A DNA stretch of 64,000 bases from Sycon ciliatum (lineage: Eukaryota; Porifera; Calcarea; Leucosolenida; Sycettidae): NCBI RefSeq assembly GCF_964019385.1, contig NC_088655.1, forward strand, positions 21,748,126 through 21,812,125, given 5' to 3'. Under the pieces are notes generated by a model, which saw only the letters and a program-made list of their open reading frames with translations, was not told the DNA's origin and ran no database searches. The translations under genes were made by a program, and so were the position numbers. This document shows, piece after piece, positions 1 to 64,000 of this stretch (position 1 is its first letter; each line of letters starts with the position of its first letter).

Positions 1-475
1 CTGCACTACCCATAATTGATTCCCCGGCCGAAGAACCTGAATACAGTGTACATGTACGCAACACTAGTTCCATTTTCTGCAAGAAAAGGCTTGCACATCA
101 ATGCGTATAAATACGGTATTGAATTTGATAATAGAGAGGTTCCGCACTACGTAAAGTTGAGCAACTTTACGTTAGTGGGTGGGGAAAACCCGTGAATTTA
201 GCAGTATACATGTACTATAGTCTGTTTCAAAAAGATTTACAATCAGGTTTGGGTCTTAAAAAGTATGAAGATAAGGGAAATTTGGACAACAAAGTACATA
301 GAATGGCTTGTTAGGACACGGCAAATTGTTCTGTGAAGGTTTCGGACCAATTGGACCAGCCGTTAAGGAGTTAGAATTTCGGCCAGGTTTCCTGCCTTTT
401 CCCATGGTTTACCATTTGCCCAGGAAGCCAGTATCGATTTTCTTATCAAAACCCACGATTTATCCTTTCCTTTTT

Positions 476-540
476 GGCCTTGTGGTTATGAATGCTGTCT
501 GCTGACCATGAAGTTGTGAGTTCAAATCCCAACCTATCCT
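476..540 (+). repeat. tRNA-like SINE head (tentative)
   Basis: A segment resembling tRNA promoter boxes: TGGTTATGAATG as an A-box-like motif and AGTTCAAATCCC as a good B box about 40 bases later, followed by a T run. No full cloverleaf can be folded by eye, so this is read as a SINE-head remnant and not a tRNA gene. Confidence 0.3.
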
Positions 541-1380
541 CAAGTCAAACTTTTTTTTCATTGTTTTGGTGATCAAGCTGGTGCAAGACAAAGAAGATGG
601 CTGCACCAAACGACTTGTTGTTGAAGCTCGCGCTTCCTGCCGAACTGGCTGACACTTGACTGGCTCACGCCATGTGAACACACCCACAACACTGCAATGG
701 TGTGAGTGAATATGGAAGTCATCGCGCTGTAGCTTTTTGAGATTTATTTTAGTTTCAAGATCGCCAATTTATTTGAATTTAGCAGTCAACGCCGTCTTCT
801 ATCAGCGTTCACAAGCGTCTGCTTTTCTCAAAATGTCGTCGAAGTCACATGGATAGCTTTGCCAAGTCATGGCCTTGGGAATGAGTCAGTGTCGATGTCG
901 TTTTCGTCACACGGTGAGTAAATTGCATCGCAGCTCAAAGAAACTATTTTGGTCACAAAACGAATTGGGACACATGCCGCTCGTCAACATTTACAACACT
1001 TTCGTTTCGACATGTCCTCTCTGACTCCATTATCGATACGAGGAAGAACTCGTTTGTTGTAAACCAGACGTACATGACTGTATCAACGTGAGTGAGTTGT
1101 CATTTTTCCTGCTTTCGCGCGGAATATTTCTTCGAGTTCACAGTGAGTTTTTCCAGGCAGCGCTCGAGTGCTCATACGGTAAGACGCCAAACTCTGCGGG
1201 CGATCGCCAGGATTGCAAATCTTTTTGAAACGGACGGTAGTAATCAATCAGTAAAATCCAAAGAAACCGCTAGAAGCAGTATGCGTAGTAGTCTACGGCC
1301 AAGATACCAGAAACCGTATCAAACTCAGCACGGGGTTCGAGGTACTAAAACGATTACCAAATTAAGTCAAGGATTGACCA

Positions 1381-1996
1381 TTACATGCTGCATTCTGCCA
1401 CTGCTAACGTGATCGAAGGGCAGCCGTTGATTCTTGACGCTTTGTGCCGATGACCTCTCAGGGCTGTGACTGCGGCATTGACCAGTGCAAAAGACAGTTG
1501 AGTGCGGATGTATGCCATGACGATAGAGAAAGGCTCGGACCTCTTATCGGCCAACATGGATGCAATCCGAGCGTAGAGATTGCCAGCTGCCTTGCCATGA
1601 CCACCTGTAGTGCTGAGCACGACCGGGATGAATGATCCATGCTCTACCTCAACGACTCTTCTCTCATAACTTCTTCTCTTTTCCTTTTCGTGCTTGCGGT
1701 ACACTGCCGGGATTGATGACTTCTGGTTCGAGGGGGCAAATGGGTTGAAAACCCGGACATCAAGGAATGTCCTCTCAAACCGTCCACCATACAATCCACT
1801 GACTGCGATATCAAGGCGCGCGTTGTCGTCGGTGATGGTAGATCTCAAGGGGAAGTGTTCCCCCGAGAGAGGCTGGAGATGGGGTTCGACGGCTACATCA
1901 TGGGCAACTTCCCGGAGAAGGTGGGCCGTGATGTCCCGAATCTCGTTGTGGCGGAGAGAGGGATAGCCGCCCAGCGAGCAGGACAGTGAATTCGCG
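1381..1996 (-). pseudogene. LINE-type reverse-transcriptase C-terminal fragment
   Basis: The minus-strand reading frame is open from about 1996 to a TAA at 1381. It contains, in order, SLSCSLGGYPSLRHNEIRD, then LLREVAHDVAVEPHLQPLSG, then FERTFLDVRVFNPFAPSN, then VVEVEHGSFIPVV. This block (CP-GG-PS-RHNEIRD, DVRVFNP-APSN, EVEH-SF-P) is known from the C-terminal end of non-LTR retrotransposon polyproteins that are abundant in marine invertebrates. The polymerase domain and its YADD motif are absent, so this is only the tail of an element. It lies inside the TIR element at 131-2272 and has no start of its own. The exact LINE clade is uncertain. Confidence 0.6.
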
Positions 1997-2284
1997 AGTT
2001 TGCACTCTACTTACGGAAAGTTGTCTACGTAGAGTACGTAGATAGGGCTCTGATAACGTAGCTGGTCCGTAAGTGGATTGGGGTACAAATTTATGACTCT
2101 CTCCCCAGGTCGATCTGGTCGTACACTGCCGCGTTCGAAGTTGCCAAGGGCAGCTACGTGATTTGAAAACTCCGTATGGCGGAACACAGATGCGCATGCA
2201 GTTTACGTAAGACTTTCCGTAGATCGACTACGTTTTTTACTAACGTAATTACGTTATGCGGAACCTCTCTATTGATACACGTAC

Positions 2285-2575
2285 ATGTACATAGGGGCTC
2301 CCGTAAGAAGACCATAGGTCTGTGGGAAACACCCTAGTAAAATAAAAATAAAAATAATAATAACATGTAGAGGCGCTACATGTTGGCCATCATTAATTTT
2401 AGGGCATTCCATTGGTGACACAATTATAGGTCCTGATCGGTGGAATATGCTGCCTTCCACTGTTCGCGCTTATCGCCCATTTGTTCGTTCATGCTTAACC
2501 TTTCTAGGGGCTCCCGTAAGAAGACCATAGGTCTGTGGGAAACACCCTAGTAAAATAAATAAAATAATAATAATA
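2285..2575 (+). repeat. Two tandem LINE 3' ends with stem-loop and AATAAA-like tails
   Basis: The same 3' UTR occurs twice, at about 2291-2345 and 2505-2560: GGGGCTCCCGTAAGAAGACC, a short hairpin (GACC-ATA-GGTC), GTGGGAAACACCCTAG, then A/T-rich tails of TAAAATAAA type. Between them (2435-2505, plus strand) lies a short coding tail reading DRWNMLPSTVRAYRPFVRSC. This matches the W-LP--VR motif at the C-terminus of LINE reverse transcriptases. These are therefore 3'-terminal fragments of two LINE copies inserted next to each other. Confidence 0.6.
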
Positions 2576-2601
2576 TCCTTTAGCCAAAAAAAGAAAAGAA
2601 A

Positions 2602-3026
2602 TTATAGCAATAAAAACTGCTTTATGGCAGTTTTCTAAAAAAAGTTATTGTGTTCTAGTCCATGGACCCCGTCTAAAAAGTAAGAAATTAACGAAATGTG
2701 ATAGCCGAAAATTAAAATTTCACACAAAACCTCACAATAATCACAAACAGGATGCGAGACGACCTTTTCCCCTCGTGGTCCTCTTTCATATGCAAGCATG
2801 TTGGCGCAGTACATGTACGTGTACAAGTACAAGTGTCGGAATAAACAAGTGTTGAAAGCCGTACTATTAGATCTTCAAGTGTCGTGATTATTGTGAGGTT
2901 TTGTGTGAAATTTTAATTTTCGGCTATCACATTTCGTTAATTTCTTACTTTTTAGACGGGGTCCATGGACTAGAACACAATAACTTTTTTTAGAAAACTG
3001 CCATAAAGCAGTTTTTATTGCTATAA
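2602..3026. repeat. 143-bp inverted repeat at the 5' side of a LINE
   Basis: Bases 2602-2744 are the reverse complement of 2884-3026 with no mismatch seen by eye; 139 bases separate the arms. The right arm runs directly into the endonuclease coding region of the LINE that follows. The left arm is therefore an inverted copy of the 5' part of that element. Confidence 0.8.
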
Positions 3027-5630
3027 TAAACATTTGCAGCCTACGACATAAAACCCATGTTATAACTAAGCTAATAGATGAGCACTGCCTAGATCTGCTG
3101 GCGGTTACGGAAACGTGGCTCGACTCAAGCATCTCGGACACTGAGGTTTCTGTACCAGGCACAATTCTCTTACGTCGAGACAGGCCGTGCGCTGATGGAT
3201 GCACTTGCCTATCCTCCTGCGCTCCATGTCGTAAAGGAGGCGGGATCTGCATCTTCGTAAAGGAACATGTTAAGGCTAAGCACATCTTGGACCACTCACA
3301 CTCCAGTCTAGAGTTGATGTGGCTTAGAGCTGGCACAGGCAAAGATAGTACCTTGTTTGGTTGCATATACCGTCCCCCATCCGAGCCGGTAGAGTTTTGG
3401 AATCGGCTCGCTACATCCACCGAGCAGCTGGACGGCGAGAATAATATTGTGTTGCTAGGTGACATAAATGTGGACTTTCTGCGTCAGACGTCCAGTGCGT
3501 TCCACCATCTCAAAGACACGTTGCTACTTCCGTGCAGACTGGCCAATAAAGTAACTGAAGCAACAAGAATAACATGCTCTACCCGTACATCCATTGACTG
3601 TATTCTCACGAACATTGATCGAGTTCCGTCAGCCTCTGTCGTGGACTGTGAGTTTTCAGACCATCGCCTCGTCATTACTTCCGTCCCAGTGCCCATCATG
3701 GATGCGCGGAGCAATACTACTACCCATCAAACACGCAGAGACTACCGGAACTTCAACGCTCAGCGTTTCTGCGATATGCTGCTGTCCTCCGATCTTCATA
3801 TCTTTACATCCCGTACCCCAGACCTGATGTTGGACGAGTGGACAGGGAAAGTCAGTGCTGTGCTTGATATCATCGCACCGTACGCAACCAGGAAACAAAG
3901 GAAGTCCCGTCGGAAAAATTGCCCGTTCATGACCTCGCCCCTCCTTGCCTTGATTAGAAAGCGCAAATCGATCTTCAAGAAACTAAAAGCTACTAACTTT
4001 CGAGACGAGAGCCTATCTGTACAATTCAAGCAGCTGCGCAACCAGTGCAATAACTTGTATCGACACCTACAGAATCTATACTTTTCAGACCAGTGCCAGC
4101 GGTATGAACGGGAGCCTCGGCAGTTCTGGAAAGCCTTGAATATGATCATAAAGCGTTCCTCTCCGAAGCAAACGGTTACCATCCCACCTGAGCGATTGAA
4201 CGACTATTTTCACTCGATTGTCACAGATAAGGAAGCGAATTACAAGCTCCCAATGGGACCTGCTAAATCCGACGACCTTACTACGTTTTCAGCCGTTACA
4301 GTAGCAGAGGTGAAGCTTCGGATCGGTGACCTTCAAAGTAATAAAGCCCCTGGACCGGACGGCATTCTTCCGTGTCTACTTAAAATATCAAAAGACGTAA
4401 TTGCTCTATCACTTGCTATCTTATTCAACACTTCCCTCTCGTCTGGTCAATTCCCATCCTTGTTCAAAATTGCAAACATTACACCAATTCTGAAGTCAAC
4501 TCAAGGCCCCCGCGACTGCCCTTCTAACTACCGCCCAGTGTCTTTGACATCTATCCTAGCCAAGCTCCTGGAGGGGCTTGTGTTTTCTCGTATACATCTT
4601 TTTTTTAATGATCGTTGCCCATTCCATGTGGACCAGTTTGGCTTTCGGAAGCACCGTTCTACCGGACAGCTTCTCACCAAGGTTACGAACGACTGGCTTG
4701 TCTCGCGCGACGCTGGAGTGCATACGGCGGTTGTCTGTATTGATTTGAAAAAAGCGTTCGATATGGTGAAGCATCGGCAGCTTCTTCTTGCTCTCGCAGC
4801 TGTCGGTATTTCGGGAGCGGCCCTGGCCTGGTTCCGATCATACCTTTGTGCCAGACAACAGCGGGTGGTTACCCACACTGGAACATCTCCGTTGGTGGCA
4901 ATCACTAGTGGCGTGCCACAGGGCACCATTCTGGGTCCGGTTCTATTTAACATCTATGTACGGAAGCTCCCATTGACAGCAGAGGCCTTTTCTTGCAAGC
5001 TCCCGATGTTCGCTGACGACATGACGTTGTATGCCAGCAGACGTACACAAGCTGAGGCCGTCGCTACCGTTACTGATTCGTTATCTGCAATTTCTGTGGA
5101 TCTAGACGAGCTTGGGCTGCGCAACAAAGACTGTAACTTTGATGATTTCTAAGTCTTCTCAACCCCTCTCAACTCCAATCGTTTTTAACCAACAGCCTCT
5201 GACTCAAGTGTCTAGCACGAGAATCCTGGGAGTCATTGTAGACAGTGATGTTTCTTGGTCTGGTCACATAGACTTTATCGTTAGGAAGACTTGCACGAAA
5301 ATTGGCGCTCTTCGACGGTGTTTTCGGCAACTAAGTTTGAAGGCAAAACGGCAGTTTATCCTCTCTGTTATCCTGCCTGACTTATTATACTGCTGCTCTT
5401 GCTTTGCAATGAAGCTATCCGCCAAGGACCGACAGCGACTCTCGTCCGTTTATCGTCGTTCTGTACGCGCTGCTTGTGGCTCGAAACTACAAGATGACGT
5501 CATGCCGCTGTTAGCTAGATTGTCGATTGATCCGTTTGAACATTACCTTATTCATAGCATTGCTAAATTTATCCATGTTAATCATGTCGTTTTCCCTCTC
5601 CCAAATCTGACGGACCTTTTCCCTCAGTAG
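3027..5630 (+). pseudogene. CR1/L2-group-like LINE ORF2: APE endonuclease + reverse transcriptase, frameshifted
   Basis: The frame opens upstream of any ATG. The first part is an APE-type endonuclease: INICSLRHK, LLAVTETWLDSS, GGGICIFVKEH, then CIYRPPSEP and LLGDINVDFL. The reverse transcriptase follows: NKAPGPDGILPCLL, NYRPVSLTSILAKLLE, CIDLKKAFD, SGVPQGTILGPVLFNIY and the catalytic MFADDMTLY. The frame is lost at about 5110-5150, where one frame ends and the next resumes with VTLMISKS and RILGVIVDSD. The C-terminal part continues to a stop at 5630. The element is 5'-truncated or rearranged (see the inverted repeat) and not functional as it stands. Insertion by target-primed reverse transcription is the family mechanism. 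Confidence 0.85.
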
Positions 5631-5639
5631 TAAGTGCGG

Positions 5640-6650
5640 GGCGGGTTCTGGCCCACTTTTTGACCTTTGACCTTTGGGCCAAATAAGGCACACTGTGTCG
5701 GTCGTGCTTGGTCTGGCCCCGGGACCCCCCAGAGTTTGACCTTTGACCCCTGGCATGCCATAAATGTGCCATAAAGGTTCTTTTCCGTGGCGAACGTGCA
5801 CTTGTGCACGTTCGGTGCATTCGCACCGGGGAGTAGTAAAATACGTACTATTCCCTGATTCGCACGACATAGATGTGCATTGCATGCAGCGAATGACATA
5901 TTGCGCATGCGCGCATACGCACGCGGAGCATGTGACTTTCAGTGGCCCTGCGGAAAAGACGCAGTGCAACACAAGGTGTACTAGTAGTACATGTGTCATT
6001 ATACTACTCCCTGATTCGCACTTCGTAGATGTGCAGCAAACAAGTGAGTTCACGTGCCATGCACTCGTTGAGCTCCAAGATCAGAATTCGGCTCAACATA
6101 GTACTAGTACTTGAAGTCACCGCTCCCATTACGTCATGTACATTTACATACACCCTGTTGAAGCACTGAAGCATCGGTTTTCGGGGAATTCAACATGCGA
6201 ATTTTTGAAAATTCGGCGAAAAGATGGGTAATTTCTTCAAAACCACTGTTTTTCGGCGAATTTTTCGCCCGGCCGATTAGGGAAATGCCTACTGTCCATG
6301 CAGGTCCATTAGATGCAAATTTCTATTTTGATCAGGATACAGTTAGAATCAACCGGCTACGCCCGGAGTATCATGCATTAAAACAATAATTATTATTGAA
6401 GGGGTGTCACAGTGAAGCAGTGTTGCTACGCACCGCAAATCCCCTCTGCACTGCATCGAATCTATACTGGAGAATCCAGAGTGACCAGCAAAGAGTCACA
6501 ACCCGCGGGTATCCAGTCACACTCAGGCATATCCACCATTCCCCACATATTCACTGTAACAAAACACAATACTGTTTACTATAATGCACTTTTATTTAAA
6601 TGGACTTGGATGAGTCTGTAGAAGAGAACACAATGCACGCACACGCACGC
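5640..6650. other. Noncoding stretch, no gene recognised
   Basis: There is no convincing coding sequence here. A roughly 30-base direct repeat, CCCTGATTCGCAC..TAGATGTGCA, occurs near 5852 and 6008. TGACCTTTGACC-like repeats occur at 5655-5750. A/T-rich sequence near 6588-6598 includes AATAAA on the minus strand, which could serve as the poly(A) signal for the zinc-finger gene to its right. Confidence 0.5.
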
Positions 6651-6656
6651 ATGCGC

Positions 6657-6700
6657 GGACACACACACACACACACACACGCGCGCGCGCACACACATCT
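6657..6700. repeat. (CA)n/(CG)n microsatellite
   Basis: An alternating run of CA units with an internal CGCGCGCG block. Confidence 0.9.
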
Positions 6701-6800
6701 AGGTTATAGTGCTATACACGTATCTAGGATTTAGGAAGCACGAGAATATGTCGAAGCACCCACACATATCCCTTCATGCAGTGTACTTCAGTAGCCCAAC

Positions 6801-6874
6801 ACATTACGACCGCTATAGCACAGGACCATCACAAAACACATTACGACTGCTATAGCACAGGACCATCACAAAAC
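6801..6874. repeat. 37-bp tandem duplication, 2 copies
   Basis: The unit beginning ACATTACGACCGCTATAGCA is repeated immediately with one visible substitution. It lies in the inferred 3' UTR of the zinc-finger gene. Confidence 0.8.
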
Positions 6875-7014
6875 ACTACACACTGTTACTACACTGCATA
6901 CACAGTTACTACACTACGCCTGTTAGTAGCTGTTACAAGTACTTACAAATAATTTTGAAAACAAATGGCACATCCCGAAGACGGCAGCTAGCTCCAGACC
7001 TTCATACATCATCA

Positions 7015-7598
7015 TCATCTGTAAAACCAAGCATGAGCGCACACAAACACTATTAGTGTCACGAATACGGAAGCAGGGTAAGACAAGAGGATACGAAACA
7101 AGTAAGTATCGCTATAACGAGGGGGATAAGTATACATGTAGACAGAGCAGTGCTTACTTACAGGGTCCGGATACGCTCCATGGCGTCCCGGTAGTCGGAC
7201 TGCAACAGCAGCCCGACTTGCCGGCCCTCCCAGTAACGGGCTCGATGGGCCGCACCCGCCAGGTGTGCGGCCACGGCCTGGCCTCCCACCAGCCTTTCTC
7301 CACTGTAAAAACGAAAGAAACCGCAGAAAGCACAGTGTCATAGAGCTCTTTTGTTGGGGGAGAGAGCTAGGAGTACTGCACACTTACCATTTGTCACAAT
7401 ATATTATAAGAAAGAGGCGGCGCTTGACGCACCGCCTCAGGTGCTGAAACAGGGGTATAACCCCTGTAAGTTCCACACCGCAGTGACATGTGAAAGCCAT
7501 ACTGTAATGATACTGAAGTGAAGGTGTGAACCGCAAAGCAAGGCCTTTACCTTCTTCCTGTCGAATTCGCTCTCCAGCTGCATAACGACATCATCCGC
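7015..7598 (-). CDS. 3' end of a spliced gene with a U1/matrin-type C2H2 zinc finger (partial)
   Basis: Four coding exon pieces on the minus strand fit together in phase. The most upstream (7598-7551) reads ADDVVMQLESEFDRKK and ends at donor AAG|GTAAAG; its start is lost in the assembly gap. The next exon (7443-7388, 56 bp) follows acceptor TTTCAG and reads HLRRCVKRRLFLIIYCDK, ending phase 2 at ATG|GTAAGT. The third (7302-7162, 141 bp) follows TTTTTACAG, completes the split codon, and reads CGERLVGG...MERIRT before CCT|GTAAGT. The last (7018-7015) gives Leu then TGA. Across the splice the protein has C-x2-C-x12-H-x5-H (YCDKCGERL...AAHLAGAAHRARY), the spacing of U1/matrin-type RNA- or DNA-binding zinc fingers. 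The full domain make-up and function are unknown because the 5' part is missing. Confidence 0.6.
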
Positions 7599-7798
7599 NN
7601 NNNNNNNNNNNNNNNNNNNNNNNNNNNNNNNNNNNNNNNNNNNNNNNNNNNNNNNNNNNNNNNNNNNNNNNNNNNNNNNNNNNNNNNNNNNNNNNNNNNN
7701 NNNNNNNNNNNNNNNNNNNNNNNNNNNNNNNNNNNNNNNNNNNNNNNNNNNNNNNNNNNNNNNNNNNNNNNNNNNNNNNNNNNNNNNNNNNNNNNNNN
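7599..7798. other. Assembly gap (200 N)
   Basis: Exactly 200 N, which looks like a placeholder of arbitrary length. The upstream exons of the zinc-finger gene and part of the GA-rich repeat fall here or beyond. Confidence 0.99.
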
Positions 7799-7870
<72 letters not shown>

Positions 7871-8220
7871 CAAAGACAGCAGGATAAGGAGGGTGAGGGA
7901 GTAAGAGACAGAGACAGACACAGACAGACAGAAAGAGGGAGAAGAAGAGGAAGAGAGAGAGAGAGGGAGTCAGACAGACAGAAAGCGATTGAGACGTAGA
8001 CATGGACAGAGACTGAGACAAACAAACAGAGGAAACGCACACACAAAGAGAGATAGCAGATATCCATGGGAGAAACAGAGAAAGACACACACAAAGAGAG
8101 GGGAAACAGAGATCGCAGATATCCATGGAGAAACAGAGAAAGACACACACAAAGAGAGGGGAGAGAGAGAGAGAAAGAGAGAAAGTGACAAACAGATAAA
8201 CACAAAGAGAAACAGAGACT
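7799..8220. repeat. GA/GACA-rich low-complexity tract
   Basis: (GA)n passes into (GACA)n at about 7824-7868, then into imperfect GA-rich sequence. A degenerate duplicated unit of about 55 bp, containing GCAGATATCCATGG and AAAGACACACACAAAGAGAG, lies at about 8050-8160. All long reading frames here are repeat artefacts. Confidence 0.9.
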
Positions 8221-8353
8221 AACAATGACAAGAAAAATAGTAAACTGATGAGATATCAATATTAATTTGGCTGCAGATCAGCCCCATCACTGGTCAAGAT
8301 GGGACAATCTGTAGCAACATGAAGTATCATTGACCCCCTTTGCACTAAGCATA

Positions 8354-8618
8354 TGTCGTCGTTTTTTTTCGGACCTGACGATAGCCCTTCGGATTACTCT
8401 CTCACATGTACCACAAACAGAGAACTGATGTTTGTCTTCACTCCAAAGAGAGTCTCAAGAAGAAGGCAAAACCAGAACAACAAGAATGCGTCCAACTGCA
8501 GGCATGCGCAACCTGCGCAGTCTGCGCACGGTCCGCACGCGGTCCGCACACCGACCATGCGGACCCAGCACACACGTGCCAAAAGGGGCACATACCCTCC
8601 AAAAGGGCAGGGACAACA
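8354..8618 (-). repeat. 3' LTR of the Gypsy element (left copy)
   Basis: Starts TGTCGTCG and ends GGGACAACA on the plus strand, i.e. TG..CA. Aligned to 15326-15580 over its whole length. The flanking CATA is at 8350-8353. Confidence 0.85.
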
Positions 8619-10485
8619 TACGTCCACATAAAAAAATCCATCCTCTACTGAGGATGGGAGAGAAGAAAAACAAAAAGAGAAGACAGACAGGAAGAAGAAA
8701 TAAATGAAATATGTACATCATAGATAGGCCAATATAAAAAAAAGAGGCACAAACGAGACCGTTGGGCAAGTGACGAGTAATTCAGGAGGGTTGACACCAG
8801 CCGGGAGCCCCGCGAAACTGTGCAACAATGAAGGAACCTGAAAGCGACATTTTCAAAGAGGACCCCGGCTGGCGAGCTGCTCCACTTATTAATGCCCTAT
8901 CCTTGTAGGGGTCTTTTCTAGAACAGCACCAACCTAGGACACCACTCACCCAAAGGAATCGACGAACAAAAAAATACAGAATGAGGAAAAATTATGGTAA
9001 TTCGTTGACACAATGGACCTCAACGAGGAAGACCAGTTCCGACCCCACAGGGGAAGGGGAAGGCGCACTGTCCGGCACGCTACCAGCCGGTGACGGATCA
9101 GCGAGGGCGGCGCGATGCTGCGCCGCTCGGTGTGCCCGGCGCCTTAGGCGAGAGCGGTGAGACCGTCAGCGGCGAGGCACCACTGATGCTGGCGCTGCAG
9201 ACATCACCGGCGAGGGAGCAGTCAGAAGGGAAGCCGGACGCAGGTCTTCGGGAAACCAGTCAAAAAATGTTTTCCACTCCTCGATTAGGTCCAACGTCAT
9301 GGCCGGGTCGGCGAGGGCGACACTGAGCAAAAAAAGACAAGAAAAAAGAGGAGAGAAAGACGAAACAAAACCAACTGGGAGTATCCATGGTATAAAATAT
9401 TTACATTACCAACCTCGCCACGAGAGGTCTAACTGACCCTCCTCAAGGGCAGCATAGCCACCCGGGGGCAGTGCACACCTCCGCCGAGGACGTGGTGTCC
9501 TGGGCGGAGTAGGATGGGTGGGAGAAACCGGAGGGCTCTGCGTCGGGGTCACCAACGGACTACTCGGCAAGGAAGAGGAACCCAGGCGAGGAGAATCAGG
9601 AGGACTCGGGCAGGGCTACCCGGGGACTACCCACCAAGGGAGGGGAACCCTGAGCACCAGCAGGGGGCACAGCCACCGGAGATGGTGGATGTGTGAGGAG
9701 GTAGCCCGGCGGCTGAACGAACCCGGGGACCGACCTCGCAAGTGGGGCCGGCAGAAACAGAGAGGGCCCACCCATGGAGGCAACCGCCAGTCTTTTAGGC
9801 GTGGCGGACCCGGAAGCTGGAACCCCTGGGGGAACAACTACCTTACCCTGCACCACCCGCAACCTATCCACATGCGTAGTGAGGTGCTTAGAATGTCGGG
9901 GTGAAGGAGGAGGACCCACCCGGACAATAGCACACACAACTCCCTTCACCACTCCCACCTGCCACGGGCCTGTCCAGGGGCGGAACAGCTTAGGGCTGGA
10001 CCCAGAGGGGGGGGGGGGCGGAACAGCGTGGAGCCAAACATTGTCCCCAGGTTGTACCGTGGGTAGATAAGTTTGGCGATCGTACGCTGCCTTAGCCACT
10101 CTGTGGGCTACACCGAGGCGGTCACGTACAACGCCAAAAGCCCGACCCAAAGACGACCGAAGATTGGACACGTACACAGGCAAAGGGGCTTCCACGGGGG
10201 TATTAGGTGAAGGTAAGAACAAGTCCAAGGAAAGACGGGCCTCCCTCCCAAACAGGACAGAATGGGGAGTAAACCCGGTAGAGCGGTGGACCCCCGTATT
10301 GTAGGCAAATTGCACCAGGGAAAGATGTTTGTCCCACGAGGACTGATCACCCTCGACGGTACGCCCGAAGAGCAACCTGAATAGTACGATTGGCCCGCTC
10401 TACCAAGCCATCGGTACGGGGTCGTGCGTGATTTACACCCCCCCCCCCCCCCCCCCCAACAACTAACACAGGCATGACATAAGAC

Positions 10486-10930
10486 TAGGGCTGCAACGAA
10501 TATTCTATTTCACAAACGAACGAATACTCATCCATAACGAACGAATAACGAATATTCTCTCAAAATGCTGAATTATTTCTAAGGGTGAAACAATTATTTA
10601 AATAGGAACTAAATCGATTTTTTTGTGAATGAATCGAATATTCTATACCTAAAGAATCTTAGAAAGAGTTTGGCTAGTCCCCAGTTGTTCTAGCCCAAGT
10701 AGATGTCTAGTGGAGTCATGTCCACTACTCCTGTGAGTCATAGTCCCCTTTCTCAGCACAAAACACATGTACATATCACTCCATCCGTTCAAGAATTACT
10801 ACAAATAGATCGACAGGAGCAGAGTGTGCGCACGTGTCAAAACGAACGAATGTTCTAAAGGGGAAAATATTCCTTCCATCGGGCTCCTAACGAATATCAA
10901 TCGAATATTCGAATATTCTTTTCAGCCATA
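10486..10930. mobile_element. hAT-like MITE inserted in the Gypsy integrase
   Basis: Starts TAGGGCTGCAACGAATATTC; the other end read inward is TATGGCTGAAAAGAATATTC. The 8-bp flanks are CATAAGAC (10478-10485) and CATCAGAC (10931-10938), differing at one base. The length of 445 bp, the 8-bp TSD and the AGGGCTGCAACGA-type terminus all fit nonautonomous hAT elements. It is A/T-rich with repeated CGAATATTC and no ORF. Confidence 0.8.
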
Positions 10931-11094
10931 CATCAGACGGCTCTCAAAATTTGGGCCCCGATCCGAGTGCAACTGGCTAGGGACACCAAACTTCATAAAT
11001 ACCCGTTCGACCAAAAGGTCCCCCACAGTCTCAGCTCTCATGTCCTGAAGGGGAAGAATTTCAACCCATTGAGAAAAATGGTCTCCAACCACTA

Positions 11095-11417
11095 CAGTCC
11101 ATTCATTGGAAACTGCCACTCTAACTTTTTGGTGTCTCCCGCACATAGTTGTAGATACCATGAAAAAACATTACATTCTGCATTGTGTGACCCGTCCATT
11201 TACTCCTTGCCACATTTGAGGCCACAAAAAGTCCAAGAACAGGGAAATAGAAATTCAGCCAGGTTTTGCAAAATTAGGACAGGTATGCCCTTGCAAAATG
11301 TATGGAGAAGCAGATCCAAAACCCAGATTTTTGAGATTTTCAGTGGGTTTTTGATCCTCAATTCGGCCCAAATCCGACTTTCAGAAACCAGCAGGACTGT
11401 TTCCGATGAATGGACTG
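11095..11417. mobile_element. MITE with TA target duplication, TIR CAGTCCATTCA
   Basis: The ends are CAGTCCATTCATTGGAAAC and its near-perfect inverse (one mismatch). TA flanks at 11093-11094 and 11418-11419. It interrupts the integrase core of the Gypsy element between its two catalytic blocks. Probably Tc1/mariner-like. A second family member is at 16718-17089. Confidence 0.8.
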
Positions 11418-11654
11418 TAGGGTATAATTATTTTATTCCCACGAGCAGTGAGAGGTAAGGGTCCCATGATATCCATGGTAATGACCTCAAACAGGGCAAC
11501 CACACGCACAGTGCCGAGCCCTAGGCAAATCTTTGCCACGCTCACACACTGTACAACATTTATAAAACACCGAGACATCGACCGATATTCCCGGCCAGTA
11601 TGCGACTTTACGAAGCCGAGCCAATATGCGGTCTGAACCAAAATGGCCAGATGT

Positions 11655-13122
11655 TTAACCGGCGTGCGCCTCGACCACCGCACCTAAGCCGGAAACACTG
11701 GCATCAGTGTCAACATTAAAAGGTAGAGAAAAATCCGGAATTGCCAAAATAGGTGCCTCACAAAACGCTACACACAACTTCCGAAACACAGCCTGATGTT
11801 CAGCTGACCACGCAAACGAAACGTCCCTACGGAGCAGATCATGCAGCGGATGTGCGATCGCGGAAAAGCGGGTAATAACTTTAGATTGGTTGGCGCCTTC
11901 CACTCACGTGCTGCCTGGACCTTTTCCGGATCAGTTGTGATCCCCTCTGCCAAAACCACATGGCCAAGGAAATTAACCTCTCCTAATAAGAGATGGCATT
12001 TCCTTGGTTTAATCTTCAACCTGGCGTGTCGCAACGCGGTCAACACCGCCTCCAACCTGGGCAAGTGGTCTCGAAACGTGTGCGAGAAAACAATGACGCC
12101 GTCCAAATAAACTAAACAATACAGGGGAGAAAGACCCCGCAGGACAGCATGCATCATGCGTTGAAATGTGGCCGGAGCATTACATAGACCAAAAGGCATA
12201 CGTTTGAACTCATAGAAACCCTGTGACGTGATGAAAGCTGTTTTCTCCTGGTCTTTTCCCGCCACCGGAACTTGCAAATAGCCGGACTGTAAGTCCAGTA
12301 TCGAGAAAAACTGAGCCCCACCCAGCCTATCGAGTGTATCATAAATCCGAGGTAATGGGTGGGAGTCTTTGTGGGTGACGTCATTCAGTTTACGGTAGTC
12401 TACACAAAACTGGACCGAACCGTCGGGCTTTTTTACCAATACAATGGGGCTAGCCCAAGGGGACACACTAGGGGAGATGATACCCTTTCCTAACATCTTC
12501 TCCACCTCCTCGGCAACAATCCTAACCCTGGGCGGGAAAGGCGTCGGGGGCCTTGGCGGATAGGGTGTGTGGTCCCTGTATCAATAACATGTTCGAGAAT
12601 AGGGGTTTCCTCAACATCACAGTCGCCTTCTGCAATCACATCCCCAAATTTGTTCAAGAGACTGACCAGAGATTGACGTTCCTGCGCCGTGCCCGCAAAG
12701 CGAGAGAGATCAAACCGGTCCGCCGGAGAAGATGTGGATGACACCGACTGCACACCCACTGCCGCGCCCACCATTGTCGGAACATCCGATCGAGAGCCCT
12801 CCACCGGCAGGAACTGCCCTAAACACACACCACGCTGAAGACACACCGGCACATCCGACACATTGGCACAACACATGGGAATATAACCAGACGCAGAGAC
12901 AGAACATACAGCACGGGGCAGGGCATAGCCCAAATCGGAATCGACTACAGTCTCCACCAGATCAACCATGTCCGGAGGAGTTGTAGCCTCTCCCTGCAAC
13001 ATCAACTGAGACCATGGGGAATTTCCATGGCCGCCCCCTAGGAGACAGAATAGTGTTCTGGCAGAGCAGCAGGCCGGGTGGCCCTGGGGACGGCAACCAG
13101 GGGACAGGAACACACGGGCCAC
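11655..13122 (-). pseudogene. Gypsy reverse transcriptase / RNase H region, frameshifted, YLDG for YLDD
   Basis: 13122-12490 is the stretch between protease and RT, ending with IRQGPRRLSRPG. 12505-11768 is the RT: KPDGSVQFCVDYRKLNDV, DLQSGYLQVPV, MPFGLCNAPATFQRMM, LVYLDGVIVFS and KCHLLLGEVNFLGHVV. The catalytic YLDD motif reads YLDG here, so one metal-binding aspartate is lost. After a frameshift, 11903-11655 gives FSAIAHPLHDLLRRDVSF and the start of RNase H (FNVDTDASVSGLGAVV), which is cut short: most of RNase H and the linker to integrase are missing. Confidence 0.85.
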
Positions 13123-13363
13123 ATGACCCCACCCCGGACTATAAACGCAACAGCAAAAGTGAAAGCCAAGGCTAACTTAAACACCAACACAACCTGAACC
13201 GAACCGCAAACACTGGCTAATAGGAGCAACAGGGTTGAAAACCCTAACCACATCGTGCCTCGCACGTCACCGCCGAACCTGGCGGAACTACTCCGCGCTA
13301 CATACCCCTGTTCCCTGGACAATAGGATCATATGTCCCTCTAAGGTCAAACGGGGTGAACCAT

Positions 13364-14113
13364 TTAATGTAGCGTAAAACAATGGGCTGCCAAAATGTCG
13401 GCACCCAACAAACACTCCTCGGTTAGACGAGCAACAGCCAATACCCGGGCGGAAAGCGTAATGTTGCCAAAGGTAAATGTCAGGGGTAAATAGCCCTTGA
13501 CGTCTAGGGTACCCTCACCCGCAGTGTAGAGTGCCGATACGCCCAACTCAGAGGCAGGACGTAATAACCGTCCTGCATTCAACTTCTCCACAACAGCAAA
13601 ATTCACCAATGTGATTGCTGCACCTGTGTCCACCAGACACGACACAGCTGAACTAGCCCTATCGGTGGCCAACGTACCTTGTGCAAAGAGACTGGTGCCG
13701 GCGCGGTGGATGTAGAACGGAACCGCATCGGTGTAAGCCATGACAGCCTCCACCGGGAGGGAATCCGATAACTCGACCGGAATAGACGGTGGGGTGGACA
13801 GCGGAGCGGAAGCCAGAGTACATAGGTGAGATTCCGCCGGAGTATGCTCGAAAGCACACACATCACACACAACGCACACAGACAGAGAGGCAGCATTAGA
13901 AAACAACACAGGCTCAATATCTGGTGTTATCACAATCTCCGGAATCGTACCTGGCGGAACCACCACCGACTCAGCGAGGTCGGCGTCACTGATGCACACA
14001 TGCATACATGTATCAGGGTCACACTCATTCTCCTCCTCTACAAAAATAGGTAGGGCTACAGCTATTTCCTCAGTAGAACCAACACGCCTAGGTAAGGCGG
14101 TGGGACGACCCAC
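13364..14113 (-). pseudogene. Gypsy aspartic protease region
   Basis: Contains SCLVDTGAAITLVNFAVVEK, the retropepsin DTGA active-site motif, followed by LDVKGYLPLTFTFGN and LLGADILAAHC, the usual flap-region and ILG(A/M)D features. It is an internal part of the pol polyprotein and has no true start. It sits between gag (right) and RT (left). Neighbouring frames are offset, so the polyprotein is broken. Confidence 0.8.
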
Positions 14114-14127
14114 ACCAGCCGCCTCAT

Positions 14128-14864
14128 CTAGTTTAAAGATCTGGTGTTAACCTGGTGTTCACGAGGATTACGCCCACGGTCACGTGGATTTGAGTGACAA
14201 TCTCGGCGGAGGTGACCAAGTTGGCCACAACCAAAACAGCGTGGACCTCGTGACCAGTGGTCGGGAGCCGGACTCTCGCGCTGCGCACAGAGGCTTTCGA
14301 GCAGACTGGTTTGCGTTGCACATAATTTCTCCAAACTATCCAGGCGCGCCGTGATTTCAGGCGTGGCCGACGCGACGAACACAGGTTCAGCGGCCGGGCG
14401 CAACTGGTCCGGCGTCTCCAGGACGACTGCCTTTTGAACGGCGTGCACTAGCGTCTGCGGCTTGTGGTCCTCCACACGACGTGGGGAGACAAAGCGTCCA
14501 CAAAAGTACGGATAGACACGGTGTTAAGAATGGTACCAGGCGCCCCCGGATATGCCTTAGCCACCAATACCTGGATAGCGTTGCCCAATTCAGTTAGGGT
14601 CTCACCCGCCTGGCGTTTCCGAGCCTGAAGCTCAGTTTGGCGGAGCAACTCCTTGCCCGTGTCACCAAAGCGAGCATGCAGAGCGGTCTCGATCTCCGCG
14701 CGATCCTCCTGCTGCATGTCCGACAAGGATTCCAACATGAGAGCCGCACTGCCAGTGAGGCTCGTACACAACACAACACGGGCCATTAATTCTAACCTCC
14801 CCTGCGAGGCCGCATCAATCGTGTCATGGGGTTGGGTAACTGGGATATACTTATTAGCCTGCAA
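14128..14864 (-). pseudogene. Gypsy gag with CCHC zinc knuckle, frameshifted
   Basis: 14864-14448 begins with a capsid-like helical region (LELMARVVLCTSLTGSAAL, then FGDTGKELLRQTELQARKRQ, AYPGA). After a frameshift near 14460, 14475-14128 continues with EDHKPQTLVHAVQKAV and the nucleocapsid knuckle CFGCGQLGHLRRDCH (C-x2-C-x4-H-x4-C needs the final H read as C; here the spacing is C-x2-C-x4-H-x4-C-H). It would package the element RNA. The N-terminal end beyond 14864 is unclear. Confidence 0.75.
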
Positions 14865-15325
14865 ACATAACCTTAAATCGTTCAGGAAGGCCTGGAGATC
14901 CTCTCCCGAACGGTTTCGGTATCAGCCATCTTCCAGGCGCTTCTACTGTAACCTTAGACATGAGGCCACAACTACTCCAGGTAACGAAACACAGAGGAAC
15001 AAAAATACACCCGGAGGGTACAGTGACCCATAGCAGGACTACGTCGACACAAGCAGGCCAACACTAAACAAATGTCACAATACAGGCTTTACAGGCTAAT
15101 GCCCCAACAATGTCTAGCAGTGAACTAAAAGCAGCTGCTCTGGCTTACCTGAATTGCCTCGCTGGCGGCCAGCTTGGACGCGCGAAGGAGACTTGCCGAG
15201 ACATAAAGCACAGAGGGATCGCCAAAGAACGCAGGAGGCAGGTGAAGAAAAAAGAAACCGGAAAGACCGCGGACGACAGGTTTATCGCAGGGTCGTGGGG
15301 ACGATGCCACTAGCCGGGTGCCAAT

Positions 15326-15580
15326 TGTCGTCGGTTTTTTTTTTGACCTGACGATAGCCCTTCCGATTACTCTCTCACATGTACCACAAACAGAAGACTG
15401 ATATTTGTCTTTACTCCAAAGAAAATCTCAACAAGAAGGCAAAACCAGAACAACAAGAATGCGCCCAAATGCAGACATGCGCAACCTGCGCGGTCCGCTC
15501 GCGGTCCGCACACCGACCACGCGGACCCAGCACACACGTGCCAAAAGGGGCACATACCCTCGAAAAGGGCTGGGACAACA
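15326..15580 (-). repeat. 5' LTR of the Gypsy element (right copy)
   Basis: TGTCGTCG...GGGACAACA on the plus strand, matching 8354-8618 apart from scattered substitutions and a short deletion in the GC-rich middle. CATA follows at 15581-15584. Confidence 0.85.
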
Positions 15581-15584
15581 CATA

Positions 15585-16383
15585 CGCATTAACACAAGAT
15601 TGTGTCCTGGATGCATTGCAATGAAGATTTGTGGCACACAGGCACATACATACAAACAGATCTCCGGCGGGATTATAATAAGGTTGAGATATGCTGTAGG
15701 GTTGGCTAAGAGGTCTTGAAAGTACTATCACCCAGTGTCATGACAACACTGAATTTTGGATTCACCTGGATTCAGATTTTGTCCAGATGCCTACACATAT
15801 GGGTGGTCTTCTACACACAAGGCTGAAGCATTTGCTGTCAGTAACAGACCTGTGCTCTCCTGGTCGGAGACCCCCTCCTGTTACACATGCAACACAAGGG
15901 CCTTTCCAACTGCATACTGTACTTTGCTATGGTAAGTGTAAGTCCAATTCCACACAGACGTTGTTCCCTGTTGACTTCCGACGTCATCATGTTCAAGCTC
16001 TGGGCCTGGACATAGGCTTACTGACATGCAGGAATATGACTCAGAAGTAGCGAGAAAATCAGCAGGAATATAAACCAGCTAATACTGCTAAAACCAGAGT
16101 CCATGACGGAGAGTGTTGAACTATGATCTTGGTTCAATGCAACTTTAATTCAACTTTCTCGCGTCCCGCCTAGCACTCGTGCACTGGAATTGACTGTCCC
16201 CGGTGGCAGCACAACTTGTTTTCGCTTGAGCCATTCCAGTACCAACACAATCAACACGATTTTCAGGGGCAAATGCATCGATTTGTCAAGTAGGGTTCAG
16301 CGTGAAAGACAATTTGACGTCGGTTCGAATGGCATATCTATCGCTTGCATACAATGAACCAAACTTGCCAAATCGCCAAAAGC
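15585..16383. other. Noncoding stretch, nothing recognised
   Basis: No coding region, repeat family or RNA gene could be supported here. Confidence 0.4.
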
Positions 16384-16557
16384 ATGATCCACGCTGCCAT
16401 AGCGACCAGCGCAGTGATGACGCACATTCCGCTTAGCTCCGCGAGAGAGACGGTCGGACACTTCAGGATATTGTCATTTTCAATTGTCTGATTGTATTCC
16501 TGATGGAAGCAAAATGTGCACCATCACTGCTCTGGTCGCTATGGCAATGTGCATCAT
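16384..16557. repeat. Inverted repeat, ~51-bp arms
   Basis: 16384-16434 and 16507-16557 are near-perfect reverse complements around the core GCCATAGCGACCAG(C/A)GCAG. The spacer is about 72 bp. Probably a small foldback element. Confidence 0.75.
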
Positions 16558-16717
16558 ACAAGAACTCTCCAACGAGATAGTGAGCCTATCTGTGGGATCC
16601 TACGGTAGACTACAGCAGCTCTTACGCTAAAGTGCCCAATACAAGCGTGTACAGTCCTGCTCCCTGAAATCCAGTCGTGAAATCTCAAGTTTGCGCCTTG
16701 CACCATTTCACAGCCTA

Positions 16718-17089
16718 AAGTCCATTCAGAAAAAGATGATATCCTAGCTCTTGGCCATAAATGGGTCAAATTTTGAGTTTTGTCACAATTTTTTGGCAAT
16801 CGCCCATGGAATGCTCTTCCAATTATGTTTTGGAAGTTTTTTTCTCCAAAGAGCAAGCCATAACAAGAATATGATTCCGGCCATGTTCTGCCCCCAAAGC
16901 ACTGAATTGGGGAAAAGCCATGGAAATCCAACCCCCGCACTCCACTTGCAGAACAGTACATTTGCGGTTCAAACCCCAGGTGAGGTATCTTTTTTGGACC
17001 CTTTTCGAGTTTCGAATCTCGCGGCACTGGCAAATCACCAAACACGGGAGCTCTCCAGAGCCAGCGCTCGTCTTTTTCTGAATGGACTG
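16718..17089. mobile_element. MITE with TA target duplication, TIR (C)AGTCCATTCAGAAAAAGA
   Basis: The inverted ends are AAGTCCATTCAGAAAAAGAT and, read inward from the right, CAGTCCATTCAGAAAAAGAC. TA lies on both sides (16716-16717, 17090-17091). The terminal 11 bases match the MITE at 11095-11417, so both belong to one superfamily. A B-box-like GGTTCAAACCCC occurs inside at about 16966. No coding capacity. Confidence 0.75.
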
Positions 17090-17465
17090 TAGTGTTCCCT
17101 TGTCTAGGTCCATGGAACGCCCGGTGTGTACTTGAGTGACGCGACTGGATTTCATTGAGCAACACTGTACATGCATTGTAGAGTCTGAGAGTTCAGGAGA
17201 TCAGTGCATACTGTAAGTCTTGTACCACGTTTACATACGCCTTTTGGGCTAGTGTCACCCAGACAACTTAGCGTGTCCAGATCTAACATACCTCTTAGGG
17301 ACCAATGGAAACATTTACTGGACTTTGTACTGAGATATTCGGTAGAAACAGTAAAATTTAATTTAAACTTGTGTCGCCACAACGCGACTGAATCAATACG
17401 TATTACGTCCACAGCGATCATCCCGTTGGGGGATAACAGTACATGATGCCATGAACGAAACTCAC

Positions 17466-18146
17466 CTAGTCCTTCGAGATCCGATGGGACGGCTACTCAG
17501 GTACAAGTATTCGGACAAATTTCCTGTTGCAGGATGCGACTGCCAGCACCCGCGGTTCCCTGCGCCCAAACGCCCTAGCACAAGTCGTCCGCACGCGTAG
17601 ATTCTCTTCACCGAGCTGTTTCCAGTGCACGACATCAAATACAATCACAACGAAGAGGAGAAAACATCGACCTACACTCCAACGCAAGCGGCAACTAGCT
17701 TCGGAAATGCACCATTCACACCATTCATTACCTTGGGTTCACCAACACATTCTCAAACACAGGTGAACCCATGGCAGGGTGTAACAATGATGGTCAAAAT
17801 GAAAATTCATTCAATCACTATCCCCATGTGGCGAAGCCAACCGTAACGTAGATTTGAACGGCAATCGTTGTGTCACCAAATAAACTTTCAATGCAGGCAT
17901 TAGGAGTGTGCTATCGCTTCACATCGACCCACAGCCGAAGGTAGAGAAACGGGGAAGGAAGAACGCATCGTGCTTACCGCTGTTCCAAACCAAGCTGGGC
18001 TAGACGGCGAGACTCCAACGGCGTGCTAGAGCTACCGAACGAGGTTACCGTCACCCGGACAGACTGCCGAACTGCCGTCGCTACCACAGCTTTGCATGCC
18101 TTGCTAACTTTGCCTGCTTTCCAGCAACCCTACAAAGTGGCGTCGG
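17466..18146 (-). CDS. Two possible unlinked exons of an unknown gene (tentative)
   Basis: On the minus strand an open stretch from about 18146 to 17978 reads WKAGKVSKACKAVV...SSTPLESRRLAQLGLEQ and stops at a consensus donor, CAGCG|GTAAGC. A second, 17635-17466, starts at an ATG (MSCTGNSSVKRIYACGRL), continues with WQSHPATGNLSEYLYLSSRP, and ends at a strong donor, CTAG|GTGAGT. No acceptor joining the two is evident and no family is recognised. They may be first exons of alternative transcripts, or chance. Confidence 0.22.
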
Positions 18147-18342
18147 TATCAAAGCGACATGACAACAATGAAGACAAAAGAGAGAAAAAACCTCTGGTGA
18201 ATGACTGTGCACCAGGAGAAATTTTCGGAAGGCGGTCAACTCTTCTCTCTACCTTTTCTCTGACCGAGTATGACCTGCCTCTCAACCGCTGCACTTGTCT
18301 GAGTAGCATGGGGACCTACACTTCAATAGCCTGTAGACTAGG

Positions 18343-18437
18343 ATGTAGTGTAGCATGTATGATGTAGTGTAGCATGTATGATGTAGTGTAGCATGTATGA
18401 TGTAGTGTAGCATGTATGATGTAGTGTAGCATGTATG
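18343..18437. repeat. 19-bp tandem repeat, 5 copies
   Basis: Unit ATGTAGTGTAGCATGTATG, repeated five times with almost no divergence. Confidence 0.95.
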
Positions 18438-18998
18438 TAGGTGATCAAACTGCTTGGTTGCGCTTTGTGTGTCAAAGTCATTATGCACATAGTTAGCTGG
18501 TGTGGAGGGGGGGGGGGGGGGGGTTGGGTGGAGCTTTGCGAACAGAGAGAAGACCTGCGCTAGTCGCTTCATGTAGGTCTACATGACTGTAGTACCTGTC
18601 CCGGAGCATACCGCTGTGTGAATGTACCGGTGACTTGCCATGATCATGGAGATAATTGTAAAGTTGTAGTAAGGCAAGGACATGTCGACAGGGACCTACC
18701 GTATTATCTCTAATATAAGCACAGTCTCCAATAATAGCACGTCTCCAATAATAGAACACCTTGGGGCGGCATTCCAAAAATAAAGTGCTCAGTCTCCATT
18801 ATAAGCACACTGTGTAAATTCATTATCTGTACCGGCGAAAAAACCCTGAAATGTGTGTGTCTGACATGAATTTGGCATGGCAACATGCCTCTGAAATGAG
18901 GTTGAAATAATAATGGAACAGTCTCCAATAAAGGAACGTCTCCATTAATAGCACGGGGCGGAGGTAGATTGAACAAATAAAGGACCGTGCTTATATTA

Positions 18999-19343
18999 GG
19001 GCCGATTCCCACTACGGTACCGTGAGTGCCGTGCCGTGAGTACCCATGGTGATTTGCTCACGTGAGGGGCAGTTTTGGCGCGAGTTCATTCCGTGGGTCA
19101 TGCCGTACCGCGCCGTGGACATTCCGGTGCCGAGGGTCTCTGGGGGGTGGAAATGGCATGCCGTGGTATTCCGTGAGGTCGAATACAGTGTGTAGTAGGT
19201 ATTTTACTACTTCCTGATAGGAAGTTTTTTCTTTCTTTTGTATTTGTGGTACGAAGTGTTTTCTTGGCTTTTGACTTTTGGATTGGTTGATTTTTGAGCT
19301 TTCTCCAATCATTCGCTTTCATGTTATTGAGTTCTATGCCCGT

Positions 19344-19374
<31 letters not shown>

Positions 19375-20063
19375 TTTCTGCACCTCGTGGCATGTCAAGA
19401 CAGCCAATTGAGTTGAGGAGAGGGTGAGACCAACCACGGAAGAAGAGAAAAAAAGAAAATTAAGAGCACGTACACAAAGTGGGAAGGGATTAGCAACTTA
19501 CAAAGCAATGGGATGCTCAGCGAGCTATGCAGCGGAAGTGGTGACTGTGACTTTGTTTACTGGGAGATACTGAAGTGCTGTCTGACGAGGGTACGGAATT
19601 TGGGCATATCTGGAGCTTGTCTAACACTGGGAGGCAGTTGGAGCCACGTGGAATAGGAGGAAAAGAAAGGGGAATTTACGAATAGGGTAGACCTAGCTAG
19701 GGGGAGACGAACGCAGCTTCGGGTGGTGCCACCTGAATTGAACCAATTAAGGGACTGTAAATGAGCAGGGTGCTGGTCAAGGAAAATTGAATGCGCCAGG
19801 GTGCACTTGGAAGCATCAAGGTAATGTTTGAATTCGCGAATCAAAATAAATACAAACAAACAAACAAACATCTCCCCCGCTATTTTCCCTCCAGACCAAA
19901 GTCAGAAATTGGTAAAAATGGCGATCTGGCCTTCCGACGGAATGCACGGAACGACAGTGCGCAGGTGTAAATCACTCTCAGCTTCAAGCTCGTACCGTGG
20001 GGTACACGTGACCTTACCAAATCGTCGGCACGGCACTCACGGTACCGTAGTGGGAATTGGCCC
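18999..20063. mobile_element. Nested TIR element, 38-bp TIRs (GGGCCGATTCCCACTACGG)
   Basis: The left TIR GGGCCGATTCCCACTACGG.. and the right TIR match over about 38 bp with one mismatch. TA is present on each side. It interrupts the right end of the 18697-20080 element. Its cargo includes a (TTTA)n tract at 19341-19377 and a minus-strand LINE tail. The short TSD and GGGCC-type TIR resemble PIF/Harbinger-like nonautonomous elements. Confidence 0.7.
19337..19870 (-). pseudogene. LINE 3' fragment (RT C-terminus) with (AAAT)n tail
   Basis: The minus-strand frame contains LNWFNSGGTTRSCVRLPLAR, FSSYSTWLQLPPSVRQAPDM and FRTLVRQHF. The W-LP-SVR-----F pattern is the usual end of LINE reverse transcriptases. 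The stop is followed by a 3' UTR and an (AAATAAAT)n tail (seen as TTTATTTA on the plus strand at 19341-19377). It is severely 5'-truncated and carried inside the nested TIR element. Confidence 0.6.
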
Positions 20064-20080
20064 TAAGAGATAATACGGTA

Positions 20081-20620
20081 TCATGTACTAGTCCACCACT
20101 GGCACCAGTCCACGGATCGATTTAGCGCGCTGGTGTCTCAAACCAACTGACACTGTGACAGTCTGGTCTGCAGAGCTAGACAACCAGATCACGCGTCCCA
20201 AGCAACCAACTAACTTCCAAGTGACAGTCCCGAAAACGTTCCCTACCTCCTCCCCGCACCTGTTTGCACTCGAGTAGACCCTCCAATGGCTCCATTCACA
20301 ACCCGCATCACTGATCTGAGCGAGTGTATGTGATAAACGACAGCGTCCACATACACTGTACATGTAGCCATTCAAACTGCGACTAGCCAAACAGTGTTGA
20401 TTCTCACAATATGACGTGTGAGATTCACCACTATGCCTGTGTTCTTGGTCTAGTAAGTTTTGGAAGCTTCTAATGAGACAGTCACAGAGAGACCTTGTAA
20501 TGTAGACAGTCTACCAAGGCAAAGTTGAGTATGACTGTGTCATCCCTTGCCTGACAGCGAACAAATCCTACTACAACTAATTACTTACAAGTACACGGCA
20601 GTACTACTTGTCTCACCTCT
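20081..20620. other. Noncoding stretch, no gene recognised
   Basis: No coding or repeat signature could be supported in this interval. Confidence 0.4.
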
Positions 20621-20742
20621 CATGCTCTCAGTGTCTCACCCCTCATGCTCTCCGGCCGTGTCTCACCCATCATGCTCTCCGGCCGTGTCTCACCCATCAT
20701 GCTCTCAGTGTCTCACCCGGTCACCCCTCATGCTCTCAGTGA
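20615..20742. repeat. Minisatellite, ~27-bp unit
   Basis: Variants of TCTCACCCATCATGCTCTC followed by CGGCCGTG or AGTG, about five imperfect copies. Confidence 0.85.
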
Positions 20743-20933
20743 GTGCGTTCGATTATGCACGCGAATCGATTCACGAATCGATTCATGAATCGATTCACGT
20801 TATTCACATCACCCCATGTGAATAGGGAGAATGGATTCCGAATCGATTCCAGGGCTCAAGACATGAAATCGAACGACTTGAATGCATGCGAATGGATTCA
20901 TGAATCGATTCAAGTGCATAATCGAACGCAGCC
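20743..20933. mobile_element. Small MITE, TIR TGCGTTCGATTATGCAC
   Basis: GTGCGTTCGATTATGCAC on the left and GTGCATAATCGAACGC on the right are inverted copies. The interior is full of GAATCGATTC palindromes. About 190 bp and noncoding; the TSD is unclear. Confidence 0.65.
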
Positions 20934-21025
20934 ACTATCTCACCGGCGCATCATCTTTCTCGACCAAAATTTTGAAAAGTGGAAACACGTGACCTGGCGC
21001 AGGGAAACATAAATGCACCAAATGA

Positions 21026-21165
21026 GATGTTTCGGTCTTTGACCCCTTGAGTGGTGGGTTTGATCTACTTACCTCCCACCGCTTTAGGAGCTGAATCTGC
21101 ACCTCGATCCTTGACGTTGGTGGCGTTCATCCAGATGCAGAAAACTCGGTTCAACCGAATCTCTA
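21026..21165 (+). repeat. SINE 3' body fragment (same family as 33812-34120)
   Basis: Shares a run with 33945-34080: TTTCGGTCTTTGAC, GGTGGGT(T/C)TGATCTACT, ACCTCCCACCG, TTTAGG and GGTGGCGTTC, with scattered substitutions. The tRNA-like head is absent here. Confidence 0.6.
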
Positions 21166-21401
21166 CGGTAGGCATATGCGGATAATGCCGGCATAAAAAT
21201 TGGCAGAATTCGGTACTTTTCTGGTAAGGTTCATGCATGTTTGGTATTTTTTTTTTATTGAAAAACCACAAACCTTCAGACATGTGAATGTGCACATGAT
21301 ATAATTATAGTGTACATACGTATGTATCGAGAAGGCAGCACAGAAACGGCAGTGGTGGTGAGGCCTGGGCAGCTCGTCCGACTGTGGCCCGTGGGTCTTG
21401 G

Positions 21402-22725
21402 TTGGTTGGTTGGTTTTTATTTCACTTCGCACATTCAAACGGGATGACGACCCAATAAAATGACGGCGAAGGCTTAGCCTAGAAGTGGCTATTGAAGAAC
21501 ATAGTAAAAGCTATGGAAGCACATAGTAAGAGAATAGGATACTAATAACTGCGGGTAAACGGGGGGAGAGAGAGAATACTATGTATCTGTGATACTACGT
21601 GCGGGTTACTGAACTGCACGGGGAGGGAGAGCAGAGCGATCAGCAGCAACTCGAACTACTCCCTACAGGCGTATGGTACACATGCATGCTTAAACTCAGG
21701 TAGCCGGGTAATTGTGCGGACCTCACCAGGGAGAGCGTTCCACAGCAGAGCACCAGCAACAGAAAATCTCCGCTGACCGCGGCGGCTACGGTTTGCCTGG
21801 CTTAGTAGGCCATTTGACTGCTGATGGCGGGTAGGGGTGCCTTGTGCCGGGGTCAGAAGCTGGGCGAGCACAGGGCTGGTGCGGGCGTGGATGCACCGCC
21901 AGATGGTGATCAATATGTTCTGCCTGTAGAGCTCGCTGACACGGTAAAGGGAGTGAGCAGTGAGCAGCGGCTGCATGGCTGTCCGGGGCGGGTTGCCATC
22001 GATACAGCGGATGGCTCTGTTTTGCGTGGTTTGCAGTTGTCTCAGTTGACCCTCTCGCATTGCGGCTGAAAAACAGCAGGAGCCATAAAGCAGGTCAGGC
22101 ATTATGACCGCCTTCACATACACCTGACCAGAGCGTCTTGATAGGCTTCGGCGTGCCCGCCACAAGGCGCCAATTTTCTTGGCAACCTTGGTGACTACAT
22201 AGTTTACATGGGTGTCCCAATCTAGGCGATTGTCAAGGTGAACGCCGAGGTAGCGCGCAGAAGACACTGAGGGGAGGAGACAGTCGCCGCTTTTGACTGT
22301 TACGTCCTGTACATGCTGCTGGGGAGAGATAGTCAGAACCTGGCTCTTGGTGGCGTTCAAGATGAGGCCTCGGGACTTCAGCCAACCGGCCAGAGCAGCT
22401 GCCGCTGTGGTGAGGGTTCTGGACGCTTCCGCCGCAGAGGCCTGGGAGTCGTACAGGGCTATGTCATCTGCAAATTGTACACTTGGCACAGGCGAGGAAA
22501 CCAAAGGGACATCGCGTGTGTATATACTGAAGAGGACACGGCCGAGAACAGAGCCTTGGGGCACTCCGCAGGTGCAAGCCAGAGCAGGGCTGGTTGAAAG
22601 CGAGATGAGGATCTGCTGCTTGCGGTCGGACAAGTAGTCGACGAACCAACTTAGGGCTTTTCCAGAAATTCCAACCGCAAGGAGGTCTTGAATTAACTTG
22701 TCGTCTCGGAGTCAACACTGGTCAG
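21402..22725 (-). pseudogene. LINE reverse-transcriptase 3' half, 5'-truncated, (CCAA)n tail
   Basis: The minus strand is open from about 22725 (LIQDLLAVGISGKALSWFVD) to a stop at 21656. It contains TCGVPQGSVLGRVLFSIYTRD, the catalytic QFADDIALYDS, LNATKSQVLTIS, ARYLGVHLDN and ALLWNALPGEVRT. The N-terminal part of RT and the endonuclease are missing. The 3' UTR runs to a (CCAA)n tail seen as GGTTGGTTGGTT at 21402-21414. The frame that remains has no stop, suggesting a fairly young truncated copy. The right break abuts a G run (22732-22748). Confidence 0.85.
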
Positions 22726-22749
22726 ACGCACCGGGGGGGGGGGGGGGGT

Positions 22750-23160
22750 GGTAGCTTAGGAGATAAGGGATGGAGCCAGCATGATCATAGTATGTAATGC
22801 ATATGCAGAAGTAATAATTATGTTAATCTTAAAAACAATAGTGCGGTCGCCCTGCGCAGAGGAAAGGCATCATGGACCACTTGGTCAAGGATGTTTGCGG
22901 CCAACGTTAACTCCAAAGCAGCAGCGAATCAGCTAACTTTCGTACCGCCCAACAGGCAACACTAACACCAAAATGCAAAGACATATTCCTGGAACTGCAA
23001 GGAAATCTGACACAAAACGTTCTATCATTCCACGGAGAAAGCTCCTTCCGATCTTGTTCGACCCTTCATTCATATGACAGCTGATTGGAAGTTGGAACCT
23101 TCCTCCTCCCTTGACCATGTTTACCTTATTTGTCTACAACTAGGCACGTGGCATATATGA
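22750..23160. other. Noncoding stretch, nothing recognised
   Basis: No gene or repeat family could be supported. Confidence 0.4.
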
Positions 23161-23162
23161 AC

Positions 23163-23337
23163 TATAATAAACACATGGTGCGTCGTGCATTATGGCTGAT
23201 TGTATGCCCTAGTGCGTAGCCCTCGGTCGTGCACCGTAGCCCGCGGGCCTGCAGCCCTTGGGCTACGGTGCACGACCTCGGGCTACGCACCAGGGCATAA
23301 ATCAGTCATAATGCCCTTCGTACCATGTGTTATTATA
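23163..23337. repeat. Long hairpin, ~80-bp arms
   Basis: TATAATAAACACATGGT.. is mirrored by ..ACCATGTGTTATTATA. The arms include ATGCCCTAGTGCGTAGCC and GTGCACCGTAGCCC. The loop is a few bases around 23250-23258. Only a few mismatches are visible over the arms, so it is a foldback MITE. Confidence 0.85.
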
Positions 23338-23445
23338 TACTAAAAAGGATGCTCTGTGGTACGGTATGCCTGGTGTCTGCCAAACTCAAAAGTCATGTCC
23401 AGTTGCTGATTGGTTGAGTTGAGATTGGCTCAACTATAGTCATTA

Positions 23446-24255
23446 TGTAATAGGTCGCCGAGTGGTATCAGGAGGCACACACACAAGAAGACTGACTAAT
23501 ATTATGTTCTCCGGCTCAATCTGCCTGGAGGGACTCTGAACGGAATATAACTGCTCCGGCTCAATCTGCCAGGAGGGACTCTGAAAGGAATACAACTGCT
23601 CCGGCTCAATCTGCCAGGAGGGACTCTGTTCTGTTCTGCTCTAAACTAAACTGATCTCTGGAAGAGCAGATAGGGCTTATATAGCATAGACAGCATATAC
23701 ATGGCAAGGGAAGAAATAGTAGTGCAAGGAGAAGACGTACAAGGAGATAACGTGAAAGGAATAGGTAGGAGGAAGAATGGACCTAAGTAGCGAGCAACCA
23801 TTAGGTAACAGGAATGCAATCTAACAGTATGAAGGAAACTAATATGAATGGCAGGCTGGCTAATGGGGCGTGAAGGTTACTAAGAGGACAGCGGTTGGAA
23901 AAGCCATTTGACTGTGTGCGAGCTAGGACATGGATTCTGGGAAGACATCTGGCAGAAGAAGAGAAGCGGAAGATATCTTAGAACTAGTAATCAAAAGAGT
24001 TAGTGATGAGGAACGGGCTATAGGAATCAATGTAATGTAGTACAGCATGAATGTGTGCAACATGTATACAGGTCATGCCGTACCGGTCTGCAGGCAGGGT
24101 TGTCTAGTAGTCCTACTTCAAAGTATTAAAGTGGTTGCTGGGAGAAGCACTTAGGAGTAACCGGTGGGACAAGAGGTGCTTTACAGTGTCGCGTGCTAGC
24201 ATGAATACATGTACTACTAGTCATGTGTAGGTCAAGTAGGGCCAGGGATACTACA
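23446..24255 (-). repeat. 3' LTR of the second Gypsy element (810 bp)
   Basis: On the minus strand it begins TGTAGTATCCCTGGCCC and ends CGGCGACCTATTACA. It contains three 45-bp tandem units starting CTCCGGCTCAATCTGCC (plus-strand view, 23509-23640). Its first 76 plus-strand bases match 29247-29322. Confidence 0.85.
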
Positions 24256-24296
24256 CCCTCCCTACCTATTTTTCATCACGTCCTCGTGATGTATAC

Positions 24297-27200
24297 TTAG
24301 TATCGGTTAGGCGGCTGAATATGTAGGCGATTTCGTAGGTTGTACGGATGGGCTTGAGCAATAGGAGGAGGAGGAGCAGCTGGTGGAGGGACAACAGCGG
24401 GATCAATGTGGACATCAGCATCATAGGATACGGGAGACGGAGGCGGTGCTCGTAGTTGAACATATGGTTTTAGTCGATTGACGTGGACCACAATAGCAGT
24501 GCGAGAGGCGGTATCTTGTTTCCGAATACGTACTGTCACTTCATCAATCACACTTGTAATGATGTACGGACCAGTCCAGAACTTGTGGAACTTCGGTGAC
24601 GAATGCGTGGGGACAACAGGGGAGTGGAGAAGCACTAGGTCGGATTTCTGAAACCTGGGTGAAGGGCGAGACGTACCATCATACTGTTTCTTCTGCAGGC
24701 GGTGGGCAGTGATTCCATGTTGACGAGCACGCGTAAAAGCATTCGTGGTAATGGTGTGTCGGGACTGAACATACTCATGATAGGAGGACGGTGGAGTATC
24801 ACGGGGTCGACCATAGACCAAGTCGAGTGGGAGAACAGCTTCATGTCCGAAATGGATGAGGAACGGAGTGTAACCTGTTGATGCATGAACACTGGTGCGA
24901 TAAGCTAACGCTGTATGTTGGAGGTGGAGGTCCCAGTCGCGGTGGTCGGAGATAGATGTGGCAATCATGGCTTCGAGTGTGCGGTTGAATCTTTCCACCA
25001 TGCCATCACTTTGAGGGTGGTATGCAGTGGTTCGAGTTTTGGTAACATCCATCATGCGACACAGATCTTTAAACAGATTGCTCTCGAATTGTGGACCTTG
25101 ATCGGAATGCAGGGCAGCAGGGGCACCGTAGCGACATATCCAACCGTCAAAGAGTAATCGAGCAACGGTGGATGCAAGCATGTTTGGCATAGGAAAAATT
25201 TCCACCCACTTGGAGAAGTAATCCATGATAACTAAGACATACCGGTTGCCACGATCCGTAATTGGAAGCGGACCCATGATGTCTATAGCGATGCGCTGGT
25301 TGGGATAGGATGACGGCTGAGAGTGCATGGGCGCTTTGGGCTTGCGGTGGGGACCTTTCCGTTTTTGACAGTCTGGGCAGGCACGAATCCAGCGCTCAAT
25401 ATCGGATGTCATATGAGGCCAATAGAAACGGTGACGAGCTCTGTCCACAGTGCGACTGATACCTAAATGGTCTGAGCCCACGGCGTTGTGGAGGGCTTCC
25501 ATGACTGTTAAGCGTTGTGAGGCGGGGACGGGTAGTTGGACATTGGACGTGGCTCCATCACTAGACTCATACCTTCTGTAGAGTAGATCATTGATGATGA
25601 GTAGACGATCAAATTGTGACCATAGATGATGTAAGTCAGGACTAGCTGTAGCGAGTTCGGGGGATCCTTTGGCGGGACGGTCCTTTGCAGTTACCCAGGT
25701 AATGACTTTGGCGATGGTGGGATCAGCTCGTTGATCATCACGTAATACAGAGTTGTTGTTGTTAGGCAGCCAGGATGGGGACTGTACTGTAGCCGACATT
25801 GGCGGAGAGACAACTGTGGGTGCTCCTGTTGACAGAGAGACACCGCATGTACGCACAGCAGCAGGCGGCGGGACACACATGCACTTACGAGACGAGGACA
25901 ACACACATGCACATATCCTGGACAAGCCATCAGCATTTGTGTGCTGCGAACCAGGTCGATGCTGGACGTCATAGTCGAAAGCCGAGAGACGTTCAACCCA
26001 ACGGGCGACGATGCCATCAGGGTTCTTGAAGGATGACAACCACAGCAAGGCTTTATGGTCGGTTCGAAGCAGGAACTTGGCACCAAGTAGGTAGTGACCG
26101 AAGAAGTGTGTAAACTCAACCACTGCGAGTAACTCACGTTTAGTAGTAGTGTAGTTACGCTGACCTGACGATAATGTCTTGCTGGCATAGGCAATGGGGT
26201 GTTCTGCACCATCAGGGTCGATTTGCGAAAGGACACTGCCAATGGCATGATCACTAGCGTCTGTATCCAGAATGAAGGGCTTACTGGCATCAGGATAGAC
26301 AAGGACGGGTGCTGAGATGAGGTGTTGGCGGAGTTGATCGAAGGCAGTCTGTGCCGCGGGTGGCCAGGAGAACGTTGAGTGTTTCTTTGTCAGCGCATGC
26401 AGAGGCGTCGCAATTTTAGCGAAGTCTTGGATGAATCTCCTGTAGTAGGATGCAAAACCGAGGAACTGGCGTACCCCGGTGATGGAGGTAGGTTGCTTCC
26501 AGGTAGCGACAGCATTGATTTTGGCGAGATCAGGTCGAACACCATCAGCCGAGAACACATGGCCAAGATAGCCAACAGATGATTTGACTAGAGAGCATTT
26601 AGACGGCTTGACCTTGAGGTGGGCATCACGGAGACGGTTGAGAACCAAGCGTAATCGCTCGAGGTGTTCCTCGAACGTCCTGGAGAAAACTATGATATCA
26701 TCCAAATAGACAAGGCAAATAGACGGGACAAGATCACCGAGAACAGTATTCATCAGGCGCTGGAAAGTAGCAGGCGCATTGCAAAGACCAAAGGGCATGC
26801 ATGTCCACTCGTAAAAGCCAAAGGGCGTTACAAAGGCAGACTTACGCCGTGCAGACTTATCCATACCAACCTGCCAATAACCGGACGCAAGATCAATGGT
26901 TGTGAAGTAACGAGCGCCGGTCATGGCATCAATGGCATCGTCGATCCGCGGCATAGGAAACGCATCTTTCACTGTAACATTGTTTAGCTTACGGTAGTCA
27001 ACACATAGGCGGATGGACTTGTCCGGCTTTCGAACAACTACAATTGGTGCAGACCACGGACTGGTAGACGGACGAATAATGTCATGGTCGCGCAGCTTAT
27101 CAATGTGTTCACGAACCTCTTGTTGCTGGTGGATGGGAAGACGACGCGGGGCTAGTCGGACAGGAGCTGATCCGGCAGTATCGATGGTGTGTGTGTAAAC

Positions 27201-27497
27201 ATCAGTATGGCCAGTGTCGAATGGGCCGTTGGAAACGCAGTCAGCATACTCACTCAGCAGGTTTTTAACGGAACTGCACTCAGTGTTATCCAGGTGGCTG
27301 AGGTCGAACAGTGGAGTTGGCGGAGTTGGTTGATCGTCGGCAAGGGTAGTAGCGGCGCAGGTCTGAGGGGAATCCAGGTCGTCGACAGGCACACATGGCG
27401 TAACGGAGCCAATGCGCAGACCCAGAGGAAGAGTGATCGGCTCGCTGGAGAAGTTGATAACAGGGTAAGCGATAGTAGCAGGAGATGCGTCAGACAC
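24297..27497 (-). CDS. pol: Gypsy pol: reverse transcriptase, RNase H, integrase (intact frame)
   Basis: A 1066-residue open frame starting at the first ATG of the frame; the real translation probably enters by frameshift from the protease frame. RT: RPSTSPWSAPIVVVRKPDKS, LCVDYRKLNNV, IDLASGYWQVGM, MPFGLCNAPATFQRLMNTVL and the intact catalytic LVYLDDIIVFS at about residues 255-265. RNase H: ILDTDASDHAIGSVLSQ and TTTKRELLAVVEFTHFFGHY. Integrase: zinc-binding HHCC region (HLGISRTVDRARHRFYWPHM, CPDCQKRKG), then IAIDIMGPLPITDRGNRYVL, LHSDQGPQFESNLFKDLC and AYHPQSDGMVERFNRTLEAM, giving a full D-D-E triad. A proline-rich tail ends at the stop. No inactivating change is seen in pol. Confidence 0.95.
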   Translation of the reverse strand: MSDASPATIAYPVINFSSEPITLPLGLRIGSVTPCVPVDDLDSPQTCAATTLADDQPTPPTPLFDLSHLDNTECSSVKNLLSEYADCVSNGPFDTGHTDVYTHTIDTAGSAPVRLAPRRLPIHQQQEVREHIDKLRDHDIIRPSTSPWSAPIVVVRKPDKSIRLCVDYRKLNNVTVKDAFPMPRIDDAIDAMTGARYFTTIDLASGYWQVGMDKSARRKSAFVTPFGFYEWTCMPFGLCNAPATFQRLMNTVLGDLVPSICLVYLDDIIVFSRTFEEHLERLRLVLNRLRDAHLKVKPSKCSLVKSSVGYLGHVFSADGVRPDLAKINAVATWKQPTSITGVRQFLGFASYYRRFIQDFAKIATPLHALTKKHSTFSWPPAAQTAFDQLRQHLISAPVLVYPDASKPFILDTDASDHAIGSVLSQIDPDGAEHPIAYASKTLSSGQRNYTTTKRELLAVVEFTHFFGHYLLGAKFLLRTDHKALLWLSSFKNPDGIVARWVERLSAFDYDVQHRPGSQHTNADGLSRICACVLSSSRKCMCVPPPAAVRTCGVSLSTGAPTVVSPPMSATVQSPSWLPNNNNSVLRDDQRADPTIAKVITWVTAKDRPAKGSPELATASPDLHHLWSQFDRLLIINDLLYRRYESSDGATSNVQLPVPASQRLTVMEALHNAVGSDHLGISRTVDRARHRFYWPHMTSDIERWIRACPDCQKRKGPHRKPKAPMHSQPSSYPNQRIAIDIMGPLPITDRGNRYVLVIMDYFSKWVEIFPMPNMLASTVARLLFDGWICRYGAPAALHSDQGPQFESNLFKDLCRMMDVTKTRTTAYHPQSDGMVERFNRTLEAMIATSISDHRDWDLHLQHTALAYRTSVHASTGYTPFLIHFGHEAVLPLDLVYGRPRDTPPSSYHEYVQSRHTITTNAFTRARQHGITAHRLQKKQYDGTSRPSPRFQKSDLVLLHSPVVPTHSSPKFHKFWTGPYIITSVIDEVTVRIRKQDTASRTAIVVHVNRLKPYVQLRAPPPSPVSYDADVHIDPAVVPPPAAPPPPIAQAHPYNLRNRLHIQPPNRY

Positions 27498-27540
27498 GGC
27501 CGGCAGCTGGATGGCAGCATCCTGACATAGTAGATCATAA

Positions 27541-28362
27541 TTATCGTTCAGGCAACTTACCCGATGCCTCTAAGAGAAAGGCCCCTGGACCTGGAGAGAA
27601 TTGGAGCTTGCCAGGCAGGAGTACCTGGCTGAGCGGTGGTATAGCGACGGGCTGGGCGAGTTGGACATGACATACTCGAGTTCCTCCTGCATTTACATCG
27701 TAGGGCTCAGCAGGAGGTGGAGAGATGGAGGGAAACTGGAGAGAATTATCAGCGGGATTGAGGATGCAGCCATGCGTTCGAAGAAAATCAATCCCCAGCA
27801 AAACATCAGGCTGAACATCCCCCACGAGAACATTATGAGACAGGTGACGACCATCAATATCGAATGACAAACATGTAGATCCATGCACACAGACAGATGA
27901 CCCATCAACCGTAACAAGATCCGGTAAAGTGTCTTTTTGCAAAGGTGTATGCGTAGGTATACGTGACCAAGCATTCGTACTGACTAAGGTAACCGCAGAT
28001 CCGGTATCTAGGAGGGCATTAAATGGAATGGACTGAATGGTGATCGGGACTGTGAAGGGACGGCGTGCTGAGGAGCGTGAAAGGAATGTAGTAACTCGGG
28101 ATTTGAGAACATTAAATGGCGGTGTCAGGTACAGGAGATAGATAACCGCAAGAATCAGGACCAACACACATCCCAACATAGCTAGACGGCGGACAACATC
28201 CAAAGCAGGGGAAAGCCCAAGTAGAACGAGAAAGAGTATGAGCAGATAAGCTCCTAAAGGTAAACTAACCGGATGGTGAGTCCATAGCAAAGTATTCACA
28301 GCCGACGGACTCAGGACCGCTGTGAACGCTGGTTTCCCTGCCATTGGCGCGGTTGGCGGCAC
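27541..28362 (-). CDS. Gypsy protease region with hydrophobic N-terminal segment
   Basis: This 273-residue frame overlaps the end of gag by about 50 bp. An N-terminal hydrophobic stretch (GAYLLILFLVLLGLSPALDV and LAMLGCVLVLILAVIYLLYL) looks like one or two membrane segments, unusual for Gypsy pol. It is followed by the retropepsin motif FNALLDTGSAVTLVSTNAW and VLLGIDFLRTHG. The frame ends at 27541 and pol continues in another frame from about 27535, so a single frameshift joins them. Whether that is a programmed shift or a mutation cannot be told from one copy. Confidence 0.85.
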   Translation of the reverse strand: MPPTAPMAGKPAFTAVLSPSAVNTLLWTHHPVSLPLGAYLLILFLVLLGLSPALDVVRRLAMLGCVLVLILAVIYLLYLTPPFNVLKSRVTTFLSRSSARRPFTVPITIQSIPFNALLDTGSAVTLVSTNAWSRIPTHTPLQKDTLPDLVTVDGSSVCVHGSTCLSFDIDGRHLSHNVLVGDVQPDVLLGIDFLRTHGCILNPADNSLQFPSISPPPAEPYDVNAGGTRVCHVQLAQPVAIPPLSQVLLPGKLQFSPGPGAFLLEASGKLPER

Positions 28363-29157
28363 TCAGAGGCAAAGTGGCCCATGCGTCCACAATTGTAACA
28401 GTTGCCTCGTTTCCTCGGAGTACCGTGTTGAGATGTGCGTCGTGGTTGATCCGGTGTGGCGGCGTCCGCTCGTTCCAGGCGGGCCAGTCGGGCGCCGATG
28501 TCCTCGAGCGCTTTGGCGATATGATCCATCTGTTTAGCGTCCGACAGGCCACAGACGGGAAGCGGGGTAGACTCCGGTGCTTCGGCATGCATTATGGCCT
28601 GTTGGTGTAGTGCTCCCTGAAGTGCGGCATCCAAAGTAGCAGGGTGCAGTTCCTTTACCCGGATGCGGGTTGCCCGGGAGTCTAGGCCGTCTAAAAACTG
28701 AATCCGGGCGAGCAGGTCCCTATCGGCCCCAGCCATGTTCGGGTATGCGCGACTGGTGGTCGACCTTACTTCCTCGCAGAAGGCACTCAATGTTTGGCCC
28801 TTTCCTTGGCGGCTGGCTTTCAGCGCTGCGCGGTGCAGCTCCGCGCGCTGTGCAGGGGCAAACCGGTCGGCGAGAGCTTGGGCGAGCGGAGCTATTTGGC
28901 CCGCACGAACCGCCTACGGTAAACTTTGGTAATTATAATTGTGCGTCGCCCGTAAGCGACAGGCCTAGAAACTGGCTCTGCTCCGCCGGTGTCCACTGGT
29001 TGACCGCGGAAACCTGCTGGAACTGGGCATACCAGGCTGCCCAGTTATCTTCCAGGCGACCTGCATACTTCGCCGGTGTGGCCCAATTATGCACGTGGCG
29101 TGCGGGAACGGGTGCTGGAGCGGCGGCGGCGGCAGGTGCAGCGGCGGGTTGAGCCAT
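28311..29157 (-). CDS. gag: Gypsy gag with CCHC zinc knuckle, one frameshift
   Basis: Starts at ATG 29157 (MAQPAAAPAAAAAPAPVPAR) and continues through WATPAKYAGRLEDNWAAWYA, a capsid-like region. At about 28915-28935 an A/T-rich interruption shifts the frame. It resumes with LADRFAPAQRAELHRAALKA, FCEEVRSTTSRAYPNMAGAD and ends with the nucleocapsid knuckle CYNCGRMGHFASEC (C-x2-C-x4-H-x4-C). It would bind and package element RNA. The frameshift is the main visible defect of this element besides the truncated 5' LTR. Confidence 0.85.
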
Positions 29158-29246
29158 AGTCGGAGAAGGATGAATAAGTGGAAGAGTGAACTATCGATGG
29201 GTTCAAATCTAAATAAACTGTTACTTTAAACCACCGCTGCCACCAG

Positions 29247-29322
29247 TGTAATAGGTCGCCGAGTGGTATCAGGAGGCACACACACAAGAAGACTGACTAA
29301 TATTATGTTCTCCGGCTCAATC
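29247..29322 (-). repeat. 5' LTR remnant of the second Gypsy element (76 bp)
   Basis: Identical by eye to 23446-23521; ends abruptly at GGCTCAATC, the start of the first 45-bp LTR subrepeat. Host sequence AGGCGGGTCAGCAG follows. Confidence 0.85.
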
Positions 29323-30700
29323 AGGCGGGTCAGCAGCTCACAAAAAGATGGCGAAGATTCTATCAGGTCGATGCCAAATCCCCGGAGGGTATCATTCTAG
29401 GATTGCATCTCTGTACGTGCGCTGTATAGTACATGTACATGTATACTCTGCACACAGCCCGTTGCCTAAAATATCACCGCTAGCCCCCACAGTCTCACAC
29501 AGCTTTTTATACCACCCTCTCCTGGCATATATACCGGCATGGTCGGCACCCGATCTTCATGGTGCCTGATGATTGCGTGAGCATGAAACTTAAAGTAGCA
29601 GCAAACAAGCCTTGATTGTCCTTGTTGTTCTGTTGTGTACATGTATATAAATATACAAGTGGCACAGTCATGTGCACACAGTGGCAGGGCAGCATGATCG
29701 ACACTTGCTGTTGACGTACAAGCAGAACGCTGCTCAATTCAATACCAGCTCCGCCCTTCCACGACATCTACTTTTGGAGAAAGACACTGCCACAGCATTC
29801 CTTCCTTTTTTCGGTATCTACAGGGTACAAGCATGTGTTTACTGCATGAAACATCACGTTGATCAAGCTAACGCCCCACAGATCCAGCGTCAACTTGTTT
29901 ACCTCAATCACACCCGTTATCCTTGTTCCCTCATCCCTCCCTCCATTTAAGTATCTCTCTGCTGCGCTCAACACTTCTCTTCGCCCCTTATCCATTTTGT
30001 TTACAAGGTATTCAGTATGCGACGTTTGTAACGTTCGTCAATTCTGTTGATTTAAATATGCCAGTTTGTGAACATCAAAACAAGACGTGACTCGATTTTT
30101 TTAGAAAGGGAACTGAAATGATGAAAACAGCATACTGCATCGCACTACTAGTACATTATAACCATCACTATTAAGGGGAAATATTTTGAGACAAAACTGT
30201 ATCGACAAACCCGTTTGCCCCCACCTGCAGCTCACTAGAACTGATGTATTCGAAATATTCACTGATGCAGCACACTATAAAGAAATGGATCGCGAATGTG
30301 CTTAGGAATCAGCAAGGGATGTGTACTTTGCGTCTTGATTTCTACTGAAGCTCTTATGCGGGTACTACTATGCATTATCTTTAGAAAATGCATACATGTA
30401 CATGAATACCAAGTAGGTGAAACAAAAAGTAAAACAGATGGAAGAAAGTGTAACGTACATAATTTATTATATACGAACTGCGAGGTGAAAAACTTGACAG
30501 GAACACACCACTCTGATCACGTTACTTCAGAAAAGATTTTTCATGCGGAATACAATCGATAATAGGACGTCGAAAAAATAGAAAATACCCAATACACACA
30601 TAGCTTATCGTTCCTCAGAAGCATGGTCCAGTTCCTATTACTATTAGTTTTTAGTTCAAAGGTTAGAAATCTTCTAGAACCACCGACGCTGTTTGTATGC
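29323..30700. other. Downstream flank of GTPase gene 1 within the duplication
   Basis: No convincing exon. Aligned with 60345-62104. Contains the hammerhead-like motif at 29561 and one copy of the ~45-bp unit (GTGGCAGGGCAGCATGATCG, about 29681) that is tripled in copy 2. Confidence 0.6.
29561..29602 (+). ncRNA. Hammerhead-ribozyme-like motif (degenerate candidate)
   Basis: CTGATGA (29566-29572), then a short stem TGC/GCA closed by a GTGA tetraloop, then GAAAC (29585-29589). A mini stem III (ACT/AGT, loop TAA) leads to GTA at 29595-29597 as the predicted cleavage triplet. Stem I can form between GGTGC (29561-29565) and GCAGC (29598-29602) with one mismatch. All core residues are present in type I order, but the first stem II pair is T-T where known ribozymes have G-C, so activity is doubtful. 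The same sequence is in duplication copy 2. Confidence 0.35.
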
Positions 30701-31993
30701 TTAAAGGTCAGCTCGCGCCCGCTTCAAAGTTTCCAGTTCCTTCGCACTCTCCGGTTGCTGGCTCCTAGCATTCAGCATTTGCACTTCGGCATGGTGTTGG
30801 GCTTTCATAACCTCGATCTGCTGTTTTTTCTGGGTTAGGAGCTGCTCTTGCTGGGTTCGGAGCTGCTCTTGCTGGGTTCGGTGCTGCTCCAGTTGCTGGA
30901 TCCTAGCATTCAGCATTTGAACTTGGGCATGGTATTGGGCTTTCATAACCTCGATCTGCTGTTTTTTCTGGGTTAAGAGCTGCTCTTGCAACAGTTTAAT
31001 TTGCGATTCTTCACTTTCTGCCCTGCGTTTAGCCTCCTCCATTGCTGCTAACCGGCCCAAATACTCCTTGTTCTGCCTTTCAAACTGATCCGCAGAGATC
31101 ATGTTTTGAGCCGCTTGATCTTTCATTTCTTTCAGTTGCCTGTTAATCTGAGGTTTCTGCGTTTCCATGGTCTGCCTCTGGGTATCCATGGTCTGTTGGA
31201 TGCTGGCCAGCTCCTTCTGCAATGACGCTTGCTCCTTCTTGGTTGGTTCTAGCAACCGTTCAAGTTTCGTTTCCTCGTCAATCTTGTCCTTGACTCTCTC
31301 TTGTATGCGCTGCAGCGTGTCTGGTGAATATCTCTCTTTGCAGTTCATTATGAGATGTCCGAGAACTCGCTTCCGAGATTGGAGTCGGTCGTCCATCGCT
31401 GTTTCGCGGGTTATTTTCCTCGTCGTGGGAGGATTGTCTACCAAGAGAAATTTCTTAACGGACGCCATGACGGGCGATATCTCCTGCAAGTATTTCTTCA
31501 ACCTGATCTCCTCCGCTGGATCTTCATACTCGACGCATTTGGTGCAGATTATACTGGTATATTGGATTACTTCACCTTGAAACATGGCACTCCTCAAGGC
31601 GTCTTCCTCTTCTTTCGTGAAGCGAGATTGGATGACGAACAGCACTTGATTTATTCCTCCGGTGCATTTACTCGCAATATGGGCAAGCTGATTGAGGACT
31701 TCAACAGGCTTTAGCTTTTTGTCACCAATGCCAATGGTATCCACAATCTTCAGTACGTACCGAGTACCTCCGAAATGAACCGCAACCAGCTCGGTCGGCG
31801 TTTCACTCGGCTCGGTCATACCTGCCGAAGACTCATGGAAAAGGTTCTCTTTACCTGCCAGCACGTTCGCCATGGCGGATTTTCCCGCTCCTGTTCGCCC
31901 GATAATAACAACAACACGGTCGGCCTGCTCATCTGGCATAGGGTCCAGCCCGTCTTCATACAGGCTCACATAGGTGCTATCGCAATTGGCCAT
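30701..31993 (-). CDS. AIG1/GIMAP-like GTPase with C-terminal coiled coil, copy 1 (C-terminally truncated)
   Basis: A 430-residue single-exon frame from ATG 31993 (MANCDSTYVSLYEDG). The G1 P-loop GRTGAGKS is at residues 32-39 with MANVLAG after it, as in AIG1/GIMAP proteins. G3 is DTIGIGD at 85-91. GGINQVLFVIQS followed by RFTKEEEDAL matches the conserved AIG1 box. The G4 position reads TKCVEYED, a degenerate TKxD. From about residue 215 the protein is a long charged coiled coil (QRIQERVKDKIDEETKLERL, repeated QLLTQKKQQIEVMKAQ and QQEQLRTQQEQLL). GIMAP-like GTPases bind nucleotide and oligomerise at membranes, and several invertebrates have expanded them in immune contexts; this role is inference here. 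Compared with the copy at 62105-63442, a GAA-to-TAA change ends it about 16 residues early, removing the conserved-looking WYRMLGET tail. Confidence 0.88.
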   Translation of the reverse strand: MANCDSTYVSLYEDGLDPMPDEQADRVVVIIGRTGAGKSAMANVLAGKENLFHESSAGMTEPSETPTELVAVHFGGTRYVLKIVDTIGIGDKKLKPVEVLNQLAHIASKCTGGINQVLFVIQSRFTKEEEDALRSAMFQGEVIQYTSIICTKCVEYEDPAEEIRLKKYLQEISPVMASVKKFLLVDNPPTTRKITRETAMDDRLQSRKRVLGHLIMNCKERYSPDTLQRIQERVKDKIDEETKLERLLEPTKKEQASLQKELASIQQTMDTQRQTMETQKPQINRQLKEMKDQAAQNMISADQFERQNKEYLGRLAAMEEAKRRAESEESQIKLLQEQLLTQKKQQIEVMKAQYHAQVQMLNARIQQLEQHRTQQEQLRTQQEQLLTQKKQQIEVMKAQHHAEVQMLNARSQQPESAKELETLKRARADL

Positions 31994-32404
31994 GGTGTCC
32001 GCAACTTTGTCTGCAGTTGCAGCAAAGGTACTTCGTCCGATTCAAGTAGCGGTTTCACACTGTTGAGCGAAGACTGTTGTGCATTGTTCATATAGCTATC
32101 GCAGCCGCAGGGAGTGCAGCACTGTTACACTATGTGGAGGAGCATGGTCATGGTGTGTGTGTGCCATGTCATGTGCCGTTGCACTGCCTGCACGCGTTCC
32201 AGGATTTGCGGCAGGGAGACTGCTAGCTTGTGCGTGTCTCACTCTCCGCATTTATCCGATTAAACTTGACTGACAAGCACGGATTGGACGTGTCACTCCT
32301 TGGGGACTTGGTCGAGAGAGCTGTCTTTTTGATGGCAAAAATGTGTCGATCCGTGCACATTTTTTCTGCCGGCATAATCCGCCGGTGCCTACATGTACAT
32401 GTAC
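31994..32404. other. Upstream flank of GTPase gene 1
   Basis: Conserved with 63443-63857. No further exon is evident. The segment would hold the promoter and 5' UTR, but no element can be named with confidence. Confidence 0.4.
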
Positions 32405-32785
32405 GTATCTAATATTGACTGGGTACGAGGTCAGTATAGGAAATAAAAGCCGTGTAAAAGACCGAGGCGAAGCCGAGGTCTTTTACGAGGTTCTATTTCC
32501 TATACTGACCAAGTACGCAGTCAATATTATATTTATCACGACAAACAGTCCGTATTTCAAATTCCAGAACGATAACCTCATGAATCCCGGTTTTATAATT
32601 GCACCACCGTTGCACCACCACCTACTCATGCAGTGACAATGCTGCACTAGGCACCGTTCAACTGCGCAACCCCTAAGCAGTCAAATATATGCAGTCAATA
32701 TAGCCCTAAGGAGTGAAATATGCAGGAATATTTGACTGCTTAGCTATAGCGAAAATCAATGGGAGTCAATACTAAGGGAGTGATA
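32405..32785. repeat. Hairpin-ended repeat, inverted partner at 37028-37445
   Basis: Bases 32409-32528 form a near-perfect hairpin (AATATTGACTGGGTACGAGG .. AAGTACGCAGTCAATATT) with a GGCGAAGCC loop region. The following sequence to AGTCAATACTAAGGGAGTGA is found inverted at 37028-37330. A third copy of the hairpin ends the window (63860-63990). Probably a foldback element. Confidence 0.75.
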
Positions 32786-33247
32786 AACTGAATTATTGTA
32801 GTGCTATGCGATCCTGAACACCAGTAGGTACACCAACTAACAATTACACTGCGTTTCCAGCGCAACAAACACCTCCCAAACTCCAGGCAGCAACGTCAGT
32901 CAACCTATTCAACCTACATACCGGTAATTATATTCTTCATTCGTATAATGTACTAGTGCCCTGGAGAACCAAATGTTTCAAATTATGCATTCATTTCGTT
33001 GTATTTCGCTTGTCGGTGTACAATTATTCACATCCATAATTATCACTACGTCACGTGCTAGCCTTCAACTAATGCACTGTCTCTCCTCTAAACATTTCAT
33101 ACCGTGTACATGTACATGTACGTGTCACTTGCGTTTTTTGTCCCCATGACGCCGAGACCTCAGGTCGGCTGAGGGCAAGAAGCCTCACCATCAGTATGCT
33201 CCAATATACAATTGTTGTCTTTGCCCGTGAGCTGTGATCACGCAGAA
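32786..33247. other. Noncoding stretch, nothing recognised
   Basis: No gene or known repeat. Contains ACATGTACATGTACGTG near 33108. Confidence 0.35.
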
Positions 33248-33267
33248 GTTTTTTAAAAATAAATTAT

Positions 33268-34130
33268 TATGCAGGCAGGCATAGTGGGATGGTCTAAGGC
33301 TGCGTTTACACGACAACGCACGGCCAGTTTTCCGTTTTCAGTCCCGCATTTCTTTTTTCGTTTTCGAGCATTTACACGATCAAAGCTGATCCGAGGTGGT
33401 CTCCGTTTGTATCGTTTTCGCGCGTCTACACGGGAGCAAAGGATCCGCAAAAGTTCGTCATGTGCCAAGTGTTGTCGTGGAAGCACCAATCACACTCCAG
33501 GAATAGGCCACAAAACAACACTCGTCACATGACGAAAATTATAAAAACAATTTTTTTGATTGTCGGATCGGTGTAAACGGCCGAAAACGAAAAACACGTG
33601 ACGGAAAACGAGGCCAGCATACCGTTTTGACTGTTTACACACCCAAATTTATCCGGCAGAACTTTTCCGTTTTCAAATTCTTCCACCTTGGCCAGCGTTT
33701 TGGTTTTCTTCCGTTTTGGTGTACAACTTTTACGTTTTGCTCTTCGTACCATGGATCCGAAAGGATTTTCTTGCGTTTTCACCCCCAGCGTTGTCGTGTA
33801 AACGCAGCCTAAGACCATGATTGAGAAACAGAGGGTACCAGGTTCAAGTCCTGCTTGGAAGCGGAAGGAATTTTTCCAGCCGTGCTGCGACCCACAGTTA
33901 ATTGGGAACTCGTGGCCTGGCACGAGGGTAACATGGATGCAGCTAATGGGATTTCGGTCTTTGACACTTGGTGGTGGGTCTGATCTACTCACCTCCCACC
34001 GTTTAGGCGCTGCATCTGCGCCTTTGATCCTAGAGGGTGGTGGCGTTCCCATGACGGATGCGGAAAACACGGTTTCCAGCCGAGTCTCACGCGAACCGTG
34101 AAATTTAATTTATTATTATTCAAAATGAAA
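33268..34130 (+). repeat. tRNA-derived SINE, split by a MITE
   Basis: The head GGCATAGTGGGATGGTC (33278-33294) continues after the MITE as GACCATGATTGAGAAACAGA and a B box GGTTCAAGTCC at 33840. The body (TTTCGGTCTTTGACACTTGG, GGTGGTGGGTCTGATCTACT, ACCTCCCACCG) is shared with 21026-21165. The 3' end is A/T-rich with TTATTATTATTC. RNA polymerase III promoter boxes are inferred from the A- and B-box-like motifs. Confidence 0.65.
33298..33809. mobile_element. PIF/Harbinger-like MITE, TSD TAA, inside the SINE head
   Basis: The TIRs GGCTGCGTTTACACGACAAC and GTTGTCGTGTAAACGCAGCC are perfect inverses. TAA duplicated at 33295-33297 and 33810-33812. The 512-bp interior is noncoding and rich in GTTTTC/GAAAAC. 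The 3-bp TWA target is typical of PIF/Harbinger. Confidence 0.85.
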
Positions 34131-34708
34131 GTAGCACGCGGCAAGCGGCGCCAAGCGCTAACCATTCCATGCATCGATTGTATGATGACGACAGGCAACA
34201 CGACGTTATGAGCATGCTAGTACTCTCACATGACACCAAACATATTAGTTCCAATATTATTATTTCCAGCCTCCCACGAGGCCAGTGTCGCAGTGTGTTG
34301 AGAACAACAACGCTCTCCCTCTCCCTCGAGATCTCACCTCAACGACTCACTTCAGTCCATTGACGCAACAGAAGATGCTGTTTGACATGTCTGATAGCAG
34401 ATGTGGTGTGCGCTTACATCCCCGCTAAACCGCTACTGCCATACCGGCACCAGGCTAAAAGCAGAACTTTGGTGCACGTGATGTGCGCGAAAGGATAATG
34501 GATGTAGATGTTTAGCATACCCGTTTTCTGCTCCCACCAGCGTACAGACTACATGTATGCAGTACATAGACCAGCCATGGCCCATGTGGCAAGGGTCGAT
34601 TGGTAAGCATGACATCATCCATATCTAACGGTACAATGAAGAGATTATGCCTGCAGTACGAACCTCAACTCAGACTCAAAGCAGGTCACTTTCATCTGTT
34701 CACACATA

Positions 34709-34905
34709 CAGTCAACTTCGCTTGTAACGACACTCGGCGGGGCATCAAACAAGTGTCCTTATTCGCGAAGTGTCGTTATAAACTTATACCCGAAGTCTCA
34801 TTATTATGTATTACAGTTGGAAGGGACTTTGCTCTGGGCATGGAAATTCTGTCGTTATTCGCGAATTGTCGTTATATCCGCAGTCGTTATTAGCGAAGTT
34901 GACTG
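34709..34905. mobile_element. pogo/Tigger-like MITE, TSD TA
   Basis: CAGTCAACTTCGCTTGTAACGA at the left (first 20 bases inspected) and its inverse ending GCGAAGTTGACTG at the right. TA on both sides. 197 bp, with internal GTCGTTAT repeats. CAGT(C/T)(A/G)A..TAACGA ends are characteristic of pogo-type elements. Confidence 0.75.
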
Positions 34906-34969
34906 TAGTCCATCATCCTCTTCATTTCTGTGTAAGATTTTATCTGATCAAATCCTATCCTATCCATAT

Positions 34970-35465
34970 TAGGCCTTGACGGATTATGCTAATATTTTCG
35001 TGAAATTATGCTTTTCGCATTGCTGAAAAAATTGCAGAATTATGCTATTTTTATGCTAAAAGTTATCATAATTATGCCGCATTATGCTCACATATGCTGC
35101 TAATGTATTATGTACATTTATATGATGGTTCTGTGCAAAATAGCAGGGGATTTTTTTTGTAGAGGGCGTTGTCATAGTTGTACTGTAGTAGCAGAAGTTC
35201 AACGGGGTGAACGCACCGTCCGACCTAGCTACGACCGTCACTGATTTTAGTGGACTGGACATGTTATCAAGGGAGTCGTAAACCTACGACTTCCTGGTGC
35301 ATCTACTGTCTTGTAGAACATGTACAACTGTATGGAATTTGATGCGAACAGGCGGATTATTCCAATTTTATGCGATTCGTATGCAATTTGCCTCGACTTA
35401 TGCAATTATTCGATTTTGGTAGGAATTATGCGAAAAATTATGCTAGCATAATCCGTCAAGGCCTA
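34970..35465. mobile_element. hAT-like MITE, 8-bp TSD ATCCATAT
   Basis: TIRs begin TAGGCCTTGACGGATTATGC at both ends. The exact 8-bp direct repeat ATCCATAT is at 34962-34969 and 35466-35473. 496 bp, A/T-rich with many AATTATGC motifs, noncoding. Confidence 0.88.
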
Positions 35466-35495
35466 ATCCATATTACTATTGGTAAGTATAAATTT

Positions 35496-35540
35496 CGCAG
35501 CAGTGCATTTCATAATATTATTATGAAATGCACTGCTGCG
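35496..35540. repeat. 45-bp perfect palindrome
   Basis: CGCAGCAGTGCATTTCATAA is followed by its mirror image through 35540. It could form a hairpin or cruciform. Half of the motif recurs near 35725. Confidence 0.8.
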
Positions 35541-37027
35541 ACATTTACATCATAGTTGTACATTTGGAATTACAATTGTTAATATTTACATTATACTGTA
35601 TTTACAGACATTTATCTCCTTTCTTCCTGTTGTATAATCACTGTCCGGCCCGGCGTGTATTTACCGCCATATTGCCAGGTGCGTGTTTACCACCATAATT
35701 ATGAATAAAATACTCAGTTGTTACTGCTGCGACATTTCATCTGTCATCTACACTCCGTGTATTCGGTTTTTCAAGAGGTTTTTTCCGCCACTCCATATTT
35801 AACATATCCAGTTACTTTCGGTGATTCCTTTCGCTTTAATGCGGTCAAAGCGAAAGAAATCATCAATTTAATAGATTATGTCGCTCACATCAAGAGTACT
35901 CTTGCCCACATGTATAGAACGAGGCGCCGTCACCTGGTTGTGTTACACCAAACAACTGACTATCCGGATGCCCTCGACAGTCTGTGCACTGCAAGCCGGC
36001 ACTAGCGAACCAGACGCTGAAAACATGTGCCAAGGATGACAAGTCATAAGAGACAAGATGCCTGCGATCTCGTGCACACAGTTCAATTTGCAAAGGGGGA
36101 ATGTTCTTTGACGCACAGAGGGCCCAGGGGAGTACCGAACCGTTTTTTAGCATCACGGGACTCGCAAACTCGCAAACGTTGGCATTTTTCGCGAGGTCAT
36201 GGTCCGGCCGTTCCACATTGCGAACTTTGTGCGAATCTAAGCTCATTTACAATGCTGAAATTCTGGAACTAAGCCTGGGCCCTGGGCCCTGGGGCCTGAG
36301 TAACTACATACACTGTACATGCACATGTAATAATAATACAATGACTTATGTACAGTAGGTATCATTGTTATACATGTACGTAGACTTAGTGACGGCACTC
36401 CGTAGGTCCTTGCTGGCTGTGTATCATCACAACTAAGTTACTTGACACAAGCCACCCGAAGCCTAAGCCTAATTCAATCACATCCGATCACAATCCTTTA
36501 AAAAAAATTAATAGTTGACTTTACATCATCACAAGCCCTAATAAGGCACTGGGGCATCGCAGAGCGGCAGCAAGCTATACTATTACTATGGAGAGCCAGC
36601 ACAGCACATTACACACCCATGAGCATTTCCCAACTATCACATGCACAACCGCTGGCAGAAGCGCCGAAACCCCCATTGGCCATCGGCCACCTCCACGTGC
36701 TCATTGTGCAACCAAACACTTCTATTACGCTAGTTCTTTGCAGGCAAAAAAACCTTTTACAGAAGGAGTGCTGATTTCCCAGTTTCATTTGCCCCCCCCC
36801 CCACACACACACACACAAACACCATGCGAATGTCATTTCTGAGGCCTGTGTATGCCAGAGACCAACTTAGAACAGAGAACACAGCACTTCTTCTGAGTAA
36901 CAGCGGTGTTCATGTCCCAAGTGGTTGGAGCTACCGTAAGGCCTGGGCATACCAGCATGGTCGTCCAGCAAAGTGACGCTTCAAGCAGGCACTCTGTCTG
37001 CACCAAGCGCCGTGCCTGCATCAAATC
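35541..37027. other. Noncoding stretch, no gene supported
   Basis: A minus-strand frame at 35890-36246 is open but has no recognised domain. A C run followed by (CA)n lies at 36792-36820. Nothing else could be supported. Confidence 0.35.
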
Positions 37028-37445
37028 TATGTGAGTCAATACTAAGGGAGTGATAAATGTATTTATCACTCCCTTAGTATTGACTCACATAGATTTTTGC
37101 CATACCTAAGCAGTCAAATATTCCTGCATATTTCACTCCTTAGGGCTATATTGACTGCTTATATTTGACTGCTTAGGGGTTGCGCAGTTGATTGGTGCCT
37201 AGTGAAGCATTGTCACTGCATGAGTAGGTGGTGGTGCAAAGGTTGTGCAATCATAAAACCGGGATTCATGAGGTTATCGTTCTGGAATTTGAAATACGGA
37301 CTGTTTGTCGTGATAAATCTAATATTGACTTCGTACTTGGTCAGTATAGGAAATAAAAACCTCGTAAAAGACCTCGGCTTCGCCTTGGTCTTTTACTCGG
37401 CTTTTATTTCCTATATTGACCTCGTACTCAGTCAATATTAGATAC
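37028..37445. repeat. Hairpin-ended repeat, inverted copy of 32405-32785
   Basis: The left end is itself a hairpin (AGTCAATACTAAGGGAGTGA and its inverse, 37033-37087). The right end carries the AATATTGACTTCGTACTTGG..CAGTCAATATT hairpin (37321-37440). The middle (GGGATTCATGAGGTTATCGT) is collinear with 32640-32540 in reverse. Confidence 0.75.
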
Positions 37446-37502
37446 TTATCGCACCCCACGTGAGTGTCTCCATGGTTTGAGCCAATCAGCGGCCTTACTG
37501 AG

Positions 37503-37808
37503 CGTGCAATATTCCCCAGTACACCGCCAGCCAATGTGGATGCACTGCAGTGCGATATTGCACCCCGGCGAGTGAGCGTGCAACTAACCTATATTTGCAC
37601 GCTCACTTCGAAGTGAGCGTGCAAATATAGGTTATTTGCACGCTCACTTCGAAGCGAGCGTGCAATTATAGGTTATTTGCACGCTCGCTTCGAAGTGAGC
37701 GTGCAGATATAGGTTATTTGCACGCTCACTCGCCGGGGTGCAATATCGCACTGCAGTGCATCAACATAGTCATCTGGTCATTGGCTGGCGGCGTACTGGG
37801 GAATATTG
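37503..37808. repeat. Palindromic element with tandem TTCGAA-centred hairpins
   Basis: The outer arms GCAATATTCCCCAGTAC.. and ..GTACTGGGGAATATTGC are inverted, as are GCACTGCAGTGCGATATTGC and its partner near 37737. The centre is a run of units of about 43 bp, each with the palindrome GCTCACTTCGAAGTGAGC flanked by TTGCACGC and ATATAGGTTA. Confidence 0.9.
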
Positions 37809-37865
37809 CGAGTCGCTACGCCAAGCAGTCGCTGCTGACTTGCTGCACCACACCAAAATTAATAA

Positions 37866-38509
37866 TTGGTCGTTGACGCTGTCGCGGAAGCGAATGTGGA
37901 CCCGGCTTGCGTCCGCCAAGTCAACTTCACAAGCTCCGTGAGAGTCGAGACAGCAGACGCCCAAGTATTGGAGAAGACTGTCGACAGCCGATTTGAGAAA
38001 CTGTCCGACGCCGCCATCGACAGCCTCGTTTCTGAGCAGAAAAACAAAAACACAGAGCAGGCAACTGACAAATGGCTCCGCTTATTCGACGAGTATTGTA
38101 AAGACACAGGACGTCGCTGTGACCTGAGTACGGTTACGGCAAGCGACCTAGCTTACATTCTGCGACATGCATACGTCGAATTCCGTCCGAAGAAAGCTGG
38201 AGTGAAGTTCTACTCTGCATCAAGCTTGCTCGGTTTCCGTTCCGCAATACATCGCAAGCTAGTCGAGTTGAAGCGGCCCATGAACGTCCACAGTGACCCA
38301 GCGTTCAAGGACGCAAACATTGCATTGAAGGCTTTCCTCATGAAGCCAAAGAAAGCGGGAAAAGTCAAAGCGGTGGAGCACAAACACCCCATCAACGACG
38401 ACGACATGAGCAAGCTGTCCCGCTACTTCCAGGATCTCCCGTGTATACAGCAGCTGCTCGAAAGAAGTGTTCCTCTAAAAATGAACGCGACTGGTTGTGC
38501 TGCGTTGTA
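37866..38509 (+). pseudogene. Crypton/DUF3504-like tyrosine-recombinase N-terminal region (fragment)
   Basis: The frame opens after a stop at 37863 with no ATG, so it is an exon or a truncated element. It contains SEQKNKNTEQATDKWLRLFDEYC, inspected in parts: KNTEQATDKWLRLF, then DLAYILRHAYVEFRPKKAG, YSASSLLGFRSAIHRKL, FKDANIALKAFLMKPKKAGK and HPINDDDMSKLSRYF. This matches the SAM-like DNA-binding part shared by Crypton elements and Crypton-derived host proteins (KCTD1/KIAA1958/ZMYM type): N-T--A---W---F, then -SL---RSAI-R-L, then F------L-A--K. The catalytic half with its R-H-R-Y residues is absent. The frame ends in the TTAA of the MITE that follows, so the insertion supplies the stop. Confidence 0.6.
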
Positions 38510-38513
38510 TTAA

Positions 38514-39368
38514 AGGGGAAGTTAAGGCAAAACTAAAATTTCACCAGTTGTAGTCTTCGGGGTGCTGAGTCGAATGGTCTTGGTCCGAGAAAGCTGAGAC
38601 GCTCCCTTCCTACTTGAATCCCAATCGAACTCGCGCACTTCCACCGAAACTGGGTGACTGCGCCCTACGAGATGGGGATTTGTATGCAAAATGTCACTAA
38701 AAGCGCCATTTCGTTCTTATAAAAGCACGGATGACCGCGATTGGCCCATATGTTGTAGTCTTTTGGACGCTGAGTCAACTGGTTTTGGTCCAAAAAGGCT
38801 GCGATGCGGCGTTCCTCCTTTATTCCCAATCGAACATGGTTGAACAAGCGGTCACGTGCTCCTGCGTACACCAGTCACCTGGTCACCGTGCCTGCAGGGT
38901 GCAACTTACTAGCCTGTTTGACCTTTTTTGGGTGCAGTCCTGTCACTCGAGTTGAACCTTGGTGTGAAAGTTGTCGCCTGCTGGCGTGGTGACCAGGTGA
39001 TTTGGGCACCCAGGAGCACGTGACCACTTGTTCAACCATGTTCGATTGGGAATAAAGGAGGAACGCTGCATCGCAGCCTTTTCGGACCAAAACCAGTCGA
39101 CTCAGCGTCCAAAAGACTACAACATATGGGCCAATCGCGGTCATCCGTGCTTTTATAAGAACGAAATGGCGCTTTTAGTGACATTTTGCATACGAATCCC
39201 CATCTACATGTAGTTGGGCGCAGTCAACCAGTTTCGGTGGAAGTGCGCCAGTTCGATTGGGATTCAAGTAGGAAGGGAGCGTCTCAGCTTTCTCGGACCA
39301 AGACCATTCGACTCAGCACCCCGAAGACTACAACTGGTGAAATTTTAATTTTTGCCTTAACTTCCCCT
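38514..39368. mobile_element. piggyBac-like foldback MITE, TSD TTAA, copy 1
   Basis: TTAA at 38510-38513 and 39369-39372. The ends are AGGGGAAGTTAAGGCAAAA and its inverse. Most of the 855 bp is a long inverted repeat: the left half (TAGTCTTCGGGGTGCTGAGT, TGTCACTAAAAGCGCCATTT, GTTCGATTGGG) is mirrored in the right half, with a short unique centre near 38935-39000. Noncoding. Two more copies are at 51031 and 59162. Confidence 0.9.
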
Positions 39369-39489
39369 TTAATGATAGCAGGGTTGCATGCAGCATGCTA
39401 GGGTTGCACCAGACTGTGTCAAGTGGGTGGTGACAGACTGTGTGGTGGCAGGGGTGCGATAAATGTATTGCACTCGGACGCGTGCAATA

Positions 39490-39956
39490 GGGCTTGAAAG
39501 TGCTACGTCACAGCATAGCAACAATTTCAAAAATTCAAAAGCTGGATCCACTTGGATCCAATTTTTGTATGGATCCAAGCACATTTCAAGCGGTCTAACC
39601 CACAGCATGGTGATGTAGCCAGTGAAACTGACTGATTTGGCTACTGGGGGCGGGGTTACAACTGGTGGCGAAATAAAAGTCACACCTGCATGCGACATGA
39701 GTGGGTTGCTATGCACCCACATACTTAGGCAATAGCAAAGTCACACCTTAGTGGATCCAAAAATAGAAATCTGATGTCAACTTACTACTCCCTGGCCGTT
39801 TTGACGTCAAAAACGGCCAGGAAGTACTAAGTTGACATCAGATTTCTAGTTTGGATCCACTAAGGTGTGACCCTATAGGGCTTGAAAGTGATGACGTCAA
39901 AAACGGCCAGGGAGTACTAAGTTGACATCAGATTTCTAGTTTGGATCCACTAAGTT
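39490..39956. mobile_element. GGGCTTGAAAGTG-type MITE (rearranged copy)
   Basis: Starts GGGCTTGAAAGTGCTACGTCA. The shared body (AAGCGGTCT.ACCCACAGCA, GGTGGCGAAATAAAAGTCAC) matches 48686-49018. The right part is duplicated: TTTGACGTC..AACGGCCAGG and AGTTGACATCAGATTTCTA occur twice, in opposite orientations. Confidence 0.65.
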
Positions 39957-40003
39957 GTGACCAAGAGTAGATAAACAAGAGTGTGCAACTCTCGGATGGG
40001 TTG

Positions 40004-40203
40004 GCCCACGGCGGAATTTTTTGTTGACGTAATCTTTTCGACGACGCACGCGCTGCGAGCCTTTTGGAGAGGTTTCCCTCGTGCACTTGGCCGGGCTTTA
40101 CACTACAAGGTCGGTGCCCAGCACGTGCTCTCACACTGCTCTGCGGCAAAGTCCGCGTTTCTCTGAAAAAAGGTGACGTCAACAAAAAATTCCGCCGTGG
40201 GCG
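40004..40203. mobile_element. Small MITE, TIR GCCCACGGCGGAATTTTTTG
   Basis: GCCCACGGCGGAATTTTTTG at the left and CAAAAAATTCCGCCGTGGGC at the right, followed inward by TTGACGT / ACGTCAA. 200 bp, noncoding. TSD not clear. Confidence 0.75.
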
Positions 40204-40256
40204 GGGGTATCTGCAGATTGTGCAGGAGAGATCCGGAGTTGCACTTATTTATTATT

Positions 40257-40390
40257 GACGACTACACCATAGCTCAGTGGTTAGAGCATCGCTGGCTACA
40301 AGCGAGGGTCCCTGGTTCGAGTCCTGGTGGTGACAGTCAATTTTTTCTTCAGACTTTTCCCGTTTGTCTCTTTCCCTCAAACCAGTTAAT
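40257..40390 (+). repeat. tRNA-derived SINE, copy 1
   Basis: The tRNA-like head has A box TAGCTCAGTGGTTAGAGC (a perfect D-arm), an anticodon-type stem TCGCT/AGCGA, and B box GGTTCGAGTCC. The acceptor stem pairs only in part (CACCA/TGGTG) and the anticodon loop lacks the usual T33. It is therefore a SINE head and not a functional tRNA gene. A body GTCAATTTTTTCTTCAGAC follows and is shared with the next copy. Confidence 0.75.
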
Positions 40391-40538
40391 ATTTTATGAC
40401 TTGGGGGCTCCCCGCGTGCTAGTTTGTACGTGAAGTGTGTGGGTTACAGTGAGGGCTGCGTCCCACCCGCCTGTGTGGATTCACAGGAAGTGTGAGTTAC
40501 GAAGTCTGAAGAAAACGTTGAACGGTCTCTGCTGGGAT

Positions 40539-40700
40539 GACGACTACACCATAGCTCAGTGGTTAGAGCATCGCTGGCTACAAGCGAGGGTCCCTGGTTC
40601 GAGTCCTGGTGGTGACAGTCAATTTTTTCTTCAGACTTTTCCCGTTTGTCTCTTTCCCTCAAACCAGTTATTATTTATTATTATTATTTATTCTTCTTTT
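40539..40700 (+). repeat. tRNA-derived SINE, copy 2
   Basis: Identical to the previous copy from GACGACTACACC through CAAACCAGTTA. It then runs into TTATTATTATTATTTATTC, which also is the inverted (AATAAT)n tail of the minus-strand LINE. The two SINEs are 282 bp apart. Confidence 0.75.
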
Positions 40701-40754
40701 ACTAGGGAATTCCCAACAGGCGTCAGCGCCTTTTTACAGGGAACCCTACTCAAT

Positions 40755-40798
40755 CTGCGGACAGAACTGTTTCGTCCTTTGTGGACTCATCAGCGCAG
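40755..40798 (-). ncRNA. Type I hammerhead ribozyme, unit 1
   Basis: Read on the minus strand: stem I 3' strand CTGCG, core CTGATGA, stem II GTCC/GGAC with loop ACAAA, core GAAA, mini stem III ACAG/CTGT with a two-base loop TT, cleavage triplet GTC, then stem I 5' strand CGCAG. Every invariant core residue is present and all three stems pair perfectly. The very short stem III is typical of retrozyme and Penelope-type hammerheads, which may cleave best as dimers; the tandem layout fits that. Confidence 0.93.
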
Positions 40799-40980
40799 CA
40801 CAGAGGAAATGAGGCCGAACCTGATAGCAATGGAAATAAAAATTTCCAATCAGGCCCGAACGTACCTTGCCAGAGTGCTCAAACTGACAAGTCAGTGAGC
40901 TCTGCATAAAGCAAACAGCAAAGGCACTGCCCCACGCAAGAGTGCTCAACTGCTACAAGAGCAGGAGCGAAATACTCAAT

Positions 40981-41024
40981 CTGCGGACAGAACTGTTTCG
41001 TCCTTTGTGGACTCATCAGCGCAG
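40981..41024 (-). ncRNA. Type I hammerhead ribozyme, unit 2
   Basis: Identical to the unit-1 ribozyme, exactly 226 bp further on. Confidence 0.93.
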
Positions 41025-41206
41025 CACAGAGGAAATGAGGCCGAACCTGATAGCAATGGAAATAAAAATTTCCAATCAGGCCCGAACGTACCTTGCCAGA
41101 GTGCTCAAACTGACAAGTCAGTGAGCTCTGCATAAAGCAAACAGCAAAGGCACTGCCCCACGCAAGAGTGCTCAACTGCTACAAGAGCAGGAGCGAAATA
41201 CTCAAT

Positions 41207-41250
41207 CTGCGGACAGAACTGTTTCGTCCTTTGTGGACTCATCAGCGCAG
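41207..41250 (-). ncRNA. Type I hammerhead ribozyme, unit 3
   Basis: Identical to the unit-1 ribozyme, 452 bp further on. Confidence 0.93.
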
Positions 41251-41432
41251 CACAGAGGAAATGAGGCCGAACCTGATAGCAATGGAAATAAAAATTTCCA
41301 ATCAGGCCCGAACGTACCTTGCCAGAGTGCTCAAACTGACAAGTCAGTGAGCTCTGCATAAAGCAAACAGCAAAGGCACTGCCCCACGCAAGAGTGCTCA
41401 ACTGCTACAAGAGCAGGAGCGAAATACTCAAT

Positions 41433-41476
41433 CTGCGGACAGAACTGTTTCGTCCTTTGTGGACTCATCAGCGCAG
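41433..41476 (-). ncRNA. Type I hammerhead ribozyme, unit 4
   Basis: Identical to the unit-1 ribozyme, 678 bp further on, in the unit whose end is shortened. Confidence 0.93.
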
Positions 41477-41959
41477 CACAGAGGAAATGAGGCCGAACCT
41501 GATAGCAATGGAAATAAAAATTTCCAATCAGGCCCGAACGTACCTTGCCAGAGTGCTCAAACTGACAAGTCAGTGAGCTCTGCATAAAGCAAACAGCAAA
41601 GGCACTGCCCCACGCAAGAGTGCTCAACTGCTACAAGGAACCCTAGGTATAATTTGATGGATGAGCGAAATTCAGCGAAATTCAGCTGGTGAACTAGACA
41701 TGCCGCAAGCCGGTGGAAGTGTATTCCACCTGGCAGCGCCCAAATAAGAAATTGCACTAAAGCCATATCGGGTGTTAGCAGGGGGGGGGGGGGCAGAACA
41801 AGAGCAGCAGAGACTTGGCCACGGGTGGTGGCTGCAGTGCGAGCACCATGGGCGCGCAAAGTAAAGCGGTCTCGCAGAAGAGGACTAGCAAGTCCATTCA
41901 GGCAGCGGTAAACAAATACATAGGTTTTGAAGTTGAGGCGTTTCTCAAGGGCGTACAAG

Positions 41960-42302
41960 TGTAGTATCCCTGCCCGACCAATACGGAAGCAGTACGGAAC
42001 TAATACGGAGCTTTGCCTGACGTATATTTAGTGTATCTCCGTATGTAAGCGTGCGGCGTCTGCTGCATATAAGCGGCTGCGCATTTCTGTTTTGAGGAAG
42101 AGAAGATTAGAATAGATTGGATAGCAATGAAAGCTAACTCGAAGAATAAGGATTCAGCCTCTAGGTGAGCACCGGAGAGAAAGTCAGTTATTTTGCCGCA
42201 TCTTCTTTCACGAACGATTATATCTCAGGTGTGTACCTGAAAGTAGAATAAAAGTAATTATTGTTGATTTCACCGCGCCTACCACTCGGCTAACCTATTA
42301 CA
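41960..42302 (+). repeat. 5' LTR of the ubiquitin-carrying element
   Basis: TGTAGTATCCCTGCCCGACC ... ACCACTCGGCTAACCTATTA then CA. Contains TGCATATAAGCGGC, a possible TATA region, at about 42063-42076. Confidence 0.92.
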
Positions 42303-42357
42303 TTGGTGGCAGCGGTGTAGTTTTAAATAAAACAACGTGATTCGACCCCAGACTCCG

Positions 42358-42399
42358 ATGGCTCAACCCGCTACAGCTCCGTGCGACGAATCAAGATGA
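42358..42399 (+). pseudogene. gag start remnant (13 codons)
   Basis: MAQPATAPCDESR then TGA. The start MAQPA-AP and its coding bases ATGGCTCAACCCGC are the same as at the gag start of the Gypsy element (29157 leftwards, MAQPAAAP). The stop overlaps the ATG of the next frame as ATGA, so termination-reinitiation is conceivable. Confidence 0.7.
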
Positions 42400-42800
42400 G
42401 AATCATGTTTCTTGCCTTCCTCGGCCTGGCAATGCTTATTAGCCTGCAGCACAGTCAGGGTGCTGACGTTATAACGTGGATCACCATTCTTTCCGCATGG
42501 CATCCACAGGAGACTCCGATGGCGATTCCAAGTGACCCGCTACCTACATTTATACTACCGCGTACCGGTAGTGATGGCGAAGCTGATGAGGACGACAACA
42601 GGCAGGCTTCTGCCCAAGATGAGGAGGGTATTCCCCAAGACCAGCAGCGTTTGATTTTCGCCGGCACGCAGTCGAAAGCAGGAGCCCACTCTTCACTTTG
42701 GTACTTCGCCTCTGTGGTGGGATGCAGATTTTCGTCAACACTCTTCCTGGCTAGACCATCACTCTTTACGTCGCGCAAAGCGATGTTCTCGACAATGTGA
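42396..42800 (+). CDS. Signal-peptide-like ORF fused to a ubiquitin segment
   Basis: 134 residues from ATG 42396. The N-terminus (MRIMFLAFLGLAMLISLQHS, then QGADV) looks like a cleavable signal peptide. An acidic linker follows (GSDGEADEDDNRQASA). Then comes QDEEGIPQDQQRLIFAGTQ, aligning with ubiquitin residues 31-49 at all but three or four positions, with the Lys48 position changed to Thr. After that the frame slips: in the next frame TLH-LVLRLCGG (ubiquitin tail) runs directly into MQIFV of a second unit at 42722. The source is therefore a polyubiquitin transcript. Whether the chimera is translated is unknown; the origin of the N-terminal part is not recognised. Confidence 0.7.
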   Translation: MRIMFLAFLGLAMLISLQHSQGADVITWITILSAWHPQETPMAIPSDPLPTFILPRTGSDGEADEDDNRQASAQDEEGIPQDQQRLIFAGTQSKAGAHSSLWYFASVVGCRFSSTLFLARPSLFTSRKAMFSTM

Positions 42801-42937
42801 AGACCATGATTCAAGACGAGGAGGGAGGTTATTTGTCTGACGCCGAGCTAGCCGCTCTGAGTGACCGGCTCAACCAAGATGAAGATAAAACCTGGCTCGC
42901 CCTCCGCCATAGCTCCAGGCGCCGCCGTGGTTACTAA
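42722..42937 (+). pseudogene. Second ubiquitin unit, in-frame stop and divergent tail
   Basis: 72 codons from ATG to TAA in one frame: MQIFVNTLPG, a TAG, then TITLYVAQSDVLDNVKTM and IQDEEG. This aligns with ubiquitin residues 1-35 at about 23 positions. Lys6 reads Asn, Lys11 is the stop codon, Lys27 is kept and Lys29 reads Met. After EEG the ubiquitin match ends and unrelated coding-like sequence follows (GYLSDAELAALSDRLNQDED, then RHSSRRRRGY). It is directly preceded by LRLCGG of the first unit, the normal polyubiquitin junction. Confidence 0.75.
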
Positions 42938-43422
42938 CGCTGATTCCAGGTATGGCATTTTCTTTCCTGTCTTCCTTCAGTCTCCCTGTTCTTTTCAGTC
43001 TTCCTTTATGCGAGTGTGTGAATCCAGTTTAGCTTGGTAGGCGTCTGATCATGGTGAGCCACGGCTTACCCAGCTAACGTGGGACAATGTGTGTGACAAC
43101 GCCCCCTATAGTTATAGTGTATTCAGTTAGGTTTTTTGAACTGCGATGTTCCTGGCGGGTTGTGCCAGCGTTGTGCAGCAAGAGTGCTGTGGATTTTCAG
43201 GTCCTATTTGGAGGACAGTTCTTTCCCCTTTTGACCCCGTGAGATCGTGTGAACCTGGTGTGCTTCTACTTTATGATTTGTTATCAGTTCATTTATTCTG
43301 TCTACTCTAAACGTTATCATTTCCGATATATTATTTGCCATCTTCCGGTTGACGCTGTGTTCGTAACTCTTCACTAATTTTTTGAAAATCACGAGGGCGT
43401 GATTATCTGTAGGAAGGGAGGG

Positions 43423-43764
43423 TGTAGTATCCCTGCCCGACCAATACGGAAGCAGTACGGAACTAATACGGAGCTTTGCCTGACGTATATTTAGTGTATC
43501 TCCGTATGTAAGCGTGCGGCGTCTGCTGCATATAAGCGGCTGCGCATTTCTGTTTTGAGGAAGAGAAGATTAGAATAGATTGGATAGCAATGAAAGCTAA
43601 CTCGAAGAATAAGGATTCAGCCTCTAGGTGAGCACCGGAGAGAAAGTCAGTTATTTTGCCGCATCTTCTTTCACGAACGATTATATCTCAGGTGTGTACC
43701 TGAAAGTAGAATAAAAGTAATTATTGTTGATTTCACCGCGCCTACCACTCGGCTACCTATTACA
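43423..43764 (+). repeat. 3' LTR of the ubiquitin-carrying element
   Basis: Same as 41960-42302 except GGCTACC for GGCTAACC near the end. TSD CAAG follows. Confidence 0.92.
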
Positions 43765-45451
43765 CAAGTTAGTATGACTGTATAGAAGAGTGGTGGGAGT
43801 CATTCTATCCAACGAAAATATTCTCTTTAATGCTACGCGGCTGGCAGTAAGAAGCTTGTCATATAGGGTTTGTGATAAGCAATGAATATATGCAGTGCTG
43901 CCAAACTCAAATGTGGACTGAATGATCGATAAATAGAAAAGTCGTTTGCCAAAAATGCTGATATTCTGCTTTGCATGGACAAATGCTCCGACCTTCCTAT
44001 TGACAGTTGCACATACTGCATCCACTTGGGTTGAGAAAGACAGATGTTCGTCAACCAGTATTCCTAAGTACCGAGCGTAAGCAGATGGTGCTATGGAAGT
44101 GCCCCGGCAGTTGACTGCGGTGCCAGGTGGCAGCTCCTTGCCCGGTCGCCTGAGCAGGACAAACTGAGTCTTGGACGGGTTTAACACCAGTCCCTTCTGA
44201 TCTAGGTAGCGATCCAGAGCGGCAAGGTCAGCACTCAGCTGGGTTGTGATGATCTGGATGGACTTGTGCCTGATATAGAGTGTGATATCATCGGCATAAA
44301 GTTGATTCAATGCATGTTGGAAGCACTGTGGTGCATCACGGGTGTAAATGCAAAATAGCAGTGGGCCGAGCACGGAGCTTTGTGGGACGCCTCTTGTGCA
44401 AGGGCGGGCCCCACCTAGCTCTTGTCCTACTCTTACTCGCTGGACGCGTCTGGTCAGGTAGCTTGCAAACCAAGCAAGTGCAGTGTCAGCAATGCCAAGC
44501 ATCTTCAACTCGTCAATGAGCTCTTGATGCTTTTTAACTCGGTCAAAAGCTTTGCTCATATCTGCAAACACTATGCCGCAGTACTCGTTATTATCAAGGG
44601 CTTGGAGCCATTCGTCGACCACTAGCGCTAGGCAGTCCTCACACGAGCTGTTGGTACGGTAGGCAAATTGATTGTCAGGCACGTACATGATGTTGTGAAA
44701 CTTAAAGAATGCAATCAGCTGCTCCAAGACAACTCGTTCTAATATCTTGCTGCATATGGGCCAAAAATGAGACTGGTCTGTAATTAGTAGAGCTTTCTGC
44801 ATCGCCTGATTTGAAAACTGGGCTGACTGTGGCATTCTTGAAAATATCTGGTACGCACCCTGTGCTCAGAGATTTGTTGATAATATCAGTGAGAGAAACT
44901 GCTATGGAATCACGACCATGCTTCAGTACGGCTGGTAAGACGTTGTCAGAGCCAGGTGACTTACTTGTGTTTGTTGCTTTGAGCAGTGTGGTGATGTGCG
45001 CCACAGTTACGGGTCGAAAATGGGACAGTCGAGCAGCAGTAGTTGGCTGTTGGTTGGCTGGGCGTAAACATATGTCAGCAGGCCGGCTTGGATCATGCAC
45101 TATGTTAGCAAATGTCTCTGTCAGACTACTGAGAGATGCAATTGGCTGATTTCTTACTTTCCGCCTGCCAGACAGACTGTAAAGAAGAGCCCACTGACCT
45201 CTAGGATTTTGTCGGAGTGCCGAGAACTGGTGCATCAGGAAACGGGATTTCAGTCTCCTACTCAGAAGCGTCCCCTCGCGTCTGACAGAACGATACTGTT
45301 GCTTAAGAACCATATTCCCAGGCTGCGAAAGGACTCTTCGATGCAGAGTAGTTCTGCGCTCCAGCAGTTTCCGTAACTCTGGTGTTGCCCACGGTTGAGG
45401 CTTAGGGGGTGCACACTCTTGTTTATCTACTCTTGGTGAGACTTTGCTATA

Positions 45452-45715
45452 GGGCTTGAAAGTGATGACGTCAAAACGGCCAGGGAGTAGTAAGTTGACA
45501 TCAGATTTCTATTTTTGGATCCACTAAGGTGTGACTTTGCTATTGCCTAAGTATGTGGGTGCATAGCAACCCACTCATGTCGCATGCAGGTGTGACTTTT
45601 ATTTCGCCACCAGTTGTAACCCCGCCCCCCGTAGCCAAATCAGTCAGTTTCACTGGCTACATCACCATGCTGTGGGTAAGACCGCTTGAAATGTGCTTGG
45701 ATCCATACAAAAACG
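45452..45715. mobile_element. GGGCTTGAAAGTG-type MITE, truncated copy
   Basis: Inverted relative to 48686-49018: GGGCTTGAAAGTGATGACGT, TGACATCAGATTTCTA, then the shared body through GACCGCTTGAAATGTGCTTG. The far end is cut at about 45715 by the junction with the giant inverted repeat. The left junction abuts the LINE with CACTCTTGTTTATCTACTC, which recurs inverted at about 39962-39990. Confidence 0.7.
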
Positions 45716-45720
45716 TGGCT

Positions 45721-47028
45721 TGATATGTGGCTTGATTATTGTAGTTGACGTTGATTTAGTGACTTTGGCAAGTTTGAGTCGTGTCAAGAAGTCAGGTAGG
45801 ATTCAGTACTAGGCAGTAGTGAAACGTGAGTGGCAGTCTTTGCCGGTTTCTGAGGGCATCCTGGATTTGGTGTGCAGCGCTGTGGAAATGGCTTGCTGTG
45901 GAGGTCCCAGCACTGGATGTTGTATCAAAGGTACGACCTCGTAGCACGTGCTAAACCTAAAAAAATTCAAAAATTGACTTGGGCCTGTGGGAGTCCGTGA
46001 GAGAACGCCCACTCGTTCCGTTGTGACAGATTCCAGGGCCACGTAGAGGGGCCCTACCTCACCACCCATGGCTGCTTCTGGACTTGTTTTAGGTTTGGGT
46101 CCCGCGCACGGACAGAATGGGCACGAAAATGTGAAAAAATGTAAATGCATTTGTTTGGCTCCTGGGTGGCTCGCACACCGTGGCACTATGCCGGAAATTT
46201 GAGTTTTTCCGGCCTGGAAAGCCTGTCAGTGAGGCGCAAGAACTTGTAAATCATGTCCTGAGGGCCAGCATAGTGGCAGGAGTGTGTGGTCAAAATTTCA
46301 CTCAAATCCACTGAGAAACACCAAAGTTACGGTCAATTGAATGCCATATGAAATTTTTGGGTGATGTGCCCCCTAAGTGGGCAGCCTACCCATAAATTTC
46401 ATATGGCATTCAATTGACCGTAACTTTGGTGTTTCTCAATGGATTTGAGTGAAATTTGGACCACACACTCCTGCCACTATGCTGGCCCTCAGGACATGAT
46501 TTACAAGTTCTTGCGCCTCACTGACAGGCTTTCCAGGCCGGAAAAACTCAAATTTCCGGCATTGTACCACGGTGTGCGAGCCACCCAGGAGCCAAACAAA
46601 TGCATTTACATTTTTTCACATTTTCGTGCTCATTCTGTTCGTGCGCGGGACTCAAACCTAGAACAAGTCCAGAAGCAGCCATGGGTGATGGGGTAGGGCC
46701 CCTCAACGAGGCCCTGGAATCTGTCACAACGGAACGAGTGGGCGTTCTCTCACACACTCCCACAGACCCAAGTCAATTTTTGAATTTTTTTAAGTTTAGC
46801 ACGTGCTACGAGGTCGTACCTTTGATACAACATCCAGTGCTGGGACCTCCACAGCAAGCCATTTCCACAGCGCTGCACACCAAATCCAGGATACCCTCAG
46901 AAACCGGCAAAGACTACCACTCACGTTTCACTACTGCCTAGTACTGAATCCTACCTGACTTCTTGACACGACTCAAACTTGCCAAAGTCACTAAATCAAC
47001 GTCAACTACAATAATCAAGCCACATATC
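45721..47028. repeat. Giant inverted repeat, ~635-bp arms
   Basis: The left arm from GATATGTGGCTTGATTATTG (45721) to CATATGAAATTT (46354) is mirrored by 46393-47028. The centre (46355-46392) reads TTGGGTGATGTGCCCCCTAA and GTGGGCAGCCTACCC. The arms differ at a modest number of positions by eye. No ORF with a known domain; open frames in the arms are mirror images. Sequence to 47380 continues without a partner and ends GGTAGTCTGCCACC. Confidence 0.9.
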
Positions 47029-47694
47029 TGCAACGTCACGAGGGTGCTGGCAAAAGTCCTGCCGTGCAGCCCAATACGTGGCTCAAAAACCTGATTTTTT
47101 GGACTTGGAGCAAAATTCTGCTTTCACGTGTTTCCATGATACGACAAGTTGCGCACGGTCTGCTCACATTCAAATACAGTGCTGCCAACAAACGACAGCG
47201 TGCAACAAAAAAATCTTTCCTGGCAAGGGCACATTTTCGGCCATAACTCTTGAACGGCCTGTCAGATCGGGACACAATTTTCAGGGAATTTGCAGCTATT
47301 CATGCTCTTTCAACTGACGTAGCACTCAATATGAATTTACAAATCCGATTTTTCAGCGAATTTTTGGGTAGTCTGCCACCTTAAGCCTGGTTCACACTAG
47401 GCCGATTTTCCGGCCGATACTCCGACACCGACTCCGACACGGAGTCTGCCGACTGTGTCGGATGAGTCGGACTAGCTGTTCACACACAAAGGTGGGCAAT
47501 TTCGTTTGTACTTTAGTTGTACATGTAGGCTTGTCTGTTACACACGTACACGCGGTACACAGCCGCACTGCCACTAGACCGTAGTACTAGCAGTAGTAGA
47601 CGCTAGCTAGACAGCGGAAATGAGATAGTTTTTACACGAGCCACAAAGCCAAAGCGGCAAAGGCGTGAAAGGGCTAGCGTCTAGTACAGTACTA

Positions 47695-48344
47695 CAGTTG
47701 AACATCGATTATCCGCACATCGACTATCCGACCATTCGATTATCCGTAACAGTTTTTTTTGGGCGCACGTGCCGTAGAGTACGCACTGTGCATGTAGTGA
47801 GCCATTCAAAAAATACGAAAATTTTGAAAAGTAGCACTCTATTCTATTTACAATGTACATGTACATGTATTTACAGTGTGTTTTCTTATCCGGAACATTT
47901 GCCTTATCTGAACACCGCCTGACAGCTGTCTGCCCAGAGGTGGTCGGATAATGTATCGAAGTTCTAGTACATGTACAGTCTGTACTCGTACTTTTTTTTT
48001 TTTTTTTTTTTCGATAGTGAGGAAAATGTTATCAACTCCAAAGCACGAAAAAGGCCAAAAACTAAACCAAGAACATATGCAATAACATGTTATTTATAAA
48101 GACAGGACAAGTGAATAATTAGTCAGTCCATTGTTCATGATGATCTCCGACGGTTACGTCGGCAAGCGAGCCTCCGCCACTGCCAAAGCAGCGTGGGCTC
48201 CGCAGGAGGGTGCAAATTTCAAACCAAAATTTAAACGCCTACAACCGCGAATGCACATGATACAGGATTTCAGAAGGCTGAAGGAAATCCTGCATCTAAC
48301 AAATGCCATAACATGAGAGTGGTCGGATAATCGATGTTCAACTG
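47695..48344. mobile_element. pogo/Tigger-like MITE, TSD TA
   Basis: Ends CAGTTGAACATCGATTATCC and GGATAATCGATGTTCAACTG, perfect inverses. TA flanks at 47693-47694 and 48345-48346. 650 bp, with a (T)n run at 47992-48011. No transposase. Confidence 0.88.
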
Positions 48345-48360
48345 TACTAGTAGTGTAGTA

Positions 48361-49159
48361 TCAAGAGTCCATAACCCAAGAGTATGCAACTGTGATCTCT
48401 TTTCTATGAGCCAGATGCGCGGCGCGCTGCCTTCATTACATCATTCAGCTGCAGCCCGCGCACTGCGGAAAATCAAACACCGCACTTTCCCTCCAGTTTG
48501 AAATGAACTTTCGTACGGAACTGGAGTTCACGCGCCAGAATTCAGAGATTGTGTAGGTACTGGAACGAATCGAGCAAAAACGGATGGGCTCGTGCGAGAA
48601 ATTGAGAGTTTGAATGCATGCTTTCAGAGCGTGATGAAGGCAAGTTACGTAATGAAGGCAGCGCGCCACGCATTCACCCATAATAGGGCTTGAAAGTGCT
48701 ACGTCACAGCATAGCAACAATTTCAAAAATTCAAAACTGGATCCACTTGGATCCAGTTTTTATATGGATCCAAGCACATTTCAAGCGGTCTTACCCACAG
48801 CATGGTGATGTAGCCAGTGAAACTGACTGATTTGGCTACGGGGGGCGGGGTTACAACTGGTGGCGAAATAAAAGTCACACCTGCATGCGACATGAGTGGG
48901 TTGCTATGCACCCACATACTTAGGCAATAGCAAAGTCACACCTTAGTGGATCCAAAAATAGAAATCTGATGTCAACTTACTACTCCCTGGCCGTTTTGAC
49001 GTCATCACTTTCAAGCCCTATCACAGTTTTATTTTATTTTTTTATTTATTTATTTTTTATTGCAGCATCTCATAGCACAGTGAGAACACCGGCCAATACA
49101 AAGAGAGAGAGGGTGTTAGCCAACCACGGCAGTTGCATACTCTTGGGTTATGGACTCTT
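48361..49159. repeat. Inverted repeat pair, 31-bp arms
   Basis: CAAGAGTCCATAACCCAAGA (48361) with GTATGCAACTG after it is inverted at 49129-49159. A second pair (GCGCGCTGCCTTCATTAC at 48421 and its inverse near 48653) lies inside. The GGGCTTGAAAGTG MITE is between. Confidence 0.7.
48686..49018. mobile_element. GGGCTTGAAAGTG-type MITE, full copy, TSD TA
   Basis: Ends GGGCTTGAAAGTGCTACGTC and GACGTCATCACTTTCAAGCCC. TA at 48684-48685 and 49019-49020. 333 bp. Sister copies are near 39490, 45452 and 53404. Confidence 0.8.
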
Positions 49160-49249
49160 GGTAGTAGCGATCCAATGCAGCCAGTTCACATGGTTCACGG
49201 TCTGCACCAACGCTCTCCGCTGTCATGGTGAAAAGCCTACAGTGATTGG

Positions 49250-49786
49250 TCCGGTGCATGCTCCATCACGCGCCTAAGAGCACGCCAAGTCCGGTATGTC
49301 AGCATGATACAGGCTCATCTGTCCTATGGATCCAACTGTTTCTTCTCCAGTCTTTCCAAGCAGCTCCTGGATAAACTCCACCGCCTGTCAAAATCCGGTG
49401 TCAGAGCGACCCTGCAGCAAAGGACTCTGGTCCCGACTGCCCCCCTTCTCGAGCTACTGGGTGTTCAAAGCTTGCCACAGCTTCTCTTCCAGAAGCTTGC
49501 CATCTTCGTTTTCAAATGCTTAAATGACAAGACAAGTCCCCTGTTAAAGAATCTGTTCGTGCCGATCAACGACCCTGCCACACCTCAGCTGAGGACGACA
49601 CGGGGTCAAGTGTCACGCCTGCTGAGAGTTCCGTTCCTCCCTGGTCCTGCTGGACGTCGTTCAATTCAGTTTGTTAGCAGCATTCTGTGGAATGCTCTCC
49701 CAGTTGCAGTCCGTACGGAAGGTGATTGGCAGACATTAAAAGCTCTAGCCACGGCTCTCGACTTGCCCAGCCTTTACCCATATTAA
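49250..49786 (+). pseudogene. LINE RT C-terminal fragment
   Basis: Open frame with AHLSYGSNCFFSSLSKQLLD, LPQLLFQKLAIFVFKCLNDK, TTRGQVSRLLRVPFLPG and SILWNALPVAVRTEG, ending SLYPY. These are the thumb and C-terminal parts of a LINE reverse transcriptase; the catalytic core is missing. The stop at 49786 is followed by a long 3' UTR of microsatellites. Confidence 0.75.
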
Positions 49787-50662
<876 letters not shown>

Positions 50663-51030
50663 GCAAGCACTAAAATTCGGCCGGCTTTTCGGCTAAATAT
50701 CGACCAGTCGATACTTGGCCGAAAACTAGTGCGACAAGAAAATCGTCGCAGATTTGTCGGAACCCTGTACGACAACACCGTTCACACTACGCAATTTTCG
50801 CCCCGATCTTGAGGATTTTTCGTACGAGTCCATGTCGGCCGGAAAATCGGCCTAGTGTGAACCAGGCATTAGGACATGTCGACAGTGCCTTTGTCCGAAA
50901 ATAGACTTGTTGCCGGCTGGATCATTTCTTGTACGTCAAAAGCGCGCGTTTGCAGTGTTGATAGTGAACACGCCGCACGCGCACTGTGCATGCACAAAGA
51001 CTCGTTCCTGGCATGGCATGTCACGCTTAA

Positions 51031-51881
51031 AGGGGAAGTTAAGGCAAAAATTAAAATTTCACCAGTTGTTGTCTTCGGGGTGCTGAGTCGAATGGTCTTG
51101 GTCCGAGAAAGCTCAGACGCTCCCTTCCTACTTGAATCCCAATCGAACTCGCGCACTTCCACCGAAACTGGGTGACTGCGCCCTACGAGATGGGGATTTG
51201 TATGCAAAATGTCACTAAAAGCGCCATTTCGTTCTTATAAAAGCACGGATGACCGCGATTGGCCCATATGTTGTAGTCTTTTGGACGCTGAGTCGACTGG
51301 TTTTGGTCCGAAAAGGCTGCGATGCAGCGTTCCTCCTTTATTCCCAATCGAACATGGTTGAAGAAGCGGTCACGTGCTCCTGGGTGCCAAAATCACCTGG
51401 TCACCACGCCAGCAGGCGACAACTTTCACACCAAGGTTCAACTCGAGTGACAGGACTGCACCCAAAAAAGGTCAAAACAGGCTAGTAAGTTGTACCCTGC
51501 AGGCACGGTGACCAGGTGACTGGTGTACGCAGGAGCACGTGACCACTTGTTCAACCATGTTCGATTGGGAATTAGGGGCGAACGCTGCATCGCAGCCTTT
51601 TCGGACCAAAACCAGTCGACTCAGCGTCCAAAAGACTACAACATATGGGCCAATCGCGGTCATCCGTGCTTTTATAAGAACGAAATGGCGCTTTTAGTGA
51701 CATTTTGCATACAAATCCCCATCTCGTAGGGCGCAGTCAACCAGTTTCGGTGGAAGTGCGCCAGTTCGATTGGGATTCAAGTAGGAAGGGAGCGTCTGAG
51801 CTTTCTCGGACCAAGACCATTCGACTCAGCACCCCGAAGACTACAACTGGTGAAATTTTGATTTTTGCCTTAACTTCCCCT
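51031..51881. mobile_element. piggyBac-like foldback MITE, TSD TTAA, copy 2
   Basis: TTAA at 51027-51030 and 51882-51885. Same long inverted repeat as 38514-39368, with the central segment in the opposite orientation. Confidence 0.9.
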
Positions 51882-51885
51882 TTAA

Positions 51886-52049
51886 GCGCTTCTGGAACCA
51901 CGCGCGCAATCACCGATACCTTCCACATTATTCTAGCAGGTTCTTACCAACCTGCTGCAGTTCTTTTTATTTTCATATTTTTTACTATATTATTCACATA
52001 CCAAACTAGAAAATAGTAATGAGAGAATCATGAGAGACTGTGAAATACA
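51886..52049. other. Short noncoding gap
   Basis: Nothing recognised between the two MITEs. Confidence 0.4.
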
Positions 52050-52052
52050 TAA

Positions 52053-53357
52053 GGCCCCGGTCACACATGCATTTTTTTGGCGGTTCCGCCAAAGCGTAAC
52101 TTACGCGTAAGTTACGCTTTGGCGGAAAGTTTGGATTTCGCTACGCCAAAAAAATGCGAGCGGAGCGTCCGTTTTGGCGGAACCTGCATGGTGATTGCTT
52201 TGGAGTTTGGTGCGCTACTTCTGCTTCTGAGTTCTGGTGTTGTTTGGTTGCCGTTTGGTATTCAGTTTTCATATTGTTCTTCTTTGCCAATGAACTGTAC
52301 GTTCTGGAGATCTCGCAAACAATACTGCATCGTTATGAGTGGATAATTGGTGAGGGAATCCGTCTCCCAACTCATTGGCCCCGATCGCGGACGATCTCCA
52401 ACTCTCTCCTTCTCCCTCCAAGCAATACGTCCACCAGAGTATGCAACACTAGGACTGCAACCAGGGAGTAGTAGTGTACTCTGCCACACCCTCACTGCAA
52501 CTGCAGGCATCCACGCAGTCGCAGGGTCGATGATGGATCATGAAGGAGGCAACGACACCCTGCTATAAAACTATTTGAATTTGATATTGATGTAAACTAT
52601 TTTAAAAACTAATACTAGTACTCAAATACACCCGTGCTGGGCCGCAGTGAATGTGCCCCAAACCCACGAGTGTACTTGACAGGAGACATTCAGCAGCCTG
52701 TCAGCGATCCACGATAGCTCTACTTGTACAAGCGAAGGTCGCTTCAACTCGGACAAGAAGGAGGCAACGACACCCTGCTATACAACTATTTGAATTTGAT
52801 ATTGATGTAAACCAAACTAGTAATATTCAAATACACCCGTGCTGGGCCGCAGTGAATGTGCCCCAAACCCACGAGTGTACTTGACAGGAGACATTCAGCA
52901 GCCTGTCAGCGATCCACGATAGCTCTACTTGTACAAGCGAAGGTCGCTTCAACTCGGACAAGAAGGAGGCAACGACACCCTGCTATACAACTATTTGAAT
53001 TTGATATTGATGTAAACCAAACTAGTAATATTCAAATACACCTGTACTGGGCCGCAGTGAATGCGCCCCAAATCCACGAGTGTACTTGACAGGAGACATT
53101 CAGCAGCCTGTCAGCGATGCACGATAGCTCTACTTCTACAAGCGAAGGTCGCTTCAACTCGGACAAGAACATCTAAAATTTCATAGGACGTGCTGCATTT
53201 GCATTCTCTCCGCCAAAGCGGAGCGTTGAGGAGCACAGACTCAGTAGTCTACATGTATGTGTGACCGCTGCATCGTGTGGTCCGCCAAAGCGGCTGCGGT
53301 AGTTCCGCTTTCCGCGTCCGCAAAAGCGGTGCAAGCTTTTCATGTGTGACCGCGGCC
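52053..53357. mobile_element. Harbinger-like TIR element with 205-bp tandem repeats
   Basis: GGCCCCGGTCACACATGCAT at the left and ATGTGTGACCGCGGCC at the right are imperfect inverses. Both subterminal regions are full of TTCCGCCAAAGCG hairpins (e.g. GCGTAACTTACGCGTAAGTTACGC inspected at 52095-52118). The flank is TAA at left and TAG at right, so the TSD is imperfect. The interior is mainly the tandem array. Confidence 0.65.
52543..53168. repeat. 205-bp tandem repeat, 3 copies
   Basis: The unit GGAGGCAACGACACCCTGCT recurs at 52545, 52761 and 52966. It includes GACAGGAGACATTCAGCAG and CCTGTC, which form a hairpin. The first unit has a longer spacer. No hammerhead core (CTGATGA + GAAA) was found on either strand. 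Confidence 0.85.
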
Positions 53358-53403
53358 TAGAAGACTGCGCAGTTCTCGACTCACCAGCTAGCTATGACGA
53401 TCA

Positions 53404-53738
53404 GGGCTTGAAAGTGCTACGTCACTCCATAGCAATGGCATAGCAACAATTTGAAAAATTCGAAAACTGGATCCAGTTTTTGTATGGATCCAAGCACATT
53501 TCAAGCGGTCTCACTCACAGCAAGGTGATGTTGCCAGTGAAACTGACTGATTTGGCTAGTGGGGGCGGGGTGACAACTGGTGGCGAAGTAAAAGTTGCAC
53601 CTGCATACGACATGAGTGGGTTGCTATGCACCCACATACTGAGGCAATAGCAAAGTCACACCTTAGTGGATCCAAAATAGAAATCCGATGTCAGTTTACT
53701 ACTCCCAGGCCGTTTTTGACGTCATCACTTTCAAGCCC
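53404..53738. mobile_element. GGGCTTGAAAGTG-type MITE, full copy
   Basis: Ends GGGCTTGAAAGTGCTACGTC and GACGTCATCACTTTCAAGCCC. Same body as 48686-49018 with more substitutions, including a small ATAGCAATGGC insertion. Confidence 0.8.
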
Positions 53739-54570
53739 TACTCATAGAAACGGGTTTTGTAGTGCTCCATGGTCGCGACCTTTTGACATGCACCCAAGAA
53801 AACCATGCAGCAGACCATAAGGCATAACAGAATGTCAGAACCCGTAGAGCACTCACGGTGACTCAGATACCAAGGAGCTAGAGGGCTGATTATTTCTTTC
53901 CGCTATAAATCTTTAGAACCTGTCATTTGTCATCACGTAAATCGTCTCTGCTAGTTTCACCATTGTATTTTACTTCATGAGGTCCACGGTGAACCAAACC
54001 ACATTCTGCCCGCAGGAGTCAATAGACGTGACTTTTGTGAAATGTTGCTAGCTTGACAAAAACGTTTGGTCTAGCTGACATTGCGATAAAGCTCATCCCT
54101 CCACTCATGAGGCCTCGTAGGCTGTTAGATCTCTGACTGAAGGCACTACTAAAGTCTTCTACATGCGTGGCAGGCGCGTTTGGGAGATTCTTCTCGACAT
54201 GCACAAAACATTAGCATGCACAACATGCGCCGCGCGTTGTGCATGCGCTTTACGCCAAAATTGCTACGAACAATTTTAGATACGAAAGAAGACCTAAAAG
54301 GAACTAGCCGCCGGAAAAGAATCTGGTAGTTCCGTGAAAAAGAAAATTTTGAGACACCTTTGTTGCCCTTATTCTTGTTGACTGCTTGTTACGCTTATGA
54401 CCCATCGTGTTAAGACGGCCTAGTAGGTGCATTAGTATGCATGATATTCACAAGTGGATCTGAATTTGTGCCCAGGAAAGTTTCTGCTCTTGGTGAAACT
54501 CTCTGCCCGTTCAGGCATTGGACTTTGACTGAGCTCAGGGAGGGTTTCAGGAACACGCTAGAGTCACCAG
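53739..54570. other. Noncoding stretch, nothing recognised
   Basis: No gene or repeat family could be supported in this 830-bp interval. Confidence 0.35.
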
Positions 54571-54575
54571 TATAG

Positions 54576-54652
<77 letters not shown>

Positions 54653-54664
54653 GTGTGTGTGTGT
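54571..54664. repeat. (GT)n microsatellite, left of the RTE-like LINE
   Basis: About 45 GT units with two single-base interruptions. It directly abuts LINE coding sequence at 54665. Confidence 0.9.
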
Positions 54665-54739
54665 CAGTCGTCTGGAAATGCGTTCATGCTATCCACGCTG
54701 CATGTGAGGGATTAACTCCGTGCAAGACTTCCGCCATTA

Positions 54740-55274
54740 GGCCACCCTTTCTTTTTTCGTTGTTTAACGTCCGCGCCCGCGTACCTTTTTGCCTCCGAGT
54801 CTCCGACCGGAAAAAAAAACAAGAAAGTAGTAGTACCAATAATATGCGAAGTTGTAAATACATGATTGTGTAGTTTCACAGTGTGCCGATCATGACCTTA
54901 AACTTATAATCTTGCCTCCCGGGCATGCCTTTGTCTTGTGTTCTTTTTCTTTTTTTGTTGGCTTTTAAATATCGTACGGTGTGTACCCTAGTAAAAATCC
55001 AGATGTAATGAATTCATGACATGCTAACTCCATGCTATGTACCTGTTTTGTTGGATTCATCAGGCATGTGCTCCAATGTACCATCAAAGAGTGTTGTTCT
55101 ATGCCTGCAAGTGCCGTTAGACCCAGAAATATTGTATATATCACATGCTTTACTGGTCAATATGTTTGATTGTGGTTTCCAGTTTTTGGAATGGGCTTTT
55201 GTTTTTTTTCCGCCCTCCCGTGTATCTTTTCGCGAAAAAAAGGACGTTAAACAATGAATTAACAAAGGGTGGCC
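54740..55274. mobile_element. PIF/Harbinger-like MITE, TSD TTA, inside the LINE
   Basis: TIR GGCCACCCTTT..TTGTTTAACGTCC at the left and its inverse GGACGTTAAACAA..AAAGGGTGGCC at the right. TTA at 54737-54739 and 55275-55277. 535 bp, noncoding. The LINE frame on both sides is in register after removal of the element and one TTA copy. Confidence 0.85.
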
Positions 55275-57540
55275 TTAAGGACGAGAATGGAAACCTGTGC
55301 TAGTCGACTGAGGATCAATGCAAGCGGTTCCAGAGGCATTTCACATCTGTCCTGAACCCAGAGAGCTCGTACAACCCCGATATCATGGCTTGCGTTGAGC
55401 AGCGACCTGTAGTGTCGAGCCTTGAGGAACCACCAACCATGCATGAGATCTCCAAGGCCATTTCTCGACTTCGCAATGGCACCGCTGCTGGTTCATCGAG
55501 GATACAGCCAGAGTTGCTAAAGTTCGGTGGCGAGGAGCTCAACAACAAGCTCATGGAGCTGTTTGGAGATGTGTGGCGAGATGGCTGCGTTCCGCGGGAG
55601 TGGGCGGATGCTACCCTCATCCCCATTCCAAAGAAGGGAGATTTGTCGCAGTGCGACAATTGGCGGGGCATTGCGTTGCTGGATGTGGCCGGCAAGGTCT
55701 TGGCGAGTGTCCTTCAGAGAAGGCTGCAGGTATTCGCAGAGGAATTTCTCCCTGAGTCCCAGTGCGGGTTCCGGCGAGGGCGTGGCTGCTCTGACATGAT
55801 CTTCACCGTCCGACAGCTCATGGAAAAGTCAATCAAACATCAGGCCAAGGGATTTTTTGTGTTTATCGACCTGAAGAAGGCCTATGATTCAGTGCCCAGG
55901 GGGTGTCTGTGGCAGGTCCTCGGCCGTGCGGGAGTACCAGAAAAGCTTATCAACATCATCCGGTCGTTCCACGACCCCATGTCAGCATCGGTGCAGTTCA
56001 ACAACATATTATCAGACCCGTTCAGCATTGGCAATGGTCTTCGCCAGGGGTGCTCTATGGCGCCGGTCCTTTTTAATATCTTTATGTGGGCCGTGATGAC
56101 CCAGTGGCAACACCGCGTCAGGAGAGTTGACCGGGTTGGCTTCGAGCTCCGCTCAGCATACAGCAGCGATTTATACCGTAAACCCCGCCGTGACGACCAA
56201 CACCATTGCCTAACAGATTCCCAGTTTGCTGACGACTCTTGTTTATTCGCTACAACTCGGTCTGGAGCGGGGGCAGCATTGTGCTGTCTTCACGAGGTGG
56301 CGTCGGGATTCGGCTTGACCATCAGTGCAACGAAGACTCAGTTTGTAGTTGTTGGCCCCGGCATCACGCTTACTGACCGCGCTCCCCTCCAACTTGGTCA
56401 AGCGGAGGTGGAATGCGTACCGCATTTCAAATACCTCGGTTCTGTAGTGGACAGCGGTTGCCGTTCGTCCCGGGACATCGCCGCAAGGATTGCCCAAGCC
56501 TTCAGGGCCTGCGGTGCTCTTCGGAGGTCTGTATTCTCCAATCCACATCTGCTGATGCACACCAACCGGTGCGTATTCAATGCTTGCGTTCTGTCCCTGC
56601 TGTTGTATGGCTCTGAGTGCTGGACGCCCCTTCAGCATGACCTGCAGAAGCTCTCAACCTTCAGCATGAGGTGCATCCGATCCATCCTCGGGGTCTCTCG
56701 AAGCCGAATGTGGGACGAACACATCACCAACGAAGAGCTGCTGGTGCGCTGGGGAGACTCCGAGACGATTAAAGACAAAATTGCACATCGGCGGTTGGAG
56801 TGGTTGGGGCATGTGGCGCGGATGCCGGACAACCGCATCCCAAAACAGGTACTGTTTGGCTCCTTCTTGCAGCGTCGCCCAGCACATGGCCCACGCCGCA
56901 GATGGAAGGACTGTGCTGTCCGAGATCTACGTGCCCGTGGCGTGGAGGCATCATGGTATGATGTTGCATGTGAGTCTCGCGCGGAGTGGCGCAGCACCTA
57001 CCAAGATCCTGACAATGTGCCTGAGCCTCCGCCCCGAGTGGTATGTACGGTATGCGGACGGGATTTTGCACGGAAAGGAGACATGGCTCGGCATAAGTGT
57101 CTGGAGGAGCGTGCGCGGCCTGTGTCTGAGCAGCGGGGCGCCAGTCAGTGTGGGCGGTGTGGGCGGTGGCTGAGAAGCCGCGGTGGCTTGGTCCGGCATG
57201 TGTGTGCCTCAACGGTGGATGCCGCAGTGCCACCTGGAACTACCGGAGCGTCGGCACCGGCGGAGGGATGTTGTACCGCGCATTGTGACAGGTGTGGTCG
57301 CTGCTTTCGCGGTGTCCGGGGACGGGGAAAGCATCGCTGTTCAAGGGTGGCGCATAGACCAACAGCAGAGGAGCGCTCAGCCTTCCAGCACGTGTGCATA
57401 TGCGGCAAGCGGATGCGACTACCCGTGCACCTGGAGCGTCATCGAGCGTCGTGTCCTCTCTCTCTCTCCCTCTTCTCAAGTTTCCCAGTGATGGGATCAC
57501 GTGACCCTTTTGCGGCAGTGACTCTACAGGACAGGACAGG

Positions 57541-57549
57541 ACATGTGTG

Positions 57550-57635
<86 letters not shown>

Positions 57636-57676
57636 CGCGCGCACATGCGCGTTTGTGTGTGTGTGTGTGTGTTGAT
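57541..57676. repeat. (GT)n microsatellite, right of the RTE-like LINE
   Basis: About 60 GT units with GCGCGC interruptions, in the 3' tail position of the LINE. Confidence 0.9.
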
Positions 57677-57753
57677 GCATGCATGTACGTTGTGCGTGCG
57701 TTTGTGTGTGTGTGTTTGTACGTTCGCGAAACCAGAAGAATGATCTACCATTA

Positions 57754-58494
57754 AGCCTAGTTCACATTCGACGGGGCGCGACAGGACGCGACGTAAGGAT
57801 CGACGGGAAGCGACGGGACGGTCTGACGGCGTCCAATGTGAACACCAGGAACGGGAACGCAACCGTACTACCGTGCAGATCAGGAAGCGACGGGAAGAGT
57901 TGGATTGATCCAACTTTTCATACCGTAGACAGGCGTAGACGGGGACGCAAGCGTACAAAACGGCTAAATATCGAGCGTGAACAGGAGACGGCGTCGTGCG
58001 CCGACTACTCCCGATTCGTATTTGGAAATGTTTAGCATTTCAAACACTGCGCATCCCATGATAACTCACAGAATGGCTAGCACGACTTGAGTTGACTTTT
58101 AGCAACATAAGATCTCATGTCACTTATTGTATTTCGGGATAGTTCAGAAGCGTGACAGACGAACTATTCTATCATTTCCTGGGGCTATTATTTGAATGCC
58201 ACAACTTCCAGAGTTAATTTTTTGGTCTTTATGAAAAACTGGTATTGTGAATTTGATTCCGCTTCTTTCATGGAGAAATAATTGAAAAGAAATCCCGAAA
58301 AACGAGAAATTTGATCCGAAAGTCACCCCGTCACGGACCGTGCCTTATGACTCGAGCCGTTCGACGTTGAACGTCGCAACGACTGTTGCATGTCGTGTCG
58401 TACGAATCGTACAGGATTTTACAGCTCACCCCAGCCCTCCCGACAAGCCCTTACGTCCCGCACCGTCGGCGTTGCGTCGAATGTGAACTAGGCT
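57754..58494. mobile_element. PIF/Harbinger-like MITE, TSD TTA
   Basis: TIRs AGCCTAGTTCACATTCGACG and CGTCGAATGTGAACTAGGCT are perfect inverses. TTA at 57751-57753 and 58495-58497. 741 bp with internal GCGACGGGA repeats. Confidence 0.9.
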
Positions 58495-58589
58495 TTACTC
58501 GCTTCGAAATGGGTTCGCTGGAGCTCTGATGGGGGATAAGTTGTGAAACATTTTGTTTCTACAATTTTGAACTCTGATGGTGAGCCAAT

Positions 58590-58915
58590 TTAACTATGGT
58601 AAATAAGGAGAAGGACAAAATGTTACGAGTTATGACTAACTGTCCACCAACGTAACCAGATCCTATCCAGTCAGCGAATGCGACACAATGACACAAGACT
58701 GACACGAAGTACTGAGACATCCAACGACCTGATGCCAACACTTCTCTGAGGCGCAGACGTGTTGGAGCCGGGCATCAGGTCGCTGAATATCTCAGTACTC
58801 TTTGTCAGTTTTGTGCCATTTTGTCGCACTCGCTGACTGGATAATTACGATCTGGTTACGTTGGTGGACAGTCATAACTCGTAACATTTTTTCCTTATCC
58901 TTTTCTACAATATTG
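58590..58915. repeat. Foldback repeat, ~150-bp arms
   Basis: Left arm (TAAGGAGAAGGACAAAATGT, GACTAACTGTCCACCAACGT, CGACCTGATGCC) is mirrored at 58755-58915 with a modest number of mismatches. The loop is near 58738-58756. Confidence 0.8.
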
Positions 58916-59157
58916 CGTAGTGTTATCAAGCGATCGACATGGTGGCCAGATTTGTTGTGGGCTGCTTGTCCAAATGGTCCATTAATAATTGTGGTTCTGA
59001 GCTCAGTGTTCTGTTGTACTTCGAAGTACTAGTACTCAGTTTAGACTGCAAACACGACCACCATCGAGTGATCCATCTGCCACCGTACCGAAGACATACA
59101 TGTACATGTACGTGACAATTTCGGCTCAGACCTACAAAGCCCAACTTGAATGTTATA
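58916..59157. other. Short noncoding gap
   Basis: Nothing recognised; contains TACATGTACATGTACGTG at 59097. Confidence 0.35.
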
Positions 59158-59161
59158 TTAA

Positions 59162-60022
59162 AGGGGAAGTTAAGGCAAAAATTAAAATTTCACCAGTTGT
59201 AGTCTTCGGGGTGCTGAGTCGAATGGTCGTGGTCCGAGGAAGCTGAGACGCTCCCTTCCTACTTGAATCCCAATCGAACTCGCGCACTTCCACCGAAACT
59301 GGGTGACTGCGCCCTACGAGATGGGGATTTGTATGCAAAATGTCACTAAAAGCGCCATTTCGTTCTTATAAAAGCACGGATGACCGTGATTGGCCCATAT
59401 GTTGTAGTCTTTTGGACGCTGAGTCGACTGGTTTTGGTCCGAAAAGGCTGCGATGCAGCGTTCCGCCTTTATTCCCAATCGAACATGGTTGAACAAGCGG
59501 TCACGTGCTCCTGCGTACGCCAGTCACCTGGTCACCGTGCCTGCAGGGTACAACTTACTAGCCTGTTTTACCTTTTTTGGGTGCAGTCCTGTCACTCGAG
59601 TTGAACTCGAGTTGAACCTTGGTGTGAAAGTTGTCACCTGCTGGCGTGGTGACCAGGTGATTTGGGCACCCAGGAGCACGTGACCACTTGTTCAACCATG
59701 TTCGATTGGGAATAAAGGAGGAACGCTGCATCGCAGCCTTTTCGGACCAAAACCAGTCGACTCAGCGTCCAAAAGACTACAACATATGGGCCAATCGCGG
59801 TCATCCGTGCTTTTATAAGAACGAAATGGCGCTTTTAGTGACATTTTGCATACAAATCCCCATCTCGTAGGGCGCAGTCACCCAGTTTCGGTGGAAGTGC
59901 GCGAGTTCGATTGGGATTCAAGTAGGAAGGGAGCGGCTCAGCTTCCTCGGACCAAGACCATTCGACTCAGCACCCCGAAGACTACAACTGGTGAAATTTT
60001 AATTTTTGCCTTAACTTCCCCT
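59162..60022. mobile_element. piggyBac-like foldback MITE, TSD TTAA, copy 3
   Basis: TTAA at 59158-59161 and 60023-60026. Same architecture as the copies at 38514 and 51031. The centre has a duplicated ACTCGAGTTGAA. Confidence 0.9.
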
Positions 60023-60475
60023 TTAACGAGTTCACGACTTCGTCTGTTGGAGAGAATGTGGTTTGAGCATGTAGTGAATGCTCCAGACGCCCTCGACCTT
60101 ACAAGGAAAAGGTAAATGCCAATTAAATAGAGGCTATTTTGGATTTGACAAGTAACAGATTCCAGGGAATAATAACCATCGCTATGCCAACTTGTCGTCT
60201 GCGTCTGAGCGCTCCATGTGATCTTAAAGTTTAAAGAATGCTCTGTGGTACGGTATGCCTGGTGTCTGTCAAACTCAAAAGTCATGTCCAGTTGCTGATT
60301 GGTTAAATTGAGATTGGCTCAACGTTAGTCATTATTCCGCTCAGCAGGACCAGGCGGGTCAGCAGGAACACCTGCTCACAAAAAGATGGCGAAGATTCTA
60401 TCTGGTCGATGCCAAATCCCCGGAGGGTATCATTCTAGGATTGCATCTCTGAACGTGCACTGTATAGTACATGTA

Positions 60476-60827
60476 CAGTTGTGGCAAGTGAAATGTGACA
60501 CTTGCCATAGGGGACAGAGCCACAAATGGACACCAATGATGTAATACACTGCACCTAATTTGTACATAGAGCCGTATGCATCCCAAACAGATCGAAAGGT
60601 CACAGCGTAGATACACACAGTTCACAAATATGGTACACATAAGGAGTATTGGTATCCAATCCCCATTCATTTTTGCAAGCAGGTTTTGAACCTTGACTGT
60701 GATGAGTACGAGTTTTGTCATCAGACATTATAAGGTTGTATGTAACACATGTACTGTACGTATGCAGGGCTGCAGACTGCATGGTGCAGTCCCTTATGTC
60801 AAGTGTTGGATTTCACTTGCCACACTG
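60476..60827. mobile_element. MITE with TA TSD, proven by empty site in copy 1
   Basis: Ends CAGTTGTGGCAAGTGAAATG and CATTTCACTTGCCACACTG-like inverse (right end reads TTTCACTTGCCACACTG). TA flanks 60474-60475 and 60828-60829. Copy 1 reads straight through at about 29440-29450 (AGTACATGTACATGTATAC). Confidence 0.88.
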
Positions 60828-60952
60828 TACATGTATACTCTGCACACAGCCCCCTGCCTAAAATATCACCGCTAGCCCCCACAGTCTCACACAGCTTTTT
60901 ATACCACCCTCTCCTGGCATATATACCGGCATGGTCGGCACCCGATCTTCAT

Positions 60953-60994
60953 GGTGCCTGATGATTGCGTGAGCATGAAACTTAAAGTAGCAGC
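60953..60994 (+). ncRNA. Hammerhead-ribozyme-like motif, second copy
   Basis: Identical to 29561-29602: CTGATGA, weak stem II with GTGA loop, GAAAC, mini stem III and GTA. The duplication is recent enough that identity is not independent evidence of constraint. Confidence 0.35.
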
Positions 60995-61063
60995 AAACAA
61001 GCCTTGATTGTCCTTGTTGTTCTGTTGTGTACATGTATATAAATATTCCAATGGCACAGTCAT

Positions 61064-61196
61064 GTGTACACAGTGGCAGGGCAGCATGATCGATACTGGC
61101 TGTTGACTGTGTACAGTGGCAGGGCAGCATGATCGATACTGGCTGTTGACTGTGTACACAGTGGCAGGGCAGCATGATCGATACTTGCTGTTGACG
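61064..61196. repeat. ~45-bp tandem repeat, 3 copies (1 in duplication copy 1)
   Basis: The unit with GTGGCAGGGCAGCATGATCG and TGTTGACTGTGTACA is present three times here and once at about 29670-29715. Confidence 0.85.
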
Positions 61197-62104
61197 TACA
61201 AGCAGAACCCTGCTCAATTCAATACTAGCTCCGCCCTTCCACGAAATCTACTTTTGGAGAAAGACACTGCCACAGCATTCCTTCCTTTTTTCAGTATCTA
61301 CAGGGTACAAGCATGTGTTTACTGCATGAAACATCACGTTGATCAAGCTAACGCCTCACAGATCCAGCGTCAACTTGCTTTCCTCAATCACGCCCTTTAT
61401 CCTTAGTCCCTCCATTTAAGTATCTCTCTGCTGCGCTCAACACTTCTCTTCGCCCCGTATCCATTTTGTTTACAAGATATTCAGAATGCGCCGTTTGTAA
61501 CGTTCGTCAATTCTGTTGATTTAAATATGCCAGTTTGTGAACATCAAAACAAGACGTGACTCGATTCTTTTAGAAAGGGAACTGAAATGATGAAAACAGC
61601 ATACTGCATCGCAATACTAGTAAATTATAACCATCACTATTCAGGGGAAATATTCTGAAACAAAACTGTATCGACAAACCCGTTTGCCCCCACCTGGAGC
61701 TCATTAGAACTCATGTAGCTCGAAATATTCAGTGATGCAGCACACTATAAAGAAATGGATCGCGAATGTGCTTAGGAATCAGCAAGGGATGTGTACTTTG
61801 CGTCTTGATTTCTACTGAAGCTCTTATGCGGGTACTACTATGCATAATCTGAAATGCATACATGTACATGAATACCAAGTAGGTGAAACGAAAAGTAAAA
61901 CAGATGGAAGAAAGTGTAACGTACATTACTTATTTTATATAAACTGCGAGGTGAAAAACTTGACAGGAACACACCAATCTGATAACATTACTTCAGAAAA
62001 GATTTTTCATGCGGAATACAATTGATAATAGGACGTCGAAAAAAAATGAAAATACCCAATACACGCATAGCTTATCGTTCCTCAGAAACATGGTCCAGTT
62101 CCTA

Positions 62105-63442
62105 TTAGGTTTCACCAAGCATCCTGTACCACGGACGCTTTTTGTATGCTTCCAGCTCAGCTAGCGCCCGCTTGAAAGGTTCCAGTTGCTTTGCACTCTC
62201 TGGTTGCTGGCTCTCAGCATTCAGCAATTGCACTTCGGCATGGTGTTGGGCTTTCATAACCTCGATCTGCTGTTTTTTCTGGGTTAGGAGCTGCTCTTGC
62301 TGGGTTCGGAGCTGCTCTTGCTGGGTTCGGTGCTGCTCCAGTTGCTGGATCCTAGCATTCAGCTTTTGAACTTGGGCATGGTGTTGGGCTTTCATAACCT
62401 CGATCTGCAGTTTTTTCTGGGTTAAGAGCTGCTCTTGCAACAGTTTAATTTGCGATTCTTCACTTTCTGCCTTGCGCTTAGCCTCCTCCATTGCTGCTAA
62501 CCGGTCCAAATACTCCTTGTTCTGCCTTTCAAACTGATCCGCAGAGATCTTGTTTTGAGCCGCTTGATCTTTCAATTCTTTCAGTTGCCTGTTAATCTGA
62601 GGTTTCTGCGTTTCCATGGTCTGCCTCTGGGTATCCATGGTCTGTTGGATGCTGGCCAGCTCCTTCTGCAATGACGCTTGCTCCTTCTTGGTTGCTTCTA
62701 GCAACCGTTCAAGTTTCGTTTCCTCGTCAATCTTGTCCTTGACTCTCTCTTGTATGCGCTGCAGCGTGTCTGGCGAATATCTCTCTTTGCAGTTCATTAT
62801 GAGATGTCCGAGAACTCGCTTCCGAGATTGGAGTCGGTCGTACATATTCCATTCGCGGGTTCTTTTCTTCGTCGTGGGAGGATTGTCTACCAAGAGAAAT
62901 TTCTTAACGGACGCCATGACGGGCGATTTCTCCTGCAAGTATTTCTTCACCCTGATCTCCTCCGCTGGATCCTCATACTCGACGCAGTGGGTGCGGATTA
63001 CACTGGTATATTGGATTACTTCACCTTGAAACATGGCACTCCTCAAGGCGTCTTCCTCTTCTTTCGTGAAGCGAGATTGGATGACGAACAGCACTTGATT
63101 TATTCCTCCGGTGCATTTACTCGCAATATGGGCAAGCTTATTGAGGACTTCATCAGGCTCTCGCTCTGGGTTACCAATGCCCACGGTATCCACAATCTTC
63201 AGTACGTACCGAGTACCTCCGAAATGAACCGCAACCAGCTCGGTCGGCGTTTCCCTCGTCTCGGACATAGCTGCCCAAGACTCATGGAAAAGGTTCTCTT
63301 TACCTGCCAGCACGTTCGCCATGGCGGATTTTCCCGCTCCTATTCTCCCGATAAGAAGAACAACACGGTCGGCCTGCTCATCTGGCATAGGGTCCGGCCC
63401 GTCTTCATACAGGCTCACATAGGTGCTATCGCAATTGGCCAT
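62105..63442 (-). CDS. AIG1/GIMAP-like GTPase with C-terminal coiled coil, copy 2 (full length)
   Basis: 445 residues from ATG 63442, the same N-terminus (MANCDSTYVSLYEDG) and architecture as the gene at 30701-31993. The P-loop is GRIGAGKS at 32-39 (Ile for Thr in a variable position). G3 reads DTVGIGN, where copy 1 has DTIGIGD. The AIG1 box GGINQVLFVIQS and RFTKEEEDAL is unchanged. The coiled coil from about residue 215 to 420 has the same QLLTQKK and QQEQL repeats. The C-terminus continues through LEAYKKRPWYRMLGET to a TAA at 62105, the ending that copy 1 lacks. Substitutions cluster in 55-65, 90-96 and 195-205, around the switch regions and the G4/G5 area, while the rest is nearly identical. 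Function in innate immunity or membrane dynamics is inference from the family. Confidence 0.9.
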   Translation of the reverse strand: MANCDSTYVSLYEDGPDPMPDEQADRVVLLIGRIGAGKSAMANVLAGKENLFHESWAAMSETRETPTELVAVHFGGTRYVLKIVDTVGIGNPEREPDEVLNKLAHIASKCTGGINQVLFVIQSRFTKEEEDALRSAMFQGEVIQYTSVIRTHCVEYEDPAEEIRVKKYLQEKSPVMASVKKFLLVDNPPTTKKRTREWNMYDRLQSRKRVLGHLIMNCKERYSPDTLQRIQERVKDKIDEETKLERLLEATKKEQASLQKELASIQQTMDTQRQTMETQKPQINRQLKELKDQAAQNKISADQFERQNKEYLDRLAAMEEAKRKAESEESQIKLLQEQLLTQKKLQIEVMKAQHHAQVQKLNARIQQLEQHRTQQEQLRTQQEQLLTQKKQQIEVMKAQHHAEVQLLNAESQQPESAKQLEPFKRALAELEAYKKRPWYRMLGET

Positions 63443-64000
63443 GGTGTCCGCAACTTTGTCTGCAGTTGCAGCAAAGGTACTTCGTCCGATTCAAGTAGCG
63501 GCTTCACACTGTTGAGCGAAGACTGCTGTGCATTGTTCATATAGCTATCGCAGCCGTAGGGAGTGCAGCACTGTTACACTATGTGGAGGAGCTTGGTCAT
63601 GGTGTGTGTGCCATGTCATGTGCCGTTGCACTGCCTGCACGCGTTCCAGGATTTGCGGCAGGGAGACTGCTAGCTTGTGCGTGTCTCACTCTCCGCATTT
63701 ATCCGATTAAACTTGACTGACAAGCACGGATTGGACGTGTCACTCCTTGGCGACTTGGTGGAGAGAGCTGTCTATTTGATGGGAGTTTTACCAGCAAAAA
63801 TGTGTTGATCCGTGCACATTTTTCTGCCGGCATAATCCGCCGGTGCCTACATGTACGTATCTAATATTGACTGGGTACGAGGTCAGTATAGGCAATAAAA
63901 GCCGAGTAAAAGACCGAGGCGAAGCCGAGGTTTTTTACGAGGTTTTTATTTCCTATACTGACCAAGTACGAAGTCAATATTAGATTTATCACGACAAACA

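Follow-up and report, generated by a model that had tools for sequence, protein, structure and literature searches.

A polyubiquitin repeat set into a captured host message in a young non-autonomous LTR retrotransposon family of the calcareous sponge Sycon ciliatum

The window analysed here is a stretch of 64,000 nt of the Sycon ciliatum genome (contig NC_088655.1, positions 21,748,126–21,812,125, forward strand), and positions given below without a contig name refer to it. At 41960–43764 on the plus strand lies a non-autonomous LTR element of 1,805 bp, flanked by the target-site duplication CAAG (left copy, 41956–41959; right copy, 43765–43768). LTR comparison delimits a 5′ LTR (TG...CA; 41960–42302) and a 3′ LTR (43423–43764), both on the plus strand; the LTRs, 343 bp in size, begin with TGTAGTATC, finish in ATTACA and yield an alignment of 344 columns in which the only difference is a gap of 1 nt, the remaining 343 being identical (one of the 344 columns is a G just outside each LTR). 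The 5′ LTR is followed by a primer-binding site (PBS; TTGGTGGCAGCGGTG, 42303–42317), which resembles that of a Ty3/Gypsy element in the window and is putatively complementary to tRNA-Leu. The 3′ LTR is preceded by a stretch (43388–43422) that also resembles the Gypsy element and includes the polypurine tract (PPT; AGGAAGGGAGGG, 43411–43422). No gag-pol ORF was found within 41960–43764, and a phage sequence collection held nothing matching the element. The first-pass annotation of this DNA had described a young, non-autonomous LTR element, and both parts of that description hold: the LTRs are identical but for one gap between duplications on both sides, and PBS and PPT are present without gag-pol.

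Between these ends, and in the same orientation, the interior is a mosaic. A probable remnant of a gag start (ATGGCTCAACCCGC, 42358–42371), placed by position, lies inside a match of 19/23 nt to the gag start of the Gypsy element in the window (E = 0.61, which by itself is not significant). The match to a host mRNA starts at 42369, with its 5′ UTR at 42369–42395 and the coding sequence of a host secreted acidic protein at 42396–42625 (that is, exons 1 and 2 and the first part of exon 3, introns absent). Ubiquitin sequence then takes over: residues 31–76 of one repeat (42615–42721, minus 32 nt deleted in the subfamily of the window element) lead into residues 1 to about 34 of the next (42722–42825; 80.8% to one donor unit), with a TAG as ubiquitin codon 11 (42752–42754). 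The second part of host exon 3 (LSDAEL...; 42815–42892; 82%, E = 5e-17) resumes in a frame that runs on to a TAA at 42935–42937. At each edge of the ubiquitin patch 11 nt are aligned by both donors (CAAGATGAGGA, 42615–42625, on the left; GACGAGGAGGG, 42815–42825, on the right). The interval 42893–43387, in which the tail frame ends and some 450 nt follow, presumably represents one or more later exons and the 3′ UTR of the acidic-protein mRNA; the examined stretch of the contig bearing the host gene (C109:1–6500) holds exons 1–3, not later exons, and 42880–43400 has no match in it. From end to end, the element reads LTR, PBS, probable gag start, spliced acidic-protein mRNA, PPT and LTR, with one polyubiquitin repeat inside the coding sequence, and the same chimera is present in 56 of the 59 loci that we fetched.

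The acidic-protein donor could be located in the same genome. A first search with the leader matched 23 proteins among 24 candidates, all unnamed relatives of the element; a profile built from 12 leaders matched 24 proteins among 31 candidates, one of them named (P0035, Sycon ciliatum, 102 residues, annotated as TFIID subunit 7-like, partial). This protein is acidic (33 Asp + Glu in 102 residues), has no Pfam family, starts with a signal-peptide-like leader resembling that of the element and passes directly into the tail motif LSDAEL. Its residues 37–102 are encoded at C109:1371–1568 with 100% identity, and exons 1 and 2 lie upstream on C109, separated by GT-AG introns of about 2.5 and 0.6 kb. 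The element carries exons 1–3 without both introns, which points to the capture of a spliced mRNA, and the bases that precede its ATG correspond to the host 5′ UTR. Two segments of the element align with the host mRNA, 42369–42625 (71.6%, E = 4e-37) and 42815–42892, and host exon 3 is uninterrupted across the point of ubiquitin insertion while matching the element on both sides. Given that the host protein and the leaders of the relatives are only 54–61% identical, a closer paralogue of this gene may be the true donor. A reading of the acidic protein as a known spicule protein was set aside, as it showed no link to the three published Sycon Asx-rich proteins (143, 158 and 418 residues in excerpts of PMC5390275 and PMC12419799).

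The second donor is a polyubiquitin gene. Against polyubiquitin chains in the PDB, the first translated piece of the window element reached E = 3e-64 with a chain of nine repeats (3e-4 for each repeat), and the second was weaker, with E values of about 6 for each repeat of the best chain and 0.0085 for the best match to a single ubiquitin; at the DNA level, the polyubiquitin gene on C1 matches the window over 42615–42825 (E = 6e-46). The ubiquitin search gave full matches to two polyubiquitin genes of this genome (of five and six repeats) and to one locus with a single repeat, and the donor gene is the one at C1:3161275–3162414. Using majority codons of the family (residues 31–76 from 21 in-frame loci, residues 1–35 from 59), the best neighbouring pair was units 2 then 3 of this gene, with 10 synonymous and 15 non-synonymous differences in 81 codons; the other three neighbouring pairs on C1 showed 13, 17 and 17 synonymous differences, and the units of the second polyubiquitin gene (C4) and the single-ubiquitin locus 32–42. 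The element has Asp24 and Thr28 in common with the sponge's own ubiquitin, which places the ubiquitin donor in this lineage. These sequence comparisons indicate that the segment descends from the polyubiquitin gene of the host. The earlier proposals that the element had captured polyubiquitin, and that it joins at least two host transcripts, are thus supported by donor genes located for both parts, and the alignment over the whole of 42615–42825 extends beyond a chance segment.

The ubiquitin residues in the element are 31–76 of one repeat and then 1 to 31–34 of the next (residues 32–34 fit both donors), and the first-pass annotation had noted an LRLCGG–MQIFV junction of polyubiquitin type. 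Because of the 32-nt deletion and one extra base, the two parts are in different frames in the window copy, part of its ORF 42396–42797 lies outside the reading frame used by relatives, and the second part meets the TAG at 42752–42754. Across the 59 loci codon 11 is TAG in 54, TAT in 4 and TGG in 1. We therefore rejected the element as a ubiquitin or polyubiquitin gene, given that no complete 76-residue repeat occurs in one frame, the order is 31–76 then 1–35, codon 11 is a stop and the frame is broken in the window copy. In Pfam scans, the first piece of the window element scored 16.8 bits for the ubiquitin family, below the cut-off of 25.4, and nothing was reported for the second piece; three of five relatives exceeded the cut-off (48.8, 56.2 and 57.2 bits), and P0026, with the first ubiquitin half, scored 24.8 bits, slightly below it.

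The element belongs to a high-copy family in this assembly of 538 Mb in 313 contigs. With the host protein as query and the best 150 of 1,385 candidates scored, a search returned the host gene and 149 other matches with 59–69% identity, which we take to be element copies (LTR presence was checked for some of these only); the family would thus comprise at least 149 copies besides the host gene among those scored. The search with the element DNA gave 132 pieces from the best 40 of 1,299 candidates. Loci were fetched as two samples with different biases, that is, 39 loci from the element DNA search (sample 1, biased toward the subfamily of the window element) and 20 from the ubiquitin search, in which the best 150 of 1,102 candidates were scored (sample 2, biased toward ubiquitin likeness). 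Two loci with common flanks (L009 and L012) were counted as one insertion, and L012 was left out of the counts of shared and private variants in sample 1 and of the eight tests of synonymous counts. Among 59 loci examined for target-site duplications (58 loci and the window copy, with the tandem locus L013 excluded), 40 had an exact 4-bp duplication, a few of which may be chance as several possible ends were tried per locus; a separate comparison has the same duplications beside aligned LTRs. One of the 40 yielded no LTR alignment. In the 39 LTR pairs aligned, identity over the local alignment, its ends trimmed, was 100% for 12 and at least 99% for 24 (the 12 include L026, for which another alignment has a 1-nt gap). 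The family has recently been active. In the interiors of sample 1 (n = 41), 39 were short at the ubiquitin deletion site, 1 was of full length and 1 was not measurable, and the subfamily of the window element is marked by this frame-breaking 32-nt deletion inside ubiquitin.

The right ubiquitin junction is present in 59/59 fetched loci and the left in 56/59; the fetched copies thus keep the interior, the absence of which would have counted against the first-pass annotation. The left junction is not spanned in L031, L045 and L047; L045 and L047 lack the leader, and in L045 the gag start is joined directly to ubiquitin, a join that we read as a later deletion. A ubiquitin-free copy is expected to extend past residue 80 of P0035, and none of the 149 matches (best 150 of 1,385 candidates) does so or continues from leader to tail, which indicates that the ubiquitin patch is as old as the sampled family. 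The locus L034 resembles a recombinant between leader-bearing and leaderless forms. Together with L045 and L047, it suggests that switching between element copies has probably continued after the founding of the family.

The ends of the element point to the kind of retrotransposon from which it arose. A Ty3/Gypsy element with a gag CCHC knuckle, reverse transcriptase, RNase H and integrase lies on the minus strand of the window at 24236–29268 (these limits cover part of the element). The 3′ end of the LTR with the PBS is identical to it at 44/51 positions (E = 1e-8), and the PPT with the 5′ start of the LTR at 43/51 (E = 2e-9); beyond these short terminal stretches and the weak gag-start match little is common to the two elements. 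Given this distribution of similarity, the non-autonomous element probably descends from such a Gypsy kind, and on the basis of the likeness of the ends we infer that it is mobilized in trans by the gag-pol products of related Gypsy elements; the one in the window is of a kind that could serve as the autonomous helper. The genome also has related pol copies whose frames are uninterrupted; among the best 40 of 1,396 LTR candidates and the best 43 of 6,385 pol candidates, which were compared through their listed coordinates, no autonomous element with near-identical LTRs was found. A Gypsy pol adjoining element LTRs at C10:13045965 was rejected as a helper, being in the wrong orientation and probably nested.

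The joins themselves suggest how the interior may have been assembled. The two donor matches overlap by 11 nt at 42615–42625 and again at 42815–42825, and versions of CAAGAC(A/G)AGGA / GAGGAGGG occur in the host gene as well as in repeats 2 and 3 of ubiquitin; at the third junction, where the gag start meets the host 5′ UTR, a few bases are likewise shared. We propose that a Ty3/Gypsy-type element would have had nearly all of its gag-pol replaced by host mRNA, giving a non-autonomous derivative, as reverse transcriptase switched templates between co-packaged RNAs. The enzyme may have left the element RNA at the gag start for the acidic-protein mRNA, crossed at CAAGAC(A/G)AGGA into ubiquitin repeat 2 and, on meeting the motif again one repeat on, in repeat 3, returned at GAGGAGGG to the acidic-protein mRNA; gag-pol of related Gypsy elements would then have supplied the enzymes in trans. 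Two template switches seem the best and simplest reading of the ubiquitin patch, and DNA-level recombination in the host may be an alternative source of the joins. We lean towards a more general idea, in which tandem-repeat messages such as polyubiquitin act as ready-made cassettes that reverse transcriptase may enter at a motif and leave at its recurrence, patching in exactly one permuted repeat. The account as a whole, that is, a Gypsy derivative that acquired a host mRNA and a ubiquitin repeat by template switching, moves in trans and carries its cargo as a passenger, is in our judgement highly probable.

The main alternatives concern where the chimera was made and what it does. The leader–ubiquitin–tail chimera might have existed first as a host gene, formed by exon shuffling or unequal recombination, with its mRNA later captured whole by an LTR element. 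As only the best 150 of 1,102 and the best 150 of 1,385 candidates were scored, a single host chimera among many element copies could have been missed; yet the sole non-element acidic-protein locus among those scored has an uninterrupted exon 3, and both junctions fall within exon 3 at short shared sequence rather than at exon borders, and we consider this order of events improbable. That the repeats are a fast-evolving satellite or an assembly artefact merely resembling an LTR element might be suggested by tandem copies (for example, four leader matches on C226, spaced 1,465 bp), but differing 4-bp duplications at many separate sites, a PBS, a PPT and LTR pairs contradict it. The target-site duplications refute this reading, to which we give almost no credence.

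The remaining alternative is a functional cargo. Under this reading, a secreted protein with ubiquitin residues 31–76 (in some copies also 1–35, circularly permuted) would help the element or would have been recruited by the host. The leader frame is open through ubiquitin residues 31–43 in 31 of the 35 interiors that have the leader start; leader, ubiquitin and tail form one open frame in L018 (sample 1) and in L075 and L079 of the 20 loci of sample 2, and in L080 (sample 2) an altered middle leaves the frame open. Young copies would be expected to have open frames, and it is unlikely that these copies make an active protein. Against a function stand the TAG at codon 11 in 54/59 loci and the presence of deletion-bearing, frame-broken copies among pairs with 100% identical LTRs (for example, L022), from which it follows that an intact ubiquitin part is unnecessary for moving.

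Nor do variant patterns favour such a function. Leader variants lack codon-position bias: tree-based changes at codon positions 1, 2 and 3 are even (64, 67 and 71), and shared variants number 10, 11 and 9 in sample 1 and 11, 9 and 8 in sample 2. Tree-based changes in ubiquitin residues 1–35 number 21, 13 and 26, and private variants of the tail 3, 15 and 9 (P = 0.018), a position-2 excess unlike that given by protein constraint. Synonymous counts agree with random placement in 7 of 8 tests, the eighth showing a synonymous excess in private variants of residues 31–47 (P = 0.014) that is not notable among eight. Residues 35–76 vary little in sample 2 (0.056 shared and 0.032 private variants per site, compared with 0.13 and 0.194 for the leader), which may reflect only the ubiquitin-based choice of that sample. 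On the founding branch from donor repeats to family, 14 of 74 codons changed non-synonymously where chance would give 18.1 (P = 0.025), which weakly suggests early constraint, or else silent changes in the host gene. The cargo may be under weak constraint, although no purifying selection was clearly detected in the tests of leader, ubiquitin and tail variants.

The lysines were the other apparent sign of selection. They are changed at 5/6 positions against 9/68 others (Fisher P = 0.0007; 5/7 and P = 0.002 if the left K33 is counted), in a corrected set that leaves out the right-hand K33E, where the acidic-protein sequence also aligns, and two changes present in the sponge's own ubiquitin. A-to-C changes are numerous, and once the observed spectrum of mutations is taken into account the excess falls to P = 0.04; selected lysine loss was rejected on this basis. 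The view that loss of Lys6, Lys11 and Lys48 argues against chain formation is accordingly correct in noting a loss, which is weakly above expectation, but says little about chains, because the product is interrupted by the TAG (54/59) and, in the subfamily of the window element, by the frame-breaking deletion. Given the stop at codon 11, the deletion and the selection tests, we judge a functional ubiquitin-like gene very unlikely, and still less likely the bolder combination in which the repeat cassette and a secreted, lysine-poor, circularly permuted ubiquitin, made and active in some copies, would both be real. We regard the cargo as a chimera that travels as a passenger rather than as a ubiquitin that works, and it does not appear to help mobility, as the youngest copies include some with a broken frame and purifying selection was not clear in any test.

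To our knowledge, gene capture by LTR elements has mostly been inferred from old, blurred fragments. Here, a young element and both of its donors are present in the same assembly; the missing introns identify RNA as the source and the overlapping edge matches mark the probable switch sites. The family thereby offers a natural record, in a calcareous sponge, of the insertion of a domain inside the coding sequence of another protein via RNA. It also calls for caution in annotation, given that several ORFs of the family have a Pfam ubiquitin match and could be mistaken for ubiquitin-like genes.

Acute oncogene-transducing retroviruses have the layout LTR, PBS, gag start, host cDNA, PPT and LTR and depend on a helper. 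The sponge element has the same layout and, as we infer, the same dependence; it differs in being an endogenous high-copy family with a very short gag remnant and a cargo without sign of function. In cytopathogenic pestiviruses, ubiquitin mRNA has recombined into the viral RNA as a working cleavage signal, and part of the monomer can be absent (excerpts of PMC8310069). In the sponge family too, recombination would have placed ubiquitin mRNA with an incomplete monomer inside another RNA, but its ubiquitin is split, permuted, stopped at codon 11 in 54/59 loci and without clear selection, and the carrier is an LTR retrotransposon. With animal TRIM elements, described in excerpts as under 1,000 bp with repeats of 100–250 bp in bivalves (PMC6934838) and reported also from an ant (PMC3532108), the element shares the lack of gag-pol in a non-autonomous LTR element and the occurrence of tandem copies; it was rejected as a member, being too long (1,805 bp, with LTRs of 343 bp) and having captured coding sequence as its interior. 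A literature search of titles and abstract starts found no published case of ubiquitin carried by an LTR element. The nearest parallel is Bs1 of maize, an LTR element with segments of three host genes, termed transductions in the excerpted account (PMC13317346). The sponge element similarly joins fragments of several host genes and, as expected for such a transduction, has an interior of host coding sequence without host introns; it differs from Bs1 in its sponge host and in its cargo, a secreted acidic protein into which one ubiquitin repeat is inserted. The likeness to Bs1 is one of gene-segment content; for the sponge family, the donor loci and a shared edge sequence are identified and at least 149 copies were scored. 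That LTR elements capture genes is known; what is new, as far as our searches go, is the ubiquitin cargo, the patch of a single repeat and how sharply the events are recorded.

Within the interior of the element (41960-43764), the 3' stretch of approximately 450 nt at 42938-43387 has accumulated 0.42-0.49 changes per site, as against 1.02-1.13 in the leader (that is, the captured signal-peptide-like start of a host secreted acidic protein), and comparison with the contig that bears the host acidic-protein gene (C109:1-6500) revealed no source for this stretch. Two genomic copies of the element (L045 and L047) lack the leader, and in L045 (941-1120) ubiquitin is fused in frame to the start of gag. 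A further copy, L034, appears to be recombinant, with a bit of the gag start at its left ubiquitin junction.

Copies of the element also occur in tandem, both at G000:C226:469938-474569, where four leader matches are each spaced 1,465 bp apart, and in locus L013 (C13:9016300-9020600), which holds two element interiors. At G000:C10:13042810-13049449, the LTR matches of one copy lie approximately 6 kb apart and enclose a Gypsy pol in the opposite orientation, an arrangement that is probably a nested insertion.

In the window itself, two tRNA-like genes with anticodon CTA (40263-40335 and 40545-40617; equal Rfam scores) adjoin a tandem array of 226-bp units (40747-41637) and probably belong to a tRNA-derived repeat. 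A near-perfect palindrome at 45722-47028 (two arms of 653 nt each, 1-nt spacer, 96% complementary) represents either a fold-back element or an assembly artefact. In addition, a duplicated block (29434-32335 and 60826-63782; copies approximately 31.4 kb apart), with 93-98% identity that varies by segment, carries similar ORFs in both copies (30701-31993 and 62105-63442), the former of which, as the one covered by the Pfam scan, matches AIG1/GIMAP GTPases.
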